Assembly (NCBI GenBank): GCA_950022655.1
Contig: OX465583.1
Coordinates: forward strand, 36,669,360-36,733,359
Source of the DNA: Alentia gelatinosa
Lineage: Eukaryota; Annelida; Polychaeta; Phyllodocida; Polynoidae
Direction of reading: 5' to 3'
DNA length: 64,000 nucleotides
Below, in pieces: positions 1 through 64,000 of this stretch (position 1 is the first letter of the stretch; the number at the start of each line of letters is the position of its first letter). The position numbers were made by a program, and so were the translations under genes. The notes under the pieces are model-generated. The model was given only the letters and a program-made list of their open reading frames with translations, made no database searches and was not told where the DNA came from.

Positions 1-2507
1 GGATATATTTGAAATGCATATTTTCACTTATCTCTAGAAGACCCTCTCCCCCAGTTTATTTACGATTTATGGCATTTTCCTTGGTGAAGTTCAGGTCAAA
101 TATGATAATTATGTATAATTGATCATGTTTGTATCATTTCAAAACAATGGCCTCACTTGAACATAGAGCCCTATGAAGTCCATGACAAAAGTCTCAATTA
201 TGCTTTTTTAGAATCCAAGAAATAGTCCTATAAGCTGCTCCACAATACTACCATATACTGATATCATAATCCCTCACTGGAATAGCATTCAAGAGCAATT
301 AATTTACCCCTATGAAAAAGCATTTAGTTCACAGGGACGTTTTTCAATGTAGGATTTTTCAAGAAAAATCACATTGAAACCCTCCAACCCTTTGTCATTG
401 GTAGATAATGTAATATCGGTATGTGTCTTGCTAAATATTGCTGATGAGAGTATTCTGAATTTGTTATACAGGACAAGATGCACATGATTCCTCTACAGGG
501 CAAGCCCTGCAACATGCTGTGTAGGGAACCCTACCAGTGAGGAGAGACTGGTCGAGTCATCGTACAGGCTTGCCACCTCGTGGAGACGGTGTGAAACAAA
601 TGCTTCCTCAACAGGAATGGTTTGCTATCCATCCATTATAGGCAAACTTTAAAGTGATCAGAGATTGGTACGCTCAAAATATAGCAGGAACAAATCAGTT
701 TGGTTCCTTTTGCTTCTTTTATCTATCTTTCATGAATATCATGGATATATTTAGTGACTTCGTCGAGTCCGAGGTAAGGGGAGAATATTGAAAAAAAATG
801 AAATTATGGGCTGCCTATTGCTGGGTTCGAACACATGACACTCGCATTGCCAGAGAAACACCCTGCCCACTACTCCACAAAGTCAGATGCTCTAATAGGG
901 TCAAATACTTAGGCTGTTGCTGGGTGGAGGGAATCAGCGGAGTTTTGAAAGTGGGCCGACCAGCGAAAGTTGAGATCTCATTGGTTTCTCACGAGAAAAG
1001 TAGATAAGAAAACTACACTACTAAACATTGATTTCGGCATGGCTCGAAATAAATCATAAGAGAAAAGATATTTCTGCCAATAGATCTACAAAAAAGAAGA
1101 ACAGATTCTAATATTTTCCTCCACGAGATTCTCACTCTGGTGGCCCCTCACTCTCCAAGCCTAAGTCTGGTTCACTCTGTCCTTATGTGCGGGCAGAAGT
1201 CCAAGCAGATACTACCAGAATCGTAGTTTTTTAGATATAGTAGGTAATAAGTATCATGGATATATTTGAAATGCATATTTTCACTTATCTCTAGAAGACC
1301 CTCTCCCCCAGTTTATTTACGATTTATGGCATTTTCCTTGGTGAAGTTCAGGTCAAATATGATAATTATGTATAATTGATCATGTTTGTATCATTTCAAA
1401 ACAATGGCCTCACTTGAACATAGAGCCCGATGAAGTCCATGACAAAAGTCTCAATTATGCTTTTTTAGAATCCAAGAAATAGTCCTATAAGCTGCTCCAC
1501 AATACTACCATATACTGATATCATAATCCCTCACTGGAATAGCATTCAAGAGCAATTAATTGACCTCTATGAAAAAGCATTTAGTTCACAGGGACATTTT
1601 TCAATGTAAGATTTTTCAAGAAAAATCACATTGAAACCCTCCAACCCTTTGTCATTGGTAGATAATGTAATATCGGTATGTGTCTTGCTAAACATTGCTG
1701 ATGAGAGTATTCTGAATTTGTTATACAGGACAAGATGCACATGATTACTCTACAGGGCAAGCCCTGCAACATGCTGTGTAGGGAACCCTACCAGTGAGGA
1801 GAGACTGGTCGAGTCATCGTACAGGCGTGCCACCTGGTGGAGACGGTGTGAAACAAATGCTTCCTCAACAGGAATGGTTTGCTATCCATCCATTATAGGC
1901 AAACTTTAAAGTGATCAGAGATTGGTACGCTCAAATATAGCAGGAACAAATCAGTTTGGTTCCTTTTGCTTCTTTTATCTATCTTTCATAAATATCATGG
2001 ATATATTTAGCGACTTCGTCGAGTCCGAGGTAAGGGGAGAATATTGAAAAAAAATTAAATTATGGGCTGCCTATATCTGGGTTCGAGCACCCGATACTCG
2101 CATTGCCAGGGAAACACCCTGCCCACTACTCCACAAAGTCAGATGCTCTAATAGGGTCAAATACTTAGGCTGTTGCTGGGTGGAGGGAATCAGCGGAGTT
2201 TTGAAAGTGGGGCGACCAGTGAAAGTTGAGATCTCATTGGTTTCTCACGAGAAAAGTATATAATAAAACTACACTACTAAACATTGATTTCGGCATGGCT
2301 CGAAATAAATCATAAGAGAAAAGATATTTCTGCCAATAGATCTACAAAAAAGAAGAACAGATTCTAATATTTTCCTCCACGAGATTCTCACTCTGGTGGC
2401 CCCTCACTCTCCAAGCCTAAGTCTGGTTCACTCTGTCCTTATGTGCGGGCAGAAGTCCAAGCAGATACGACCAGAATCGTAGTTTTTTAGATATAGTAGG
2501 TAATAAA
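1..2507. repeat. Tandem duplication, 1257-bp unit, two copies
   Basis: Positions 1-1257 recur at 1258-2507 with roughly 25 scattered differences, about 98% identity by eye. The first unit begins at the window edge, so the array may continue to the left. I see no convincing coding sequence; a 69-codon ORF at 798-1007 is degraded in the second copy. Each unit carries a short tRNA-like segment on the minus strand (near 815-900 and 2070-2150) with a B-box-like GTTCGAACC in copy 1 and a changed version in copy 2. This may be a satellite unit or a recent segmental duplication containing a SINE head. Confidence 0.9.
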
Positions 2508-2569
2508 TATTCCATATCTCAGCAAATAATAGGAGTAGAAAAAAGACCAGTACCCTTACATCTATCTTA

Positions 2570-4075
2570 ATCTACAGTCATAATATGTATTGTCCCATTT
2601 AGGTACATATCTGAAATCGTTAATGAAATAGTTCATTAAGGCCTGGCGTGATAGGAATATTTTCAAAATATGGATTTCCCATGTCAACACCCTAAAAATG
2701 AGGCAAATCTGACTCCTGACCAGATCCAAAGTGACCCAAAATCTGCCAATTGTCTGGAACCTCCGAGAACACCTTCAGCCATAATCTCTACTGTCCCATT
2801 TAGGTACATATCTGAAATCGTTGATGAAATAGTTCATTAAGGCCTGTTGAGGTGGAAATAATTTGAAAATATGGATTTCCCATGTCAACACCCTGAAAAT
2901 GAGGCAAATCTGACTCCTGACCAGACCCAAAGTGACCCAAAATCTGCCAATTGTCTGGAACACCCCAGCACACCTAGGGCCATAATTTCTGCTGGTCTAT
3001 TTAGGAACTATGTTAAAATCGTTGATGAAATAGTTCATTAATGCTTGGTGAGATGGGATTATTTTCAAAATCTTGGTTTCCCATGTCGGTTTTTCTGAAA
3101 ATGGCTGAAATCTGCCTGCCGACCCCAGCCAAAGTCACACAAATTCTGCCAATTGTCTGGAACCCCCGAGAACACCTACAGTCATAATCTTTACTTTCCC
3201 ATTTAGGTACATATCTGAAATCGTTGATGAAATAGTTCATTAAGGCCTGGCGTGATGGGAATATTTTCAAAATATGGATTTCCCATGTCAACACCCTGAA
3301 AATGAGTCAATTCTGAGTCCCGGCCCAGCCCAAAGTGACCCAAAATCTGCCAATTGTTTGGAACCCCCCAGCACACCTAGGGACATAATTATTGCTGTTC
3401 TATCTCAGAACTATGTTGGAATCGTTGATGAAATAGTTCATTAAGGCTTGGTGAGATGGGAATATTTTCAAAATCTTGGTTTCCCATGTCAGATTTTCTG
3501 AAAATGAGGAAAATCTGCCTGCCGACCCCAGTCAAAGTCAGACAAAATCTGCCAATTGTCTGGAACCCCCCAGCACACTCACAGTCATAATCTTTACTGT
3601 CCCATTTAGGTACATGTATATCTGAAATCGTTGATGAAATAATTCATTAAGGCCTGGCATCGGGGAATATTTTCAAAATATGGATTTCCCATGTCAACAC
3701 CCTGAAAATGAGTCAATTCTGAGTCCCAGCCAAACCCAAAGTGACCCAAAATCTGCCAATTGTCTGGAACACCCCAGCACACCTAGGGCCATAATCTCTG
3801 CTGGTCTATTTAGGAAGTATGTTGGAATCATTGATGAAAAAGTTCATTAAGGCTTGGTGAGATGGGAATATTTTCAAAATCTTGGTTTCCCATGTCAGAT
3901 TTTCTGAAAATTGCTGAAATCTGCCTGCTGACCCCAGTCAAAGTCACACAAAATCTGCCAATTGTCTGGAAGCCCCCAGCACACTCACAGTTATAATCTT
4001 TGCTGTCCCATTTAGGTACATATCTGAAATCATTGATGAAATAGTTCATTAAGGCCTGATGAGGTGGAAACTCTC
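2570..4075 (+). repeat. ~203-bp satellite array, forward orientation
   Basis: About seven to eight monomers of 197-207 bp, with starts near 2571, 2776, 2979, 3176, 3379, 3579, 3786 and 3987. Two monomer types can be told apart. Type A contains GGCCTGGCGTGATGG and ends its middle part with CCCATGTCAACACCC. Type B contains GGCTTGGTGAGATGGG and CCCATGTCAGATTTTC. Their order is A A B A B A B A, which means a roughly 405-bp two-monomer higher-order repeat over most of the array. Short ORFs inside it recur from monomer to monomer and are not genes. Confidence 0.92.
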
Positions 4076-4099
4076 AGGTCAGAATTTTCTTATTTTCAA

Positions 4100-4645
4100 G
4101 GGGCCTCATTTCCCTCATTTTCAGATAATCAGGCACAGAAAATCAAGATTTCAAAAATATTCCCATCACACCAACCCTTAATAGACTATTTCACCGACGA
4201 TCTCAAGACATTTCCTAAATAGAACAGTTGAATTTATGGTCCTATGCATGGTAGGGGGTTCTAGACAAGTGGCACATTTTGGGTCACTTTGGGAAGGGTC
4301 AGGACTCAGATTTGCTGCAATTTCAGGGTGTTGACATGGAAAATCGAGATTTCAAAAATATCTCCCCCTCAACAGGCCTTAATAGACTATTTCACCGACG
4401 ATTTCAGATATGTACCTAACTGGGACAGTAAAGATTATGACTGTAAGTGTGCTGGGGGATTCCAGACAAGCGGCAGATTTTGTGTGACTTAGACTGGGGT
4501 CGGCAGGAACATTTCCCTCATTTTCAGATAATCAGGCACAGAAAATCAAGATTTCAAAAATATTCCCATCACGCCAACCCTTAATAGACTATTTCACCGA
4601 CGATCTCAAGACACTTCCTAAATAGAACAGTTGAAATTATGGTTA
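4100..4645 (-). repeat. Same satellite, inverted segment
   Basis: From about 4.1 kb the satellite continues as its reverse complement. For example, the segment at 4376-4480 pairs with forward monomers around 3580-3700. Two to three monomers are present and they are more diverged than the forward block. The switch lies in about 40 bp of non-satellite sequence after 4060. The whole 2570-4645 block is therefore a large imperfect inverted repeat that could fold back. Confidence 0.85.
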
Positions 4646-6120
4646 ATTTATTTTTTTATTTTCATAGTGAAATAAATATAATTATTTCTGTTCACATTAT
4701 TTTAACGAATTTTTTATAATCAAATGATATATGAATATATGATAATGATATGAAGGATGCTTCAGTCTCATTGCACCAGAGGCATGGTGTTCTTATACCT
4801 AATTACACCATAGAATGTTGCATGCTCTACATGCCATCTAGTGGATAAGGTGTTAAACTAAGGTGTTAATGCGGCGCCGCCTTGCAGCAAAGGTGTGAAC
4901 TCGAGAACAATAGCGAGGCAATCATAAGTAGGCCAACACGGGTGGGTTTCTTACCCAGGTCTTCCATGTCCATGCTTAGGACAATGATTTAGACTGTTCT
5001 ATTTAGGTATTCTCGGGAGCGGAACGTTAAGTTTCTTTCACGACCGCTTGGGGCAAAGGGTATTGCCAGTTTCGATCACCCTAGCTTTCTGTTATTATCG
5101 CTCGATCGACAAAACGTAAATCGATGTTTGAACTCACTGTACATGATTAATATACATAATTAAAGGTATTTTGATGTGTTTCTAACAAGATATATCAATA
5201 AACATTGTGGGATACAAGTTTGAATGTTTTAATATGCAAATTTATGTACTTTTGAGCAAGTTTTGATTTTGACATTTGTAGCAGCCTGTCAGTGTGTCAT
5301 TGCAATTTCGGAAGATTGCTGGAGAAAACACCAAATAAAACAATCTTCGCAAAAGGAATTGATACAAAAAAAACCCACAAAACACCTTCTCCTATTCTTC
5401 ATCTCCATTCCATTTTTTGTTTGATGTCTTTATGTTGGATATTTACTGAGATATCACCAGAGACAAACAGTGAATTTAACATTGGTTTCAATGGGGTGAA
5501 AAGTTGTTTAACCCTTCATGCGTGTGGGAGTGCACTGCACCGCTTTCGGGAAAATAAACTGCATAGTGAGACAATCGAGCAACGCAGTGTATCTTAGTGA
5601 CGTAGGCTCCGCTCCCGAGAATGTACCCTACTTGGAATTCTCTGATCCGGATGGACACTTCCGGTTCAAAATACCCTCCAAAATATGTAAATTCGCCTGA
5701 CAACAGATCATTCCACCATCTTGCCTGGTGAATACAAAGCGCTGTCAGAGTCTAAATGGCGAAAAACTGTATTAATCTACCTTCTCCTGTGCATTCTGTA
5801 CATGTAATAGTTAAAATAGGATTATTTACACTATTCAGACATAATTTAAACGTGCCAACTCGAAGAAAATCGCTTGTTTCGACGATTTGTTGACATCACG
5901 TTTATAGTCGAAACTGGGAGAAAACATAATCATTTGGTCTGAAATTGCCCGGGAAGTGTAATTGTGACCAAGAGAAATCTTCAGAAGTATTGAAAACATC
6001 CTCACATATTAAATAGTATCATAAATGGACGTCCGAACGTCCCATAGGCTTATCATTGCGTGAGGTATTCTCCAAAATGGCCGCCCAGGGAGTTTGTAGC
6101 GCCACCTACTTCCTGGCCGG
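4646..6120. other. Non-coding stretch, no gene seen
   Basis: No credible coding exon. Overlapping ORFs on both strands near 5.3-5.7 kb have no recognisable protein character. A perfect 15-bp inverted pair (ATTCTCGGGAGCGGA at 5009-5023 and its complement at 5608-5622) brackets about 600 bp and may mark the ends of an old DNA element. Confidence 0.6.
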
Positions 6121-6124
6121 ATCG

Positions 6125-6291
6125 GAGAATCCACAGTAAAATAGTTTTATTAAGGCTTGGTGGCATGGTGGAATAGTTTTTAAATCGCGACTTTGCAGAC
6201 CTGGATTCCTGAAAATCTGTGAATTTTGACGGCTGCCCCGACCCAATTCGACATAGAATGTGCCACATGTCCAGATAAAAACCAGCACATA
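6125..6291 (+). repeat. Diverged monomer of the ~203-bp satellite
   Basis: The stretch with ATTAAGGCTTGGTGGCATGG, then CCTGAAAATCTG, GACCCAATTCGACA and CCAGCACA follows the same order of landmarks as a type B satellite monomer at 3.4 kb, but with many substitutions. It ends exactly where the inverted-end transposon begins at 6292, so the element appears to have inserted into an old isolated monomer. Confidence 0.6.
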
Positions 6292-6402
6292 CAGGGGCGT
6301 CAGAACGTTTTGAAAGTGGGGGGGCAAACTGAAAAATTGCTGACTTTTTTCTTGGTATGAAGTTTGACATTGACCTGGGAGCTGTTTCAAAAGTCAAGTT
6401 AA

Positions 6403-8189
6403 GGGAGCGTTCAATAATTATGGCCCAGGGGGGGCACAGTTTTTAGGGGGGGGCCAACTTTTTTTTTGTATTCCAAGGGGGGGGGGGGGCAACTTTTTTT
6501 GGGGTTTTTCCAGGGGGGGGGGGCAAATTTTTTCACTAAATCTGTCGCTGGGTCGATGTTGTAGGCCAACTCCCATATTTGTGTCCAATGACAAGAATTG
6601 ATGTTATGAAATGCAATTATATCATATCGCAAGAAATCATCTTAGTTATACAACTATGATAATGATTAATGCACAAGGTAACTATAGTTGTCTCACTCCC
6701 TGGAGTTAAATGTCTATGGTCACAGTCCTGTTCGCCAATTCGAGATGGGTGTGCATCCTCCCTCAGTCTGACAGACTTATGTGGAGGGAGACAACAATGG
6801 ACAAACACTAACATTTATCCCAGAATCAATGCAGTCTCACAAGATCATTAGTTTTTTCTTAAACATCGATGAATTAGGAGCATTTACTACAACATCAAGT
6901 GCTACAAACGCCCCTGTTGCTGCTTATTTCAATAAGATTACCATATTTATGGAAGAGCACTATGAGCAAATGACTCTTTATTGAGAACTCTACATTGAGT
7001 ACTTAAAGGGGTTCTGCATGCAAGAAAATGGGACTTTGTCTTCCTTCTGTAGTGCCACACCATAGATTGATCCACTCATTCCAAGGATTCCTCACACCAT
7101 GCTAGACAAATTGCCAGAACATCTGTATTTGCATGTCACTGATACTGCTACAAGAAACAGTGAAGGTCCTTTGAGATTCTGCAAGGGAGCCTAATGACTA
7201 CCAACTGATGGCACAACATGCTTATTACACATATCAGTATGTACCATCAGAAATGTGACCACTACCATATACTTTTTACAGCGACAATTTTAAAATTGTC
7301 GCTTTCAGTTGCAACATAAATTCATCATTCAAATCATGTATATGATTAAAATTCATATGTTAAGAGCAGGACATAGAAAACTTTGATATATAGCCTCTCC
7401 AAGGACTCTCCTGCAAAACTGGGCAAGGAATACTAGTGGCTGACATTTTCCACTATTGGTTGCCAGTGGTGCAACTGCAAGCACCTCTCCAACAGAGGTG
7501 ACTCCAGATGGCAATGACTGACATTGAAACTGGCCTCCAAATGGTGTGTGTTTCAGTCCTGCTCCAGACCTCCCCATCTTTTTTGCATCAGTGCTGTTCT
7601 GTCAACAACAGATGTTTATTTGTTACTTGTTTCTTTTATTTTCATTTTTAAGTAATTTTTATGAAGGGAATATTGTGTGTACCATCACCAAATTTGGTGG
7701 TATAGCCATTCTTCTCCTGGGGCCCTAGCCCACTACTCCTCATTCTAATAGCAGGTGTCAAGCCTAATGAGCAGTGGGTACTTTTGTGTGTGTAAGTAAT
7801 TGGTATAAGACGACTGGGGTTTAAACCCATGACCTACCATGCTTGAGGTGAACACCCCTACCACTTAGCCACTGAGATTGGTCAAAATTTTGACAAATGA
7901 CTGAATGTAGCTAGGTTTGTTGTAAAATAAAGAAGGAAAGCCTTATGGAAAAAGGTCACATCAGTTTAGCCTCCCCTGTGCTTTTATCCTATTCCGATGT
8001 GGGGGGGGGGGGGGGGGACTTTTTTGGGGGGGATTCCAAGGGGGGGGCCCAAAACTTTTTTTGGTATTCCAAGGGGGGGCCAACTTTTTTTGGGGTATTC
8101 CAATGGGGGGGGGGGCAACTTTTTTTTTGACTGATCGGTGTCCCGATAACTGTGCCCCCCCTGGGCAATATTTAATGAATGCTCCCTAG
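6403..8189. mobile_element. Nested G-tract element with ~40-bp inverted ends
   Basis: The left end from 6402 (AGGGAGCGTTCAATAATTAT, then GCCCA and a G run, then CACAGTT) matches the reverse complement of the right end at 8150-8189 (AGGGAGCATTCATTAAATAT and the same continuation). Inside each end are blocks of 7-17 G followed by CAACTTTTTTT and TATTCCAA. These blocks run in the same direction at both ends, unlike the outermost inverted repeat. The roughly 1.6-kb middle has no recognisable transposase. A further 16-bp inverted match (GAGCTGTTTCAAAAGT, near 6379 and 8362) lies outside this element. Confidence 0.6.
7812..7885 (-). mobile_element. tRNA-derived SINE head
   Basis: Read on the minus strand, this segment contains TGGCTAAGTGG, a full match to the Pol III A box, and GGGTTTAAACC, a B box with one change, about 34 bases apart as in tRNA genes. 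No matching acceptor stem was found, so it is a tRNA-related SINE promoter and not a functional tRNA. The body would extend to lower coordinates, through about 7.6-7.8 kb, but I cannot assign it to a named SINE family. Confidence 0.55.
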
Positions 8190-8399
8190 GTCTCCGGTCA
8201 CATTTTGAAAGCAGGAGGCCGCAACAGCGAGTGGCACTTTGAATCAAAGCGGCAGCAAAACTGCTACCAATACCTGCACCCCAACCTCGACAGCGACGCC
8301 TTGAAGTGCCATTGTTAGCTCTCACTTTGGCCATGAGTACTCTCGTTTAGTACCCTCCCAACTTTTGAAACAGCTCCGTGTTCCACTGGAACCGTAAAT

Positions 8400-9415
8400 C
8401 TGTGAAAAGTCAGGCTTAGCCGTCATTGCATGGTAAATGGTCAGAGAGTTTGAAACTTTTCCACGGTGAAAAGTCAGAGCTTAGCTGTCATTGCACGGTA
8501 AAAGGTCAGACATTGACACTTTTCCACGGTGAAAAGTCAGAGCTTAGCAGTCATTGCATGGTAAAAGGTCAGACTTTGACAGTTTTCCACAGTAAAAAGT
8601 CAGAGCTTAGCAGTCATTGCATGGTAAAAGGTCAGACTTTGGCACCTTTCCATGGTGAAAAGTCAGAGCTTAGCTGTCATTGCACGGTAAAAGGTCAGAC
8701 TTTGACAGTTTGGCATGGTGAAAAGTCAGAGCTTAGCAGTCATTGCATGGTAAAAGGTCAGACATTGACACTTTTCCACGGTGAAAAGTCAGAGCTTAGC
8801 AGTCATTGCATGGTAAAAGGTCAGACTTTGACAGTTTTCCACAGTAAAAAGTCAGAGCTTAGCAGTCATTGCATGGTAAAAGGTCAGACTTTGACACCTT
8901 TCCACGGTGAAAAGTCAGAGCTTAGCTGTCATTGCACGGTAAAAGGTCAGACTTTGACAGTTTGGCATGGTGAAAAGTCAGAGCTTAGCAGTCATTGCAT
9001 GGTAAAAGGTCAGACTTTGACACATTTCCACTCTGAAAAGTCAGAGCTTAGCAGTCATTGCACGGTAAAAGGTCAGACATTGACACTTTTCCATGGTGAA
9101 AGGTCAGGGATTAGCCATTATTGCACGGTAAAAGGTCAGACATTGACACTTTTCCATGGTGAAAGGTCAGGGCTTAGCTATCATTGCACGCAAAAAAGTC
9201 AGACTTTGACAGTTTTCCATGGTGAAAAGTCAGGGCTTAAGCGTCATTGCACGGTAAAAGGTCAGACATTGACACTTTTCCACGGTGAAAAGTCAGAGCT
9301 CAGCAGTCATTGCATGGTAAAAGGTCAGACTTTGACAGTTTTCCACAGTGAAAAGTCATTGCATGCTAAAAAGTTAGATTTAGACATTTTTCGACATTTT
9401 TCGACATGTTGAAAA
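8400..9415. repeat. 63-bp minisatellite with 252-bp higher-order period
   Basis: About 15-16 copies of a 63-bp unit. Each unit is made of two related half-units of 32 and 31 bp (GGTGAAAAGTCAGAGCTTAG and GGTAAAAGGTCAGACTTTGA). In the middle, four units form a 252-bp block that is repeated almost exactly; compare the sequence at 8521 with 8773. Because 63 is a multiple of three, one frame stays open for 328 codons. That ORF is a by-product of the repeat and I do not call it a gene. The array lies near the right end of the transposon. Confidence 0.9.
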
Positions 9416-9579
9416 ATCAAGACAGTTTTTACATTTGATTGAGTTAAATTTGAATGTGCTGACTTTTTGGGGCTGGCAAAAAAGTGGGGGAGGGGGCGGC
9501 CGCCCCCCCCCCCCCCTGCCCCCCCTATTCTGACGCCACTGACATATAAGACACCGTACCCGGTAGCACCTGAAAATCA

Positions 9580-9640
9580 GGGAATAGGGGCGCACTGCGC
9601 CTGTAGGCTGTAGTGAATATTCGGGCGCACTATCCCAAAG
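9580..9640 (-). repeat. Dispersed repeat, copy 1 (second at 20579)
   Basis: The reverse complement of this stretch (GTGCGCCCGAATATTCACTA followed by CAGGCGCAGTGCGCCC) is found on the + strand at about 20579-20620. The family is not recognised. Confidence 0.6.
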
Positions 9641-9747
9641 TGAATGTATCAGCCTCAGGTCAATAGCTACATCAAACAAGTGTATAAAATCAAATAAAAT
9701 GACGCTTTTTTTTAAAGATACAGGTATTCAGATAGGTAATAATAAGG

Positions 9748-9843
9748 AAACGTAATAACTGAGCCCATAGGGATGCCATTCTCTGTCTTTTGATGCCATG
9801 AATTTATGGCATCAAAAGACCTCGGGCTCAGTAACCACGTTTT
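9748..9843. mobile_element. Hairpin MITE, AAACGT..ACTGAGCCC family
   Basis: The arms AAACGTAATAACTGAGCCC and GGGCTCAGTAACCACGTTT are nearly complementary. The centre carries a second strong palindrome around GATGCCATGAATTTATGGCATC. A longer relative sits at 20345-20508 and a partial one at about 13100-13170. Confidence 0.65.
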
Positions 9844-10009
9844 CTCTGACTACCAGAGTGATAGAACATTTTCAATACACTATGCCTACATAATTAGGCA
9901 TTTATCCTGTACATTCCATCATAGATGGGTTGCGGTGGATATTTTTCAATATGTCATAACAAGGAGTCTGATTAAAGGCATCGTCTCAGTGTCTCTGGTT
10001 ATTATGGAG

Positions 10010-10356
10010 GAAACCCATGAAAGTTTAGGGTCAGAGCTCGTATCCCATCGAGTTTGAATCGCGTAGTAATTCACAAGGCGAAGCCGCGTGAATTATGTAG
10101 CGATTCAAACGAGATGGGATTGAGCTTTGACCCTAAACTTGAATGGGTTTCTGAATTTATCTCACCCTTCACATTGACAAATGGGCTAACATTTGTGACA
10201 TAATACCCCATTGGATATTTTTCCTAAATATCTCATGGGCGTTAGTAGTCGTGGGCGATGTAAACAGCGTATAGGGTCTGACTCGTCTGACTAGGGCGTT
10301 AGATACGAGTTCCCAATGTTAAGTCTATGGAAAAAAAATATCTGGGGTGAGATAAA
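10010..10356. mobile_element. Foldback element copy 1: hairpin plus second inverted repeat
   Basis: Positions 10010-10151 form a long imperfect hairpin: GAAACCCATGAAAGTTTAGG pairs with CCTAAACTTGAATGGGTTTC, and inner parts also pair (ATCCCATCGAGTTTGAATCG with CGATTCAAACGAGATGGGAT). It is followed at once by a second inverted repeat, TTTATCTCACCC at 10156 and GGGTGAGATAAA ending at 10356. A second copy with the same two-part design is at 14487-14776. Copy 1 has a 48-bp insertion flanked by the 9-bp direct repeat GGGCGTTAG (10237-10245 and 10294-10302). Confidence 0.85.
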
Positions 10357-12028
10357 GATCTAGAACTTATTTTACACGGGTATGGTTTGGCTGGTTTTCG
10401 CCTGTCTACGGTGTTGGCTAAAGGATGACCGGGGAACCAGCGTAAGGTATGGTTTCGCTGGTCTGCCTGCAACCGTGTTTATACAGGAGCTCTTGGCTGC
10501 CAGCGAATCGCCCTATTTATTTGCTGGTTCCCGACGAAAACCTATGTGAAAGATTTAAGTGCACGGGGTACCAGCGCTAACGCCTGCCACTAACTGTTTA
10601 CAACATGGCGGTCGTCGCTACAGGAATCTGAGTGAACGACCAGCCACCCGTGTCTTTTCGACTGAAAATGTTTAGAATGTGTTCCTGATAAGACACCCCT
10701 TATGTTTATTGAAACAGAGTGATATCGGGTCATGTATCATTACAACAAGCAGCGGAGTAGGGCGACGATATCGCCTAAAGATGTAAGTTGAACTGCATTT
10801 CTTTCGAAGCTTCGTCAGAACGACTCGCGTAGATTTGGTACAATCGCCCACGCACCATTGATTAATAAGCAAAGCGATGTTACTGGCCTATCGGATAATC
10901 ATCAATGGTGGTTCTGTTTAGTATATGATAAACATATGCGCACCATTTCATGAATATAATAGAAATCATCTTCTTTGGTTTCGCGTCCGTGACACTGACT
11001 GACACTGTGACAGACAATCGCCCCCCCCCCCCCCCCAGTACTAGGCCTAGCCAGTGTAACCAGCCCTGTCCACAACACTTTTTTTTCACAAGATAGCGCA
11101 ATGCCAATTGTCACCCTGGACACTACACTTCATTGTTTATGTCCTTGTGACAATCAAACTAAGTTTAGTGTGAAAACCTTATCTTGGAACTGCCACCATG
11201 TCAGTTGCAAGACATTTTTCATTTCGAGTATCTACATCAATTCTTTACAGAATTCCGACATTTAATTTAAGGGGTGTTGCAACAAAGCAGTGTCCGTCGG
11301 CCACCTCCCGAAAACTGAAGTGTGCTGGCAGGGAAACGTAAACAGGCCTGGTTTTCTCTAAGTGCTGAGCATTAGAAATGTTCATTGTACCTGTACAATC
11401 ACCTTATACATGGACTTATTTTTTTAGGGTGGGGTCCTCAATCAAATCTGTCTTCCAGGAAATATGTTAAGACTAAATTTAAGTCAAATTGAAATGGACT
11501 AAACAGACTACGTAACACTGGTGAATGATTAAATCCATAATCATTTGCATCAAATTCTGGCGACAAGAAATGACTTTGGCGACCCTGTTGCTACTCTTAC
11601 CCAATTCATCTTAAATGATATGAATATCTAGATACTCTATTGGATTGGGAAGATTATGTGAGTCAGGCAGGCATACCTTTGGCTTTAGGGATGGTGAGAC
11701 CGGTGGAATAAAGTGAGATATCAGGGTTCTGACATAGAATTAACTAGTAGAGTTAATTCACCATACACAGAAAAGGGGCAAGGTACTATTGATCTCATTC
11801 TCGGGAGCGGCGCTGACATGACGCCTAAAAATGGCATGCAAAGGGTCTTAACAAATACCTGCCAGCCGCGCTATACGCTGGTTCCCTGGGTATCTGTTAG
11901 GAGGCATGGCGGAATATAACCACAGGGGAGCCCGATGTGTTCGCTGGGTTTCAGTAAAGTATGTGAGCGCTTGCGCATACCACAGATGTAAATAAACAAG
12001 ATGGTACGACGGAGTACACTTTATCAAA
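10357..12028. other. No confirmed gene; two weak exon-like signals
   Basis: This stretch contains fragments with recurrent CTGGTTCCC/GGGAACCAGCG motifs (10.4-10.6 kb and 11.87 kb), likely old repeats, and a C tract at 11021-11036. An AACATGGCGG motif at 10602 resembles a YY1-type promoter site. An open stretch from ATG 10732 runs for 17 codons to a consensus donor GTAAGT at 10783. A 47-codon ORF with a strong Kozak context lies at 11198-11341. None of these can be tied to a known gene. Confidence 0.4.
11198..11341 (+). other. Short ORF with presequence-like composition
   Basis: The start context is GCCACCATGT, close to the animal Kozak consensus. The 47 encoded residues begin MSVARHFSFRVSTSILYR, contain many Arg, Ser and Thr, and have a single acidic residue near the end, as in mitochondrial targeting presequences. 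It stops at TAA 11339-11341, with a possible donor GTAAAC overlapping the stop. It could be a first exon, a micropeptide or chance. No following exon was identified. Confidence 0.15.
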
Positions 12029-12030
12029 TA

Positions 12031-12464
12031 CAGTAAAACCCCGCGTAAGGGTAAACCCGCCGTTCCGGGCCAAAGTGTCCGCTTACGCGGGATTTTCAAG
12101 TTTCCTCCAGGCCAATATATAAGTGTAATATACCGATATGTAGGGAAGAAAGAGGGAATGGTAGATCTGAAATCCCCTTTCCAAGATCTTAATTGGATCT
12201 GAAGTTATTAAACTTTGAATTACAAAATGCATTTTCTATGAATAGACTCACACACTCATAAAAACACAGATTAATCTATTTAGTAGGGTATCTGTCCGAG
12301 GTGTACGCTTACACAGGCTTTTAGGCCTTATGTACGCGGGGTGTTCGCTTACGCGAGGTCCCCCTTGCGTGGGGTTAGATTAACCATCTAATAGAGGGAA
12401 ACATTTCCGTTCCAAGTGAAAGTGTCCGCTTACGCGGGGTGCTCGCTTACGCGGGGTTCTACTG
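12031..12464. mobile_element. TA-flanked MITE, Tc1/mariner-pogo type
   Basis: The left end is CAGTAAAACCCCGCGTAAG and the inverted right end is CAGTAGAACCCCGCGTAAG. TA stands on both sides (12029-12030 and 12465-12466). CAGT ends with a TA duplication are typical of pogo/Tigger and related mariner elements. The terminal regions contain repeated CCGCGTAAGCG motifs in both directions. At 434 bp without a transposase ORF it is non-autonomous. Confidence 0.8.
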
Positions 12465-13920
12465 TACCATAAAAATTGTAATGGTGGTATAAAGCCCGTC
12501 TAACTCTAGACACCCAGCAAAAATGGATTTGGACATTTATACTTTATCCCATTCTGGTGACGTTTCGGAGGGTGGTGGGGGGGGGGGGGGGGTGGGGGGT
12601 GGGGAGGGTGAGCGCCTTCCTCAGGACAGGAGTATTGTAGTAATTTGATGAACACAAACATTTCCTTTATTGTTAGATGTGTTACACACAATGACAGTCT
12701 ATTCCATAACTGATTGCACTGTCTTCATTACTTGTCAAGCTCAGGACCCCCCAGGTTCAAAACAAACATCATGGCCTGTGGATTTACAGAACCACGAGTA
12801 ATGAAAATAACATAGTATCGCTAAATAGATTGTCTCAAATGTCATAAGGAAATGAAGTGTCATAACCCTGCCTTTGTATTTGACTGCGTTACACATTCTG
12901 ACATTCTATCCCTGAACAATATGCACTCTCCTGGTTACTTGTCAAGTGAATGTGGCGCCTATTATCGCTCCAGCACCTGTCAAAGTTATCAAATATGGGG
13001 TGCCTCATTCTGGGGTGAACGTCCTGCTCCCTCGAATCGGAAACGTTTTCCAAAGCTTATCTTGATTTCAATGCTGAAGTCATGAGTGCATTCGATGAGA
13101 TTGACGTATTCTATGGGACAAAAGACCTCGAACAGCCGTCCCTACAGGCTCAGTAAACACATTTTCTATTAGTACTAGCCCAAGAAAGTGGAGGGAGCAT
13201 ACTTTTCAAATCATTGTGAAATTTATGAAAATCTTATTTGGATAATTGTATGATAATTGGAATATATGTATCTACCCACCACACTGTTTTTGAACATTTT
13301 AAAGCACTAATGGTGTTCTCCTTTTATGTAAACCATTAAAACATTTTGAGGCTACAGGAAGCTGCTACGCACTCAGAGATTCTAAACCATGACATATATA
13401 ATTTATGACTCAGACATAGCTTTGCAAATGTCTGTGAAGTCGTTCTATACATGTCGGTTGGCAGGCTATATATGTAAGGTTATATGCTCGTACCATTAAA
13501 GTCTGACCTCACAGCTGAACCCTGGATACTGAGTCATAGTAATGACCCTAATGAGTTGTACAGTTAACGTTCAATCTACAGCATTAGAATAGAGGCAGTG
13601 GTCAGCGACTTAGCATGTGCGACCGTGATTGTAGCATTATATAAGATGGTTAGGGCCAAAAACATTATGTATGCGGGGTTCCCGTCATTATTTAACACTA
13701 GATGGCGTGGTGGTATAGACCATCTCCAATACACAAAATGGAAACTCGTTATTCTATTTTATACTATAGTAATGTGTTGTGCAATTTGCATGTGTATTAC
13801 ACGTATATATATATATATTTACCAATTATAAATGACTTCAAGAAGAAAATATATTTACAATCAGATTCCTCATATCATTATTGAATTTAAACTTATTGAA
13901 CTTTGGATCATTTGCGATAG
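12465..13920. other. Non-coding; G tract and hairpin-MITE remnant
   Basis: No credible exon. A G-rich tract is present at 12571-12610. Around 13100-13170 the sequence CAAAAGACCTCG followed by CAGGCTCAGTAAACACATTTTCT matches the right part of the hairpin MITE at 9748-9843. A short (TA)n run lies at 13805-13820. Confidence 0.5.
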
Positions 13921-14295
13921 AAAATTGCAATAGGGAGACTCCGAGCTGCCCGAGGGATTGCAGGACGTTAGGGCCCACCATCCGAAGATTGGGACGTGAG
14001 GGCCCAGCCTATACCGGGCGTGTAAATGCCTCAGTCGCACCTCGGCTGCACAGCGATGTCGCGTTCACACCTGTTGTGCCGGGAGGGAGAAATAGCATAA
14101 AAGGACGTTAGGGCCCATATAATTGTTAGCTTGTTAGCGCTAAAAATAGAAATTATATGGATTTTGCAAATTTCATGAAATGTAAGTAATGATTTGACAT
14201 GTATGCATATTTCAATGATTTATGTCGATCTTACGATAGGTGGGCCCTAATGTCCTCACTTTCGGGTGACGGGCCTTAACGTCTGCATACCGCCC
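13920..14295. repeat. Repeat cluster with GGACGTTAGGGCCCA motif
   Basis: The 15-mer GGACGTTAGGGCCCA or a one-base variant occurs near 13965, 13991 and 14103. Its inverted form (TGGGCCCTAATGTCC, and a shorter GGGCCTTAACGTC) occurs near 14241 and 14270. The layout suggests an inverted-repeat DNA element of about 350 bp whose ends carry multiple copies of a binding-type motif. Family not recognised. Confidence 0.5.
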
Positions 14296-14486
14296 GAGGG
14301 CGTAGTTGTTGCCCTGTGTTGTGATGATTTCAATGTGACTTCTTAGGAGTTCTAAATACTGTAATACCTTTAGCCTACGTCAGTGATTGAATTTTAGTAT
14401 TGAAGCAAAGTACTGGTCATCAAGGCCATGTTTCGGTAAAACAAATTTAGAATTCCTCGAAGAAAGGGGGAAGATAATATCTAGAA

Positions 14487-14776
14487 GAAACCCATGAAAG
14501 TTTAGGGTCTGAGCTCGTATCCCATCGAGTTTGAATCGCGTAGTAATTCACAAGGCGAAGCCGCGTGAATTGCTATGTGATTCAAATGAGATGGTATCGA
14601 GCTCTGACCCTAAACTTGAATGGGTTTCTGAATTTATCTCACCCTTAATATTGACTAATGGGCTAACATTTGTGACATTATCCCCCATTGGATATATTTC
14701 CTAAATATCTAATGGGTGTTAGATACGAGTTTCCAATGTTAAGTCTATGGAGAAAAAATATCTGGGGTGAGATAAA
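14487..14776. mobile_element. Foldback element copy 2
   Basis: Close relative of the element at 10010-10356. It has the same hairpin (14487-14628), followed directly by the same TTTATCTCACCC...GGGTGAGATAAA inverted repeat (14633-14776). It lacks the 48-bp insertion seen in copy 1 and keeps a single GGGTGTTAG at that place. Conservation of both parts in both copies shows that they move as one element. Confidence 0.85.
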
Positions 14777-16674
14777 TTACCAGAATTAAAATAATGTAAT
14801 CAATGTCAGAAGCAGCCATTCGCATTTGTTCTACAAAAACAAACACACACGCACCTTTCCCATTGTCAAATAGTTGGCACGCAGATGGTGAATGGTTTTG
14901 TTTTTTTTTGCAGCAAGCTCAAAGTCTATGTGACCACTCTAACCTTTAGGCAGAGTATATGTGGGTGTGACCCACTCTCAAAAATACTGCTATTTTGAAT
15001 GAACCGGGGTATTTCATGATGATTGATATCACTAGCTTCAGAATGTTCATGTGATATCCTGGGATGGACTATGTCATACGCAAACAGATTAAAAACTTTA
15101 GCTTGTAAATATTCAATAATTGTGAATAGGTAGGATATGTGGTGCAAGAATAAACTACAATGTCCAAGTATATATTGTCCACTTTCGTAGCCTCTGGGTC
15201 TTCCTTTGCAGTATTTCTTGGCATTGAGCTACCAGACGGATATGGATACCTAAATTTTTATACACTCGATCCAGACACAAACTCGATTAACTAAAGACAA
15301 AACGTACACAATTGTTAATAAAAAGCTATCATACCAACTTTTAATGGGTTCTGGATTACCAAAGGCTCTCCTGAGCATTAGTGCTGAGCCTCTATGTTTC
15401 CATAATACCACAGACACTCGTAACTAAAAAAGATAAAGTAACGCCCAAAACAAATAACAATGAAGAATTGCTATTAGAACTGAGTATTTCTTGTCATGGC
15501 CTATGACCCATGAACAAACTGAAGCATTTTATATTGATTTTACACAAGCATTCATTGAAATTTGAAAGCTTCTCTGTAGATCCTTGTATGCTTTATTGAA
15601 TATCTTTAGTGGCTCCACCAGTTTAAGCTTCCCATCAGATGTCTTTAATGTAATGTGATTTGCCGCACCACATTCCGCCGATCAATACACTGTACTTCAA
15701 AGGTGTTGGGGTTCCGTTCATACCTGGGCGGATAAATCGTTGTGAGTGTCTGGGGATTGTTTCATTAAGACTGTCCATGCAGAAATATGCGAGAAGTGGC
15801 ACGTGCCAAAATCGTCCACCTAGACAATCTTTTTTATTTCTTTTATCTACTTATTTGTGCTCATTGATGTTTGGCTGAAGGAGAAATACCATATAGCTTA
15901 AAATGATTAAAGGAATGTATTTTGGCTGTGATTATTGTTCCTTAAATGAACTGAAATAAATGAGCTGAGAAAGAAGTAATGAAATGATTCAGATCTAATC
16001 CCAAGTAAAGCAGAATACTGATGGATAGCCTCAGGGACCGGAGTATTGGTAGAATATGATTGTTAGGTCGATAGCCATGACCGGACGAGTCATGTTCTAC
16101 TTGTTTTCTTGGCAAGCCGTCAAGAACAACATTGCTAGGCCAGTCAATTAGAAGCCACATTTCTTAGACAGCAAATATTCCATAGGTATACAACCGCATA
16201 TCTGGCTGTAATTCTTAGTAAAATAACATGAGCTATTGATAATTGCCGTAGTATAATATGCCCACTTGAATTTTGGCAAAAGCGTATAGGATTCTCGTTT
16301 TAAAAAAAATCATTGGTCACAATTCAAATAGATAGATTTAGTTTTCAATTATGGCCATAATTGTGATGAAGTATAAGAAATAAGTATGTACTCAAATTAG
16401 GAATTCTAGGTTACGAAGCAAAACCCTTTTGTCTTCAACCGATGCTTGAAAAAAAATCAAATTGATCTGAAGTAATTGGTATTCTCTGTATAACGATAAA
16501 AAAATTAATTATAGCAAAATAGGTTCCATTGATATATTCTGTTCCTCTTTATATATGAAAATGAGAGAATCTACAGCAATAGCTTATTCTCATAACACAA
16601 CTGAATAATTTTCTTGGCCTTCTGGCATGTGTTTGTAAGTACCCATTAGAAGCTTTACGCCGGGCCGTTAGGAC
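14777..16674. other. Non-coding stretch, nothing recognised
   Basis: AT-rich sequence with only short ORFs that lack splice signals or protein character on either strand. No repeat shared with other parts of the window was noticed. Confidence 0.5.
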
Positions 16675-16809
16675 TTAGCGCGGCCAGATCACATCCAGGT
16701 GTCGGTCGGAGGGGAGCTCCATGTGTCTGTTGGTCTGATGACCGTGATCGCCGCTCCCGTACGACTGGTATATATCCTCCAAAAGTCCAGTCCTACCGGG
16801 CAGTGATAT
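16675..16809 (-). CDS. Candidate terminal exon of a small secreted protein (minus strand)
   Basis: Read on the minus strand, a pyrimidine-rich acceptor (TTCCTGTCTGTCACTCAG) precedes an open stretch of 44 codons ending in TAA at 16675-16677. It begins ISLPGRTGLLEDIYQSYGSG and ends in DVIWPR. It fits in phase 0 behind the candidate exon at 17270-17410, giving a 91-residue product with a signal-like N-terminus. No family was recognised. The mate exon's donor is weak and no clear polyadenylation signal was found, so this is a hypothesis only. Confidence 0.25.
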   Translation of the reverse strand: MSLPGRTGLLEDIYQSYGSGDHGHQTNRHMELPSDRHLDVIWPR

Positions 16810-17269
16810 CTGAGTGACAGACAGGAATATTGTCAAGTATAGTCCAATATACCCAAGTTTGGATATAACCGCCGTCAATCAGCATTATGTTACACCTCTA
16901 TGTGCATGTTGAATAACAGGTGCGACTTGATGATAGCCAGATATGGTTAGAGTCAATGATTGATAACACTTGGAACTGCCCAGGACGGATTAAGATTTAC
17001 TATCCATGCTCATAAGATAGGACATGCAGACTGGCATAGATGAGTCTGCCCTCAACTGTGATGGATATCAGAAATTCTTATTTAAATTGGTGAAAGTTCA
17101 CTTTTGTGTTGCATCATTGATTCAATAACAGCCATATTCAATAGTATATATATGTTAATGATGTACCGGAATTTACCAAATCAGGATATCTTCAATATCA
17201 GTCAGGAGTACCCAGTACTAGTTAGGGATGTCCTGTCCGACAGAAAAGGTGCTGCCTTAAAAGATATAC

Positions 17270-17410
17270 CAGTGAAAGGCTTGAGTGTGTAAATCTGCCC
17301 GGAATCTTCACTGTCACTGAGACACAGCCGCTCCTGCTGAGCAAAGATCCTAACAGAAAGACAAAGATCATGATAAGCAAACAGAATCTGGCGACTATTA
17401 GACATGTCAT
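17270..17410 (-). CDS. Candidate signal-peptide exon (minus strand)
   Basis: On the minus strand, ATG at 17410 in a good context (ACAACAATGA) opens a 47-codon stretch beginning MTCLIVARFCLLIMIFVFLL. The hydrophobic core of residues 9-20 resembles a signal peptide or anchor. The exon would end in phase 0 at a weak donor (CTG|GTATAT) and join the exon at 16675-16809 across a 460-bp intron. The same frame is open upstream to 17563, so the start could be earlier. A rival reading uses a good acceptor (CTTTCTGTTAG) inside this stretch in another frame. Product unknown. Confidence 0.22.
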
Positions 17411-17899
17411 TGTTGTCAGCCGATCACAAAAGATCCTCCCAATAACATAGGAATATGCAAACCAGACGTGACTTTCATTGGGATCCAAATTGCCCAAGGG
17501 ATCCAGGTCTAGATCTACCAGAAAAGTGTGCATACTGAGATTTAAACGACCGGATTTATACAAGCACTGCCAATTTTAGTTGTGCTAGATGAACTATAGT
17601 TTCAGGGAAGCAATTATATATTCAGTAAAAAACGCAGTTAACCAGACACCGATGCATCCACCTATGGATCTTGTCTGAGGAGGCAATGAATCATTGAAAT
17701 ATTTCGAGGCGGATGCCTTGATTAACATACACCCTGTTTAATAAACGGACCGCACTCTGGTGATTGGAGAAGTTACAGCTGTTACAGAGCAGTGCCTGCA
17801 GTGTCTATCACGATGGCGTACCCGATGAGACTGACACATGTGACACTACTGTCTCCTGATTACCCCAAGGTGATGTACATATCAGTCTATACAATTCTA

Positions 17900-18080
17900 A
17901 GGGATCATCCATTAAGTACGTACGCACTGAAGGGGGGGGGGGGGGGGTTAAAAAATTGTAGAAATTTCGCATATGCTCCTTCTTTGTGCTGTTGTGTATA
18001 AGATTTTGGTGGGGCTAGGGGTGAGTCGGTCACAGTTGGTTTTCATAAATTTTGCGTACATACCTTATGGATGGCCCCTA
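17900..18080. mobile_element. Short MITE with CATCCATTAAGTACGTACGC ends
   Basis: The left end AGGGATCATCCATTAAGTAC (continuing GTACGCA and a G tract) pairs with the right end TTGCGTACATACCTTATGGA (continuing TGGCCCC). TA is present outside both ends. Related but decayed copies occur in LRRC49 introns near 28495-28655 and 35790-35860. No ORF. Confidence 0.65.
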
Positions 18081-20124
18081 ATCATTTTAATTTACCGGGT
18101 AGCTGACTATTTTCTTACCCTTTTTGGAGAGTGCGGCCTGGTAAACACTTGTCTCCACTCACTGGGCCCACGAGCCACTACTTGACACACTGGTCACAGG
18201 AGTGGTGGTTGTTCTCTCTCCTATTTGGATTATTTCAATGAATTAAATCGGATGGAACTAACATAATTTGTTGGTTCACTAAATGTGACAGTGGCCTATG
18301 CCTTGAATTAGCCAAACTACACGGTGCCTGATGAGTTTGACATGGACGAAGACTTGATATCCAGCCCAAACTGTCTTTTATTACAGTTTCAGAACCTAAA
18401 ATGGGCTTGGTTCAGTCCACGTCCTGCGTCCTACGCGGAATGGAGAGTGTAACATTAAGGACAAATCATGTTGTTACGGGTGGTCTCTGTAGCTCATTAA
18501 TCTAAAACAGTGCTCCACTAGAAATAGAGGAGCAACCGTTTGGATCTCATTGAAAATTGTTACTTTCAATGTCGCATCGAGTGGGTTAGGGGTGGGTGTG
18601 CCTTGTCTTCACAAATATGACACAGACAAGAATTACATCTTCACTCTGATATCACTTAGGTTTAGTTTGTTGGTTCCTATATAGCCTTAGGATCTCTTTC
18701 GACGTTAAACCACAAAAAAAACCCACTTAGGATTAGAGATTCATCTGTTCCATCATTGTTTGACAGATTTAGGTAGAATTTGTTTACCATTTTAGTGTAG
18801 AAGGGGTGTTTTATCTAAGGATTTACCTCCTAGAAGTTATATATATAGCATGAAGAAACATGAAGTAGGTTATATGTCAAACAGAGGGGAGCAAAATGTA
18901 GCAATAATCTCTCTGTTTCTCAAATTCGCATGCCATCGTGTTAGAAATCCAGCTTTATTCACATTTTGTCATTAGCATATAGCCAAGTGCTGCAGCTATT
19001 GCATATTAGGGAACAAATTGCCATAAAAGTGTCTCATTTTGTATCTAATAGCTGTGCGTATTGTGTCATTCAAAAGGAATCCCTATTCATATAGAAGATA
19101 CATGTACATGTGATAAACAGCATATGATTCCTAAAAACGAAACGAAAAATATCGGGGGGAAATACGAAATAAAGTGGCATCACTTTACACTTTATGGGAA
19201 TTTGTGGCTGGGCTTCATTAGTAAGAACCCTCATGCACACATGAAAAACATATATTATCAACTTAAGATATATTGTCACTTAAAACTAAATACGAAACAA
19301 AATACTTCAGAAAATAAATAACGTGATGCAAGGTAAATGTTTTTCATTTCGTGTGAACCATATACTGTGAAACGGTGCATATATAAACATGAAAGATTGA
19401 ATAAATCTACAAGAAGCACTTAGACTTTGGACATGTGTTGTGTTTAAGTTCCCTTGGACCAACTCCAGGGAAGGTGTGGGTAATTGGAGCTGTGTTCAAG
19501 TATTCCGTACAGATTCAACACGTCCAGTACTGCGTCCTCACACCTACTTATTCATAGACCTTCTTACATAACGTGTCACAACGAGCAAGGTTTACAAAAA
19601 ATGTTTGTGTAATAAAACCTAAAATGACGTCCACACGTAACCATTCAATAACCAACCAGTGATTATATTATTTTTTCATTGTAGCATTTCTGTGCATCTC
19701 ATTGGAGGCTGAGCCATTAATCTTCATCAACAACATGCACACCATATGTAATATGGCTAAAGAAATCTGTTAAAAAAATACTATAAACCCATACTAAGCA
19801 GTGTTAAATCTCATAACGATCGAGAGGAACTCCTTCTAAGGAATCTCTAGTGGTTTGAAACGACGCCAGGTCTTTAGAAGGTAGAGGGTTAAGGGTGTTT
19901 ACCGTAAATTGGCGGAAAGGAATTCAATCGTGTTTTTGCAGCTTGCTGCGACCTGTTGTGATTTCTATGTATGCCCTGTGTCCTTTTTATGCCTATATTA
20001 ATGTTACTGATACATTGAAATGAAAATGGAACGTATATGGTTTATGGAAACACATAGTACAGCTTAGGCACAAAGTGGCCATAGAGACGGAGCAACGTAA
20101 ATTAATGAACAATTATAAGTGACT
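18081..20124. other. Non-coding stretch, nothing recognised
   Basis: AT-rich intergenic sequence. ORFs of 60-86 codons on both strands near 19.06-19.32 kb overlap each other, have no splice signals and have no recognisable composition. Confidence 0.5.
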
Positions 20125-20285
20125 GAGCCTCATTCACTTCAATAAAACAGTGGTTTGAACTTCACTACAGGCCTTCTGCCCCAATTCATGGCATGTACAC
20201 CGAATTGATATCCATATTTTCCTGGTCTCTGAGGCAACAAATTCGACATCGACAATAATTCAGACCCCAACTGACATCCCTGTAG
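20125..20285 (+). repeat. Dispersed repeat, copy 1 (second at 48680)
   Basis: This aligns along its length with 48680-48842: both begin GAGCCTCATTC, share TTGAAC near base 55 and CTGAGGCA(A/G)CAAATTC, and end TGACATCC followed by TGTAG. It is diverged and its family is not recognised. Confidence 0.65.
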
Positions 20286-20344
20286 TAGAAAATTAAACAA
20301 ATCTATTCATGGCCAAAATGCCTAGTGTTCCAAGGCATCCCCGT

Positions 20345-20508
20345 AATGATAAGAGAAAACATGGTTACTGAGCCTAAGGGGATGGCCATTTGAGGTATAT
20401 TGATGCCAAAAGTATGTCCCCATGCCGAAGGCAGAGGGACATATCTATGGCATAAAAAGGCAGAGAACGGCATCCCTACGGGCTCATTCACAATGTTTTC
20501 TTATCATT
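20345..20508. mobile_element. Hairpin MITE, long copy of the 9748 family
   Basis: The left arm AATGATAAGAGAAAACATGG followed by TTACTGAGCC is inverted at the right end as GGGCTCATTCACAATGTTTTC then TTATCATT. Internal parts (GATGCC, GGCATC) also pair. Another + strand dispersed repeat (see 9580-9640) starts downstream at 20579. Confidence 0.6.
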
Positions 20509-20578
20509 GCATACCTAAATATGAAAAAAAACCATTTTATGTACTTATCATATGTACCAATTGACACGATGGTCACAG

Positions 20579-20650
20579 TGCGCCCGAATATTCACTACAG
20601 GCGCAGTGCGCCCGAACATTATTTATACTGCACCCCTAATAGCGGGTAGT
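20579..20650 (+). repeat. Dispersed repeat, copy 2 (first at 9580)
   Basis: GTGCGCCCGAATATTCACTA followed by CAGGCGCAGTGCGCCCGAA is the reverse complement of the stretch at 9580-9640. Confidence 0.6.
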
Positions 20651-22577
20651 ATTTCATAGATGTTCGGCCATAGGTATGTCATGATATACATGCTGATTTT
20701 CATTGAGGCCTACATTAGACATCCAACTAAAATTACTGCGTGCTAGGATGGAATATCAGAGACGACAGAAAACTCATTAGATGTAATAAAAAGACACCAA
20801 CGAACCAGACAATATACCCTCTTTACCTCTTTACTTTATAACCAGACAGGAATGCATATGGAGATATGATAAGATTCCCCTTGAGGAAGGTACTCTGGTG
20901 AGAAGTACAGTGAACAATGTACTGTTTCGGTGATCTTGTCCATTGAACTGCCTGTAACACATCTTTCATTTATAGTTTTTCATATCCATTCATCAATGTT
21001 GATTTCATTGTGAAAAATGCCTTACAACATAAGGTATTTGTTATCTTGGGAGTGTTTAACGAAATGTATTGAGAAAAAACCCAAATCAAAGTCTGATGTC
21101 ATTTGAATTGTGTTGGGATGTTCTTCCAGTCAGTTGTCTGACATCCGTGTGAAACACTTCCATAGAACAAACAGGTAGGATCTGAACCTCAGGCGATCTT
21201 CAACTAATCAAATATCTGCGTTTTTTAAGCTTGTGGTCGTCTCACTTCAGTGTGCATGCACTCTCCGTGTTAAATGTCATTCATATTCCACAGTTGGTCA
21301 TGATCTCCAGGTTTATCCAGACATGAATTATTTACGTGTACTCAGTCTCAGTCAAAGCTCTCGGGTGTATGTCAATTCTCTTTATTTCATAATACATGGA
21401 TACTGGATTGATTAATACCTCATGGTTTAAAGAAAAAATCTTTATTGCATCAGCATGTATCTTTTAATAGTTATATTAATATTGATCATTGCATGGAATT
21501 TATCGTATTGACTGTCATAACTTTTTGTTTTGGAATTTTGTATTAAACATTTTTCGTATATCAAACTAATTAACTTGTGATATTTTGTGCGCTATTTCTC
21601 ATTTGTGACTTCTCTTTTATTTAATTTCAGTTGGTTAAAATAAGGTATCTTATTTAAATTCTGCATGCCGTAAACAAAACCTCATCTATATCTTCATGAC
21701 GCCATCCACTTTTATGTAATAATATACAGATCTAATCAAATATGTATATATGTAAACAGAAATAGGTTAAACTCACACATATTTAACTATAGATTAAACG
21801 GGAAGTATTCAGAAGCATTCTATAGAGAACTTTTGGCACAAATTCCAAATTTAAACGAAGAAATAGCGTCGATATTGCTTGGGCATCATAATATTATGTT
21901 GCACCAAAGCCTAGGTGAACTGGCTGCTTTGTAAGCTCAGCTACAACTGCAAGTCGAGCCGGGCCTTATTGATTTTGTGCATTAAACTACTAAATACATT
22001 AATGGCTATAGACCTACCGTCTACTCAAGTGGCTCCTACTTTTTCTCCCCGCTCTATGTTTTAGTATATTATACTATAGATTTCACGAGGCAGTGGGAAA
22101 CCAAATTTGCTTGCACGAACAAAAGAAAATAGTACATTATAGTATATTTCGCTATTTACAAAATTTCTGTATTTGTGATATTTTTGTGTCCACTGATTCA
22201 AACTATGTTACAGGTGATCAGAAAGTAACATTTTAGCAGCCTAGTTTATCTGCAAAGCAGGATAACTGAAATGGAGTATTATTTTCGAACTTGCAGAATT
22301 TGATGTTTGGACCACAGTTCAGCCTGCAGGCTTCGGCCACCACAGTCAATGAGAGGCCTGCCAATAAGGTAAAGGTCAAACCAATGGATTATTGAGTAGT
22401 TAGTAGATAACCCAGCCGTTCTACCCTAAATAACGGTGCTTAATTTCAAGCACGTACCGATTTGTTATCCATTCACAAGTCTCTGCAGCAGAATATGTTT
22501 TTTTTGTAATCTATCGAATACAAAGCCCCCATTCAAAATAAATTCCCCACAATAAACCACAACCTATTGTTTCTAAG
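20651..22577. other. Non-coding stretch upstream of LRRC49
   Basis: AT-rich sequence with no supported exon, RNA gene or repeat shared with other parts of the window. Confidence 0.5.
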
Positions 22578-22740
22578 TTGTCAGTTACAGATTTGAAAAC
22601 CATTGATTACGGGCCTCAATGCCATTTGTTACGGGGAAATAGACTCCCAAACAGATTTGTATCCCTTTGTGTTTTCCCTTCCCTTTACATAAAGAAAAAA
22701 GTCCCTACTGATATACCCTATAACATTTCAGTTGCTGAAT
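22578..22740 (+). repeat. Dispersed repeat with CCATTGATTACGG motif, copy 1
   Basis: Shares with 61155-61310 the order GTCAG, CCATTGATTACGG, CCTCAA(A/T)GCCATT, ACTCCC and AGTCCCTA(C/A)TGA(T/C)ATACCCT. The copies are diverged. The 64-codon ORF crossing it is part of the repeat and not a gene. Confidence 0.65.
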
Positions 22741-22992
22741 TTAATTCATTCGAGAAGGCGGATCATAAATAAACAATTGAAGATTATCTAGAGAGGTGGC
22801 TCTGTAACCCACTTTAGGTTGAATTCGTAATACACTGGCTAATGCTCGTGTATTACTACGTGGTTCACAAAACCATTATTTATTGTCGACGAAATTCTCT
22901 AAGGATTTTTTTTTGTCATTAGAATTTGATAAAAGCGTGATTATAAGTATTTATTAGGCATCTAAATGAGTTATTATCCGTACTAATGCATC

Positions 22993-23000
22993 TATATAAA
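22993..23000 (+). promoter_or_regulatory. Possible TATA box upstream of LRRC49
   Basis: TATATAAA followed by a G-rich patch (GACGGGGG) lies about 400 bp before the first LRRC49 ATG. An inverted CCAAT box (ATTGG, near 23261) is closer. The transcription start is unknown. A pyrimidine-rich acceptor at 23379 would also allow a separate 5'UTR exon. Confidence 0.25.
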
Positions 23001-23400
23001 AAGACGGGGGAGTAGGTTCATGTAGGTTTCCTTCTCAGTGGAAAGAATAAACTGATGCCTCGCCGACACAGAACACAAACTTGTTCTAAATTTCTGAAAT
23101 ACGAGACAAATACCCTCGCTTGATACCTATGACAATGCGTCGGTGTGGTGCGTTATTGTCAGTTGGTTTAGATGACAATTCATCTGTAACAGGGCTAGAA
23201 ATGCCCATCATGGTATCTGAACATACATAAAACTCATGTCCAAAACACACTTTCTCACTGTATTGGCCTGTGAGTGCGTATCGGTGTCAGTACAAATTGC
23301 TACCAGACGATGAGAGTGAGTTAGTTAACTTGTCCAGGCCTGGAGTTCAGCTGAGTTTGCCGCTTTTCTCTGTTGTCAGGTGGCTCCTGGTTCTAGAGAG

Positions 23401-23503
23401 ATGTCGCCGTACCAGAGAAGTGACCCCGCGCCCAGCCCTACTCTCAGGAAAATGTTGCTTAGTCAGCAGAGTGAGAGCACTGGACAGTTGCATTCAGCGT
23501 CAG
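23401..23503 (+). CDS. LRRC49: LRRC49 coding exon 1
   Basis: This exon encodes residues 1-34 plus one base (MSPYQRSDPAPSPTLRK...HSAS) and ends at donor GTATGT. A TAA in the same frame at 23326-23328 and the first ATG at 23401 (context GAGAGATGT) support the start. A good acceptor (CTCTGTTGTCAG) ends at 23379, so the exon may begin at 23380 after a 5'UTR intron. The N-terminus is not conserved with vertebrates and is predicted by reading frame only. Confidence 0.65.
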
Positions 23504-26500
23504 GTATGTTTTTTTTTATAAAATTATTTGAAAAGAAAACACGTTCAAATATTGAAATAATCAAAGCGGGCTTTAATTATAAGGATGAAAGGAATTATAA
23601 AAAAGCGTTTATATTCTACACTCAGAGGCACTTTGTACAAAACAGAAATGTGTTGAGGGTTACTGACTAGTTAACACTATTCTCACTTGTATACAGATTA
23701 TGCTAACCGAGATATTATTGATAATCTATTCCCCATCAATGGTTTTATATTTGTGTTAACTATATCATTAATAATTACATTAGTAATTGTAGCTTTACCT
23801 CGTTCAATTACCTCGTTTCTATGTTAAATTTCGGAAAAGTTCTGTTACTCTTGCAAGTCGCTCTTTAAGGTAGTCAAGTGTACTTAACTGAGCTTTCCAT
23901 CAATATTTGAATATGACTGACGGTCAGGATGTAAATATTCACGAGGTATGACATTAAATAATGATCGATGTGATGTTACGCCATGTTTTGATGCCCATGG
24001 AGTTTACAAAATTCTGCCATACAGGCTTTCCCAACTGCTCTTTGAGTTGGATACAAGAGTTCTCTTCTGAAGAATAGATTGAAATTTAACAGAAAATCTA
24101 AAAATTTCATTTCTAATAATTGAAATTCATTTGAGTATGTATTGGAGCAGGTAGCTTGGAAACTTTACAACCCCCATCTAATATGTCATATTTTACCGTT
24201 ATTTTCGGAACTTTTATTCACACCAACCTTTGCTAAATATGCCTTGTTGTGCTGTGGTTTAATTGTGAATACCTTGTAAAAAAAAAATTGTGAATACCTT
24301 GTAAAAAAAATAAAATAACACACTGTACTTTACATGAGGGATATCCATGTATGCATGATTCTCATTTAATTGATTTATTTATTTGTTTATGTGTACTGTA
24401 AACCACCAGGGGTTACGGTTATATATTTGTAAGGCATAAGATACAATTTGTAAGATATAAGATACAAAAGAATGTTATCAGCAAGGTAGCATCGACTGCA
24501 ATTATCGCCTCATATTTCTTAAAATAATCAATTTTCTCGGGTAATCAAAATATTCAATAAAGAAAGGACGACAGTCGTTGTTGATACAAAAATGTGTATC
24601 GGAAGCTCCAGTGTACTGAATCAGCTAGCATGGAAGGGGTATATATTTTTAATTGTTAATTCTGTTCTTTTTAAAGCCGGTTCGTCTAGACCTGGTAAGT
24701 ATTGGAGAATCGATTCGAACCTTCTGACACTAAGCCTTTCAGCTAGGCACGGCAATGGAGTCTTCGTCAGTTATAATGCACACACTTTTACACTCAAGTT
24801 TAGTTCAGGAATGCATGCTTCTTTTTCTCAACATGTTGATAATGAATATATGTATAGTGGATTATTTGGTTTCTAAAAAATACATTTGTACTAAAGATAT
24901 TTAAATAATCTTACTTAAATTGGATTTGTTCGGTTTTTGATATTCGATTATTATGTATATTGCATGGCAGTAATGTTTGATTGCATGATCTTTTTTTACT
25001 GAGATTAACATGACCATGACCATGCTGCAGATCATTGAACAATATTTACATAGACTTATTCAATTCAATATGTCACTTTTTAGATCACATTTATATGCAT
25101 TGGACTGTCACTAAAGATTATTTTTTGCATGGGACTTCGAATTATCATGAATCGATCTCAATTCTAGATTACATTACAATATTTGGATTTCGGCGTATAG
25201 TCTCAACAATCTCTTGATATCCCTTTTCTGCAGCTTGGTTCCATATTATTTTTTGTTTTATAAATTGTAAAATTAGAAATGAATTGAATAAAGACTGGTC
25301 TTTTCAAAATGGGGGGGGGGGGGGGGGCAGACCGTAGGTCTACTGAGTTCATTCAGCAAACCGTCTCAACTTTCAAGTTCTTATTCTATATTCAATTCAT
25401 ATTTCCTTTCATCTTTCTGTTTACCTCAAAATTCCTTTACTAATGTAATCATATCCAACTTTTATGTACACCGAAACCAAAGTTTTTAGGCAAAGAGATA
25501 TGTCAGCTTGGGGCCAAATGGAAGGTGTTCATGATAAAGAATAAACAAAAGTGGGAATTTCTTTTCTTTTTGGGGGTTTAGTTTTATTGTGGGGAGGGGG
25601 ATTAGATACATTTCTAAATTACCAGTAATATCTATGTTGGACTAATTATTCAAAAATATTTCTTCTTTTTGTTTTACAATCACATAAAAGCCTTGGTTTG
25701 ATTTCAATTTGATGACACTATTTAAGTTTTTTCCCCGTTGCACTCTGGTTATATTGCACCCGCAGACCGCATGCCCTCCTCCTCTGCCTCCTCCTCCACC
25801 ACCAGCACCACCTACCACCAGCACCACCTCCACCTCCGTGACCGCCAGCGCCACCTAGCCACCGCCTATGCGCAGGACCTGAGTTACGCAGACCAGATGC
25901 CCAACTGTCATGGCGGCACTTCCGCCGGGTCACCGGTCATCAGCGACGACCAGCAGGACCTGCGTCTGCTCCATAGCGCTGGTCCCGGGCGGGTACCGCG
26001 CGTCCCCGTCTACCTACCAGGTACCGCCACCAGGGGGCACTACCATCGGTGGGGCATTTTAAGACTGGTTCCTGGTGGTTTTCCGCTGTGAATTATAGTC
26101 TTTTTTTAAAGCAGCAAGGAACCAGCCGATTTTTTACAGTAACCTTAGGAACTGACTTAAGACTGGTTGCCTGTTGGCAAAGGCAACCAGTATGCATAAT
26201 ACTAGTTTCTATGAGTGTTTCTCTTAGATAGGAGATTCAGACAGGGAGAAGATATAAACATTTTGGTTTATTTTTATTCATTTATCAGTGGTGAAAGCAA
26301 GCAAAATCCACAACCCCAGATTTACATACCCTACCGCAAAACAGGAGATTATAGCCCAGAAAGACAAAACTGTGCCTATTTTTATATGATTTTCCGTTTT
26401 ATGATTTTTTTTAAACAAACATGAATTTAGATAATGAACATGAACTTCTTAACAGGATACAATACACATAAAAAGAGGATTTCCGGCAAATTAGACGGTC

Positions 26501-29500
26501 CTCTGAAGGAGCTGCTCCCATGGTTATACTGTATAGCATTCTAAAGAAAGGAGAATGGGTCTGAAAGGAACGTTTCATAAGCCCTGTTCAGATCTTCCTA
26601 AAATAGATCATGAAATATATTGCATATCATGAATCATTTGTCAGATGATAAACGATGCATATGAAAATTTTAATCTCATGGTATAAATATGCCTATGATT
26701 TGATAAGACGGGAAAAGAACATTCCTGAATACAACCGATTCTGTAAGAAATAAATTCCAATGCGTTTTTGCTACTATAAGAATAATTCCAGGAGCACACC
26801 CGGTGAATTGAGACTGTCTCCCAAGTTATTTCCATACCCATTAACAATCTAATTACGAAGCTATAGCAATATACCCATATCAAGCTTCTCAAGCCAACTA
26901 CATTTTCCAAATAGGGAAAATCCTAGGTTTCTTAATTGTAAATGAAACTATGATATTATAAAAGAATGACATGGCACCTATTGTTTCTTTCTTATAAACC
27001 AGCGTTTGCAAAGGGTAAGGACATTTCAGTATGATTATTTTTTTTACAACTGGTCTTCCACTAAATGTTATCCCTTCCCGATGCACCCGATGTTCCATAA
27101 CCTACTACTATGAATCTCATTAATGATATATTATATAACTTATAAATCAGATACTGACAATAAATTGCCGAAAATGGTGTCCTATAAAGCAATAATAAGT
27201 ATTTATGCTAGATGGTTGTATTGGTGGATTTAATCAATAGCGCACATAGCCGTACTTCGAAATTATTTAATGTTCCTAACTCCATTCTTATTGATACACT
27301 GGTTAATATTTCTGTGGTCTATTGGATTATTCAATCCTGAGGTAGATCAGGGGGAAGTTGCACTTTAGGCATTGATATGGGTTGTTGGATGCACTTCTGA
27401 GGTGTGAAGCCATGTGTTCCACAGCCTCACTGTTTCTTTCCTAACATAAGTTTCAAGTTTCATCCCCTTTGATGCTAAAAGAAAGAGGATTTTTTTTTTT
27501 ATTATGTAAAGTACGTAGGTTGTTTACCTAAACCATCCAATTAATGTGTCAAACAACGATTGTTTACATTTCTTTTGGTTTGATTGGAATTCAATGTGAT
27601 TTTCTTTGTAAATAGAATACCGTTTGTTTCATAAATTCCCCAGAAAGTAAAACACTGATGAATAATGTGTCCATGGATTTGAATTCAACTCACTTACTTT
27701 ATCTAATACTCCAGTAATAATTCTGTGTATAACAAACGTTTAGTGTTTTTCTTCATATCATAAAAATATACACATATACATATCTCGAGCATGAGCGCTA
27801 ATTGAGTCGACCACAGTTTACTCTTTAGTAAATACAAATGTATAGTTAAAGATATAATATAAACTGGAAACTAAATTACCATTTATTAATCATAAATCAT
27901 TATGTGTATATGAGAAATCACTAGGGATAGTTATTTTTATTCCTTAGTTACCATGTTTTGTGTAGAGATGACATAATTTTGTGTTTGGTTTGACAGGTGA
28001 TCGAGTCATCTTTGCTGAGAGCCCCGCATCTCCTGGCGTCCCGGTCGTCTACCGGACGCCGGAGGAACGCTCAGCTAACCCGGACCGCCTTAACTTAGAC
28101 AGGTGAGTGTACAGTTAATGTAACGAAAGAGGTTTCACTAATAATCATAGGGATGCTGGTTTTCAGAAAAGATTTTAAACCTGTTTCCCAATATCCTACT
28201 TGTAACTTAGATCTGAAATGATTAATATAGAAAAACCTTGAGCTGTCCCAACGTTCCAGCAGGTCGACGCTATTGCCCTCTGGTGTAGAAATAAAATTGC
28301 TCATGTAATTCTGCAGCTCATAATAAAAACCTTGAACGTTAAACCATAACAGTTTAATCACAGTAAAAGCTGCGCAACTCGCGGACCTACGTTCTTGAAG
28401 AAGGAACTAAATAGCTTAGCTCCGAAATGTAGCATATCCTTCTATACTTAAACATTCCATAAACATTTTATCACCAGTGTATTGATGGTTGAATTAGAGG
28501 CATCCAAAACAGTACTTTTGGGGGGGAGGGTAATTTTTTGAAATTTTGCTTACATCTCTTTCATTTATTATGTTCTAGATTTAGAGGGGATGGATGGTGT
28601 CAATTCAAAATGAAATTCCGCGTACAGACATGTACTTTATGAATGGTTCCATCAACACTCATTGACTCAAAACCTCAGTAGTTTGTTGATAATCTTGACA
28701 ACAACATTTTAAAATAAAAAGTTGCTATACCAAGGATGATTTATATTGTTGCGACCAGACGGCGTCTAGCGGTGTGCCCCATACTGGAGGGTGAGGAGCA
28801 GCTCCGTCTACTGAACTACCAGCACAACCTGATCACCCGCATCGAGCACCTCCACGGTCTGAAGCGCCTCATCTTCCTCGACCTGTACGACAACCAGATC
28901 GACACCATCTCCGGACTCCACTCGCTCAAGTCCCTGCGCGTGCTCATGCTGGGTAAAAACCGGTGGGTCCTCTAGATTCCTGATTATACACAGATACTAG
29001 TTTGCACCTTATTTACATTCATATATTATCGTCATATTATGTATAGAGAGTGAAGATAGGTAGGGTTCAGTAATTTTACGGCTCCTCCCCCCCTGAAGTC
29101 CTCACTGGCATTAATAGTATGTATTTATGGGGATTATAAAATTTTATCCAATAACGGGTGACGGACATAGTCCAACTTTAAGTTAAAAAGAGGAAATTAA
29201 CCACAATGTATTTATGTGGATTTTTTTTTCTGTATTGGCTAACATTTTCCGTGGAAAATTATGGGCTATCTTAGAAAATGCATGGACAATTTTGTGTGAT
29301 TTGATTTCTTTTTTAAATGAATTCAAAATAAGAAATGATCACTTCATATTCTGTTAGTATTGATTGGCTTCATCGCTCGATAACATCTTTTTCAATGGAT
29401 GAGGAACAGAACATTACTTAACTACTTTCCCATGAATAAAGTATTGCAAAAATCAAATAAAGTAGAAGTAACGGTTTTACAATTTTAATTTGAACACAAT

Positions 29501-32500
29501 AATGGGATAATAATTTCAGATTTAATTCAGTTTGATTTCATTGGACTGAAATAGAAATCAAGTTGTCTTAGAAAACAGGAACAACATTCTTCTTTTTAGA
29601 ATACTCTTTTTCTCATTTATGGTAGGCATTTTATATTTGTAGCTGAGTTATTTGTCAACAACGAATCTCTGCATATATAAGTGTTGTCCTAAAAATATCT
29701 CATGTTCTTTTGGTATTCACTGTCGTTTTATGAAAATCTAGCATACCATCACGTATACATTTACATGTATTTTTGTTTTTGAGCACACTCTTTATTCCTA
29801 AATATTCAGCCATAGAAAATGTATAGTTGTCAGGACTGATTCAATGTCAGTTCTCTTTTATTTTAGAATACGGAGGATAGAAAACCTCGAGGCACTCACA
29901 AAGCTAGATGTCCTAGACCTTCACGGGAACATGGTAAGGGACATTTAATTCCTAGTCGGAACTGCCTTGTTATTTTGCTTTGACCAATATCAGTCAGTTT
30001 TCTTTTAACAATAGCTATGGAACAGGAAATTATTACATCCCAAATCCCAATAAATCAACCCTCGTCTCGTGTTTTACGCGTGAGGAGAATGTCAATGTTC
30101 AGTTTATACATATGATGCAAGTTATTAGCTGGTGGACGGTTGGTCTTACAGGTTCTAGGTTTAGCCTACTGTAGTACATTTGCTTGTAGAGTCATTTGGT
30201 GACCTGACCAAATTTTTGCTGTGAGTTCTTTATATCCTAAGCACATGGCATAGTAATGCAGGCAACTTCCACCAGTGGTCTCTTTGTATTGTATTGGTTC
30301 CTATCAAGGATTGACACATGCCTGGTACCTATATCCTTATAAGAATACTAAATTGAATATCTGTTTGGAGCTCAGCCTAGCTTTGAATATGGCGCATGTA
30401 GTATGGCCAACTAACACCAGATGGCATCATAACTTAGGTTTAGACTTGCACTTGTATTGAGTTTTAGATGCGTTCACCTGCTAATCTGGCCTTTAGGGGC
30501 CAATAATTTTATTTTGAAAGCTCTTGTTTAATACCAATATTGAGTTGCATGCTGAAAGTGGAATTCTAGAGTTTCAGTGCTATCGATCGATCATTCAGAT
30601 TCCAGACACTGAATATATTGTACACATATATGAATACAAATGTAATAAAAATTAATATTCATTAATTATTTCACATTTGATATTTATTATTTTTTTCAGA
30701 TTACAAAGATTGAACACCTGACACACCTCACAGAGCTGAGGGTGCTGAACCTGGCAGGGAACAGCATTGAACACGTGGACAACTTAACAGGCATGGACGC
30801 CCTGACCGAACTCAATCTGCGCCGCAACAGAATACGCACCGTGGTAGGTTATCATAAACTGCAAACATTAATGTGATGTGATAATGATTTTTACACTTGG
30901 TTTTTAAGAGTCTGTGTGGATCTCGCCTCGGAAAAGGAATCTGACCATGTCGAGTATAACCTCCATTCAGTGGTTCCGACAGAACTTAATACTAGATGGC
31001 GTGACTAGGAAAAATAAAGGAGGTGTGGAAACGCCACCGTCAGAGGACCCCTTTAGCATCTGGAGCTTCCGATAGTTGCTCCACAGTGTTTTTTGTTGTA
31101 TCTTTTTAATTCAGTGAGTAGAGACAAATACAATCGTCCAGAGATTGGGACATTCTTCCTTGTACTTGATGAACAAATGAAGACACGAGACAGTTACATA
31201 GGTGTGCGTGCACAAACAAACATGCAGGTGCCACCGTTAAAACATCAGAAAATATCAGGGGGGGGGAGGGGAATCAGAATATGATTAGGAACAACTCCTG
31301 AGAGCTATTTTCAATTTGTTACTATAAAGAAATGGCAAAAATAAGTAGAAACTATACTGTTGACGTTGGGACCCTTCCCAAATATCTAGTATCAATTCCA
31401 CTCATATTGCTTAGAGTAAAACGTTCATCACCTGACGAGACTAATTGAGAGTCGAAACCACAAATCAAATACTCATTAAGAAAATATAACAGAAAGCTGA
31501 AGTAGAGTGACCAACTTCATCTGCAGACAGCTTCAGTGAAGAAACTTTAGTTCTCAAATTGCACACTAGGAGGAACCACTGTGCATACCATCCCACACAT
31601 TCCCAACGGAATCTGTACTCCTGGTCAATAAATGTGAATAGTTCATGCACAGGTATATATGATAACAACTGTGACAAACTCTGATATGAATCCCATGTAG
31701 AAAGAAATACCTTTTGGTAAGTGTTCAGACAGCATACCTAGACCATCCTTTGTAACAGGATACGTTTTGTAGAAAGTACTTGTGAAATAAATTTGATCAC
31801 TGCAGTCTAAAGTTTCATGAACTTAGATCTAAATACATGTACTGTTAAGTACTTAGCAAATGTGAAATACCCATCCCATATTACGGGATGTAAACTCTAG
31901 TGTCAATAACACTGAGTAGCTTATCATATGCTAGGAAGTAGAGAGGATTTGCGAATGTAAGGTTACATGGACTTGGATATACAAGTGCGTGATGGTTAGC
32001 AGCGTGAAAGCTCTGTCTCTGATGTGGCTGGTAGTGACGCCTGGTGTCAACAAATAGTACTATCCCGACCGCTGAGCTTACTTTATTTTGTCATGTGACT
32101 GATCTACGGAGGAGGAATTCCCCTATGCCCGATTCTCATACTCATATCTCAAGAAGACAATGATGTAACGTACATCCAAATTAAAAAGATTCATTGTATT
32201 ATATAGAGACAAAGTTAGTGTGACTGAATGGAATCTGTTCAGAAATAATTTGGAAAGAAATACTCACCGAGTTCGAAAAACGAAGTGAGTATTTCAGGTG
32301 AACGGAATGTGTCCTCCTGGTCAGTAAAAGTAAGACATTCGCCTCAATATTGATTTATAGTGAGCATTAGTGTAACATTTACCATCTCCATAAGTGGCAC
32401 TGACAGTTGCTTACACCCTAGGAAGTGTCATTATTTTGGTAAATTACATATTTGATGTCCTATTTATGTATTTTTTCTAAGGGGGGGGGGGGAGGCAGCA

Positions 32501-35500
32501 GGTGTATGAGTGGATGGTTTATTCAGGATATTTACACACAAATAGAAGTCAAAATGGTTCATAACTTTGGTCTAGGAACCAGTCAGGACCCAGTCAAATG
32601 ATATTGGTTTTTTTAAATTATTTGCAGTATCATTTACCACCAGATATTGACTTGACCTACTTAATTGGTGTACATAAAAACAAAGTTTTGTCCCCCATAT
32701 GGCTAGGGAGCATGTAGACAGGTCTGTGTGCACTCATCCATGAAGTTATCACCAACTACAAAACGTTTGTATGTAGTTTGGTCATTGATGATTGGCAATT
32801 GAAATCGCCCTCAGGTATCTAAATATATGTGTGCATTGATCCATGAACTGCTGAGTTCACAGAGAAGTAGGGCTTTAAATATCCAATCAATGCAGGCCCG
32901 TCACTATTCATGGATATCCCTCCCTCCCTCCCTCCCTCCCTCCCTCCCTCCCTCCCTCCCTCCCTCCCTCCCTCCCTCCCTCCCTCCCTCCCTCCCTCCC
33001 TCCCTCCCTCCCTCCCTCCCTCCCTCCCTCCCTCCCTCCCTCCCTCCCTCCCTCCCTCCCTCCCTTCATTCATTAGAATTAAGATATCAAAATATTTTCA
33101 TTCAACAATTCTAAACATGTGTTAAGCTACTTGTAGTTTTAAATGCGTCCACTTGCTTATTTGGCCTTTTAAAAGCCAATGATTCTATTTGACTATGCAC
33201 ACTTGGCTCTTGTTTTAATGGAAAGACTCGTCTGATATAAAGGCAATGACCCTACAAAAAGTCTCTGTTCAAGGTGGACTGAAATGTTATATAAGATTGT
33301 AAATTATAAATTTTTTTTTTATAAAAATCTTAATTTAATTCAATTCAAATTATAATTTTGATTGAACTATACATTTCACATTTGACAAACTTTTAATGAC
33401 CTTCCTCTTTGTCTTCCTCACAGAATGACGTCGATAATCTACAAAGTCTGCAGCGGTTGTTTCTCAGCTTCAACGAAATCACCTGGTAAGTCATAAAACT
33501 TGTAGAGCTTGACTCGGCATTATAGTCAACAATATCTCACCTTTCATCTCTTTCCCACTTCCAAATCTCACATACAAATTGAGCTTTAGGATAAAGGCGT
33601 GATTCTCTTTATCTTTACCATCCACCTAATACAAAGTGTCCGTAGAAAACACATGGGGAATCTGTATGGACATACCCTACGCATACGGATATGTTGTATG
33701 CTCTGGGTGGCGCATATGGAAAAATAGTGCGTATGGAAAAACAGTGCATAACTAAAACGAACTGATGTCGACATGCCACTTGTTCAGAAAAGGCGGATAA
33801 TAAATAGAATATAGACTGGTTTCAGATAAAAGCGGTTGTATGCTCCTCGGAGTTGACTACGCGTGAACTCCTCGGAACATATGGCCGCTTGTATCTGAAA
33901 CCAGTCAATATTGGGCATGAATTATGTCACGATCCTGCCCAGGCCATGGCTAAAGCAACCCCCTCCCCTCTACCGATTAGGGCCCAAGTGTTGATCGGCA
34001 CCAAATGAAATGAAGAATTTGTAATCGTAATTGTCTAAATCGTTTCAATGCGTTTTCTTTTATGTAAAGTGAATTCTTTACAGCATTATTGAACCTATTA
34101 TAAAAATGATTTTGAATGAATCGTAAACAGGAATTATCTGGTTGTGAACCAGATAGTACGGATGATACCGCTCAGAGTAGAAATTTAGGGAAGTCTATAG
34201 ATTTTCAAATCCCCAGGTTGAAAACATGAATAGAAATATTCGAAATCTGAGTACTTAATCCTGTGTAATAATAGAGAAGGTATAATTCAATGGCTACAGG
34301 CCATTTATGAATAGATATGATTATTCATGGTTAACACATAATATATATCGATGCATTTGATACAGTCATGTTTAATAACTTATGTAATTTTACGTAATGC
34401 GTGATGATTTATGATAGATAAAGATGTGCCCTGTCATCATATGACAATTACCATATATCATATATCCATATACCTATATATTATATATCCACTCATATCC
34501 TAGAAACTGATCATGATTCGACATAAAATTGAGCCGGGTTACAACAGCTCAGTTCAATATGTTCTCGGAGGCAAATAACAATTTAGCAGCAGGCAGCGTT
34601 AGCGATCCAGATATATGCAATACACAAACGTAGACCACCAAACGGGCAGAATCAGCCTATTTACCTAGCTATGGTGCGAGTTCATGTACAGGAAATTAGG
34701 GTAAATTAAAATATACCGTCCACATGGGACTTTAAAACCGTTCAGCATAATTTTTTGTCTCATATCCAAGTTTGGAGGTTCATTAATTGTTTTACTAGGA
34801 AATTTGAGAGGACTCCAAGACAAGCAAAGAACTAAAACCGTTTATCATAATTTGATTAGATCAGGAGTTATCAAACCTCGGCTTAATTCCTATGGACATC
34901 TAACATAGTGTCTTGGAGTGGAGTCCCATCTGGAAGGCGGGCGACACTAGCGTCTCCTGTCGGTACATATATAGGGAAGCCTATATAGGTGCGGACCAGT
35001 TCCAATGCGTCTTTAGTTGTCTAGAGTATACTGTATATCTTGGGCTTTGCCTATGAATTATACAACATGCTTGGCCTTACAATAGAGTCCCAAGCCATTT
35101 GCAAACACCAGACGTCCACGTAGCAAACATGCTGAAGGAAGCAAGTCACACGAGATCTCGCACTTTTGGGCGTGAACTAATCTAATCACGTCATTTGATA
35201 TCGTACCCTAAATTAAGTCCACATTGGTTCGTAAGATTGCCTTGTGGTGAACAGAATGTTTGCATTATAAGATCAACATAGTTGTACCCTACAGTAATTG
35301 CATAATTTATATAATATTCATTTAGTTAAACAGTGAGCGGGGCAGTGTTTTCAAGCTAGTACCCTTAGAGTTCTTGACTCACCTCTTGAATCTGAATTAC
35401 ATTGTAGTCTGGTAAGAAGTGATGGGAAATTCATGAAATGAATTAATCGGAGGTAATACACACTCCATCTGTAGTGGATGGGATTAACAGATGGCGGATG

Positions 35501-38500
35501 GAGGATTATTGTTGGGTTAGTGTACATACATAAGTGAGCCCGAAGCGTTTTGCATAGCTGAGTGCGAATTGGCACATAAACCATACATTCAAAACAGATT
35601 TACATTAATCTGTGTGATATTATCAGGAATGCTAGTTCTCAGTTTATTACAGGGTTTCACTCTATTTTTTCCACAACCAGAAATATATTTTATACTGTGT
35701 GACAATTTTATTTTATTATTCAATAATTAAGATCTCAGCAATTCTCTAGTACACTCACTCCCTAAGGATGGCAACGTTAGTATTTCTAAGTACCCATCTA
35801 ATGCGTATGCATTTTTCTTGTAGAAATTTTGCGTACGTACTTTATTGATGACTTCTATGGTCTTGCAGTAGAAACATTAAGTTGAAGGCAATCCCAGCTA
35901 TGTACACGATTTGCTATATTTCCGATATTCTCTACCTTGCGATAATTTTACTTAATGATATCCTAGTTTAACTATTGACGATATAAAAAATCCTGGTTGG
36001 CCAAGCCAAAAGGAATGAGTGATGTACTCGCCTAGACTGACTTCAGCCTTATTCAGGTATTGCAGCAGTGACCGCTCAGCAGAAAACACGTGTTCCGTTC
36101 ACAAACATGGAGCAGCACTTGATATCACAAGTGCAGATGAATTGTGGCTCATACAGGTGCCAAACCATTAGCTCCCCACACGGGGCGCCATCTGCTGCCA
36201 AGTAGTCGATATCTGTGATTATCACGTTACTGGGGAGAGATTTCCATCAAAACGTCAAGTTTTAATTACCCGTTTATCGGCACATAATTCAAAGAAAACA
36301 TGCATGTTATTACAAAACGTAGTATAAGCTTCTCTACCTTCAATGGCATGCTATATACATATGATTCCGATGTATGTTTTTGCTTTAAAATTTAGCAGTC
36401 ATAATTTGTGGTTTAATTGCTCATACGTGTTAGCTGAGTAGGGTTTCCATGCACAATGCTAAGTTTTTCAGAGTTGTTTTCCTTTGTGAATGCAAAAATA
36501 GATTATGTAACGTTAACAACTTAACATGGGCCACTATAGGTACTCTACTATGTAAGACTTCAAATTCAATTTCTCATGGAGTAATTCAACCAATTGATCC
36601 ATTCTGAAATAGAAAACCTACTTAGATATAAATATCTCTTAGTACGAGGCTAGGTGTCAATTCATTGGCAGCTAAAAAAATATTTAAAAAATAGATAAAA
36701 ATATCTCAGAGAAGCAGTATACATATATTTTTCTTTGGGGTTTAGTCGTATTCTAATACCTGAAAAACTAAATTGACTTAAAAAAACTAAGAATGCTGAA
36801 GATCGCCAACAATAACACCATGGTCAAACCACTTGGGCAGATTTTTCAAGCCACAGGTATCTTCTTCTGCCTGTTCCGTCTCTACCATCCAAAGCTCTTC
36901 TACTAAACGCCTATTAGGAAAACCAGTATTGCCAACCATTTGACCATACAATTTATTATTGACAGCGAATTGGCAGTCTGAAGCTTCCTGTGCATTCATT
37001 CGTACATGTCTTCATTATTAACAATATCCTTAGGTAGCGAATGGAAAACAAATGTTAGGATAACGTTAAGTTTAGATTATCAATATTCCAAGGATCAGGC
37101 ATACAAAAACAACATTAAGCTGTCCCAAGTGAGTCTGTCGCATGGAGCATGGCCTCTAACTGTAATCACCGAATGAACCCTTCCAGCTAACATGCCGGTC
37201 TATCTTAAGTACATTGTTGTATAGCTCCCTATTCTACTGCAAAGCCGCTTAGTACCCAAGGATTAAGCCGCTTATCCCCAGCTGGGGTGGGTGAAGGATT
37301 TGTGCTTTAGTCTTTGTTTTCAGGCTTTAGACAATAATCCATTCTTCGAGCCAGGATTCTCAACATTGCCAAAAGTATGAGTGGACCGTCGTGATCTGTT
37401 GGGGTGGGGGTGGGGATGATGTGGGGGGTTGGTATTCTTTACCTGAGCCGGCCTGGAGCACACTGACTGGTGTAGACGAGTGGGTGGGTGGGTGAGTGGG
37501 TGAGTGGGTGGGTGGGTGGTACATTCAGGAGGGTGGGGGCCGGTGTGTAGATTACCTCAGCCAACGCTAGATTAGTGTCATTTCAAATAGACTCGGCAGA
37601 TCAGGCCGACGCCAACGTCGCACGTCTGGCTCGTCCGGACAGGAAATCCCGGACTCGGCCTCCGTAGGAATAAGAGTCTCCCCGAGGTGTATAGCAGCAC
37701 AGAGAGAAAGACCAGAAAGGAATGGGACTGAGATAGAGACTGGATAGATAATACAACACAGAGGCAGCGACAACAGGAGATTGAGATAGAGACCGCCAAC
37801 AATTGAGATAGAGACCGCCAACAAGAAACTGAGATGTTGATACTGAGATAGAGACTAAATCAACACGAGACTGAGACATAGACTCTCCGACATAGAAACT
37901 TGGATACTCAGACAGTCACTGAGACGTAGTTACAGAAACGTCGCGACTGAAATGCTGATAAAGAAGTAGTCTTGCCTCATCCTTCTCCTCACCATCTCCA
38001 TACACCAGGACACAGAGACATATCCATGGTGGCTATCATATTCTCCCTGGAAGAACTTGTTGATTGGCAGTTTTAACATCAGGAGATTCGAATTGAATAC
38101 CAGAGATAGGACGCATTCAAATCAACACACAGGATATGAATATTGACGTGTATTTTTTAGGAGTTGGACTTCTATAGGAGCAAGGACATTGTGAAACAAC
38201 CAGGAAGGATCCTTTACCTTTATACAATTTCCTCTTTAGAATGATCATAATCACGCCAATCACTTGATGAAAACTGGACTCCCAGGGGGAAATTGACGAG
38301 CAGTAAATGATCGACTAGGACTAAATCACTGCTGTTCTCAATCTCTGATAATGACTTTTTAATGTGGTGCTCAGACTCTGTTTATAGACTTGTAAGTCAT
38401 TAATGTCTATAGATTTATCAATAGGAAAGCGATTCAGATAAAAACACCCAATGCATGCAGGTGGAGTTATCAGAGTTGTGTTGTACTTGTACTAATGGGC

Positions 38501-41500
38501 CAAGTTGAAATATGCTATTTGTGTTACTTGCATCGACATAGATTTCCAGCCCTGGAGGCAGTACCTGAGGTCTAAGGAGGACATTGGTCGTGAACATAAT
38601 CAGCAAAGTGGTCTGGTATATACAAAATCAACCAAACTCGCCCCACCATTGAGCAGGAACTAATGCGCCCTCCTTCCCGCTGGGTAGCGCGACCAGCAAC
38701 AGGGTGATATTAACAAATATTTACCTAAGTCGCAGCTTAAGCGTACAACACAGCCATCTGCTAATGGTGGTAATTGTTACGGATTTGCCGATTGTTTTGT
38801 TGGCGGAGAAAGGGTTTGAATCAAAATCAGGTGTGGCTTGATGATAAAGGCCATGTGACCACTGGCAGGGGACTCTGTGTATGGATCTGTACCCACAATG
38901 CAGCAGCCAAGACAAAGAGTGTAGAATTTACTCTCACTTGCAGAGTAGACTGTGAATCTGACGTCAATACACTCTCCCCCCACAATACCGTCCCATCCAC
39001 TCCTGCAGACGTCAGCCTGAGTGGAACTCGGCTGGAGATTTCACACTTCAGGTGGAGTGCTCGTATGAGGTGCTGGATGGTTGGCTATGTCAGCGAGCCC
39101 CTGCACCTCTGGACTGCGGCCGTCTAAGGCACAGATCTCGTGGTTAATTAATGAGCTTTCTTGATGAGCGGGAAGGGTCTGCCCCGGGGTCCCCACGGGC
39201 CCCGCGCACGGAATGTTTTCACATGCGAGCAGCGCGCGTAGCGGCCGCCCACCGCTGTGCGGGCGTTGTCTGTGAACAGCCACGGAGGCGCATCACAACC
39301 AGAAACCGCCGTGTGGCCACAACAACAACATGGAACTTTATCTTATACACAGAAGACAGACTCAAGGAGTAATACTGACTTAGCGCAACTAGGGATTATA
39401 GGGTGGAGGTTACATTTTTCTGAAGAGATATCAACAGAAGAAGTTAGCAGTTAAAGGGGGTGTTCCACCACCGCGATCGTGTCATTGGCCCAGTATCATA
39501 CACTATCCTAGGAGTATCTCGCTGGATCATTCGCCATCTTGCTAGGTCTACTTGTGTGAATACCCTATAACACAAGTGGCATCCTCATCTCCCAGATGTC
39601 CGTTCCCGAGCGGCTCAGTGCCATCCCGGAAGTCGAAATGGGTTACGCCAAGCGCACGGGCGTCGTCAGCAAAAAGCGCCACCCGCGGGTGACCAGAGTG
39701 ACACCTGGTGAGACGGTGGTGAAGCAGTCCCTGGCGGGGCTGACCCCGGTGCTGGAACGCTTCAAGGAGCGTCTGCGTCTTCTCGACTCGGCCATCCAGC
39801 GCGCGGAAAACACCAAGCAGACGACAATCGAGGACCAGATTTCCAACAAGGAGCAGGCCACCACCGACCTGCTCAAGAAGTACAGCATGAACGTGTTCAG
39901 TAAGTTGAGCGCCCGCCGTCCGCTCGGCCACAAGGAGACGCCGCACCAGCTAGCTGCCGAGCGGCAAGTTATCAGAGCAGAGCGAGCTGCCCTCCCGCCA
40001 AACCCCGCCGCCAACGCCACCAGGGGGCGCCAGCTGCTCGTCCCCGGAACGCTGACGTCCATCAACAGAGCAAGGTGAAGAGAAAGGTGAAGGTCACACA
40101 AGGCTTTGGTTTCAAAGGTTACCTTGTGAGGACGCTAGTGACAAGTCAGTAATGATCTATTTTCCGATTATTGTTGATATTCATATGAAAAGTTTTATAC
40201 CTATGACTATACCTTCTATGTACACTACCTTGGTAAAATTGTTGATAAGACTATCCCTTTGCCTTCGCAATTGGGATGATCTAATTGACAATCATACTGT
40301 ACAACTACAGTAACTCCATTTCCATATGTTATATATTATACAGATTTATATGTTTTACATGTATATAATACAGATATTGTATTTATCCTACCCCTCATAT
40401 ACATCTCCATAGACTTAACATGGTGTAACTGTATGCCACGGTTATGGCATAAAATATTTATATGCCACTGGTGACATATGAAGTTAAAAACATGTAACAG
40501 GGTAGGATAAAATCTAAACATCACTCAATTTCATATAATTGTTTATATGCCATTCTTTGTCTTCCGCTACAGATATCACTCAGCTCCGCTTCGTGATATC
40601 ATGCTGCGAAGACAACTCATGCCATATAAACAATCATATGAAATTTCATGATGTTTCATGATAATATTATACATGTGTACCCTCTTTTTTCAACATCAGT
40701 TTTTCACCTGTTTCAGACGGGTTTTAAAAATACTGGTTGAGAAAATCTCGTTGAATTAATTATTCGTGACCGTGTTTTTATTTCCTGGTTACTTTCTCTT
40801 ATTGTTTTACGATTGTTTCCAACATAGCTCATGCAGCACTGATTTCAGCAAATCATACTTGTTTTATGATCCATGATTATCTGATGAGGCAAAATACGTA
40901 CTACATCCAGCTTGATACTACCTTGAAATGGCCTACCTTAAAAACGGAAAGGTTTATGATCCACTTATTACAGATGGCACTGCTCTTCCTACTTCGTGCC
41001 CATTTACCATTTACGCAATTATTGTTTTAACCAATAGTGTTTCCTGATAATTGATGTTGAAGGTTTATGCCTCAGGATGCATTTCACGAGCGATACCTCG
41101 AACGGCATATACATGTTCATGGGAATATAAATGATACCTTCAGGTGTTTCTCGTCTTGGGAAATGTGTAGAAACTTCATTTAAAGAAAAAGAAAATCTCG
41201 ACTCTAGAGAAGTGTGTTCTGCCATGTGTTGTAAATCACGAGAAAGATGTTGGAAATACAGGCTACAAATTTTACACTTACTTTGGATGCCATAAAGGCA
41301 CATAGTCTCGTGATGCTTGACCTGCAGGATAAAGTTTGATCAATTCTCCATTTGCACCAATTTACAAGTACCCATCTCTAAATGGCGTGCTTGGAAAGCA
41401 TCTTCCAGTTAAGCCTAATTTGCAGGAGGATGTCAGGTGAAAGTGGGCATCTCTGCCAAACAAGGCGCTCGGCTTTGTGGGTTGTTGGTCGTCTTTCTCA

Positions 41501-44500
41501 CCTCCCTGGTTGGCGTTCATGCATTATCAATGCAGTACCAAACACCCACTGCTTTACGCAACCAGTTACGATCGATTTTGATAATGAAGGCAGTTTTTGG
41601 TAATTGAAAAGTTAAGATATCGTAATCCTTTTTATTTCCTTATGTTGAGACTAAAAGGAGAACTAATTTGGGAAACCACTCCAAAATGGATTGTGTTACT
41701 TCAGGAAGCTTTTAAACTTAGACACTTAGAACTCTTCCCTGGATTATTGATAACGGGTACGTTCTACTACACTGATACTTGATAACATTACTGGGGTTGG
41801 AACATAATTTAACAGTAGATGGCAATACCATCAATACAGCAAAAGGAGGTGCAAAAACGGCCATATCTGGTGCTAAAACTGGCTTCTGTGAAGCAATAAT
41901 CAGCCCACTTAACCAGTGTACGGGAATTCAATCTCATGTAAAACCTGAACACATTAAATACTGAAAGTGAGGGGACACAAAGGCTAGAGCAGATTAGGGA
42001 ACTATTTACCGATACTTCTTTTGTATCAAAAGCTATTGAATTTTGCAATACTTATATAGAACTCATGGAATACATATACTAGTATAGGAGCTTCCAAACA
42101 GCCCAGGCTTCGGCAGGTTGACAGTTTTGCACTCTGGTGTGAACATGGCAAAGCTCGTGTTGAAATCCGTCTATCAAAAATGGTGACATGAAACCCATAC
42201 AATCTATTGAATATTGAATGGTGCAGGGCTGCAGAGTGGAATGTCACAATGAACCGTCTCCATTTATAGTAGAACTCTGGTTGCTGGGCTGAGCACCCGT
42301 CCTGCCACTAAATCTGCTTTTTAATGTTTATTTCAACGAGATAAGTATGTTACCTTTTACATAGGGCACTTTGACTGAACTAGAGGAAGCTCCGCCTAGT
42401 GAGATTCTACTGCACTAACAAATGTATTTTTGATATACCCGACAGTTAAATCTTGCCTTGGTGACTACTATGCATGAATTCAGGGGATTTAGGAAGTGTA
42501 AATTTGGTTACTTGAAGACTGGTACTATGCCACCACAATCTGGTTTAGCGAGTTAAACCGAAGATGCCTGTTGCCACCTTGTGTATGAGGCTAAAGGCAG
42601 TGCTCCACATTGCTGATTCTTGTTCTCCACCCCATCTCCATCCATTGTCCACCCGTTCTTAACCTGTGTTCTTACCCTAATCGGTGGTACTGCTCCATTA
42701 TCGCTCCACTCCCGCAAGAGTGTTTTTGTCAGTCTCTTCTCAATCGGCACAGGATCGGAGCACTTGCTCCACTGGGCTCCATTAACGCGATCGTGGAGAC
42801 TGTCATGCCGTCCGGTGGATTTTTGCCGCACTACACACAATGAATGATTTCCTCGTTCAGTTGCTAGAGGGCAGGTGAACTGCACCCTGCTATTTCTGTC
42901 AAAGGGGATCGATTTTTTCTCTTTTACAGTCAGAATCCACTGATTTGGGCTAGACTAGACCAAACTAGACCCTTATTTATTTTTTTATATAAAAAAAACT
43001 TTGTCTGCTTTCGGGCACTGCCACTACTATTGGAGTGGCACAGTGTCCGCCATCCTGGATTTGTACGGAAGGTTGATCGACAGCTCTTCAATTTCTGCTG
43101 AATATTGCGGTTAATTGAATAATGCAGGTAAATAAAGATAAGTGTTGATGTTAAGAATGTTCATAGCACACTCTGGTGCTAAAATTATGTCCAATCTTTC
43201 AAAACTGTCTGAAGTTTGGGCCTCTGCTCACAGGTTTGCGGGTACCACCTGGAATCCCTGACTGCCTCCCTTGCAGTATAGCTGGGGAAGCAGTCAACGC
43301 AGTTGCCAGCAAAGTTCATTTGAGAGGGCACCACATATAACATTTCTAATGACATATCAAGCAAATCTTCCCTGAGCAGTAAAACCAAGCTGAATGGGGC
43401 GATGGTAGTGCGATCAGTGAAAGAACTAGTCAAGAACCGTCAAAAATCAGTGGAGGTCGGGTGCAGATGATGTGGAGATTAAGTGCCGATGATCAAAGCC
43501 CTAGCTCCACTACAGCTCCATTACCAGGAATAGGAGGCAATACACCCACGATCGGCGTAAGATCAAATGATCAGCTCATGATTGACCTTCAATCCACTGT
43601 AATGAAGCACCACCTTAAGAAACATATTGATGAATGTTTAGTCTGTGTCCCATTCGCCATCGACTTTGGAGCATGCAGAAATATGAACGAGGCAATATGA
43701 GAAGGCGAACAGGGACTCAGACCAAACATAAATATGTTTCTGATTTTATCTTAACCTGGAATTATTTATCTGTTTATCGGCCATTGAATAAGAGTCACTG
43801 TAATCGCAAGTCTGTTGAATATGAGTTCCTAATGTTAAGCCTATGGACGTTTATATCCGGTTAAGATGAATCACCATATCTAACACAAAAACAAAACCAG
43901 AGAGACAACAACTCATCAGAACGACAATCTGTCATGAGCTTTGTTAAAGTGTCTGGTAGGCTGGAGTCCTTATCTAGAACAGTCCTGCCTCCGATTGGCA
44001 GATCTTGTATAGATTGATATCACTTATAATGAACATACCCAGACTAAGGCCGGCAAACCAGCAAGTGAGCCAATATAGGATAATTTCTACGTGTAGGTCT
44101 ATGTAAATTTGGATGTGTGGAGATCTGGGGTAGGGATGGAAAATATCAATGTTCGCAGTGCGGTTTTGATCAAATACGAGCCAGCTTTAAACAAAACTAA
44201 TTGAGTGTAGGTATGTTTATTTACCAGTGTAGGTATGTATATATACCAATAGGATCTATAGTTTCCAGATGGTGACCACATAGTTACACCAGAAATACTA
44301 AGATTTTATTGTCCATAAAATGGTGTCACAAACCCCATCAAACCTGCAGGTGATGAATAATGGAGTAGTGCAGTGAGCAGTATCTATTTACCAAGAAATC
44401 CGTTTTTGATGTACATGAGTTTGAATAACCGTAATTCGTAATTTCATAAATATTTGAACTTATATTTGAACCTAAGGTGATTAATAGGCAGAATAGAATT

Positions 44501-47500
44501 GCAATTAATCTACCATCTTACCACTAGAATACAGTTTAGTTGGTAGATGTATTGAATTGTGAAATAGCATACGTCTTTAAAATCTAAATCCAGCTCTTGT
44601 CCACCTGGTGAACTGTTCTTATCTTAACCCCCCTGCGTTAAAACAAATAAGTTTCTCATACTGAAATCAGAATAAATCTGGGACTTGGCATGTTCAGAGC
44701 CATAGAATATCTCCCCCTGATGCACCGTTGGCATATGAAGCCTCTTTCCAAGTTGTCATGTTCACACAAAGTGTTGATCCTCATATAATCCCTATTCAAA
44801 TATTGAAACATGTAAAACATCTAATCTAGACCCACAAAGAACTAGAAGAGATTTCACGACAGGAGGTATTATCCCACCAAGGCTTTAACCAGCTCAATAC
44901 GTGATATAATCCCGTTGATGAGGGATGGTGTATGGCGCTATATATTGCATACTCAAGGTGTATACCTACATTACGCCATGCTTAAGAGCCCCTAGTGAGT
45001 TCATAGTGGCACAATGCCCCACAGCGGTGGGTCTGTAGTCGCCAAGTGTTTAGATCCCTCTTGGCAGGCGTTGATCCTGACCCAGGCTGTCTCTCCACAT
45101 ACTAAGACGCTGTATAATCCATTAGATTAATTAATCCATTGTAAACCTCCCCCCCCCCCCCCCCCCTTAGGAGGACCTGGTCCACCACCTCCAGTACCGC
45201 TCTGGGTACGTGCTCAGTGGGTTGGCTGACCACTGGTCGCCTTCCACTGACCACTAGACGACATTTTACCGAGCAGACGACATTTTTGTTTTTCGCCAGT
45301 GCGTGTCAATTGACTGAGTTTTCCCGCCAACAATACCAGTATCCATCTGCTGTCTGAGTGACACAGGAGTTTATTAATCTGGAGAGCCATGGAGGACGAT
45401 GTGTTTACATGCTCCAGGTACGACATGGAACAACCAGGATGATTGGCTCTTGGACTCAAGAACTGTGAGCAGACCTGTCGTATAGGCGATGGGTTTTGTG
45501 ATAGTGCGTCATAGTCAGGACACCCATATTTACGCTACTCAATGAGTGACTCATTATCAATGCAGTTCCACCTACGTGTGACGAATACACCTTTTCGTCA
45601 TAACATACGTTTTCAATGACATCAGCCGATATTTTTAGTAGTATCGGTTATGTTTCCTGTGTTATATTGGGAATAGAGCTTCATTATCAAAAAAGATAAG
45701 CTCGGTTTCTTTGGCCTATGAAACATGACTCAACATATAGTTTGGTTAATGAGATTGCATTATACAGTGTCGTTAAACAAATGTGCAGTACCTCTGCACT
45801 AGAGAAGATCATGTTACTGTGCCGCCATATGGACTACTGCCCTCCCTGTGACTTGATCTGTTGATGGCTCGTGGGTGGACCTGATGTGGTGTATAGGAGA
45901 CCATTGGCATAGTGGTATGTCAGAGAACCTTGGTTTATCCAACACAACATAACCAAATCACCAACTCTCTGGTCGTCAAGTCCACGTAGAGGCGCTACCT
46001 TTACCAGATAATCAGAACGACATCAAAGATGCCAGAATATAAAAACTAGGTCATAGATACCAGACTATATGCATGAGAGGACAGGTAATAAGTCACTGAT
46101 ACCATGTCATGGATGCCAGCTACAGGAACCTAACCAAGCCGAGGAAATCCAGTTAAAGAGTATCTGTTAAAAGTCGTCAGACTACAATCACATACCCTCT
46201 AATGGAAGAAATCACTCCAACCGACATAGACTCTGATCAAGCCTGGAACACTTTAACAAGCATCACGTCAAAGATTGGAAGCTGAACATGCTTGTACCAG
46301 TCACCATACTGCCGATGCTTAGTGACCAACGCAAGGCTATAATCATCCTGCTAGAAACGCCAGGTTGGACTCTCCAGGTGAAAAACGTTGTAGTTCACTG
46401 GTGTTAGGTCATTTACACCTGGACAGTGATACCAGACCACAGGCACCACAAGACAGAAATCACTGTAACGACCTCCTGTATGTATATATGGGAAAATACT
46501 CCACAGGTGGTGAATAAATAACTGCAGGATGTATCGCCCGTTGCGTATGACGCGCGCCGATGCCCAGGAGATGATCGGGGCGGAGAGTCTGCACCTCTAT
46601 GTTCTGGAGGTGAAGAAACGCCAGATGTCGCCACGGGTGCCCGTCCACCCGCGGGACCGGCTGGGGTCCCGGTCGCCCGCCCGGCCCACCACGCCGGTGG
46701 CCGCCGTCACCGAGAGCCCCGAGCCGAGCGTGGAGCCGCCCCGCCCGCCCGACAGACAGCTGCTCAGACGGAGCCAGCACAAGGCGCACAAGAGGTTAGG
46801 TCACCGATCTGAATTATTTAATCAATTAAAGATTTCCTAGCAAACAAAATACTCTCGGAAATGGGGAGGGGATGGGTACCCATCATTGCAACATACGCCC
46901 CAGTGGATAGAAATCATATAGCCATTTTCAGGATATTGTATCATCAAACTGCCTGAATATTGTCTGTTTTCTGTCTTTCATTTTAGGTAATGTAAATTTC
47001 CTTTGCCCACCAGTTATATAGAAGAATTTATTGTTTCCATCAGTAGATGACATCTATTTCTAAGTTGAAGTCACACGTACTCAAAATATTTAGCGCAGTG
47101 TAGCAGGATTGAATCCTATCAAAATCCATTCAAAATTTGCACGTACCATAATGTATGGGGCTGCCTTTCTGGATACTTTTTGATAGTATCTGCTCAGGTT
47201 TATGAACCCATAGAAACCCTTGCTATTTTACTCATTCTAGAAGTACTTAACCAAGTGAAATACAGCACTACATGCATTTAATTCTTTTTTCGTTATCATT
47301 GAAGGGTGTACCAAGCAAAAATAGTTTACCCGTGGTTCAGGAGGTTGCATTAGAAGTAAGCTTTGCATACATAGCCTAGGATTTAAAACAAAAGCTTTGC
47401 CGTTTTCACAACAGAGGGCAATGCAGTTGACCTGCCAGAACCCTGGGGCCGCTTGGAGACTCCTTATTAATTCACCAGAGAAAATTTCATTTCAATAACT

Positions 47501-50500
47501 TTTGATCTAATTAAGCTATAAAAAAACGGTTTCCAGACGGATTCGTGGTCAAGTAGGTGACTCAGATGTGACTGTTTTCATAGCTCCTTTTTCCACATCG
47601 ATGTTAGTGCCATCTCGAGTTCTGTTGTAACCTCCGTATATAAGCTGGTTATATATACATGTACATGTTAGTGATTCTAGCAGGGCGGTCAAACCATGAT
47701 CCCACATACATACAGGGACTATAAACCAGGTTTATCTGTTGTTCAGGGGAGATATTACCATAACTAGAGACAAACCACTGACTTGGATTATTCATAGCTC
47801 CGTGGACAAACAAAACATTTTTATGAAAGAATTGTATGAGTGATTAAAGGAGAGAAACACAATTTATGAATGAAACAAATGTAAACTCAACCAAGAGTTG
47901 CTCATTTTGGGGTAGGTTTTTGGGGTTGCAACCGAATTATCTACAGTTGCATTTGGAAAAGTAAGTCCATTGAATTCTTCCTATACATAGTCGATTAAAT
48001 CATTACCATATGGCAGTGACGGGCTAAAGTCCCCACAACCCAAACCTACAAGTAAATATACTGTATTTTCGATACATTGAAGTCCATATAAGTTATCGTA
48101 ATACGGGAAGTATTCACTATAGACCAACATGCCAGTATATACTTGGCATAGTGTGATTGCGCTGCTACGAGCACCCCACGCTGAGAACAATAATCAACAA
48201 AGACGGCCCGACCCAAGCGACCTCTGACGGGGTGGCGTGGCCTCAGGTTTGACCCATCATCCAGGTGCTAATTCTGGCGCACGCCTGCTCGTTACAACGG
48301 CCATGAGAACCTCCAAAGGGAACGGAAAATGCCCTTTTCCCACGCTACTTTACTTATTTATTGTGTAGATATGTTAGAACTGAGAAATGGGCAATGACTG
48401 ATGAATATCAGAAAAAAATATTTTTTTTAACTCAAAACCAATATGATTATCACTCTCCTGGATTGAATTGCTAGCGATCGAATATAGTTTTATCTCTGGT
48501 GTCTTTTAATGGTTGATATACATAACTAAATATTTGCTGGGAAGTAAAGAAACGAGACAGTTTATACTTTTTCTAATATAGTAGAGATTGAAGCTTTCCA
48601 TTTTTCCTAGGAAATCATGTTTTCATTTGAAGTAAATATGATTTTTCTCCCCTTATGTAAAACCAAGACGATGTTATTTGAGCCTCATTCCCACCAATGA
48701 ATCTGTATTGAACCTCCACACAGACCCTCAGCTCCACGCCATGGCCAATACCGACATGTTTCCATGTTTTCCCTGTCTCCCTGAGGCAGCAAATTCCGCA
48801 TAAAAAATATAATAACTTTTTTCAGTTGACATCCATGAATGTAGGGCTGCACTTAGGCTGCCAAAGGAGATTTAAGAAAGTGGGGCTTGACTCGTTCACT
48901 GATAAGATAAAGTGAAGATGATTGAACAATTGCAGATTTATTCCATAGCAGAAGTGGGGAGAGTGGAGAAAGAAGTTGCGTTACTATAAAGTACATGTCC
49001 CCATAAAAGCTATGACTTAGCCATCGTGGTCTAATATATAGTCAAAAGGATTTGAGTCAGGATGGGATGTTGGAGGTAAGATTTTAGTCAGAGTATAGGT
49101 AACACATATTGAAGGTTTGATAAAGTGATGACTTGCTACATTTAATAAGTGGAATATAGTGCACCACTACAAGAGGAACGCTGAGTGAGTTTTACTATAG
49201 TGGTCAGATCATCTCAGTATTAGATAAAACTACTTTAATGACAGTGAAGTAAATAAAGGAGAAGGCAGCGGTGAGGGACTGAGGTGTTCGTTTAGGAATT
49301 TATAAATACATGAGCAGTAGAAGAAAAAACAGTGCTGTTTAAATCTCTGACATTTAATGATGAATCAGGTTTACACAATCCTGTTGAATCTAGGATTGAA
49401 TCGGAGATTCAAGTGAACTCCGCACGGGCTGTGAACCAGTGAGTGTGAGGGGGACCAGTGGAATTGATTGTTGACATACACGTATAACTGACATAATATC
49501 ACTGGGTAATTTCAAACTGGCTTCGCTGTCCACAACATGCACTACCATGTTCAGCCAGTCTATGTCCCACCATGGGATTAAAGATAATCCACAGCAGTTC
49601 TAATCAAGGTCGGAAAATCCAACTAATGTTTACTCAGGCGTGTCCATGCAGTAGCCCCCCGGGGAATTTCATCTTAAAAGAGTTCTGGATCTTATTTTTG
49701 AGTAGTTGTACTTACCAGAGCTGATCAGTCTCATTAGGGAGTAATGTTTTCATTATTCACATGGATGTATTTTATTATTTAGATCGGGTCAACTGAACAA
49801 AAAGTTTATATATATCGCATAGGGTTAGATTGGTTTTTTTTTCAATATTTTAATAGAGTATAACTGGATGATTTGTTCTCCTTGGTAAATTAGCAATCAA
49901 CAGAGGAAGCTGAATTTGCATTCGTATAAATATTGTAAATTGATAAAAGAAAAAAATAATTCGAATTTAAAAAAAACCCCGCATGTATTGTGATCTTTAT
50001 CTTTCCGGCTTCTACAAGCAGTTCATACTTAGAACTGTCATGTAAACAATTTCGTTAGACTTGAATGTCAAGTCACATTCTACTAATCAATTTAATCAAA
50101 TATGATTGATTTGCATCCTGAATCCCAAGACATACTACTGGTAGACTAATTTGACAATAAATGATTGATGTTTATTTTGAACCCCATCTTGAATATGATA
50201 AATGCAGAATATCTGTGTTTGGGATTTTAGATCTCACACTTGTCTGTTTTATATCAGACTCAATTCCTTAACGACAACCTTTGTCGGATAGAGGTTTCAA
50301 AATTTACAAAATTGTTATTAAGGAAGAAATAATGGATCAATAAACATAACATTTTCACAGAATATTATTAAGAAAAGAAATAAAAAGTATCAAGGGTGGC
50401 ACATCATATCACATGATGAAGAAGTCTAATTGTGAGTTAATATGGCAAGATGCCCTCCCCTAGCGGTATGAAGGGACACTTGCGCCCCACCTTACATCTA

Positions 50501-53500
50501 GCCATCCTTTTATAAATCCAGTCCCTACTATACAAGCGCATATGCCTAGTGCCCCCTAATCATATCCACCAATAGAGTGTAGAATATCTCGAGGAGTGTA
50601 ATGGTTGGTGGACTAGTGGATCGTTGGGCTTTAGTTGGCGCTATGGCATGTTCACACATATGTGAGAATGGGTTCCCTCTACCGTGTAGCTCGGCGAGCT
50701 CATGTGTGAGTATTCAGAAGAAACTCAATGTGGTCTTGTTTCTTGGATAAACAACCCAGAGATGTCAAAGAAAAACAGACCCGGGCATTCTCTGGGCAGT
50801 GTGTCAGGTTTTGTGTAGCTACATGAGCCCTGAAGGTGGTCACTGCTGCACCAGTCATTAAGTAGTATAATGAGTCGTTAGTTATAAGGATTTGTTATTG
50901 TTTAATTACCTAGATTTTGACGATTGGACCAACAACGGCAAAAAAAGGCTGCATTAATATAGAAGCTTTGTACTGTACTTTGTCAATGAAAAGAAGATAT
51001 ACTGAAAGCAATAAATGAATCTACTTTGACGTAATTCATTAGAATCCACACACCCCTCCATTTAAATATGATGTTTTATAGAGCAATTTCCAAGTCTACC
51101 CTTATTTGCTCTAACCCGATGTTTAAGTGAACATCATAACATTGTCGAATAGCATGCTCCAATCAGTACCTATAATGCCAAATGAAAGGGCCAGATAAGG
51201 TCAAACACTTGGCGTTTGCTAGTCAGTACTGGATGTTTACAAATAAATTAACAGTAAAAACTCACTCGACGACAAAGGATGCAGTTTCGCCATGCACTAC
51301 ATTGAGTTGACATAACAAGAGTGCAGTTTTTATTTACAGATTTTCTTTTTGATAAGGTTTGGTCCCAAGTCCAGCATGGTATTTTATTTCAGCGTGACAG
51401 TTGTGAAGAAAAATGCGCAACATCAAACTGTAGCATACTGTTTTTTTCTCATAGAATTCCATTAACATGGAAATCTAAAACGTGGGTAGATGTGATTGAA
51501 TTCGTTATTTCAATTTGGTCATTTCTGTAGACTTACAGTGCTTCCATTTGAAATGAAACTGGTTCGGCTGAAAATATCCTCTACATTCATAGCACTCCAT
51601 AATCATTAATGACTTTAATGCATGCCCCCAAAAAGGTATGACATTGATGGTTTGAAGTTTGTAAAGTATCGTACATTTTTCTCTCTTCACTGTTCCATAG
51701 TAAAGGGAGAGAGAGAAGAAACACGATAGGAAGTAAGAAAAAGTAGATGAATTTTCCAATGCTCTCAACCTCTGACCTTATGCTTAGTGTTGTCGTGAAA
51801 TGTCTACTTACTGTTGAGTAAACAAAACCTTTCAGGGGAATTATGTATCGATTCGCGGAAGGGAGAGACGGGTGATCTTGGTTTGGAAGGGGAAATAATC
51901 TAGAGCTACTCATAGTTTTTGTTATTTTCGATCTGAATTGATGATTAAGTTCCTCATGTAATGAGTATGGTGCGCTTTTATAACAGCACCATAACCATGG
52001 CCATGCGGTTTTCATTCACACAAACGAAAAGAGGGAAATTCTGGCTCATCGACGGGTAATAATCTTGAATCGCTCAGTTTATGTTATTCTCAGTTTCTCG
52101 AGTAAATTCTTTATGTAATGAGAATGGTCGGACTTTATAACAACACCATAGCCATGCATGGGAATGGAGTTTTCATTCATGATATATGTCGCCAATTTAC
52201 GGATGTGTACACAGATATTTCACTAATGGCAGTCAGTGATAGCCCAGTATACAAGTCAGTAGAATAGATCTAGATATCACCCTAAAACTGTGACAACAAT
52301 GTCTGTAGCTAACTAACCAACCATTCCCAGCCCCCTGCATCTCCCATACCAAATGGCCTTTCCCCCGCCTGGTCTGGGACCAGGTGGGTGGTAGGGGTAG
52401 GGGGCAGTTGGCAGGGGAGGGGGTGGGGGCTCCCACCTGTACCAGGGGAGTAAGCTCAGGAATGCACGCGCTAGTTCATTCCCAACACAGGGAGGTGGGG
52501 CTGGCCACTTTGCTCACACAACTTTCACACGAACAACCCCATGATAGACACTGATTAAGTTCATACGCACAAGCCATAGGATACCTCAGCCTGGTTCTGT
52601 GTAGCACCGTTCCGCTATTTCCGCGTCGCACGGATCGCCGAGAGTCTCAGCAGACGACAATTGTCGCCAGTGACGTCACGACGATTGGAGATGATCACCA
52701 GCGCCGTTCAGATAAGGACATCATAACAGGAGGATTTACTGATCTACACCCACAGGATTAGCCAAGTTCTGACCAACCAGACTTGAGTCGTTTTACCCTG
52801 TTATCTACCACTCAAGGATTCCTGTGTGTTCACAGAATGCTACAGGAAAATGGAAGAGGGATTCCAGGTTACTGCAGGCGGCGTATCTCTGCTTCTCAGT
52901 GGTGATAGATATATGTCACGAACCTGTGTGATCTCAGTACATCCAAGGAGACATTTCATTTTGCCTACCGTAATGCCTAATTTTTAATCCTAGTTTTGTT
53001 GTTTTGTTTTTTTCAAATGTGATACTGGTGTATGCGTATAGTATACATTTGAACCCACAAGGCTTATATTACCGCAACTGATGAAAGAGGAGCTTTTAAC
53101 CCGGAAAAAAAGAGAGAAAAAGTGAATTGACAACTGGTTCAAATGGAATTTATGTTGCTGTTATCAATATTCACTGTCATACAGAAACAATTCGATTAGC
53201 AAAGCCGCTTAAATGGTATCGACCCTGCTTATATACGGGGCCTAGTTTATGATACGATAAGGATGTATCATACATGGGGGAATACATCATTTGTATGTTG
53301 AGTAATTTCAACGTGATATGCTAGGTGCACATTCATTGGAGTTACCCTAACCTATACGGACGGCCATGCTATTACAAACCAGATACACAGAGATTAGAAG
53401 TGCTTCATGATTTAACCGTGTGATCTTTAGCACACGTTATCCCTTTTGCTGGATGTCTAGAAAGAAATAATGACCACACGGAATAGACAGGACGGATGAT

Positions 53501-56500
53501 TTGTTCCTCCTTATGGATAACAACAAAGCCGCCCCGTCCTTCCTATAGAATTTTAGATGCAACCGCAATGACTGCGTGACAACAGCTATGAAAACATGTG
53601 ATATGTCATAGAACTCGCCATTCGCCAATGTCTTCTGCTTCTGTACTTCAAATGCGCTCACCAGGATACAGTTCTATATGTGATACCATCACTGACTTGT
53701 ATCCAGATACTACTGGACCTGGAACAAGTAATTCGTGCCTGCAGCATGCCTTGAGTTGCTCCAGAAGCACAAGGCGCCTACCATGTGAGTGCCCGTGAGA
53801 GAGACGCACACACTGCACCATGTCGCGAAACTCGCCGCTGCCGGCGCCGGCGGCGGCGGAGATGGCCAAGTGGACGTGCCTGTTCCCGGCCTACCACCAG
53901 CTGGAGGTGCGGGCCTCGTGCCCGGCGCCCGACGCGCGGGTCGACGTGCGGTATGCGGCGCGAGCAGCTCAGCGCGTGCACGCCCCGCCCACCGGACCCT
54001 TCTCCCGCCCGGCGCGCGGCAAGATGATGGCCCGGGCCAGCTACACGCGGTAAGTCAGGTAGCTACTGGGTAACACCGTAACTGATGGGAGCGCAGGTAG
54101 TTAACAATGGCACTGCGTCATCACGTATATACTGTGCTTTCTCTGTGTCAACTTTTAGACTAAACAGACTAGAAATTGTAGCTCCGAGAATCGGTTTTTG
54201 AGTCAAAGATTATTCTTCTGTGTGTCTGGAACTTTCTGTGGGACACCAGGCTCAGAAATAAGATTCTCTATTGGCCGCTTCTTGTACGTGCATGTTTGTA
54301 TCAAGCCCCTCCACGCATCCATTGAAAATGGATATTGCACTTGCCTCTACTTCTAACAGCTGTAGACTGCGAATGAGTCCCAGTCATGCTCTGTATATAT
54401 ACATAGGGCATATAGCTATCCAGTCATGGGGTCGGTCATTTGCCCCCTGACACCAAAATTAAACACCAGGTGGCGGGTTTGCTTATCAATAGATTATGAT
54501 AGAGGCTGGCCCCGACTATATTGGCGCCATCTTCAGGGGTGGCGCTGAAACTCATCCACTCTCCTGACGGATTACCAATTAAATAAGGTTGCTCTATGCG
54601 CTATAGAGAAGAGAATGTCATTAGGGAATATTAGAAGTCAAACTGATTGGAAAATGTTGACCATAGAGATAAGCAGATGATTATCAGCCTATATTTTTAG
54701 GCAGCTCTAAGTTCTTCCCTCCCCACCCTCCCAAATAAAATTGAGGCATTTTTATTCATTTCTACCTTTTTTTCGAAGTGTGCCTTTTTTATATACAGGC
54801 CCCCAAGACGTCTTCCTAATCGATACAAAGAGTGACTTCGGGAATCATCCGGTTCAGTGGTTAAAGCTGATAGAAATTTCTTTATTTGTGTGCCCCATCC
54901 TCAAAGGAAGAAACCCACTCATATACAAAAACATGTGTAACCCAATCCTGTGAGAAGCCTTTCAATGATATGTGACATTGAACGGCCGAGGTGGTTGCTG
55001 GCATTATGTTTGTGTGATGAAAACCCAACACAAAAGGCAAGCTAAATATTGCAGCGTCAATGTGTCATTGAAGATGAAAGGAGTGACAATGGTCATATAA
55101 ACTTAATATATCTTTCGTTTATATAACCTAAAAGCCCTCTGTAAGGAGGGTTTTGAAAAATGCATATAGTTCATGGTTGAATGACCTTGAGTCGAGTCAC
55201 GCCTCCACACTGGTCGCTCCGGGCCAATTGAGAACTATAAAGAATACTGCAGCCAAGTAGAACTGGCCCTGGTCACGTAGCCCTATCAGAGTGGGTGATA
55301 CTGTTTATATATCAGCTAGATTAGGTCGTATGATGACATGAGGCATACATTAATCAATATAGAACCACCGCTCCCTCTACCCCCACATAACCCTCCTGAA
55401 TATATGGATTGCAAAATATAATTTGAATTGGTTCTAATTTCATAGAACTAATCAAAGCTTGATTCGAGGCTCACTTATTGTCACTGGGAAATAAATCGTT
55501 GAGCTTACATGTTATTGTAAAACAGGCTAACAGAACTCTGACGTGTCGCGTGTGATTGTGAATCACGTTTGGCTCAGTGAGGCGTATCATGGCCTTGTGC
55601 CCACCAGCAGATCAACCAGATCAGTCTTATCACAACACACACCAGCGGGCAATCACTCTAATCAACACAGGAGATTTAGACAGGGTTTTTATAGAAGAAT
55701 CTACACGGGATTCAGGTGGCATTGTAAGCTTAAACAAGTCATTCTGTTTGAGTACCCGCCCATTCAGCATTACAAAAAGAGTAGTTTAAATATTTTTATA
55801 CGTGAAGGTATATGTCCATGAGATATGCTCATGTTGCCCGAAGTAATCATGTAGGATACCCATAGAAAACATTCCAATTTGTTATCAGTATCCTTTCATC
55901 ATATAAAAAATACAGATTCTGTTTTGAAAAAATTATCATTATATTCTTACCCAATTGATACGGAAATGCTTGACCTCATGCTTTGAAGTAAAATGAAAGC
56001 TCATCTTCTTTGATTGCCATTAATGGGACACAGTACACACAACTTTCGAGATGCTTAAATGCATTATTCATTTGTTGTGGATCGTTACTGGCAGATGCAT
56101 TTCTATATAGCATGATGGTGATAATTGTCCTTGATAGTGATCAATGATTTGTATCTTTTTAACCCGGGTTACTCTACCCGAAACCCTTTAACCCTTCACC
56201 AGCTGTAACCCTTAATGTTAACACTCACATATTCAAACCCTCTATATGGGAGGAAGAATAAAATCTCAACCATCAAAACAAAATAATTGCGACCAAGACA
56301 TTGAAATTTCTTGAAATTAATTTCCTTTTTGGTGTGGGCCCTTACTGTCATCACTTGACAACAGAATTTCAAGGGGTATGTCATGATTGGTCTCATTTGG
56401 ACACATGAAATACTATTTAAAAAGGAACTGCCCACTAACAACTGCATCTCCTAGCGCTAGCAACTCAAGAGGTCATTAAGCACGTCCAAAAACATACAAG

Positions 56501-59500
56501 ACATCTAATAAATAATTGAATTAATTCTATCATGCAAACATTTCTAATACCGAGAGAGTTCTCACACTGCAGATATTAATCACCTCACAGCTTTGTTGGC
56601 TGAGTTTGGCTGGAGCAGTGGCGCGATATACCGATGGGAGAAGCAGGAGGCATGCTAATAATCTCTGCAGGTGTGGGTGGGAGGGGGGTAAAAGAAGGAG
56701 TTGCTTCAGGCAGGGTCTGTGATCCAAGAGTTCAGCTATTGGGTGAATTATTGATGGCCGTATCATTGTCAGGCTCCAACCAGCCAAGTTAGCCGAGAGC
56801 AGGATGATGGATATGTATGATCGGACTCTCACTGTTAGCCATACCGGAGCTGGAGGGAACTATAACTGCTGCACATACCACAGCTGGCATGCTGTGAATG
56901 TAGTGTGAGCGTGCCTTGGCTGTGTGCAGTGCCTCGGTGATTACCTCTCCACGTATTTGTCCCTTGACATCGAGTCAAACATGTCGCCGCTGACGAGATC
57001 GCGCCTGTGCGCTGATTCGATACGTGAATAGAGCCTGCAGGCCGCCAACAATTCTCCGCTGACCAAGCCAGCAGCAGCGGCATTGGTGGTGGTGGTGGTG
57101 GTGGTGGTGGTGGCACTTTCTGAAACATTCATTACCAGTGGAATACAGAGGAATATTGCTACAAGAATTGCGATTCCGAATCAAGGGGTCAACGGGAATA
57201 CTAGCAAACTGATTGTGGGTGATATCCCACTATGTTACCTACCTATTATAATGGGCTTTGGAAACCAAGAGACAGGTCAGTCGAAATACTTCTTACTTCT
57301 ATAAATCCATTAACTCTTTAATGGCAATAATAATGTCTCCCATACTCCCCTATGGCTAGTGGGATACGATCCTCCAGGTATCTTTAATAATGATGTATTT
57401 ATTTCAATATATGTGAATTTTATGGAATCCTATACAACATTGCATAGTAGGAAGGGCATGTTGGTCTAACATATGATTTATTGAAATACTGAAGTTTTCC
57501 ATGATATTTAAATCATGTGACTTTTTCACCCCTAGGTTCTAGGTGCTTGTAGTCGGTGGGGTGTTACTTCAGATACTGTCTTGAACTAGATTCTGTGTTA
57601 AGGCGATTGGCGGCTGCTCGTAAAATACATTATACAGTTTGGGGTGTTTCTTGTTCTTTTTTATAATGGGGGTATCTGTTGGTTAACCTATGATAGGACC
57701 GTTTCAGAGAATATTCAGCATTATTCTAGGTAATGCGATTTCAATGTGGATTTAGTTTGTTGGCACGTTGAAGGAGGTGTTCTGTAGTACTACCAAGTAG
57801 TATTAATTGTATCAGCTTCGTTATTGGCTCAGCAGGCCGCCTGCCCTGTGAGAACGGCTTCGGTTGCTGACAGGCTTCTCAGGACGTCACCATAAGTGGG
57901 TTTCCTTCACTGAGGCCCAGAGATCAATTTTAAGTCTGCATGTGTTAAGTCGACGAATGCTAAGTCCTCGATCCGGCGTCAAGTCGAGTTTTAATCCCTC
58001 ATCTTTTGTCGTTCCAAGTCAAGCCTGGCTCGGTCTAAGTCCGCTACTTGTCCAGTGGACTTGGCGGTGGACGAGGCGAGCCTAGACAAACATTACACTT
58101 GGCTGGGAGGCTTGGCGCGTAATCTGCACATTGTGTGGCAGCTTTTAGAGCGTGTTAATTATACCTTGATGTCGGCATTTGTGTGTTTGTTTCTTTATCT
58201 CTGGTCAGGAATGTTATTTTAGGCAACGGTTATGGGTTCCAATTCCACGAAATGGCCTATTGAAATTTTTACCACTTAAGAAACTCGATATACTTGATGT
58301 GACCACGAACTTATAAATATATCCGTAATATAGCCCAGGGGTAGACATAGGTGTAGAGGACTATGGATCAATATGCATCTGTATCCACATGCATGCATTT
58401 TCATTATATCAGTCCAAAGGCATCATATATTTTGGTACTAGCCCGCAATAACGTACCCTTGCATCATGGACAGTATAATCTAGAGTATACAGTCCATGCT
58501 AGCATAGACGTATTTGCCAACCGAGGCAGTCTTGTATCTCTAAATAAAAGAATCATTAAAAAGGATATAGAATAAGGGAAACGGATATAAATGTTCTCAT
58601 GCTATAAAATAGATATTGTAATAAAATTGAGCATTTGAAGGGCTAATTTTAGTTCTGCATGTTTATGAAAGTAGCAAAGTGTGGGCCAAAGACACCAATC
58701 AATAGTATTCTGGAAACCATCAAAAGTTCTTTACACCGGTCTATACTCTATAATCAGCTGGACTTTTCCTTTCCATATTTCCTATTAGAAGATGAAACTC
58801 CAATAACGTCCCTCTTTGTATTCATGATCTGCATAGATAGAAACAATCCTTAATGCTTGTTTGTGGTATTATGTTCTACATTTTTATCTCATATTACAAG
58901 TTATCTACATGTATATACACTACCAACTCCTATTTCGGGGCACAGCTGATCTAGTATAGATAGACGGTCAGCCACACAGGCCATGTTACGTACTTTCGTG
59001 CCAGAAGTGGTAAAAAATAGTTGGGTTGTTAGTGACTCGTCTTGTGTAATAGATAATAAGCTGCCTCTTTTTTGTATGATAGTCCATCCTTTGAGGCTCT
59101 AGAATGACATTGGCCTATGCGTAGGGTCAGCCTATCTAGGCGTTTAACTATATGTGACATTCATCATCATGTTTTTGAAAGAGACTTATCTCTTTGATTG
59201 TATATAAAATATTTTAAAACATTTAAAAGAATTGACTGAAATAAGTCTACGAAAGTGAAAATAATTGATAGTTCCTATATACCCTCAGGGTCCCCCGGGA
59301 CTTTAAACCACAAACAAACAAGCAAACATAGTTTGATTATCATAGAATTAATACAACTTCCCCAGAGAATGAAAAGCTGTCTGCGACACAACATGTCAAA
59401 GAACTTTAATTTGTTTTTTTTTCTACAAGTGTACATAGATGTGTGCATCATCCTTGTAACTGTGTAATATGGAATGTAAGAACATGAGCTCATATTACGA

Positions 59501-62500
59501 ACAAAAATCATTGAAAACTATTGAAAATGATAATTTGGTTTAAAAGACGAAAAAGGCAATACCACCCACAGCTAGCAGCTCAATAAATTGCTCCATTTAT
59601 TTTTGTATCCATTTGATGGAAAAAGCCATATGAGGAAGAGCAACATGGAGTCTAAAAAGAAAGTTTGTTGGCAGTACGAGGCAAAGCCTGACTGTTCACC
59701 ACAAACGCTACTGTGTGAATGTCGTTTTCAAGTGAAAACGATGACGCTGTCATCGTTGAAGGTTCGCCTCGCGACATGACATCACGATGTCAACATCACT
59801 ATGGTAGCGATGTGGTGGGGTTAGTTGCTAAGCTGCTGGTCGGGATGTCAACAGATAGGGGCAACTTTGATCTAACCGTAATGGTTACGGATAGAGCACG
59901 GTTTCAACAAGTGTTTCCTCAGGCGTTTTGCTGTGGGTGCCGAAGCACACGGTCCTGTCCAAGTGTGTCCGAAAAAAAGAAAGTTTGTGTTGACAGTTTG
60001 TGTTTTTGTATCTTTGTAGTTTTGAGGACATGGCGTGTGTGGGAGAGTCTCACAGCCTGTCGGAGATCTCGCTGGATGGAAACCCGTTCTCACAGGAGCC
60101 ACAGTACAAGCAGACCGTGCTGCGCCACATGCAGCAGCTGCGTCAGCTCGACATGAAACGAGTCTCAGTAAGTGCTGTAATAATGATAATGTACAGTCTA
60201 ATTATTCTGTAACCATATCAGGTGGATGCTTTTTCGTTTGGGTTAAGGGATGGTGAAACCATCACTGTCTACATTACAGTATGGAGGTTGCACTATCTCC
60301 AGTATGCCTTTCTATTTCTAAATAGATTGGGATGGGCCTAGATGAATTATCTCGGTCCCAAAAAAGTGATAACATCACATACCTTGACCTAGCCAAACTA
60401 ATTAAGATGCCTGAAGAGTCCGAACCGGATGAAACCTTGACTTATTCCCCACCAACACTGTTAAAATAACAGCATTCCACCAAGAAATCTGCTTGGTGTA
60501 AAAATCCCCAACATTGTACTGTGTTGGAGAGTGAGAACCCAAGGTGGCGGCGATTGTTGTTACATAGGTAACGATTGTTAGCCTGGAGATATCATAGCAA
60601 CCTGGTTCAAAAGGAAGTTGTCATTATCAAGGTAGCATCGGCTTATTACAGAGGTGTCATAGCCACGTCTTACTAATTTCTGTAACCATATCAGTGTCCT
60701 TTAGTCTCAACTCAACTTCCCAGTCTCCTTAAGTCAATGTCTCTCCATACTAGTCTCCTCATATCTTTTTCTACCAGTCTCCTCATGTCTATCCATACAA
60801 GTCTGCATGTGTCTATCCATATCTGTATCCCTACTAGTCTCCATATATTTATCCCTACCAGTCTACATGTATGTCTATCCCCACCAATCTCCATATATTT
60901 ATACATACCTATCTCCTCATGTCTATCCATTCTAGTCTCCATATATCTATCCCTACCAGTTTCCATGTCTATCCATCCCAGTCCCTCATGGCTATCCATA
61001 CTAGTCTCCATATGTCTATCCATGCCAGTTTCCTTATGTCTATCCATACTAGTCTATGTACTTCTATCCATACGTGTCTCCTTATTCATCATCGTTTAGA
61101 AAATCCAAATTGAAGATGTATTGAGCCATAGTAAACCACTAACAATTTTTTCTATGTTGTCAGAAACCATAGCCATTGATTACGGATTTGAAACCCACCG
61201 ATTACGGCCTCAAAGCCATTGATTACGGGAAAATACACTCCCCAAAAATATTTATAGTCCCATCTTGCTGGAGAGCAAAGTAATAGTCCCTAATGACATA
61301 CCCTGTAATACGATCATACCTGTGTGCCGGCCATGCAACGCTCCTTTGCGTTTAGAACATCTCCCACTACACTGTCAGGTGATAATGGAATGCAGAGAAA
61401 AATCCCGGAGGAAAACAGTGGGCAATGTTTTCCACAAGACTGGAAAAGGTGATTTTCTTGAGTTCCTTCGGGAAACCAAGATTATCTAAAAGATATGAAT
61501 AAGTACACAGTATTACCAGGATTTTGATCTGAGAGGCGGTATTCTCCGCGTAGTTGACACATAATAAAACGTCAAGCGATAGCGAGGAGTATTGCGTAGT
61601 GTCAACTACAAGAAGAATATGAGCGCTCGGATCGAAATCATGGTAATGTTGTATCTATTACTCACCTTTCGATCAGAACAAAATCTTGTAAATATTTAGA
61701 AATTCGACGTTAGCGCCATGCATTTTCATATAAAATATAGTGCCCGTCAGGTGGCAGAAAAAGCTGTATTCTGCTGATTAGATTCCGGCTTTCCTGAATC
61801 TACTCAGTAGCGATAATTCATAGGTTTAGTATGGAGACTCCGTATTAAGTGGGTAATAAAGAGTATCCCCTGTTAATCATCTCCAGGTGATGACCTCATC
61901 ACTGTAGGGTTTAGCTAGAAATGCTAGAACCAGAGAAAGTCTGGTAAGTCTTAGATGCTATTATCGGACGTTAAATAACGAAACCAAACCAAATCCTGGT
62001 TTTAATTTATTTAGAAATCGGATAATTTAAATAGAAATTAAAATTTTGGTTTTGTAGACAGGTGGTTCTAAATGCTTTTGTATTACGACGTGTCAACCTC
62101 TTCGTTTACGACCGCCTGTCCACAAAACCTTGGGTTGTTGAATATATCTATGCATAACGTAATTATATATATTATATGTACCAGTCTCCAAGATCTCACC
62201 AGAATCTCAATGTTTTACTTAATCACACAGGATGACGAACGGAGGATCGCCAGCGTCATGGCTCGAAAGGAGGAAGAAAAGAAACGAGAAACAAACAAGG
62301 TGCAAGTTATGAAGGTAATGATGAATTTGACCCCAAGATCTTGGTTTGGTATTTTAGTGGTATGTCCAAGTATGTATTTTTTATAGGAAATGACAAATGT
62401 AAAATTATTTCCAGGTGGGAGTTGACCAACTATCTCTGTGACGCATTTAAATAGTTTCTACAATTACCATAGATACTACATTGTGGCTCTCCACTATCTT

Positions 62501-63630
62501 TTCATCTTTTACTTGTTTGCCCTTCTCCTCCATCATCTGTTTTAGCCGATCCTAGTTGTATGTGAGAGTCCATTTCTCTGGCCAGGTCTAATTCAAATCG
62601 GGCACACACTGCTCCTGATACACGCCGATAGGCCCTACGATTGACTTCCCGATTATAAATAAAAAATTGATTCATTGGCCATAGTGTTGGGTATTTCTAA
62701 TCGTATTGTATCGGGAGGTCTACAGTGGTGAATCGCCAGCAATGGGTGCACGGTTTAAGGATGGACAAAATCGGTCAAAATAGCCACGTCTGTGAGTTGC
62801 TGGGATAGAAGCAGCTTTCACTGAATTGAAGTGTAACTATTTGTTAGTTACTGGCTTAAAGATAATCCACCTTTGAGTCAGTGAAATTAAGTTGACACCA
62901 TTTTTCAGTTACTTACTGAGTGGAAGACACCATACGTTTTGTAGCGGAGAAGAGAAAAACGACTATAACAGGGTCAAGGGGCATACTTTCTTGTCAGTTA
63001 CTTTGATGAAGTTTTTATATATCCTTTGATCCCGCCGTATCATCATGGCGAATGCATCAACCGCTAACTCTATCGTTTATAACTTTCTCTTTTGGCTATC
63101 AAAGCAGCGTAGTTTCTGTGCAATAAGATAAGATATAAAAGAATGAAGCTATTTTCAGGAACTTTGTGAAGCAGCAATTCATTACCTTATTTCGTTCAGT
63201 TGACACTTAGATTTATAAATACAGGTGCTTTTTTCTCAAAATCTAAAAATACTATTTTGTCATTATTTGTATCTGAATGAAATTATGAAGATATCCATAT
63301 GAACTAGCAGATTTGATTTCATATACTAACTAGTCTTCTATTCATATATTTATTCTTATTCCCTTATTTTTGAAAGTCAATATTGTTTCTCGATGCGAAC
63401 ATATCTACCCTTATAGGTAATTATTAACGATGTATATATACCTGACTTGATTAGGAGCGGCGGCGGCTGGCCATCAACAACGCCCGGCGGCAATGGGACG
63501 TGATGCAGGGCTCGCTGATGGCACGGACCAACAAGCTGGTCCGCAGCGCCATGCCTGACCTGGTCGCCAGCCACGTGAGCAACATCCCCAACACGGAGCT
63601 GACTGACGAGCGCGAGGAGGACGACGCCAG
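23401..63630 (+). CDS. LRRC49: LRRC49, tubulin polyglutamylase complex subunit (exons 1-10, 3' end beyond window)
   Basis: Ten exons join without a frame break into about 449 residues. Residues 1-119 are low-complexity, rich in Ser, Thr, His and Gln. The sequence DRLNLDRRRLAVCP (about 149-162) leads into SDS22-like leucine-rich repeats (about 170-345), with repeated blocks such as LIFLDLYDNQI, LDVLDLHGN, LRVLNLAGN and LTELNLRRN. Then come an LRR cap (YKQTVLRHMQQLRQLDMKR) and a charged helix (ERRIASVMARKEEEKKRE). This order and many exact stretches match vertebrate LRRC49 as I know it; that protein is about 690 residues, so roughly the last 240-290 lie past the right edge. LRRC49 is a non-catalytic subunit of the tubulin polyglutamylase complex (with TTLL1, TPGS1, TPGS2 and NICN1), which modifies microtubules of cilia, centrioles and neurons. 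The identification is strong. The start at ATG 23401 is chosen because an in-frame stop lies at 23326-23328. Confidence 0.93.
23504..25765 (+). other. LRRC49 intron 1
   Basis: AT-rich, phase 1 intron of 2.26 kb. It holds a short tandem duplication with A runs (24265-24312) and a 17-base G tract (25311-25327). No further exon or RNA gene is seen. Confidence 0.6.
25766..26020 (+). CDS. LRRC49: LRRC49 coding exon 2, Ser/Thr/His-rich
   Basis: Acceptor TTGCACCCGCAG. The exon is 255 bp, phase 1 to phase 1, encoding residues 35-119 (DRMPSSSASSSTTSTTYH...). The first 30 residues are low-complexity Ser/Thr/His; the rest is acidic and mixed. The donor (CAG|GTACCG) is weak, but it is the only one here that keeps the frame to exon 3. 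The antisense strand is also open (Gly-rich), a consequence of the CCTCCT-type repeat. Confidence 0.8.
26021..27996 (+). other. LRRC49 intron 2
   Basis: This 1.98-kb phase 1 intron carries a small perfect hairpin, ACTGGTTGCC and GGCAACCAGT around a 10-base loop (26162-26191). The rest is AT-rich with no recognised feature. Confidence 0.6.
27997..28102 (+). CDS. LRRC49: LRRC49 coding exon 3
   Basis: Acceptor TTTGGTTTGACAG, donor GTGAGT. It encodes residues 120-154 (GDRVIFAESPASPGV...) and ends in DRLNLD with AG of the next Arg. The DRLNLDR motif is the start of the conserved LRRC49 core. Confidence 0.92.
28103..28758 (+). other. LRRC49 intron 3 with decayed MITE
   Basis: This 656-bp phase 2 intron contains, at about 28495-28655, a decayed relative of the 17900 MITE. 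Its right end (CGCGTACAGACATGTACTTT then ATGAATGG) fits, while the left is mostly lost apart from a G tract. Confidence 0.55.
28759..28962 (+). CDS. LRRC49: LRRC49 coding exon 4, first leucine-rich repeats
   Basis: The exon has 204 bp and starts after TTGTTGCGACCAG, a pyrimidine-poor acceptor that restores DRRRLAVCP exactly. It encodes residues 155-222 including LRLLNYQHNLITRI, LIFLDLYDNQI and LRVLMLGKN, about three SDS22-like repeats. Donor GTGGGT. An ATG upstream in the same frame (28738) is intronic and not the start. Confidence 0.93.
28963..29866 (+). other. LRRC49 intron 4
   Basis: AT-rich 904-bp phase 2 intron; nothing recognised beyond the splice sites. Confidence 0.6.
29867..29933 (+). 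CDS. LRRC49: LRRC49 coding exon 5
   Basis: Acceptor CTCTTTTATTTTAG, donor GTAAGG. This 67-bp exon encodes residues 223-245 (RIRRIENLEALTKLDVLDLH...), one LRR unit, phase 2 to phase 0. It is too short to stand out as an ORF but unmistakable by homology. Confidence 0.93.
29934..30699 (+). other. LRRC49 intron 5
   Basis: This 766-bp phase 0 intron contains copy 1 of a diverged repeat (30462-30535: TTTTAGATGCGTTCACCTGC then TGGCCTTTAGGGGCCAAT) that recurs in intron 6 at 33137-33220. Confidence 0.6.
30700..30843 (+). CDS. LRRC49: LRRC49 coding exon 6
   Basis: Acceptor TTATTTTTTTCAG, donor GTAGGT. The exon has 144 bp, phase 0 to phase 0, residues 246-293. It contains two LRR units (ITKIEHLTHLTELRVLNLAG and LTELNLRRNRIRTV). 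Confidence 0.94.
30844..33423 (+). other. LRRC49 intron 6
   Basis: This 2.58-kb phase 0 intron carries a G tract (32481-32492), the long TCCC microsatellite and copy 2 of the intron-5 repeat (33137-33220). No extra exon is seen, and exon 6 to exon 7 reads through the LRR pattern without a gap. Confidence 0.6.
32917..33064. repeat. (TCCC)37 microsatellite
   Basis: 148 uninterrupted bases of TCCC. The complementary strand is (GGGA)n and could form G-quadruplexes. It creates Ser/Pro and Gly/Arg/Glu ORFs in several frames that are not genes. Confidence 0.97.
33424..33485 (+). CDS. LRRC49: LRRC49 coding exon 7
   Basis: Acceptor TTGTCTTCCTCACAG, donor GTAAGT. This 62-bp exon, phase 0 to phase 2, encodes residues 294-313 (NDVDNLQSLQRLFLSFNEIT) plus TG of a Cys. 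It matches the vertebrate stretch ending in LFLSFNN. Confidence 0.93.
33814..33906. repeat. 93-bp hairpin
   Basis: GACTGGTTTCAGATA and TATCTGAAACCAGTC are the perfect outer arms. Pairing continues inward for about 41 bases per side with few mismatches around GACTACGCGTG. It looks like a single-copy foldback MITE in this window. Confidence 0.75.
35790..35860. repeat. Decayed MITE end (17900 family)
   Basis: TTTTGCGTACGTACTTTATT followed by GATGAC matches the right end of the element at 17900-18080; the left part is lost or diverged. Confidence 0.45.
37470..37540. repeat. GGGT/GAGT simple repeat
   Basis: Tandem GTGGGTGGGTGAGTGGGTGA-type 4-8-bp units. G-rich on the + strand. Confidence 0.8.
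37690..37900. repeat. Imperfect GACTGAGATAGAGAC minisatellite
   Basis: The motif GAGATAGAGAC recurs at irregular spacing, with a perfect 24-bp duplication of GAGATAGAGACCGCCAACAA-type sequence near 37780-37822. Minus-strand Ser/Val/Leu-rich ORFs here come from the repeat. Confidence 0.7.
38959..38966. promoter_or_regulatory. Perfect CRE (TGACGTCA)
   Basis: An 8-bp palindromic CREB/ATF site 637 bp upstream of the ATG at 39596; a half match (GACGTCAG) follows near 39009. It may belong to an internal LRRC49 promoter. A chance occurrence is possible. Confidence 0.3.
39168..39310. promoter_or_regulatory. CpG-rich patch, possible internal promoter
   Basis: GC-rich island in AT-rich surroundings with many CpG, including CCCGCGCACG, AGCAGCGCGCGTA and GCGGCCGC. 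It ends about 290 bp before the ATG of the candidate alternative exon at 39596. No TATA box seen. Confidence 0.4.
39596..40074 (+). CDS. Candidate alternative first exon A of LRRC49
   Basis: ATG 39596 opens 159 codons (MSVPERLSAIPEVEMGYAKR...) and two bases of the next at donor AAG|GTGAAG, phase 2. The frame reaches TGA at 40076-40078 if unspliced, which would give a 160-residue protein. An in-frame TGA lies at 39557-39559. The composition is that of a real protein: a basic N-terminal third, then a probable amphipathic helix (about residues 45-100, rich in Leu, Glu, Lys, Arg and Gln), then an Ala/Pro-rich tail. Joining to exon 8 continues as ...NRAS-FEDMAC. The ATG is preceded by CATCTCCCAG, which could also act as an acceptor. 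No family recognised. A separate intronless nested gene is the main alternative. Confidence 0.5.
40382..40511. mobile_element. 130-bp MITE, TTTATCCTACCC ends
   Basis: TTTATCCTACCC and GGGTAGGATAAA form the ends. CCATAGACTTAACATGG inside is the reverse of a motif in the foldback elements at 10010 and 14487, whose second inverted repeat has the similar end TTTATCTCACCC. This is therefore a related family. Confidence 0.65.
40516..40656. mobile_element. 141-bp hairpin MITE
   Basis: Arms AAACATCACTCAATTTCATA (continuing through TTGTTTATATGCCAT and TTGTCTTC) and the matching complement ending ATTTCATGATGTTT pair over about 60 bases. It begins five bases after the preceding MITE, so the two may be one composite. 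Confidence 0.7.
43818..43868 (+). repeat. Fragment of the foldback element family
   Basis: ATGAGTTCCTAATGTTAAGC followed by CTATGG and a diverged end matches the right part of the elements at 10010-10356 and 14487-14776. Confidence 0.55.
46529..46794 (+). CDS. Candidate alternative first exon B of LRRC49
   Basis: ATG 46529 (in-frame TGA at 46511-46513) opens 88 codons plus two bases to donor AAGAG|GTTAGG, phase 2. The donor is not ideal. The product begins MYRPLRMTRADAQEMIGAES, has a short mixed segment (LHLYVLEVKKRQ), then a Pro/Arg-rich region, ending in QHKAHK. Base composition is strongly GC-rich against the AT-rich flanks. The sequence CTGCAG|GATG just before the ATG could serve as an acceptor: exon A joined there would also stay in frame. 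No family recognised. Confidence 0.45.
48680..48842 (+). repeat. Dispersed repeat, copy 2 (first at 20125)
   Basis: Diverged copy aligning end to end with 20125-20285, including GAGCCTCATTC at the start, CCTGAGGCAGCAAATTC in the middle and GTTGACATCC near the end. Confidence 0.65.
51850..52190 (+). repeat. Diverged tandem duplication, ~165-bp unit
   Basis: The second copy (about 52025-52190) repeats the landmarks of the first: GGGTGATCTTGG/GGGTAATAATCTTG, CTCA(T)AGTTT..GTTATT, ATGTAATGAG(T/A)ATGGT, TTATAACA(G/A)CACCATA(A/G)CCATG and TTTTCATTCA. The 142-codon minus-strand ORF over this area is unsupported. Confidence 0.65.
52671..52690. promoter_or_regulatory. CRE plus inverted CCAAT in CpG-rich patch
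   Basis: TGACGTCA is followed five bases later by ATTGG, inside a CpG-containing stretch (52605-52700). CRE and CCAAT pairs are common in animal promoters. It lies about 1.15 kb before the ATG of candidate exon C and could drive it through a spliced or long 5'UTR. Confidence 0.35.
53820..54049 (+). CDS. Candidate alternative first exon C of LRRC49
   Basis: ATG 53820 has an ideal context (GCACCATGT) and an in-frame TGA at 53796-53798. It opens 76 codons (MSRNSPLPAPAAAEMAKWTC...) plus two bases to a strong donor CGCG|GTAAGTCAG, phase 2, after which the unspliced frame stops at once. The product is Ala/Pro/Arg-rich with a more ordered-looking core (KWTCLFPAYHQLEVRASCPA). Splicing to exon 8 gives ...ASYTR-FEDMAC. 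GC content is far above the flanks. Of the three candidates it has the best start context and donor. No family recognised. Confidence 0.5.
57084..57113. repeat. (TGG)10 microsatellite
   Basis: Ten TGG units. It produces poly-Val, poly-Pro, poly-His and poly-Thr ORFs on both strands that should not be called genes. Confidence 0.95.
60020..60167 (+). CDS. LRRC49: LRRC49 coding exon 8, last LRR and LRR cap
   Basis: Acceptor TTGTATCTTTGTAG, donor GTAAGT. The exon has 148 bp, phase 2 to phase 0, residues 314-363 (CFEDMACVGESHSLSEISLD...). LSEISLDGNPFSQEPQYKQT and VLRHMQQLRQLDMKR match the LRR-cap region of LRRC49. All three candidate alternative first exons would join here. Confidence 0.94.
60559..60602. 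promoter_or_regulatory. Possible RFX X-box pair
   Basis: GTTACATAGGTAAC (60559-60572) is close to the palindromic X-box of RFX factors, which drive many cilium genes. A second half-like site (ATCATAGCAACC) ends at 60602. The intronic location in a cilia-linked gene is suggestive only. Confidence 0.3.
60730..61088. repeat. 24-bp minisatellite
   Basis: About 14 imperfect units of ATGTCTATCCATACTAGTCT plus CC(A/T)(C)AT, length 24 or a multiple with gaps. The Ser/Ile/Leu and Met/Asp/Arg ORFs on either strand are by-products, because 24 is a multiple of three. Confidence 0.9.
61155..61310 (+). repeat. Dispersed repeat with CCATTGATTACGG motif, copy 2
   Basis: Partner of 22578-22740. This copy has three GATTACGG segments in a row where the other has two. 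Confidence 0.65.
61512..61647. mobile_element. 136-bp hairpin MITE
   Basis: The arms start ATTACCAGGATTTTGATCTG and, in reverse complement, ATTACCATGATTTCGATCCG. They pair over about 49 bases up to the perfect GTAGTTGACAC/GTGTCAACTAC inner stem. Confidence 0.75.
62231..62314 (+). CDS. LRRC49: LRRC49 coding exon 9
   Basis: Acceptor TACTTAATCACACAG, donor GTAATG. The exon has 84 bp, phase 0 to phase 0, residues 364-391 (DDERRIASVMARKEEEKKRE then TNKVQVMK). This charged helix is a hallmark of LRRC49. Confidence 0.93.
62315..63454 (+). other. LRRC49 intron 9
   Basis: 1.14-kb phase 0 intron; nothing recognised beyond the splice sites. Confidence 0.55.
63455..63630 (+). CDS. LRRC49: LRRC49 coding exon 10
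   Basis: Acceptor CCTGACTTGATTAG, donor GTGAGA. The exon has 176 bp, phase 0 to phase 2, residues 392-449 (ERRRLAINNARRQWDVMQGS...) ending in an acidic run (EREEDDAR). It matches the vertebrate ERRRLTINNVARQW-type region. The coding sequence continues beyond 64000. Confidence 0.93.
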
Positions 63631-64000
63631 GTGAGAGATCCGCGCTTCCTCATACCTTATATTTACATAACTCACAACATATTTCATTCAGCCACCCTTG
63701 CCCTGTCTCCATATACTGCACATACTTCAGTACACACGCGTTTTATACAGCAGCAGGTTCTGCACCTCTACACCACATGTCTGCACAGAACATTGTGCAC
63801 AGAAATCTTGTACCTTAATAACATTTACTAAGGAATATAAATATATTTTCTTGTTTGTATATCAAACGATGCGGTTGTATAAAAAGACGTGTGCGTAACT
63901 TCATCTACTTGCATTATACATCTTGATTTACAACATATATATACATCGCTAATTGAAAAAAAATATAGCACATAGTTTGCATATTGCTTGTACTATATGT
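63631..64000 (+). other. LRRC49 intron 10 (partial)
   Basis: AT-rich phase 2 intron start. No acceptor with a following LRRC49-like exon is seen before the window ends. Confidence 0.6.

Follow-up and report, generated by a model that had tools for sequence, protein, structure and literature searches.

Three candidate alternative first coding exons within a long intron of LRRC49 in Alentia gelatinosa

The window, i.e., the whole stretch of 64,000 nt of Alentia gelatinosa DNA that was analyzed, carries the LRRC49 gene up to its ninth coding exon, and 5 more exons lie past the window end. The gene model has 14 collinear coding exons, encodes 694 aa and covers the whole protein. Its identity to human LRRC49 is 49% over a 624-column alignment that spans model residues 84-691; a working copy of the human sequence was used, and against it the candidate first exon displays no similarity to the human N-terminus. 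LRRC49 is a subunit of the tubulin polyglutamylase complex and is named alongside TPGS1 and TTLL5 (PMC11189303). The LRRC49 features found in the window are as follows.

25771..26020, + strand: LRRC49 candidate coding exon 1, with ATG; its phase-1 donor fits 27997
27997..28102, + strand: LRRC49 coding exon 2
28759..28962, + strand: LRRC49 coding exon 3 (LRRs)
29867..29933, + strand: LRRC49 coding exon 4 (LRR)
30700..30843, + strand: LRRC49 coding exon 5 (LRRs)
33424..33485, + strand: LRRC49 coding exon 6, the canonical upstream partner; donor CTG/GTAAGT, phase 2
33486..60019, + strand: LRRC49 intron with A, B and C inside, 26,534 bp
60020..60167, + strand: LRRC49 coding exon 7, the proposed common acceptor exon; phase-2 acceptor
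62231..62299, + strand: LRRC49 coding exon 8; phase-0 acceptor, end at 62299 or 62314, both open
63455..63630, + strand: LRRC49 coding exon 9

The intron between coding exons 6 and 7 had been put at 26.5 kb in the original prediction, which agrees with the length measured here, and the other 12 introns of the model are 281-4,673 bp. The exon at 60020 encodes the end of the last LRR together with the LRR cap. It had been termed exon 8; the acceptor is correctly placed, but six and not seven exons precede it, and it is numbered coding exon 7 here.

Three stretches within the intron, termed A, B and C, are GC-rich, open with an ATG and lie on the LRRC49 strand.

39596..40074, + strand: exon A, candidate alternative first coding exon, 159 codons + 2 bases
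46529..46794, + strand: exon B, candidate alternative first coding exon, 88 codons + 2 bases
53820..54049, + strand: exon C, less certain candidate of the same kind, 76 codons + 2 bases

The ATGs are at 39596, 46529 and 53820, and each has an in-frame stop codon a short distance upstream, at 39557 for A (39 bases), 46511 for B (18 bases) and 53796 for C (24 bases), all within the 40 bases originally described. With a start codon and an upstream stop, none of the three needs an upstream coding exon. The donors are AAG/GTGAAG after 40074 (A), GAG/GTTAGG after 46794 (B) and GCG/GTAAGT after 54049 (C). All are phase 2, and all fit the phase-2 acceptor at 60020 as had been proposed. When joined in silico to 60020, A, B and C give fusions of 581, 510 and 498 aa, respectively, which are open to the LRRC49 stop codon and retain the LRR cap and the C-terminal half.

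Donors were scored with a rough position weight matrix that was not trained here and serves for ranks and base rates only. Scores are 3.42 for A, 2.32 for B and 6.01 for C, inside the range of 0.9-8.9 displayed by 12 LRRC49 donors (the better of two was taken at exon 8, where 62299 scores -0.1). The B donor is weak, with T at position +3, which counts against its use. The agreement in phase had been assigned a chance probability of 1 in 27, but this figure does not rest on a sound null because the donors were picked by eye and stronger off-phase GTs are present within A (39707, phase 1, 5.26 vs 3.42) and B (46609, phase 0, 3.13 vs 2.32). A also has a GTAAGT at 39899, in phase 1, that scores 1.1. 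For both A and B, conservation in relatives (described below) continues beyond the inner GT sites; between the end of conservation and the stop codon there are two GTs in each, the chosen one with a good score and the other without. The donor taken for C is the best in that stretch, is situated at the end of the ORF and ranks in the top 3 of the 1,545 GTs in the intron.

The ORFs of A and C both end in R-stop because the stop codon falls inside the donor, AG/GTGA or CG/GTAA. The two strands of 104 kb contain 11,901 stop codons, and such an overlap is found for 1.3% of them (150/11,901) with donors that score at least 3.42, the level of A, and for 0.24% (28/11,901) with donors that score at least 6.0, the level of C.

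A has a good acceptor directly before its ATG, with 71% pyrimidine, and 6.9% of 1,624 intronic AGs reach 70%. Therefore A may be a second exon, preceded by an exon of 5′ untranslated sequence. B and C have no good acceptor before the ATG (35% and 41% pyrimidine). A scan for TATA and X-box motifs, with general consensus sequences that may not be those of the host, revealed no pattern common to A, B and C.

The acceptors also bear on the possibility that a single alternative N-terminus is built from A, B and perhaps C in series (for example A-B-60020), or that B is a cassette exon that is also used between 33485 and 60020. With the AG at 46526-46527 as acceptor, B could be entered in frame from A or from the canonical upstream exon. 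The length of B would in that case be 267 bases, with phase 2 at both ends, and A joined to B (at 46528) and to 60020 makes one open frame of 670 aa (665 aa with the other exon 8 donor). However, the low pyrimidine content before B and C contrasts with the 59-88% of eight LRRC49 acceptors (that of exon 2 scored one base off, at 27998 for 27997). In addition, the conserved block of B begins exactly at the Met in both B and its relative, and an internal exon would not need a Met. We consider a serial or cassette arrangement distinctly improbable.

The coding potential of the three stretches was assayed by codon composition. A, B and C have the highest GC3-GC2 contrast among the listed intron ORFs (at least 50 codons, GC > 0.48), and for each of the three, none of 4000 Markov sequences reached its contrast. 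Conservation marks A and B as coding, and codon periodicity points the same way for all three, C being probably coding on the latter ground. C alone could be non-coding GC-rich sequence with a frame that is open by chance, A and B alone being exons, and this would fit any other reading of the locus. No relative of C was detected (six candidates shared words and none scored), and open frames of this length occur in 1875 of 4000 simulated GC-rich sequences. Against this, GC3 of C is 0.92 vs a GC2 of 0.64, a contrast displayed by none of the simulated sequences, and its high-ranking donor stands at the ORF end. A non-coding C is quite unlikely. Chance ORFs as an explanation for A, B and C together were rejected on the relatives found for A and B and the periodicity of C.

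In a search of the 1.23-Gb genome, A residues 1-101 have one strong match, their own locus (E <= 0.001). The own locus is also the sole strong match of C and of B, where the next best E values are 0.59 and 6.86, respectively. A mobile element or repeat family is unlikely, with one strong genome match for each of the three, and none of the repeat families listed for the intron (1 direct and 2 inverted, minimum length 30) overlaps A, B or C. There is also no sign in the genome search of a retrocopy of spliced mRNA, which would have allowed a junction to be read; the exons at 60020, 62231 and 63455 matched at their own loci only.

Relatives of A and B are protein predictions and were compared at the protein level only. 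A search for conservation had been suggested for all three peptides, and it succeeded for A (two relatives) and B (one). One relative of A shows 58% identity (E 1.8e-42) and the other 59% (E 3.2e-36), and both align from the initial Met of A. The conserved core is SLAGLTPVLERFKERLRLLD..AIQ.AENTKQTTIED. In a MAFFT alignment both relatives end in R, exactly 7 residues after [VI]PGT[LM], and the residues in between are mostly unlike. The conserved terminal R would match what is predicted from a kept phase-2 GTRA donor. It should be noted that the R-stop end also fits a plain stop codon, that the relative P0002 is on a contig of 1,611 bases, so that its end is not necessarily a true stop, and that tblastn pairs VPGTL of A with an earlier VPGVL of P0002 and not with IPGTM, which breaks the equal spacing.

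The relative of B has 55% identity (E 9.6e-18), and 35 of the first 36 residues are identical, the conserved block opening at Met in both sequences. The local alignment stops at the donor codon of B (HK.HKR). At this position the relative reads R-S, and the same splice place would need an unusual GTC donor; a 4-residue match, RSEL, is found just beyond the donor after a gap. For the B relative and the better of the two A relatives, the listed longest contig has the same length, 1,960,264 bases, and therefore A and B are probably linked elsewhere also. A search for DNA of the relatives in viral and prokaryote contig sets gave 71 and 74 pattern matches, of which 0 were confirmed. No convincing match to A or B was detected in Pfam (none better than E 0.16) or in the PDB (none better than E 0.5), and a tblastn search against the window revealed no match of A, B and C to each other.

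An alternative is that A, B and C are nested genes independent of LRRC49 and linked to it by position only, each either lacking introns or having its own downstream exons. Long introns commonly hold nested genes. The ORFs predicted for the relatives are similar in length to A and B (169 and 185 aa vs 160 aa for A; 105 aa vs 103 aa for B), the terminal R of A is kept in its relatives, and an ATTAAA 31 bases past the B donor (46825) would suit a short independent B transcript. Another ATTAAA is found 409 bases past the C donor, but past A there is no AATAAA or ATTAAA for 1.9 kb. Nor would independent genes be expected to lie all on the LRRC49 strand, to have stop codons within phase-2 donors at the low base rates given above for A and C, or, as with B, to show a local alignment that ends at the donor. 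The remaining listed ORFs with GC > 0.48 in the intron all have a weaker coding contrast. We regard nested genes as a real but unlikely alternative.

Structure modeling with AF2 predicts for A one confident long helix, at residues 49-106, and otherwise low confidence (mean pLDDT 66.1, pTM 0.27). The model of B shows two short helices within the conserved part (mean pLDDT 65.4, pTM 0.28).

LRRC49 probably has A, B and C as alternative first coding exons. The original proposal of alternative N-termini stands with respect to coding character, strand, phase and open fused frames, and its splice junctions, promoters and role in the complex are put forward here in conditional form. Transcripts would start inside the long intron, or would reach A by way of a 5′ untranslated exon, and the phase-2 donor of A, B or C would be spliced to the acceptor at 60020. 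From LRRC49 the products would retain the LRR cap and the charged linker, along with the LRR_9-like and helical region at the C-terminus, and this half may be the one that assembles into the complex. The N-terminal repeats would be replaced by a long helix in the A form, by a short conserved helical motif with a tail of uncertain structure in the B form, and by a short basic, proline-rich peptide in the C form. The likely role would be to retain the complex-resident part and to change N-terminal binding or the destination of the complex.

Little is understood of how tubulin polyglutamylases are directed to particular microtubules. A tentative proposal, which we find possible but do not press, is that LRRC49 serves as a variable-first-exon locus in one animal lineage, with an LRR form and three forms that carry old, conserved and unrelated N-terminal modules on a common C-terminal half, and that these aim one polyglutamylase complex at several sites or tissues. 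If so, swapped conserved N-terminal modules on a complex subunit would be a simple and testable aiming device, A and B would count as new protein modules, and the N-terminal repeats and C-terminal half of LRRC49 could be uncoupled.

It had been stated that no such arrangement was known. This holds for LRRC49, since isoforms with A-, B- or C-like N-termini are not described in those parts of the open-licence literature that were searched, but alternative first exons as such are a known kind. The first exons of UGT1, GCNT2 and the protocadherins form tandem arrays and are duplicated and alike. A, B and C, in contrast, are mutually unmatched and lie mid-gene, with the canonical part upstream. The likeness is that several first coding exons share one set of common exons in UGT1, GCNT2 and the clustered protocadherins, and that in UGT1 each first exon has its own promoter (PMC1885805, PMC3325998). 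A second comparison is with isoforms from internal promoters, as described for intron 17 of ADGRB1/BAI1 (PMC11711277). In that gene, as in the candidate forms here, a start in a late intron alters or removes the N-terminal part. The short forms of dystrophin are likewise internal-promoter isoforms of this type. Unlike ADGRB1/BAI1 and dystrophin, LRRC49 would have three different coding N-termini within one intron, each from a putative promoter.

The genome that holds the window (1.23 Gb in 101 contigs) carries an animal-type LRRC49, the exons of which were mapped with a human LRRC49 sequence. The model has 14 exons and 694 aa, with 49% identity to the human protein over a 624-column alignment. 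Residues 1-83, from a candidate first coding exon at 25771-26020, have no match in the human sequence and are the least sure part of the model. This exon is GC-rich, its phase-1 donor CAG/GTACCG fits the exon at 27997, and its peptide is serine- and histidine-rich. The long intron, between 33485 and 60020, spans 26,534 bp, and the other 12 introns are 281 to 4,673 bp. The original prediction placed seven coding exons before the long intron; the model has six. The three GC-rich stretches within this intron each display an ATG, an upstream in-frame stop and a phase-2 donor, as originally described:

A, 39596-40074, gene's strand: ATG, in-frame stop 39 bases upstream, phase-2 donor
B, 46529-46794, gene's strand: ATG, in-frame stop 18 bases upstream, phase-2 donor
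C, 53820-54049, gene's strand: ATG, in-frame stop 24 bases upstream, phase-2 donor

Several repeats are also found in the window. Two imperfect inverted repeats in the long intron (33808-33912 and 40516-40656; arms of 49-50 bases, 82-84% complementary) are foldback-element-like. A perfect (TCCC) array of 37 copies (32917-33065) closely precedes the exon at 33424, and a diverged 24-base tandem array (60737-61085) is in the intron following the exon that begins at 60020. At 2572-4641, 7.4 copies of a 201-base unit precede 2.7 copies of another 201-base unit, which by eye resembles the other strand of the first; at 8402-9358 a 63-base unit is repeated 15.2 times with 89% matches.

The window has 403 stop-to-stop ORFs of at least 50 codons, and those with GC above 0.48 were ranked by GC3-GC2 contrast. 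Among the best 26, A, B and C fall amid the LRRC49 exons and higher than all other listed intron ORFs. However, two antisense ORFs across LRRC49 exon 3 outrank B and C, thus the contrast is no proof by itself. Simulation with the dinucleotide steps preserved reached the contrast of each stretch in 0 of 4000 sequences. A tblastn search against the window showed no match between the three, and only weak matches (E 0.12 or worse) to the rest of it.

Conservation, proposed as a check on all three peptides, was found for two: among the 5.8 billion protein sequences searched, A had two relatives (E 1.8e-42 and 3.2e-36), B had a single one (E 9.6e-18) and C had none. A and both relatives share the same starting Met and a long common block from SLAGLTPVLERFKERLRLLD onwards; over their first 36 positions, B and its relative agree at 35. 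The longest contig reported for the better A relative and for the B relative is the same (1,960,264 bases); the simplest reading is that A and B also lie close together in a second genome.

The stop codons of A and C form part of their donors (AG/GTGA and CG/GTAA), so that each unspliced ORF ends in R-stop. Of the 11,901 stop codons counted across 104 kb, both strands included, 150 (1.3%) are overlapped by a phase-2 donor that scores at least as high as that of A, and 28 (0.24%) by one at least as high as that of C. For ORFs of at least 70 codons (n=228) the counts are 5 and 1, A and C themselves included. In a MAFFT alignment both A relatives end in R exactly seven residues past [VI]PGT[LM], the intervening residues being mostly unlike. 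A kept GTRA phase-2 donor would predict this spacing, as would a kept plain stop. P0002, one of the two relatives, is the weaker witness, because its contig is only 1,611 bases long and its earlier VPGVL is what tblastn paired with the VPGTL of A.

The B frame stays open for 14 codons beyond the donor codon, but the local alignment with its relative ends at the donor codon itself. However, a global alignment puts a common RSEL a few residues beyond the donor. Splicing at the B donor is also opposed by an ATTAAA 31 bases past it and by the rare GTC donor that the relative would need if spliced at the same place.

The next LRRC49 acceptor downstream of the three is at 60020 and is of phase 2. 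Joined to it in silico, A, B and C stay open as far as the LRRC49 stop, over 581, 510 and 498 aa, or 576, 505 and 493 aa with the other exon-8 donor. The three are predicted to splice to this acceptor. Serial splicing from A to B to 60020, instead of separate first exons, also leaves an open frame, but the candidate acceptors before B and C are poor and B conservation begins exactly at its Met. A good acceptor immediately precedes the ATG of A, thus a 5′ untranslated exon may lie ahead of it. No retrocopy revealing a splice junction was found in the genome. The LRRC49 part that would be retained starts in the last repeat and matches LRR_9 at the cap (7e-08); a second LRR_9 match in the C-terminal half (E 0.014) is weak and below the Pfam cut-off.

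AF2 models A as one helix at residues 49-106 (pLDDT block means 88-95 over 51-100, low confidence elsewhere), and B as two short helices within the first 33 residues with an uncertain tail. A and B may be N-terminal docking modules that take the place of the LRRC49 repeats. The C-terminal half would stay in the polyglutamylase complex, where PMC11189303 places LRRC49 together with TPGS1 and TTLL5, while the N-terminus is swapped; this half is presumably the part that assembles into the complex.

Among open-licence papers on LRRC49 with isoforms, polyglutamylation, TPGS1, TTLL1 and the complex, transcription start sites or other names of the gene, no title or opening of an abstract describes such an arrangement. 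Clusters of variable first exons and intronic promoters that yield N-terminally changed products are well known, and A and B look like two new conserved modules.
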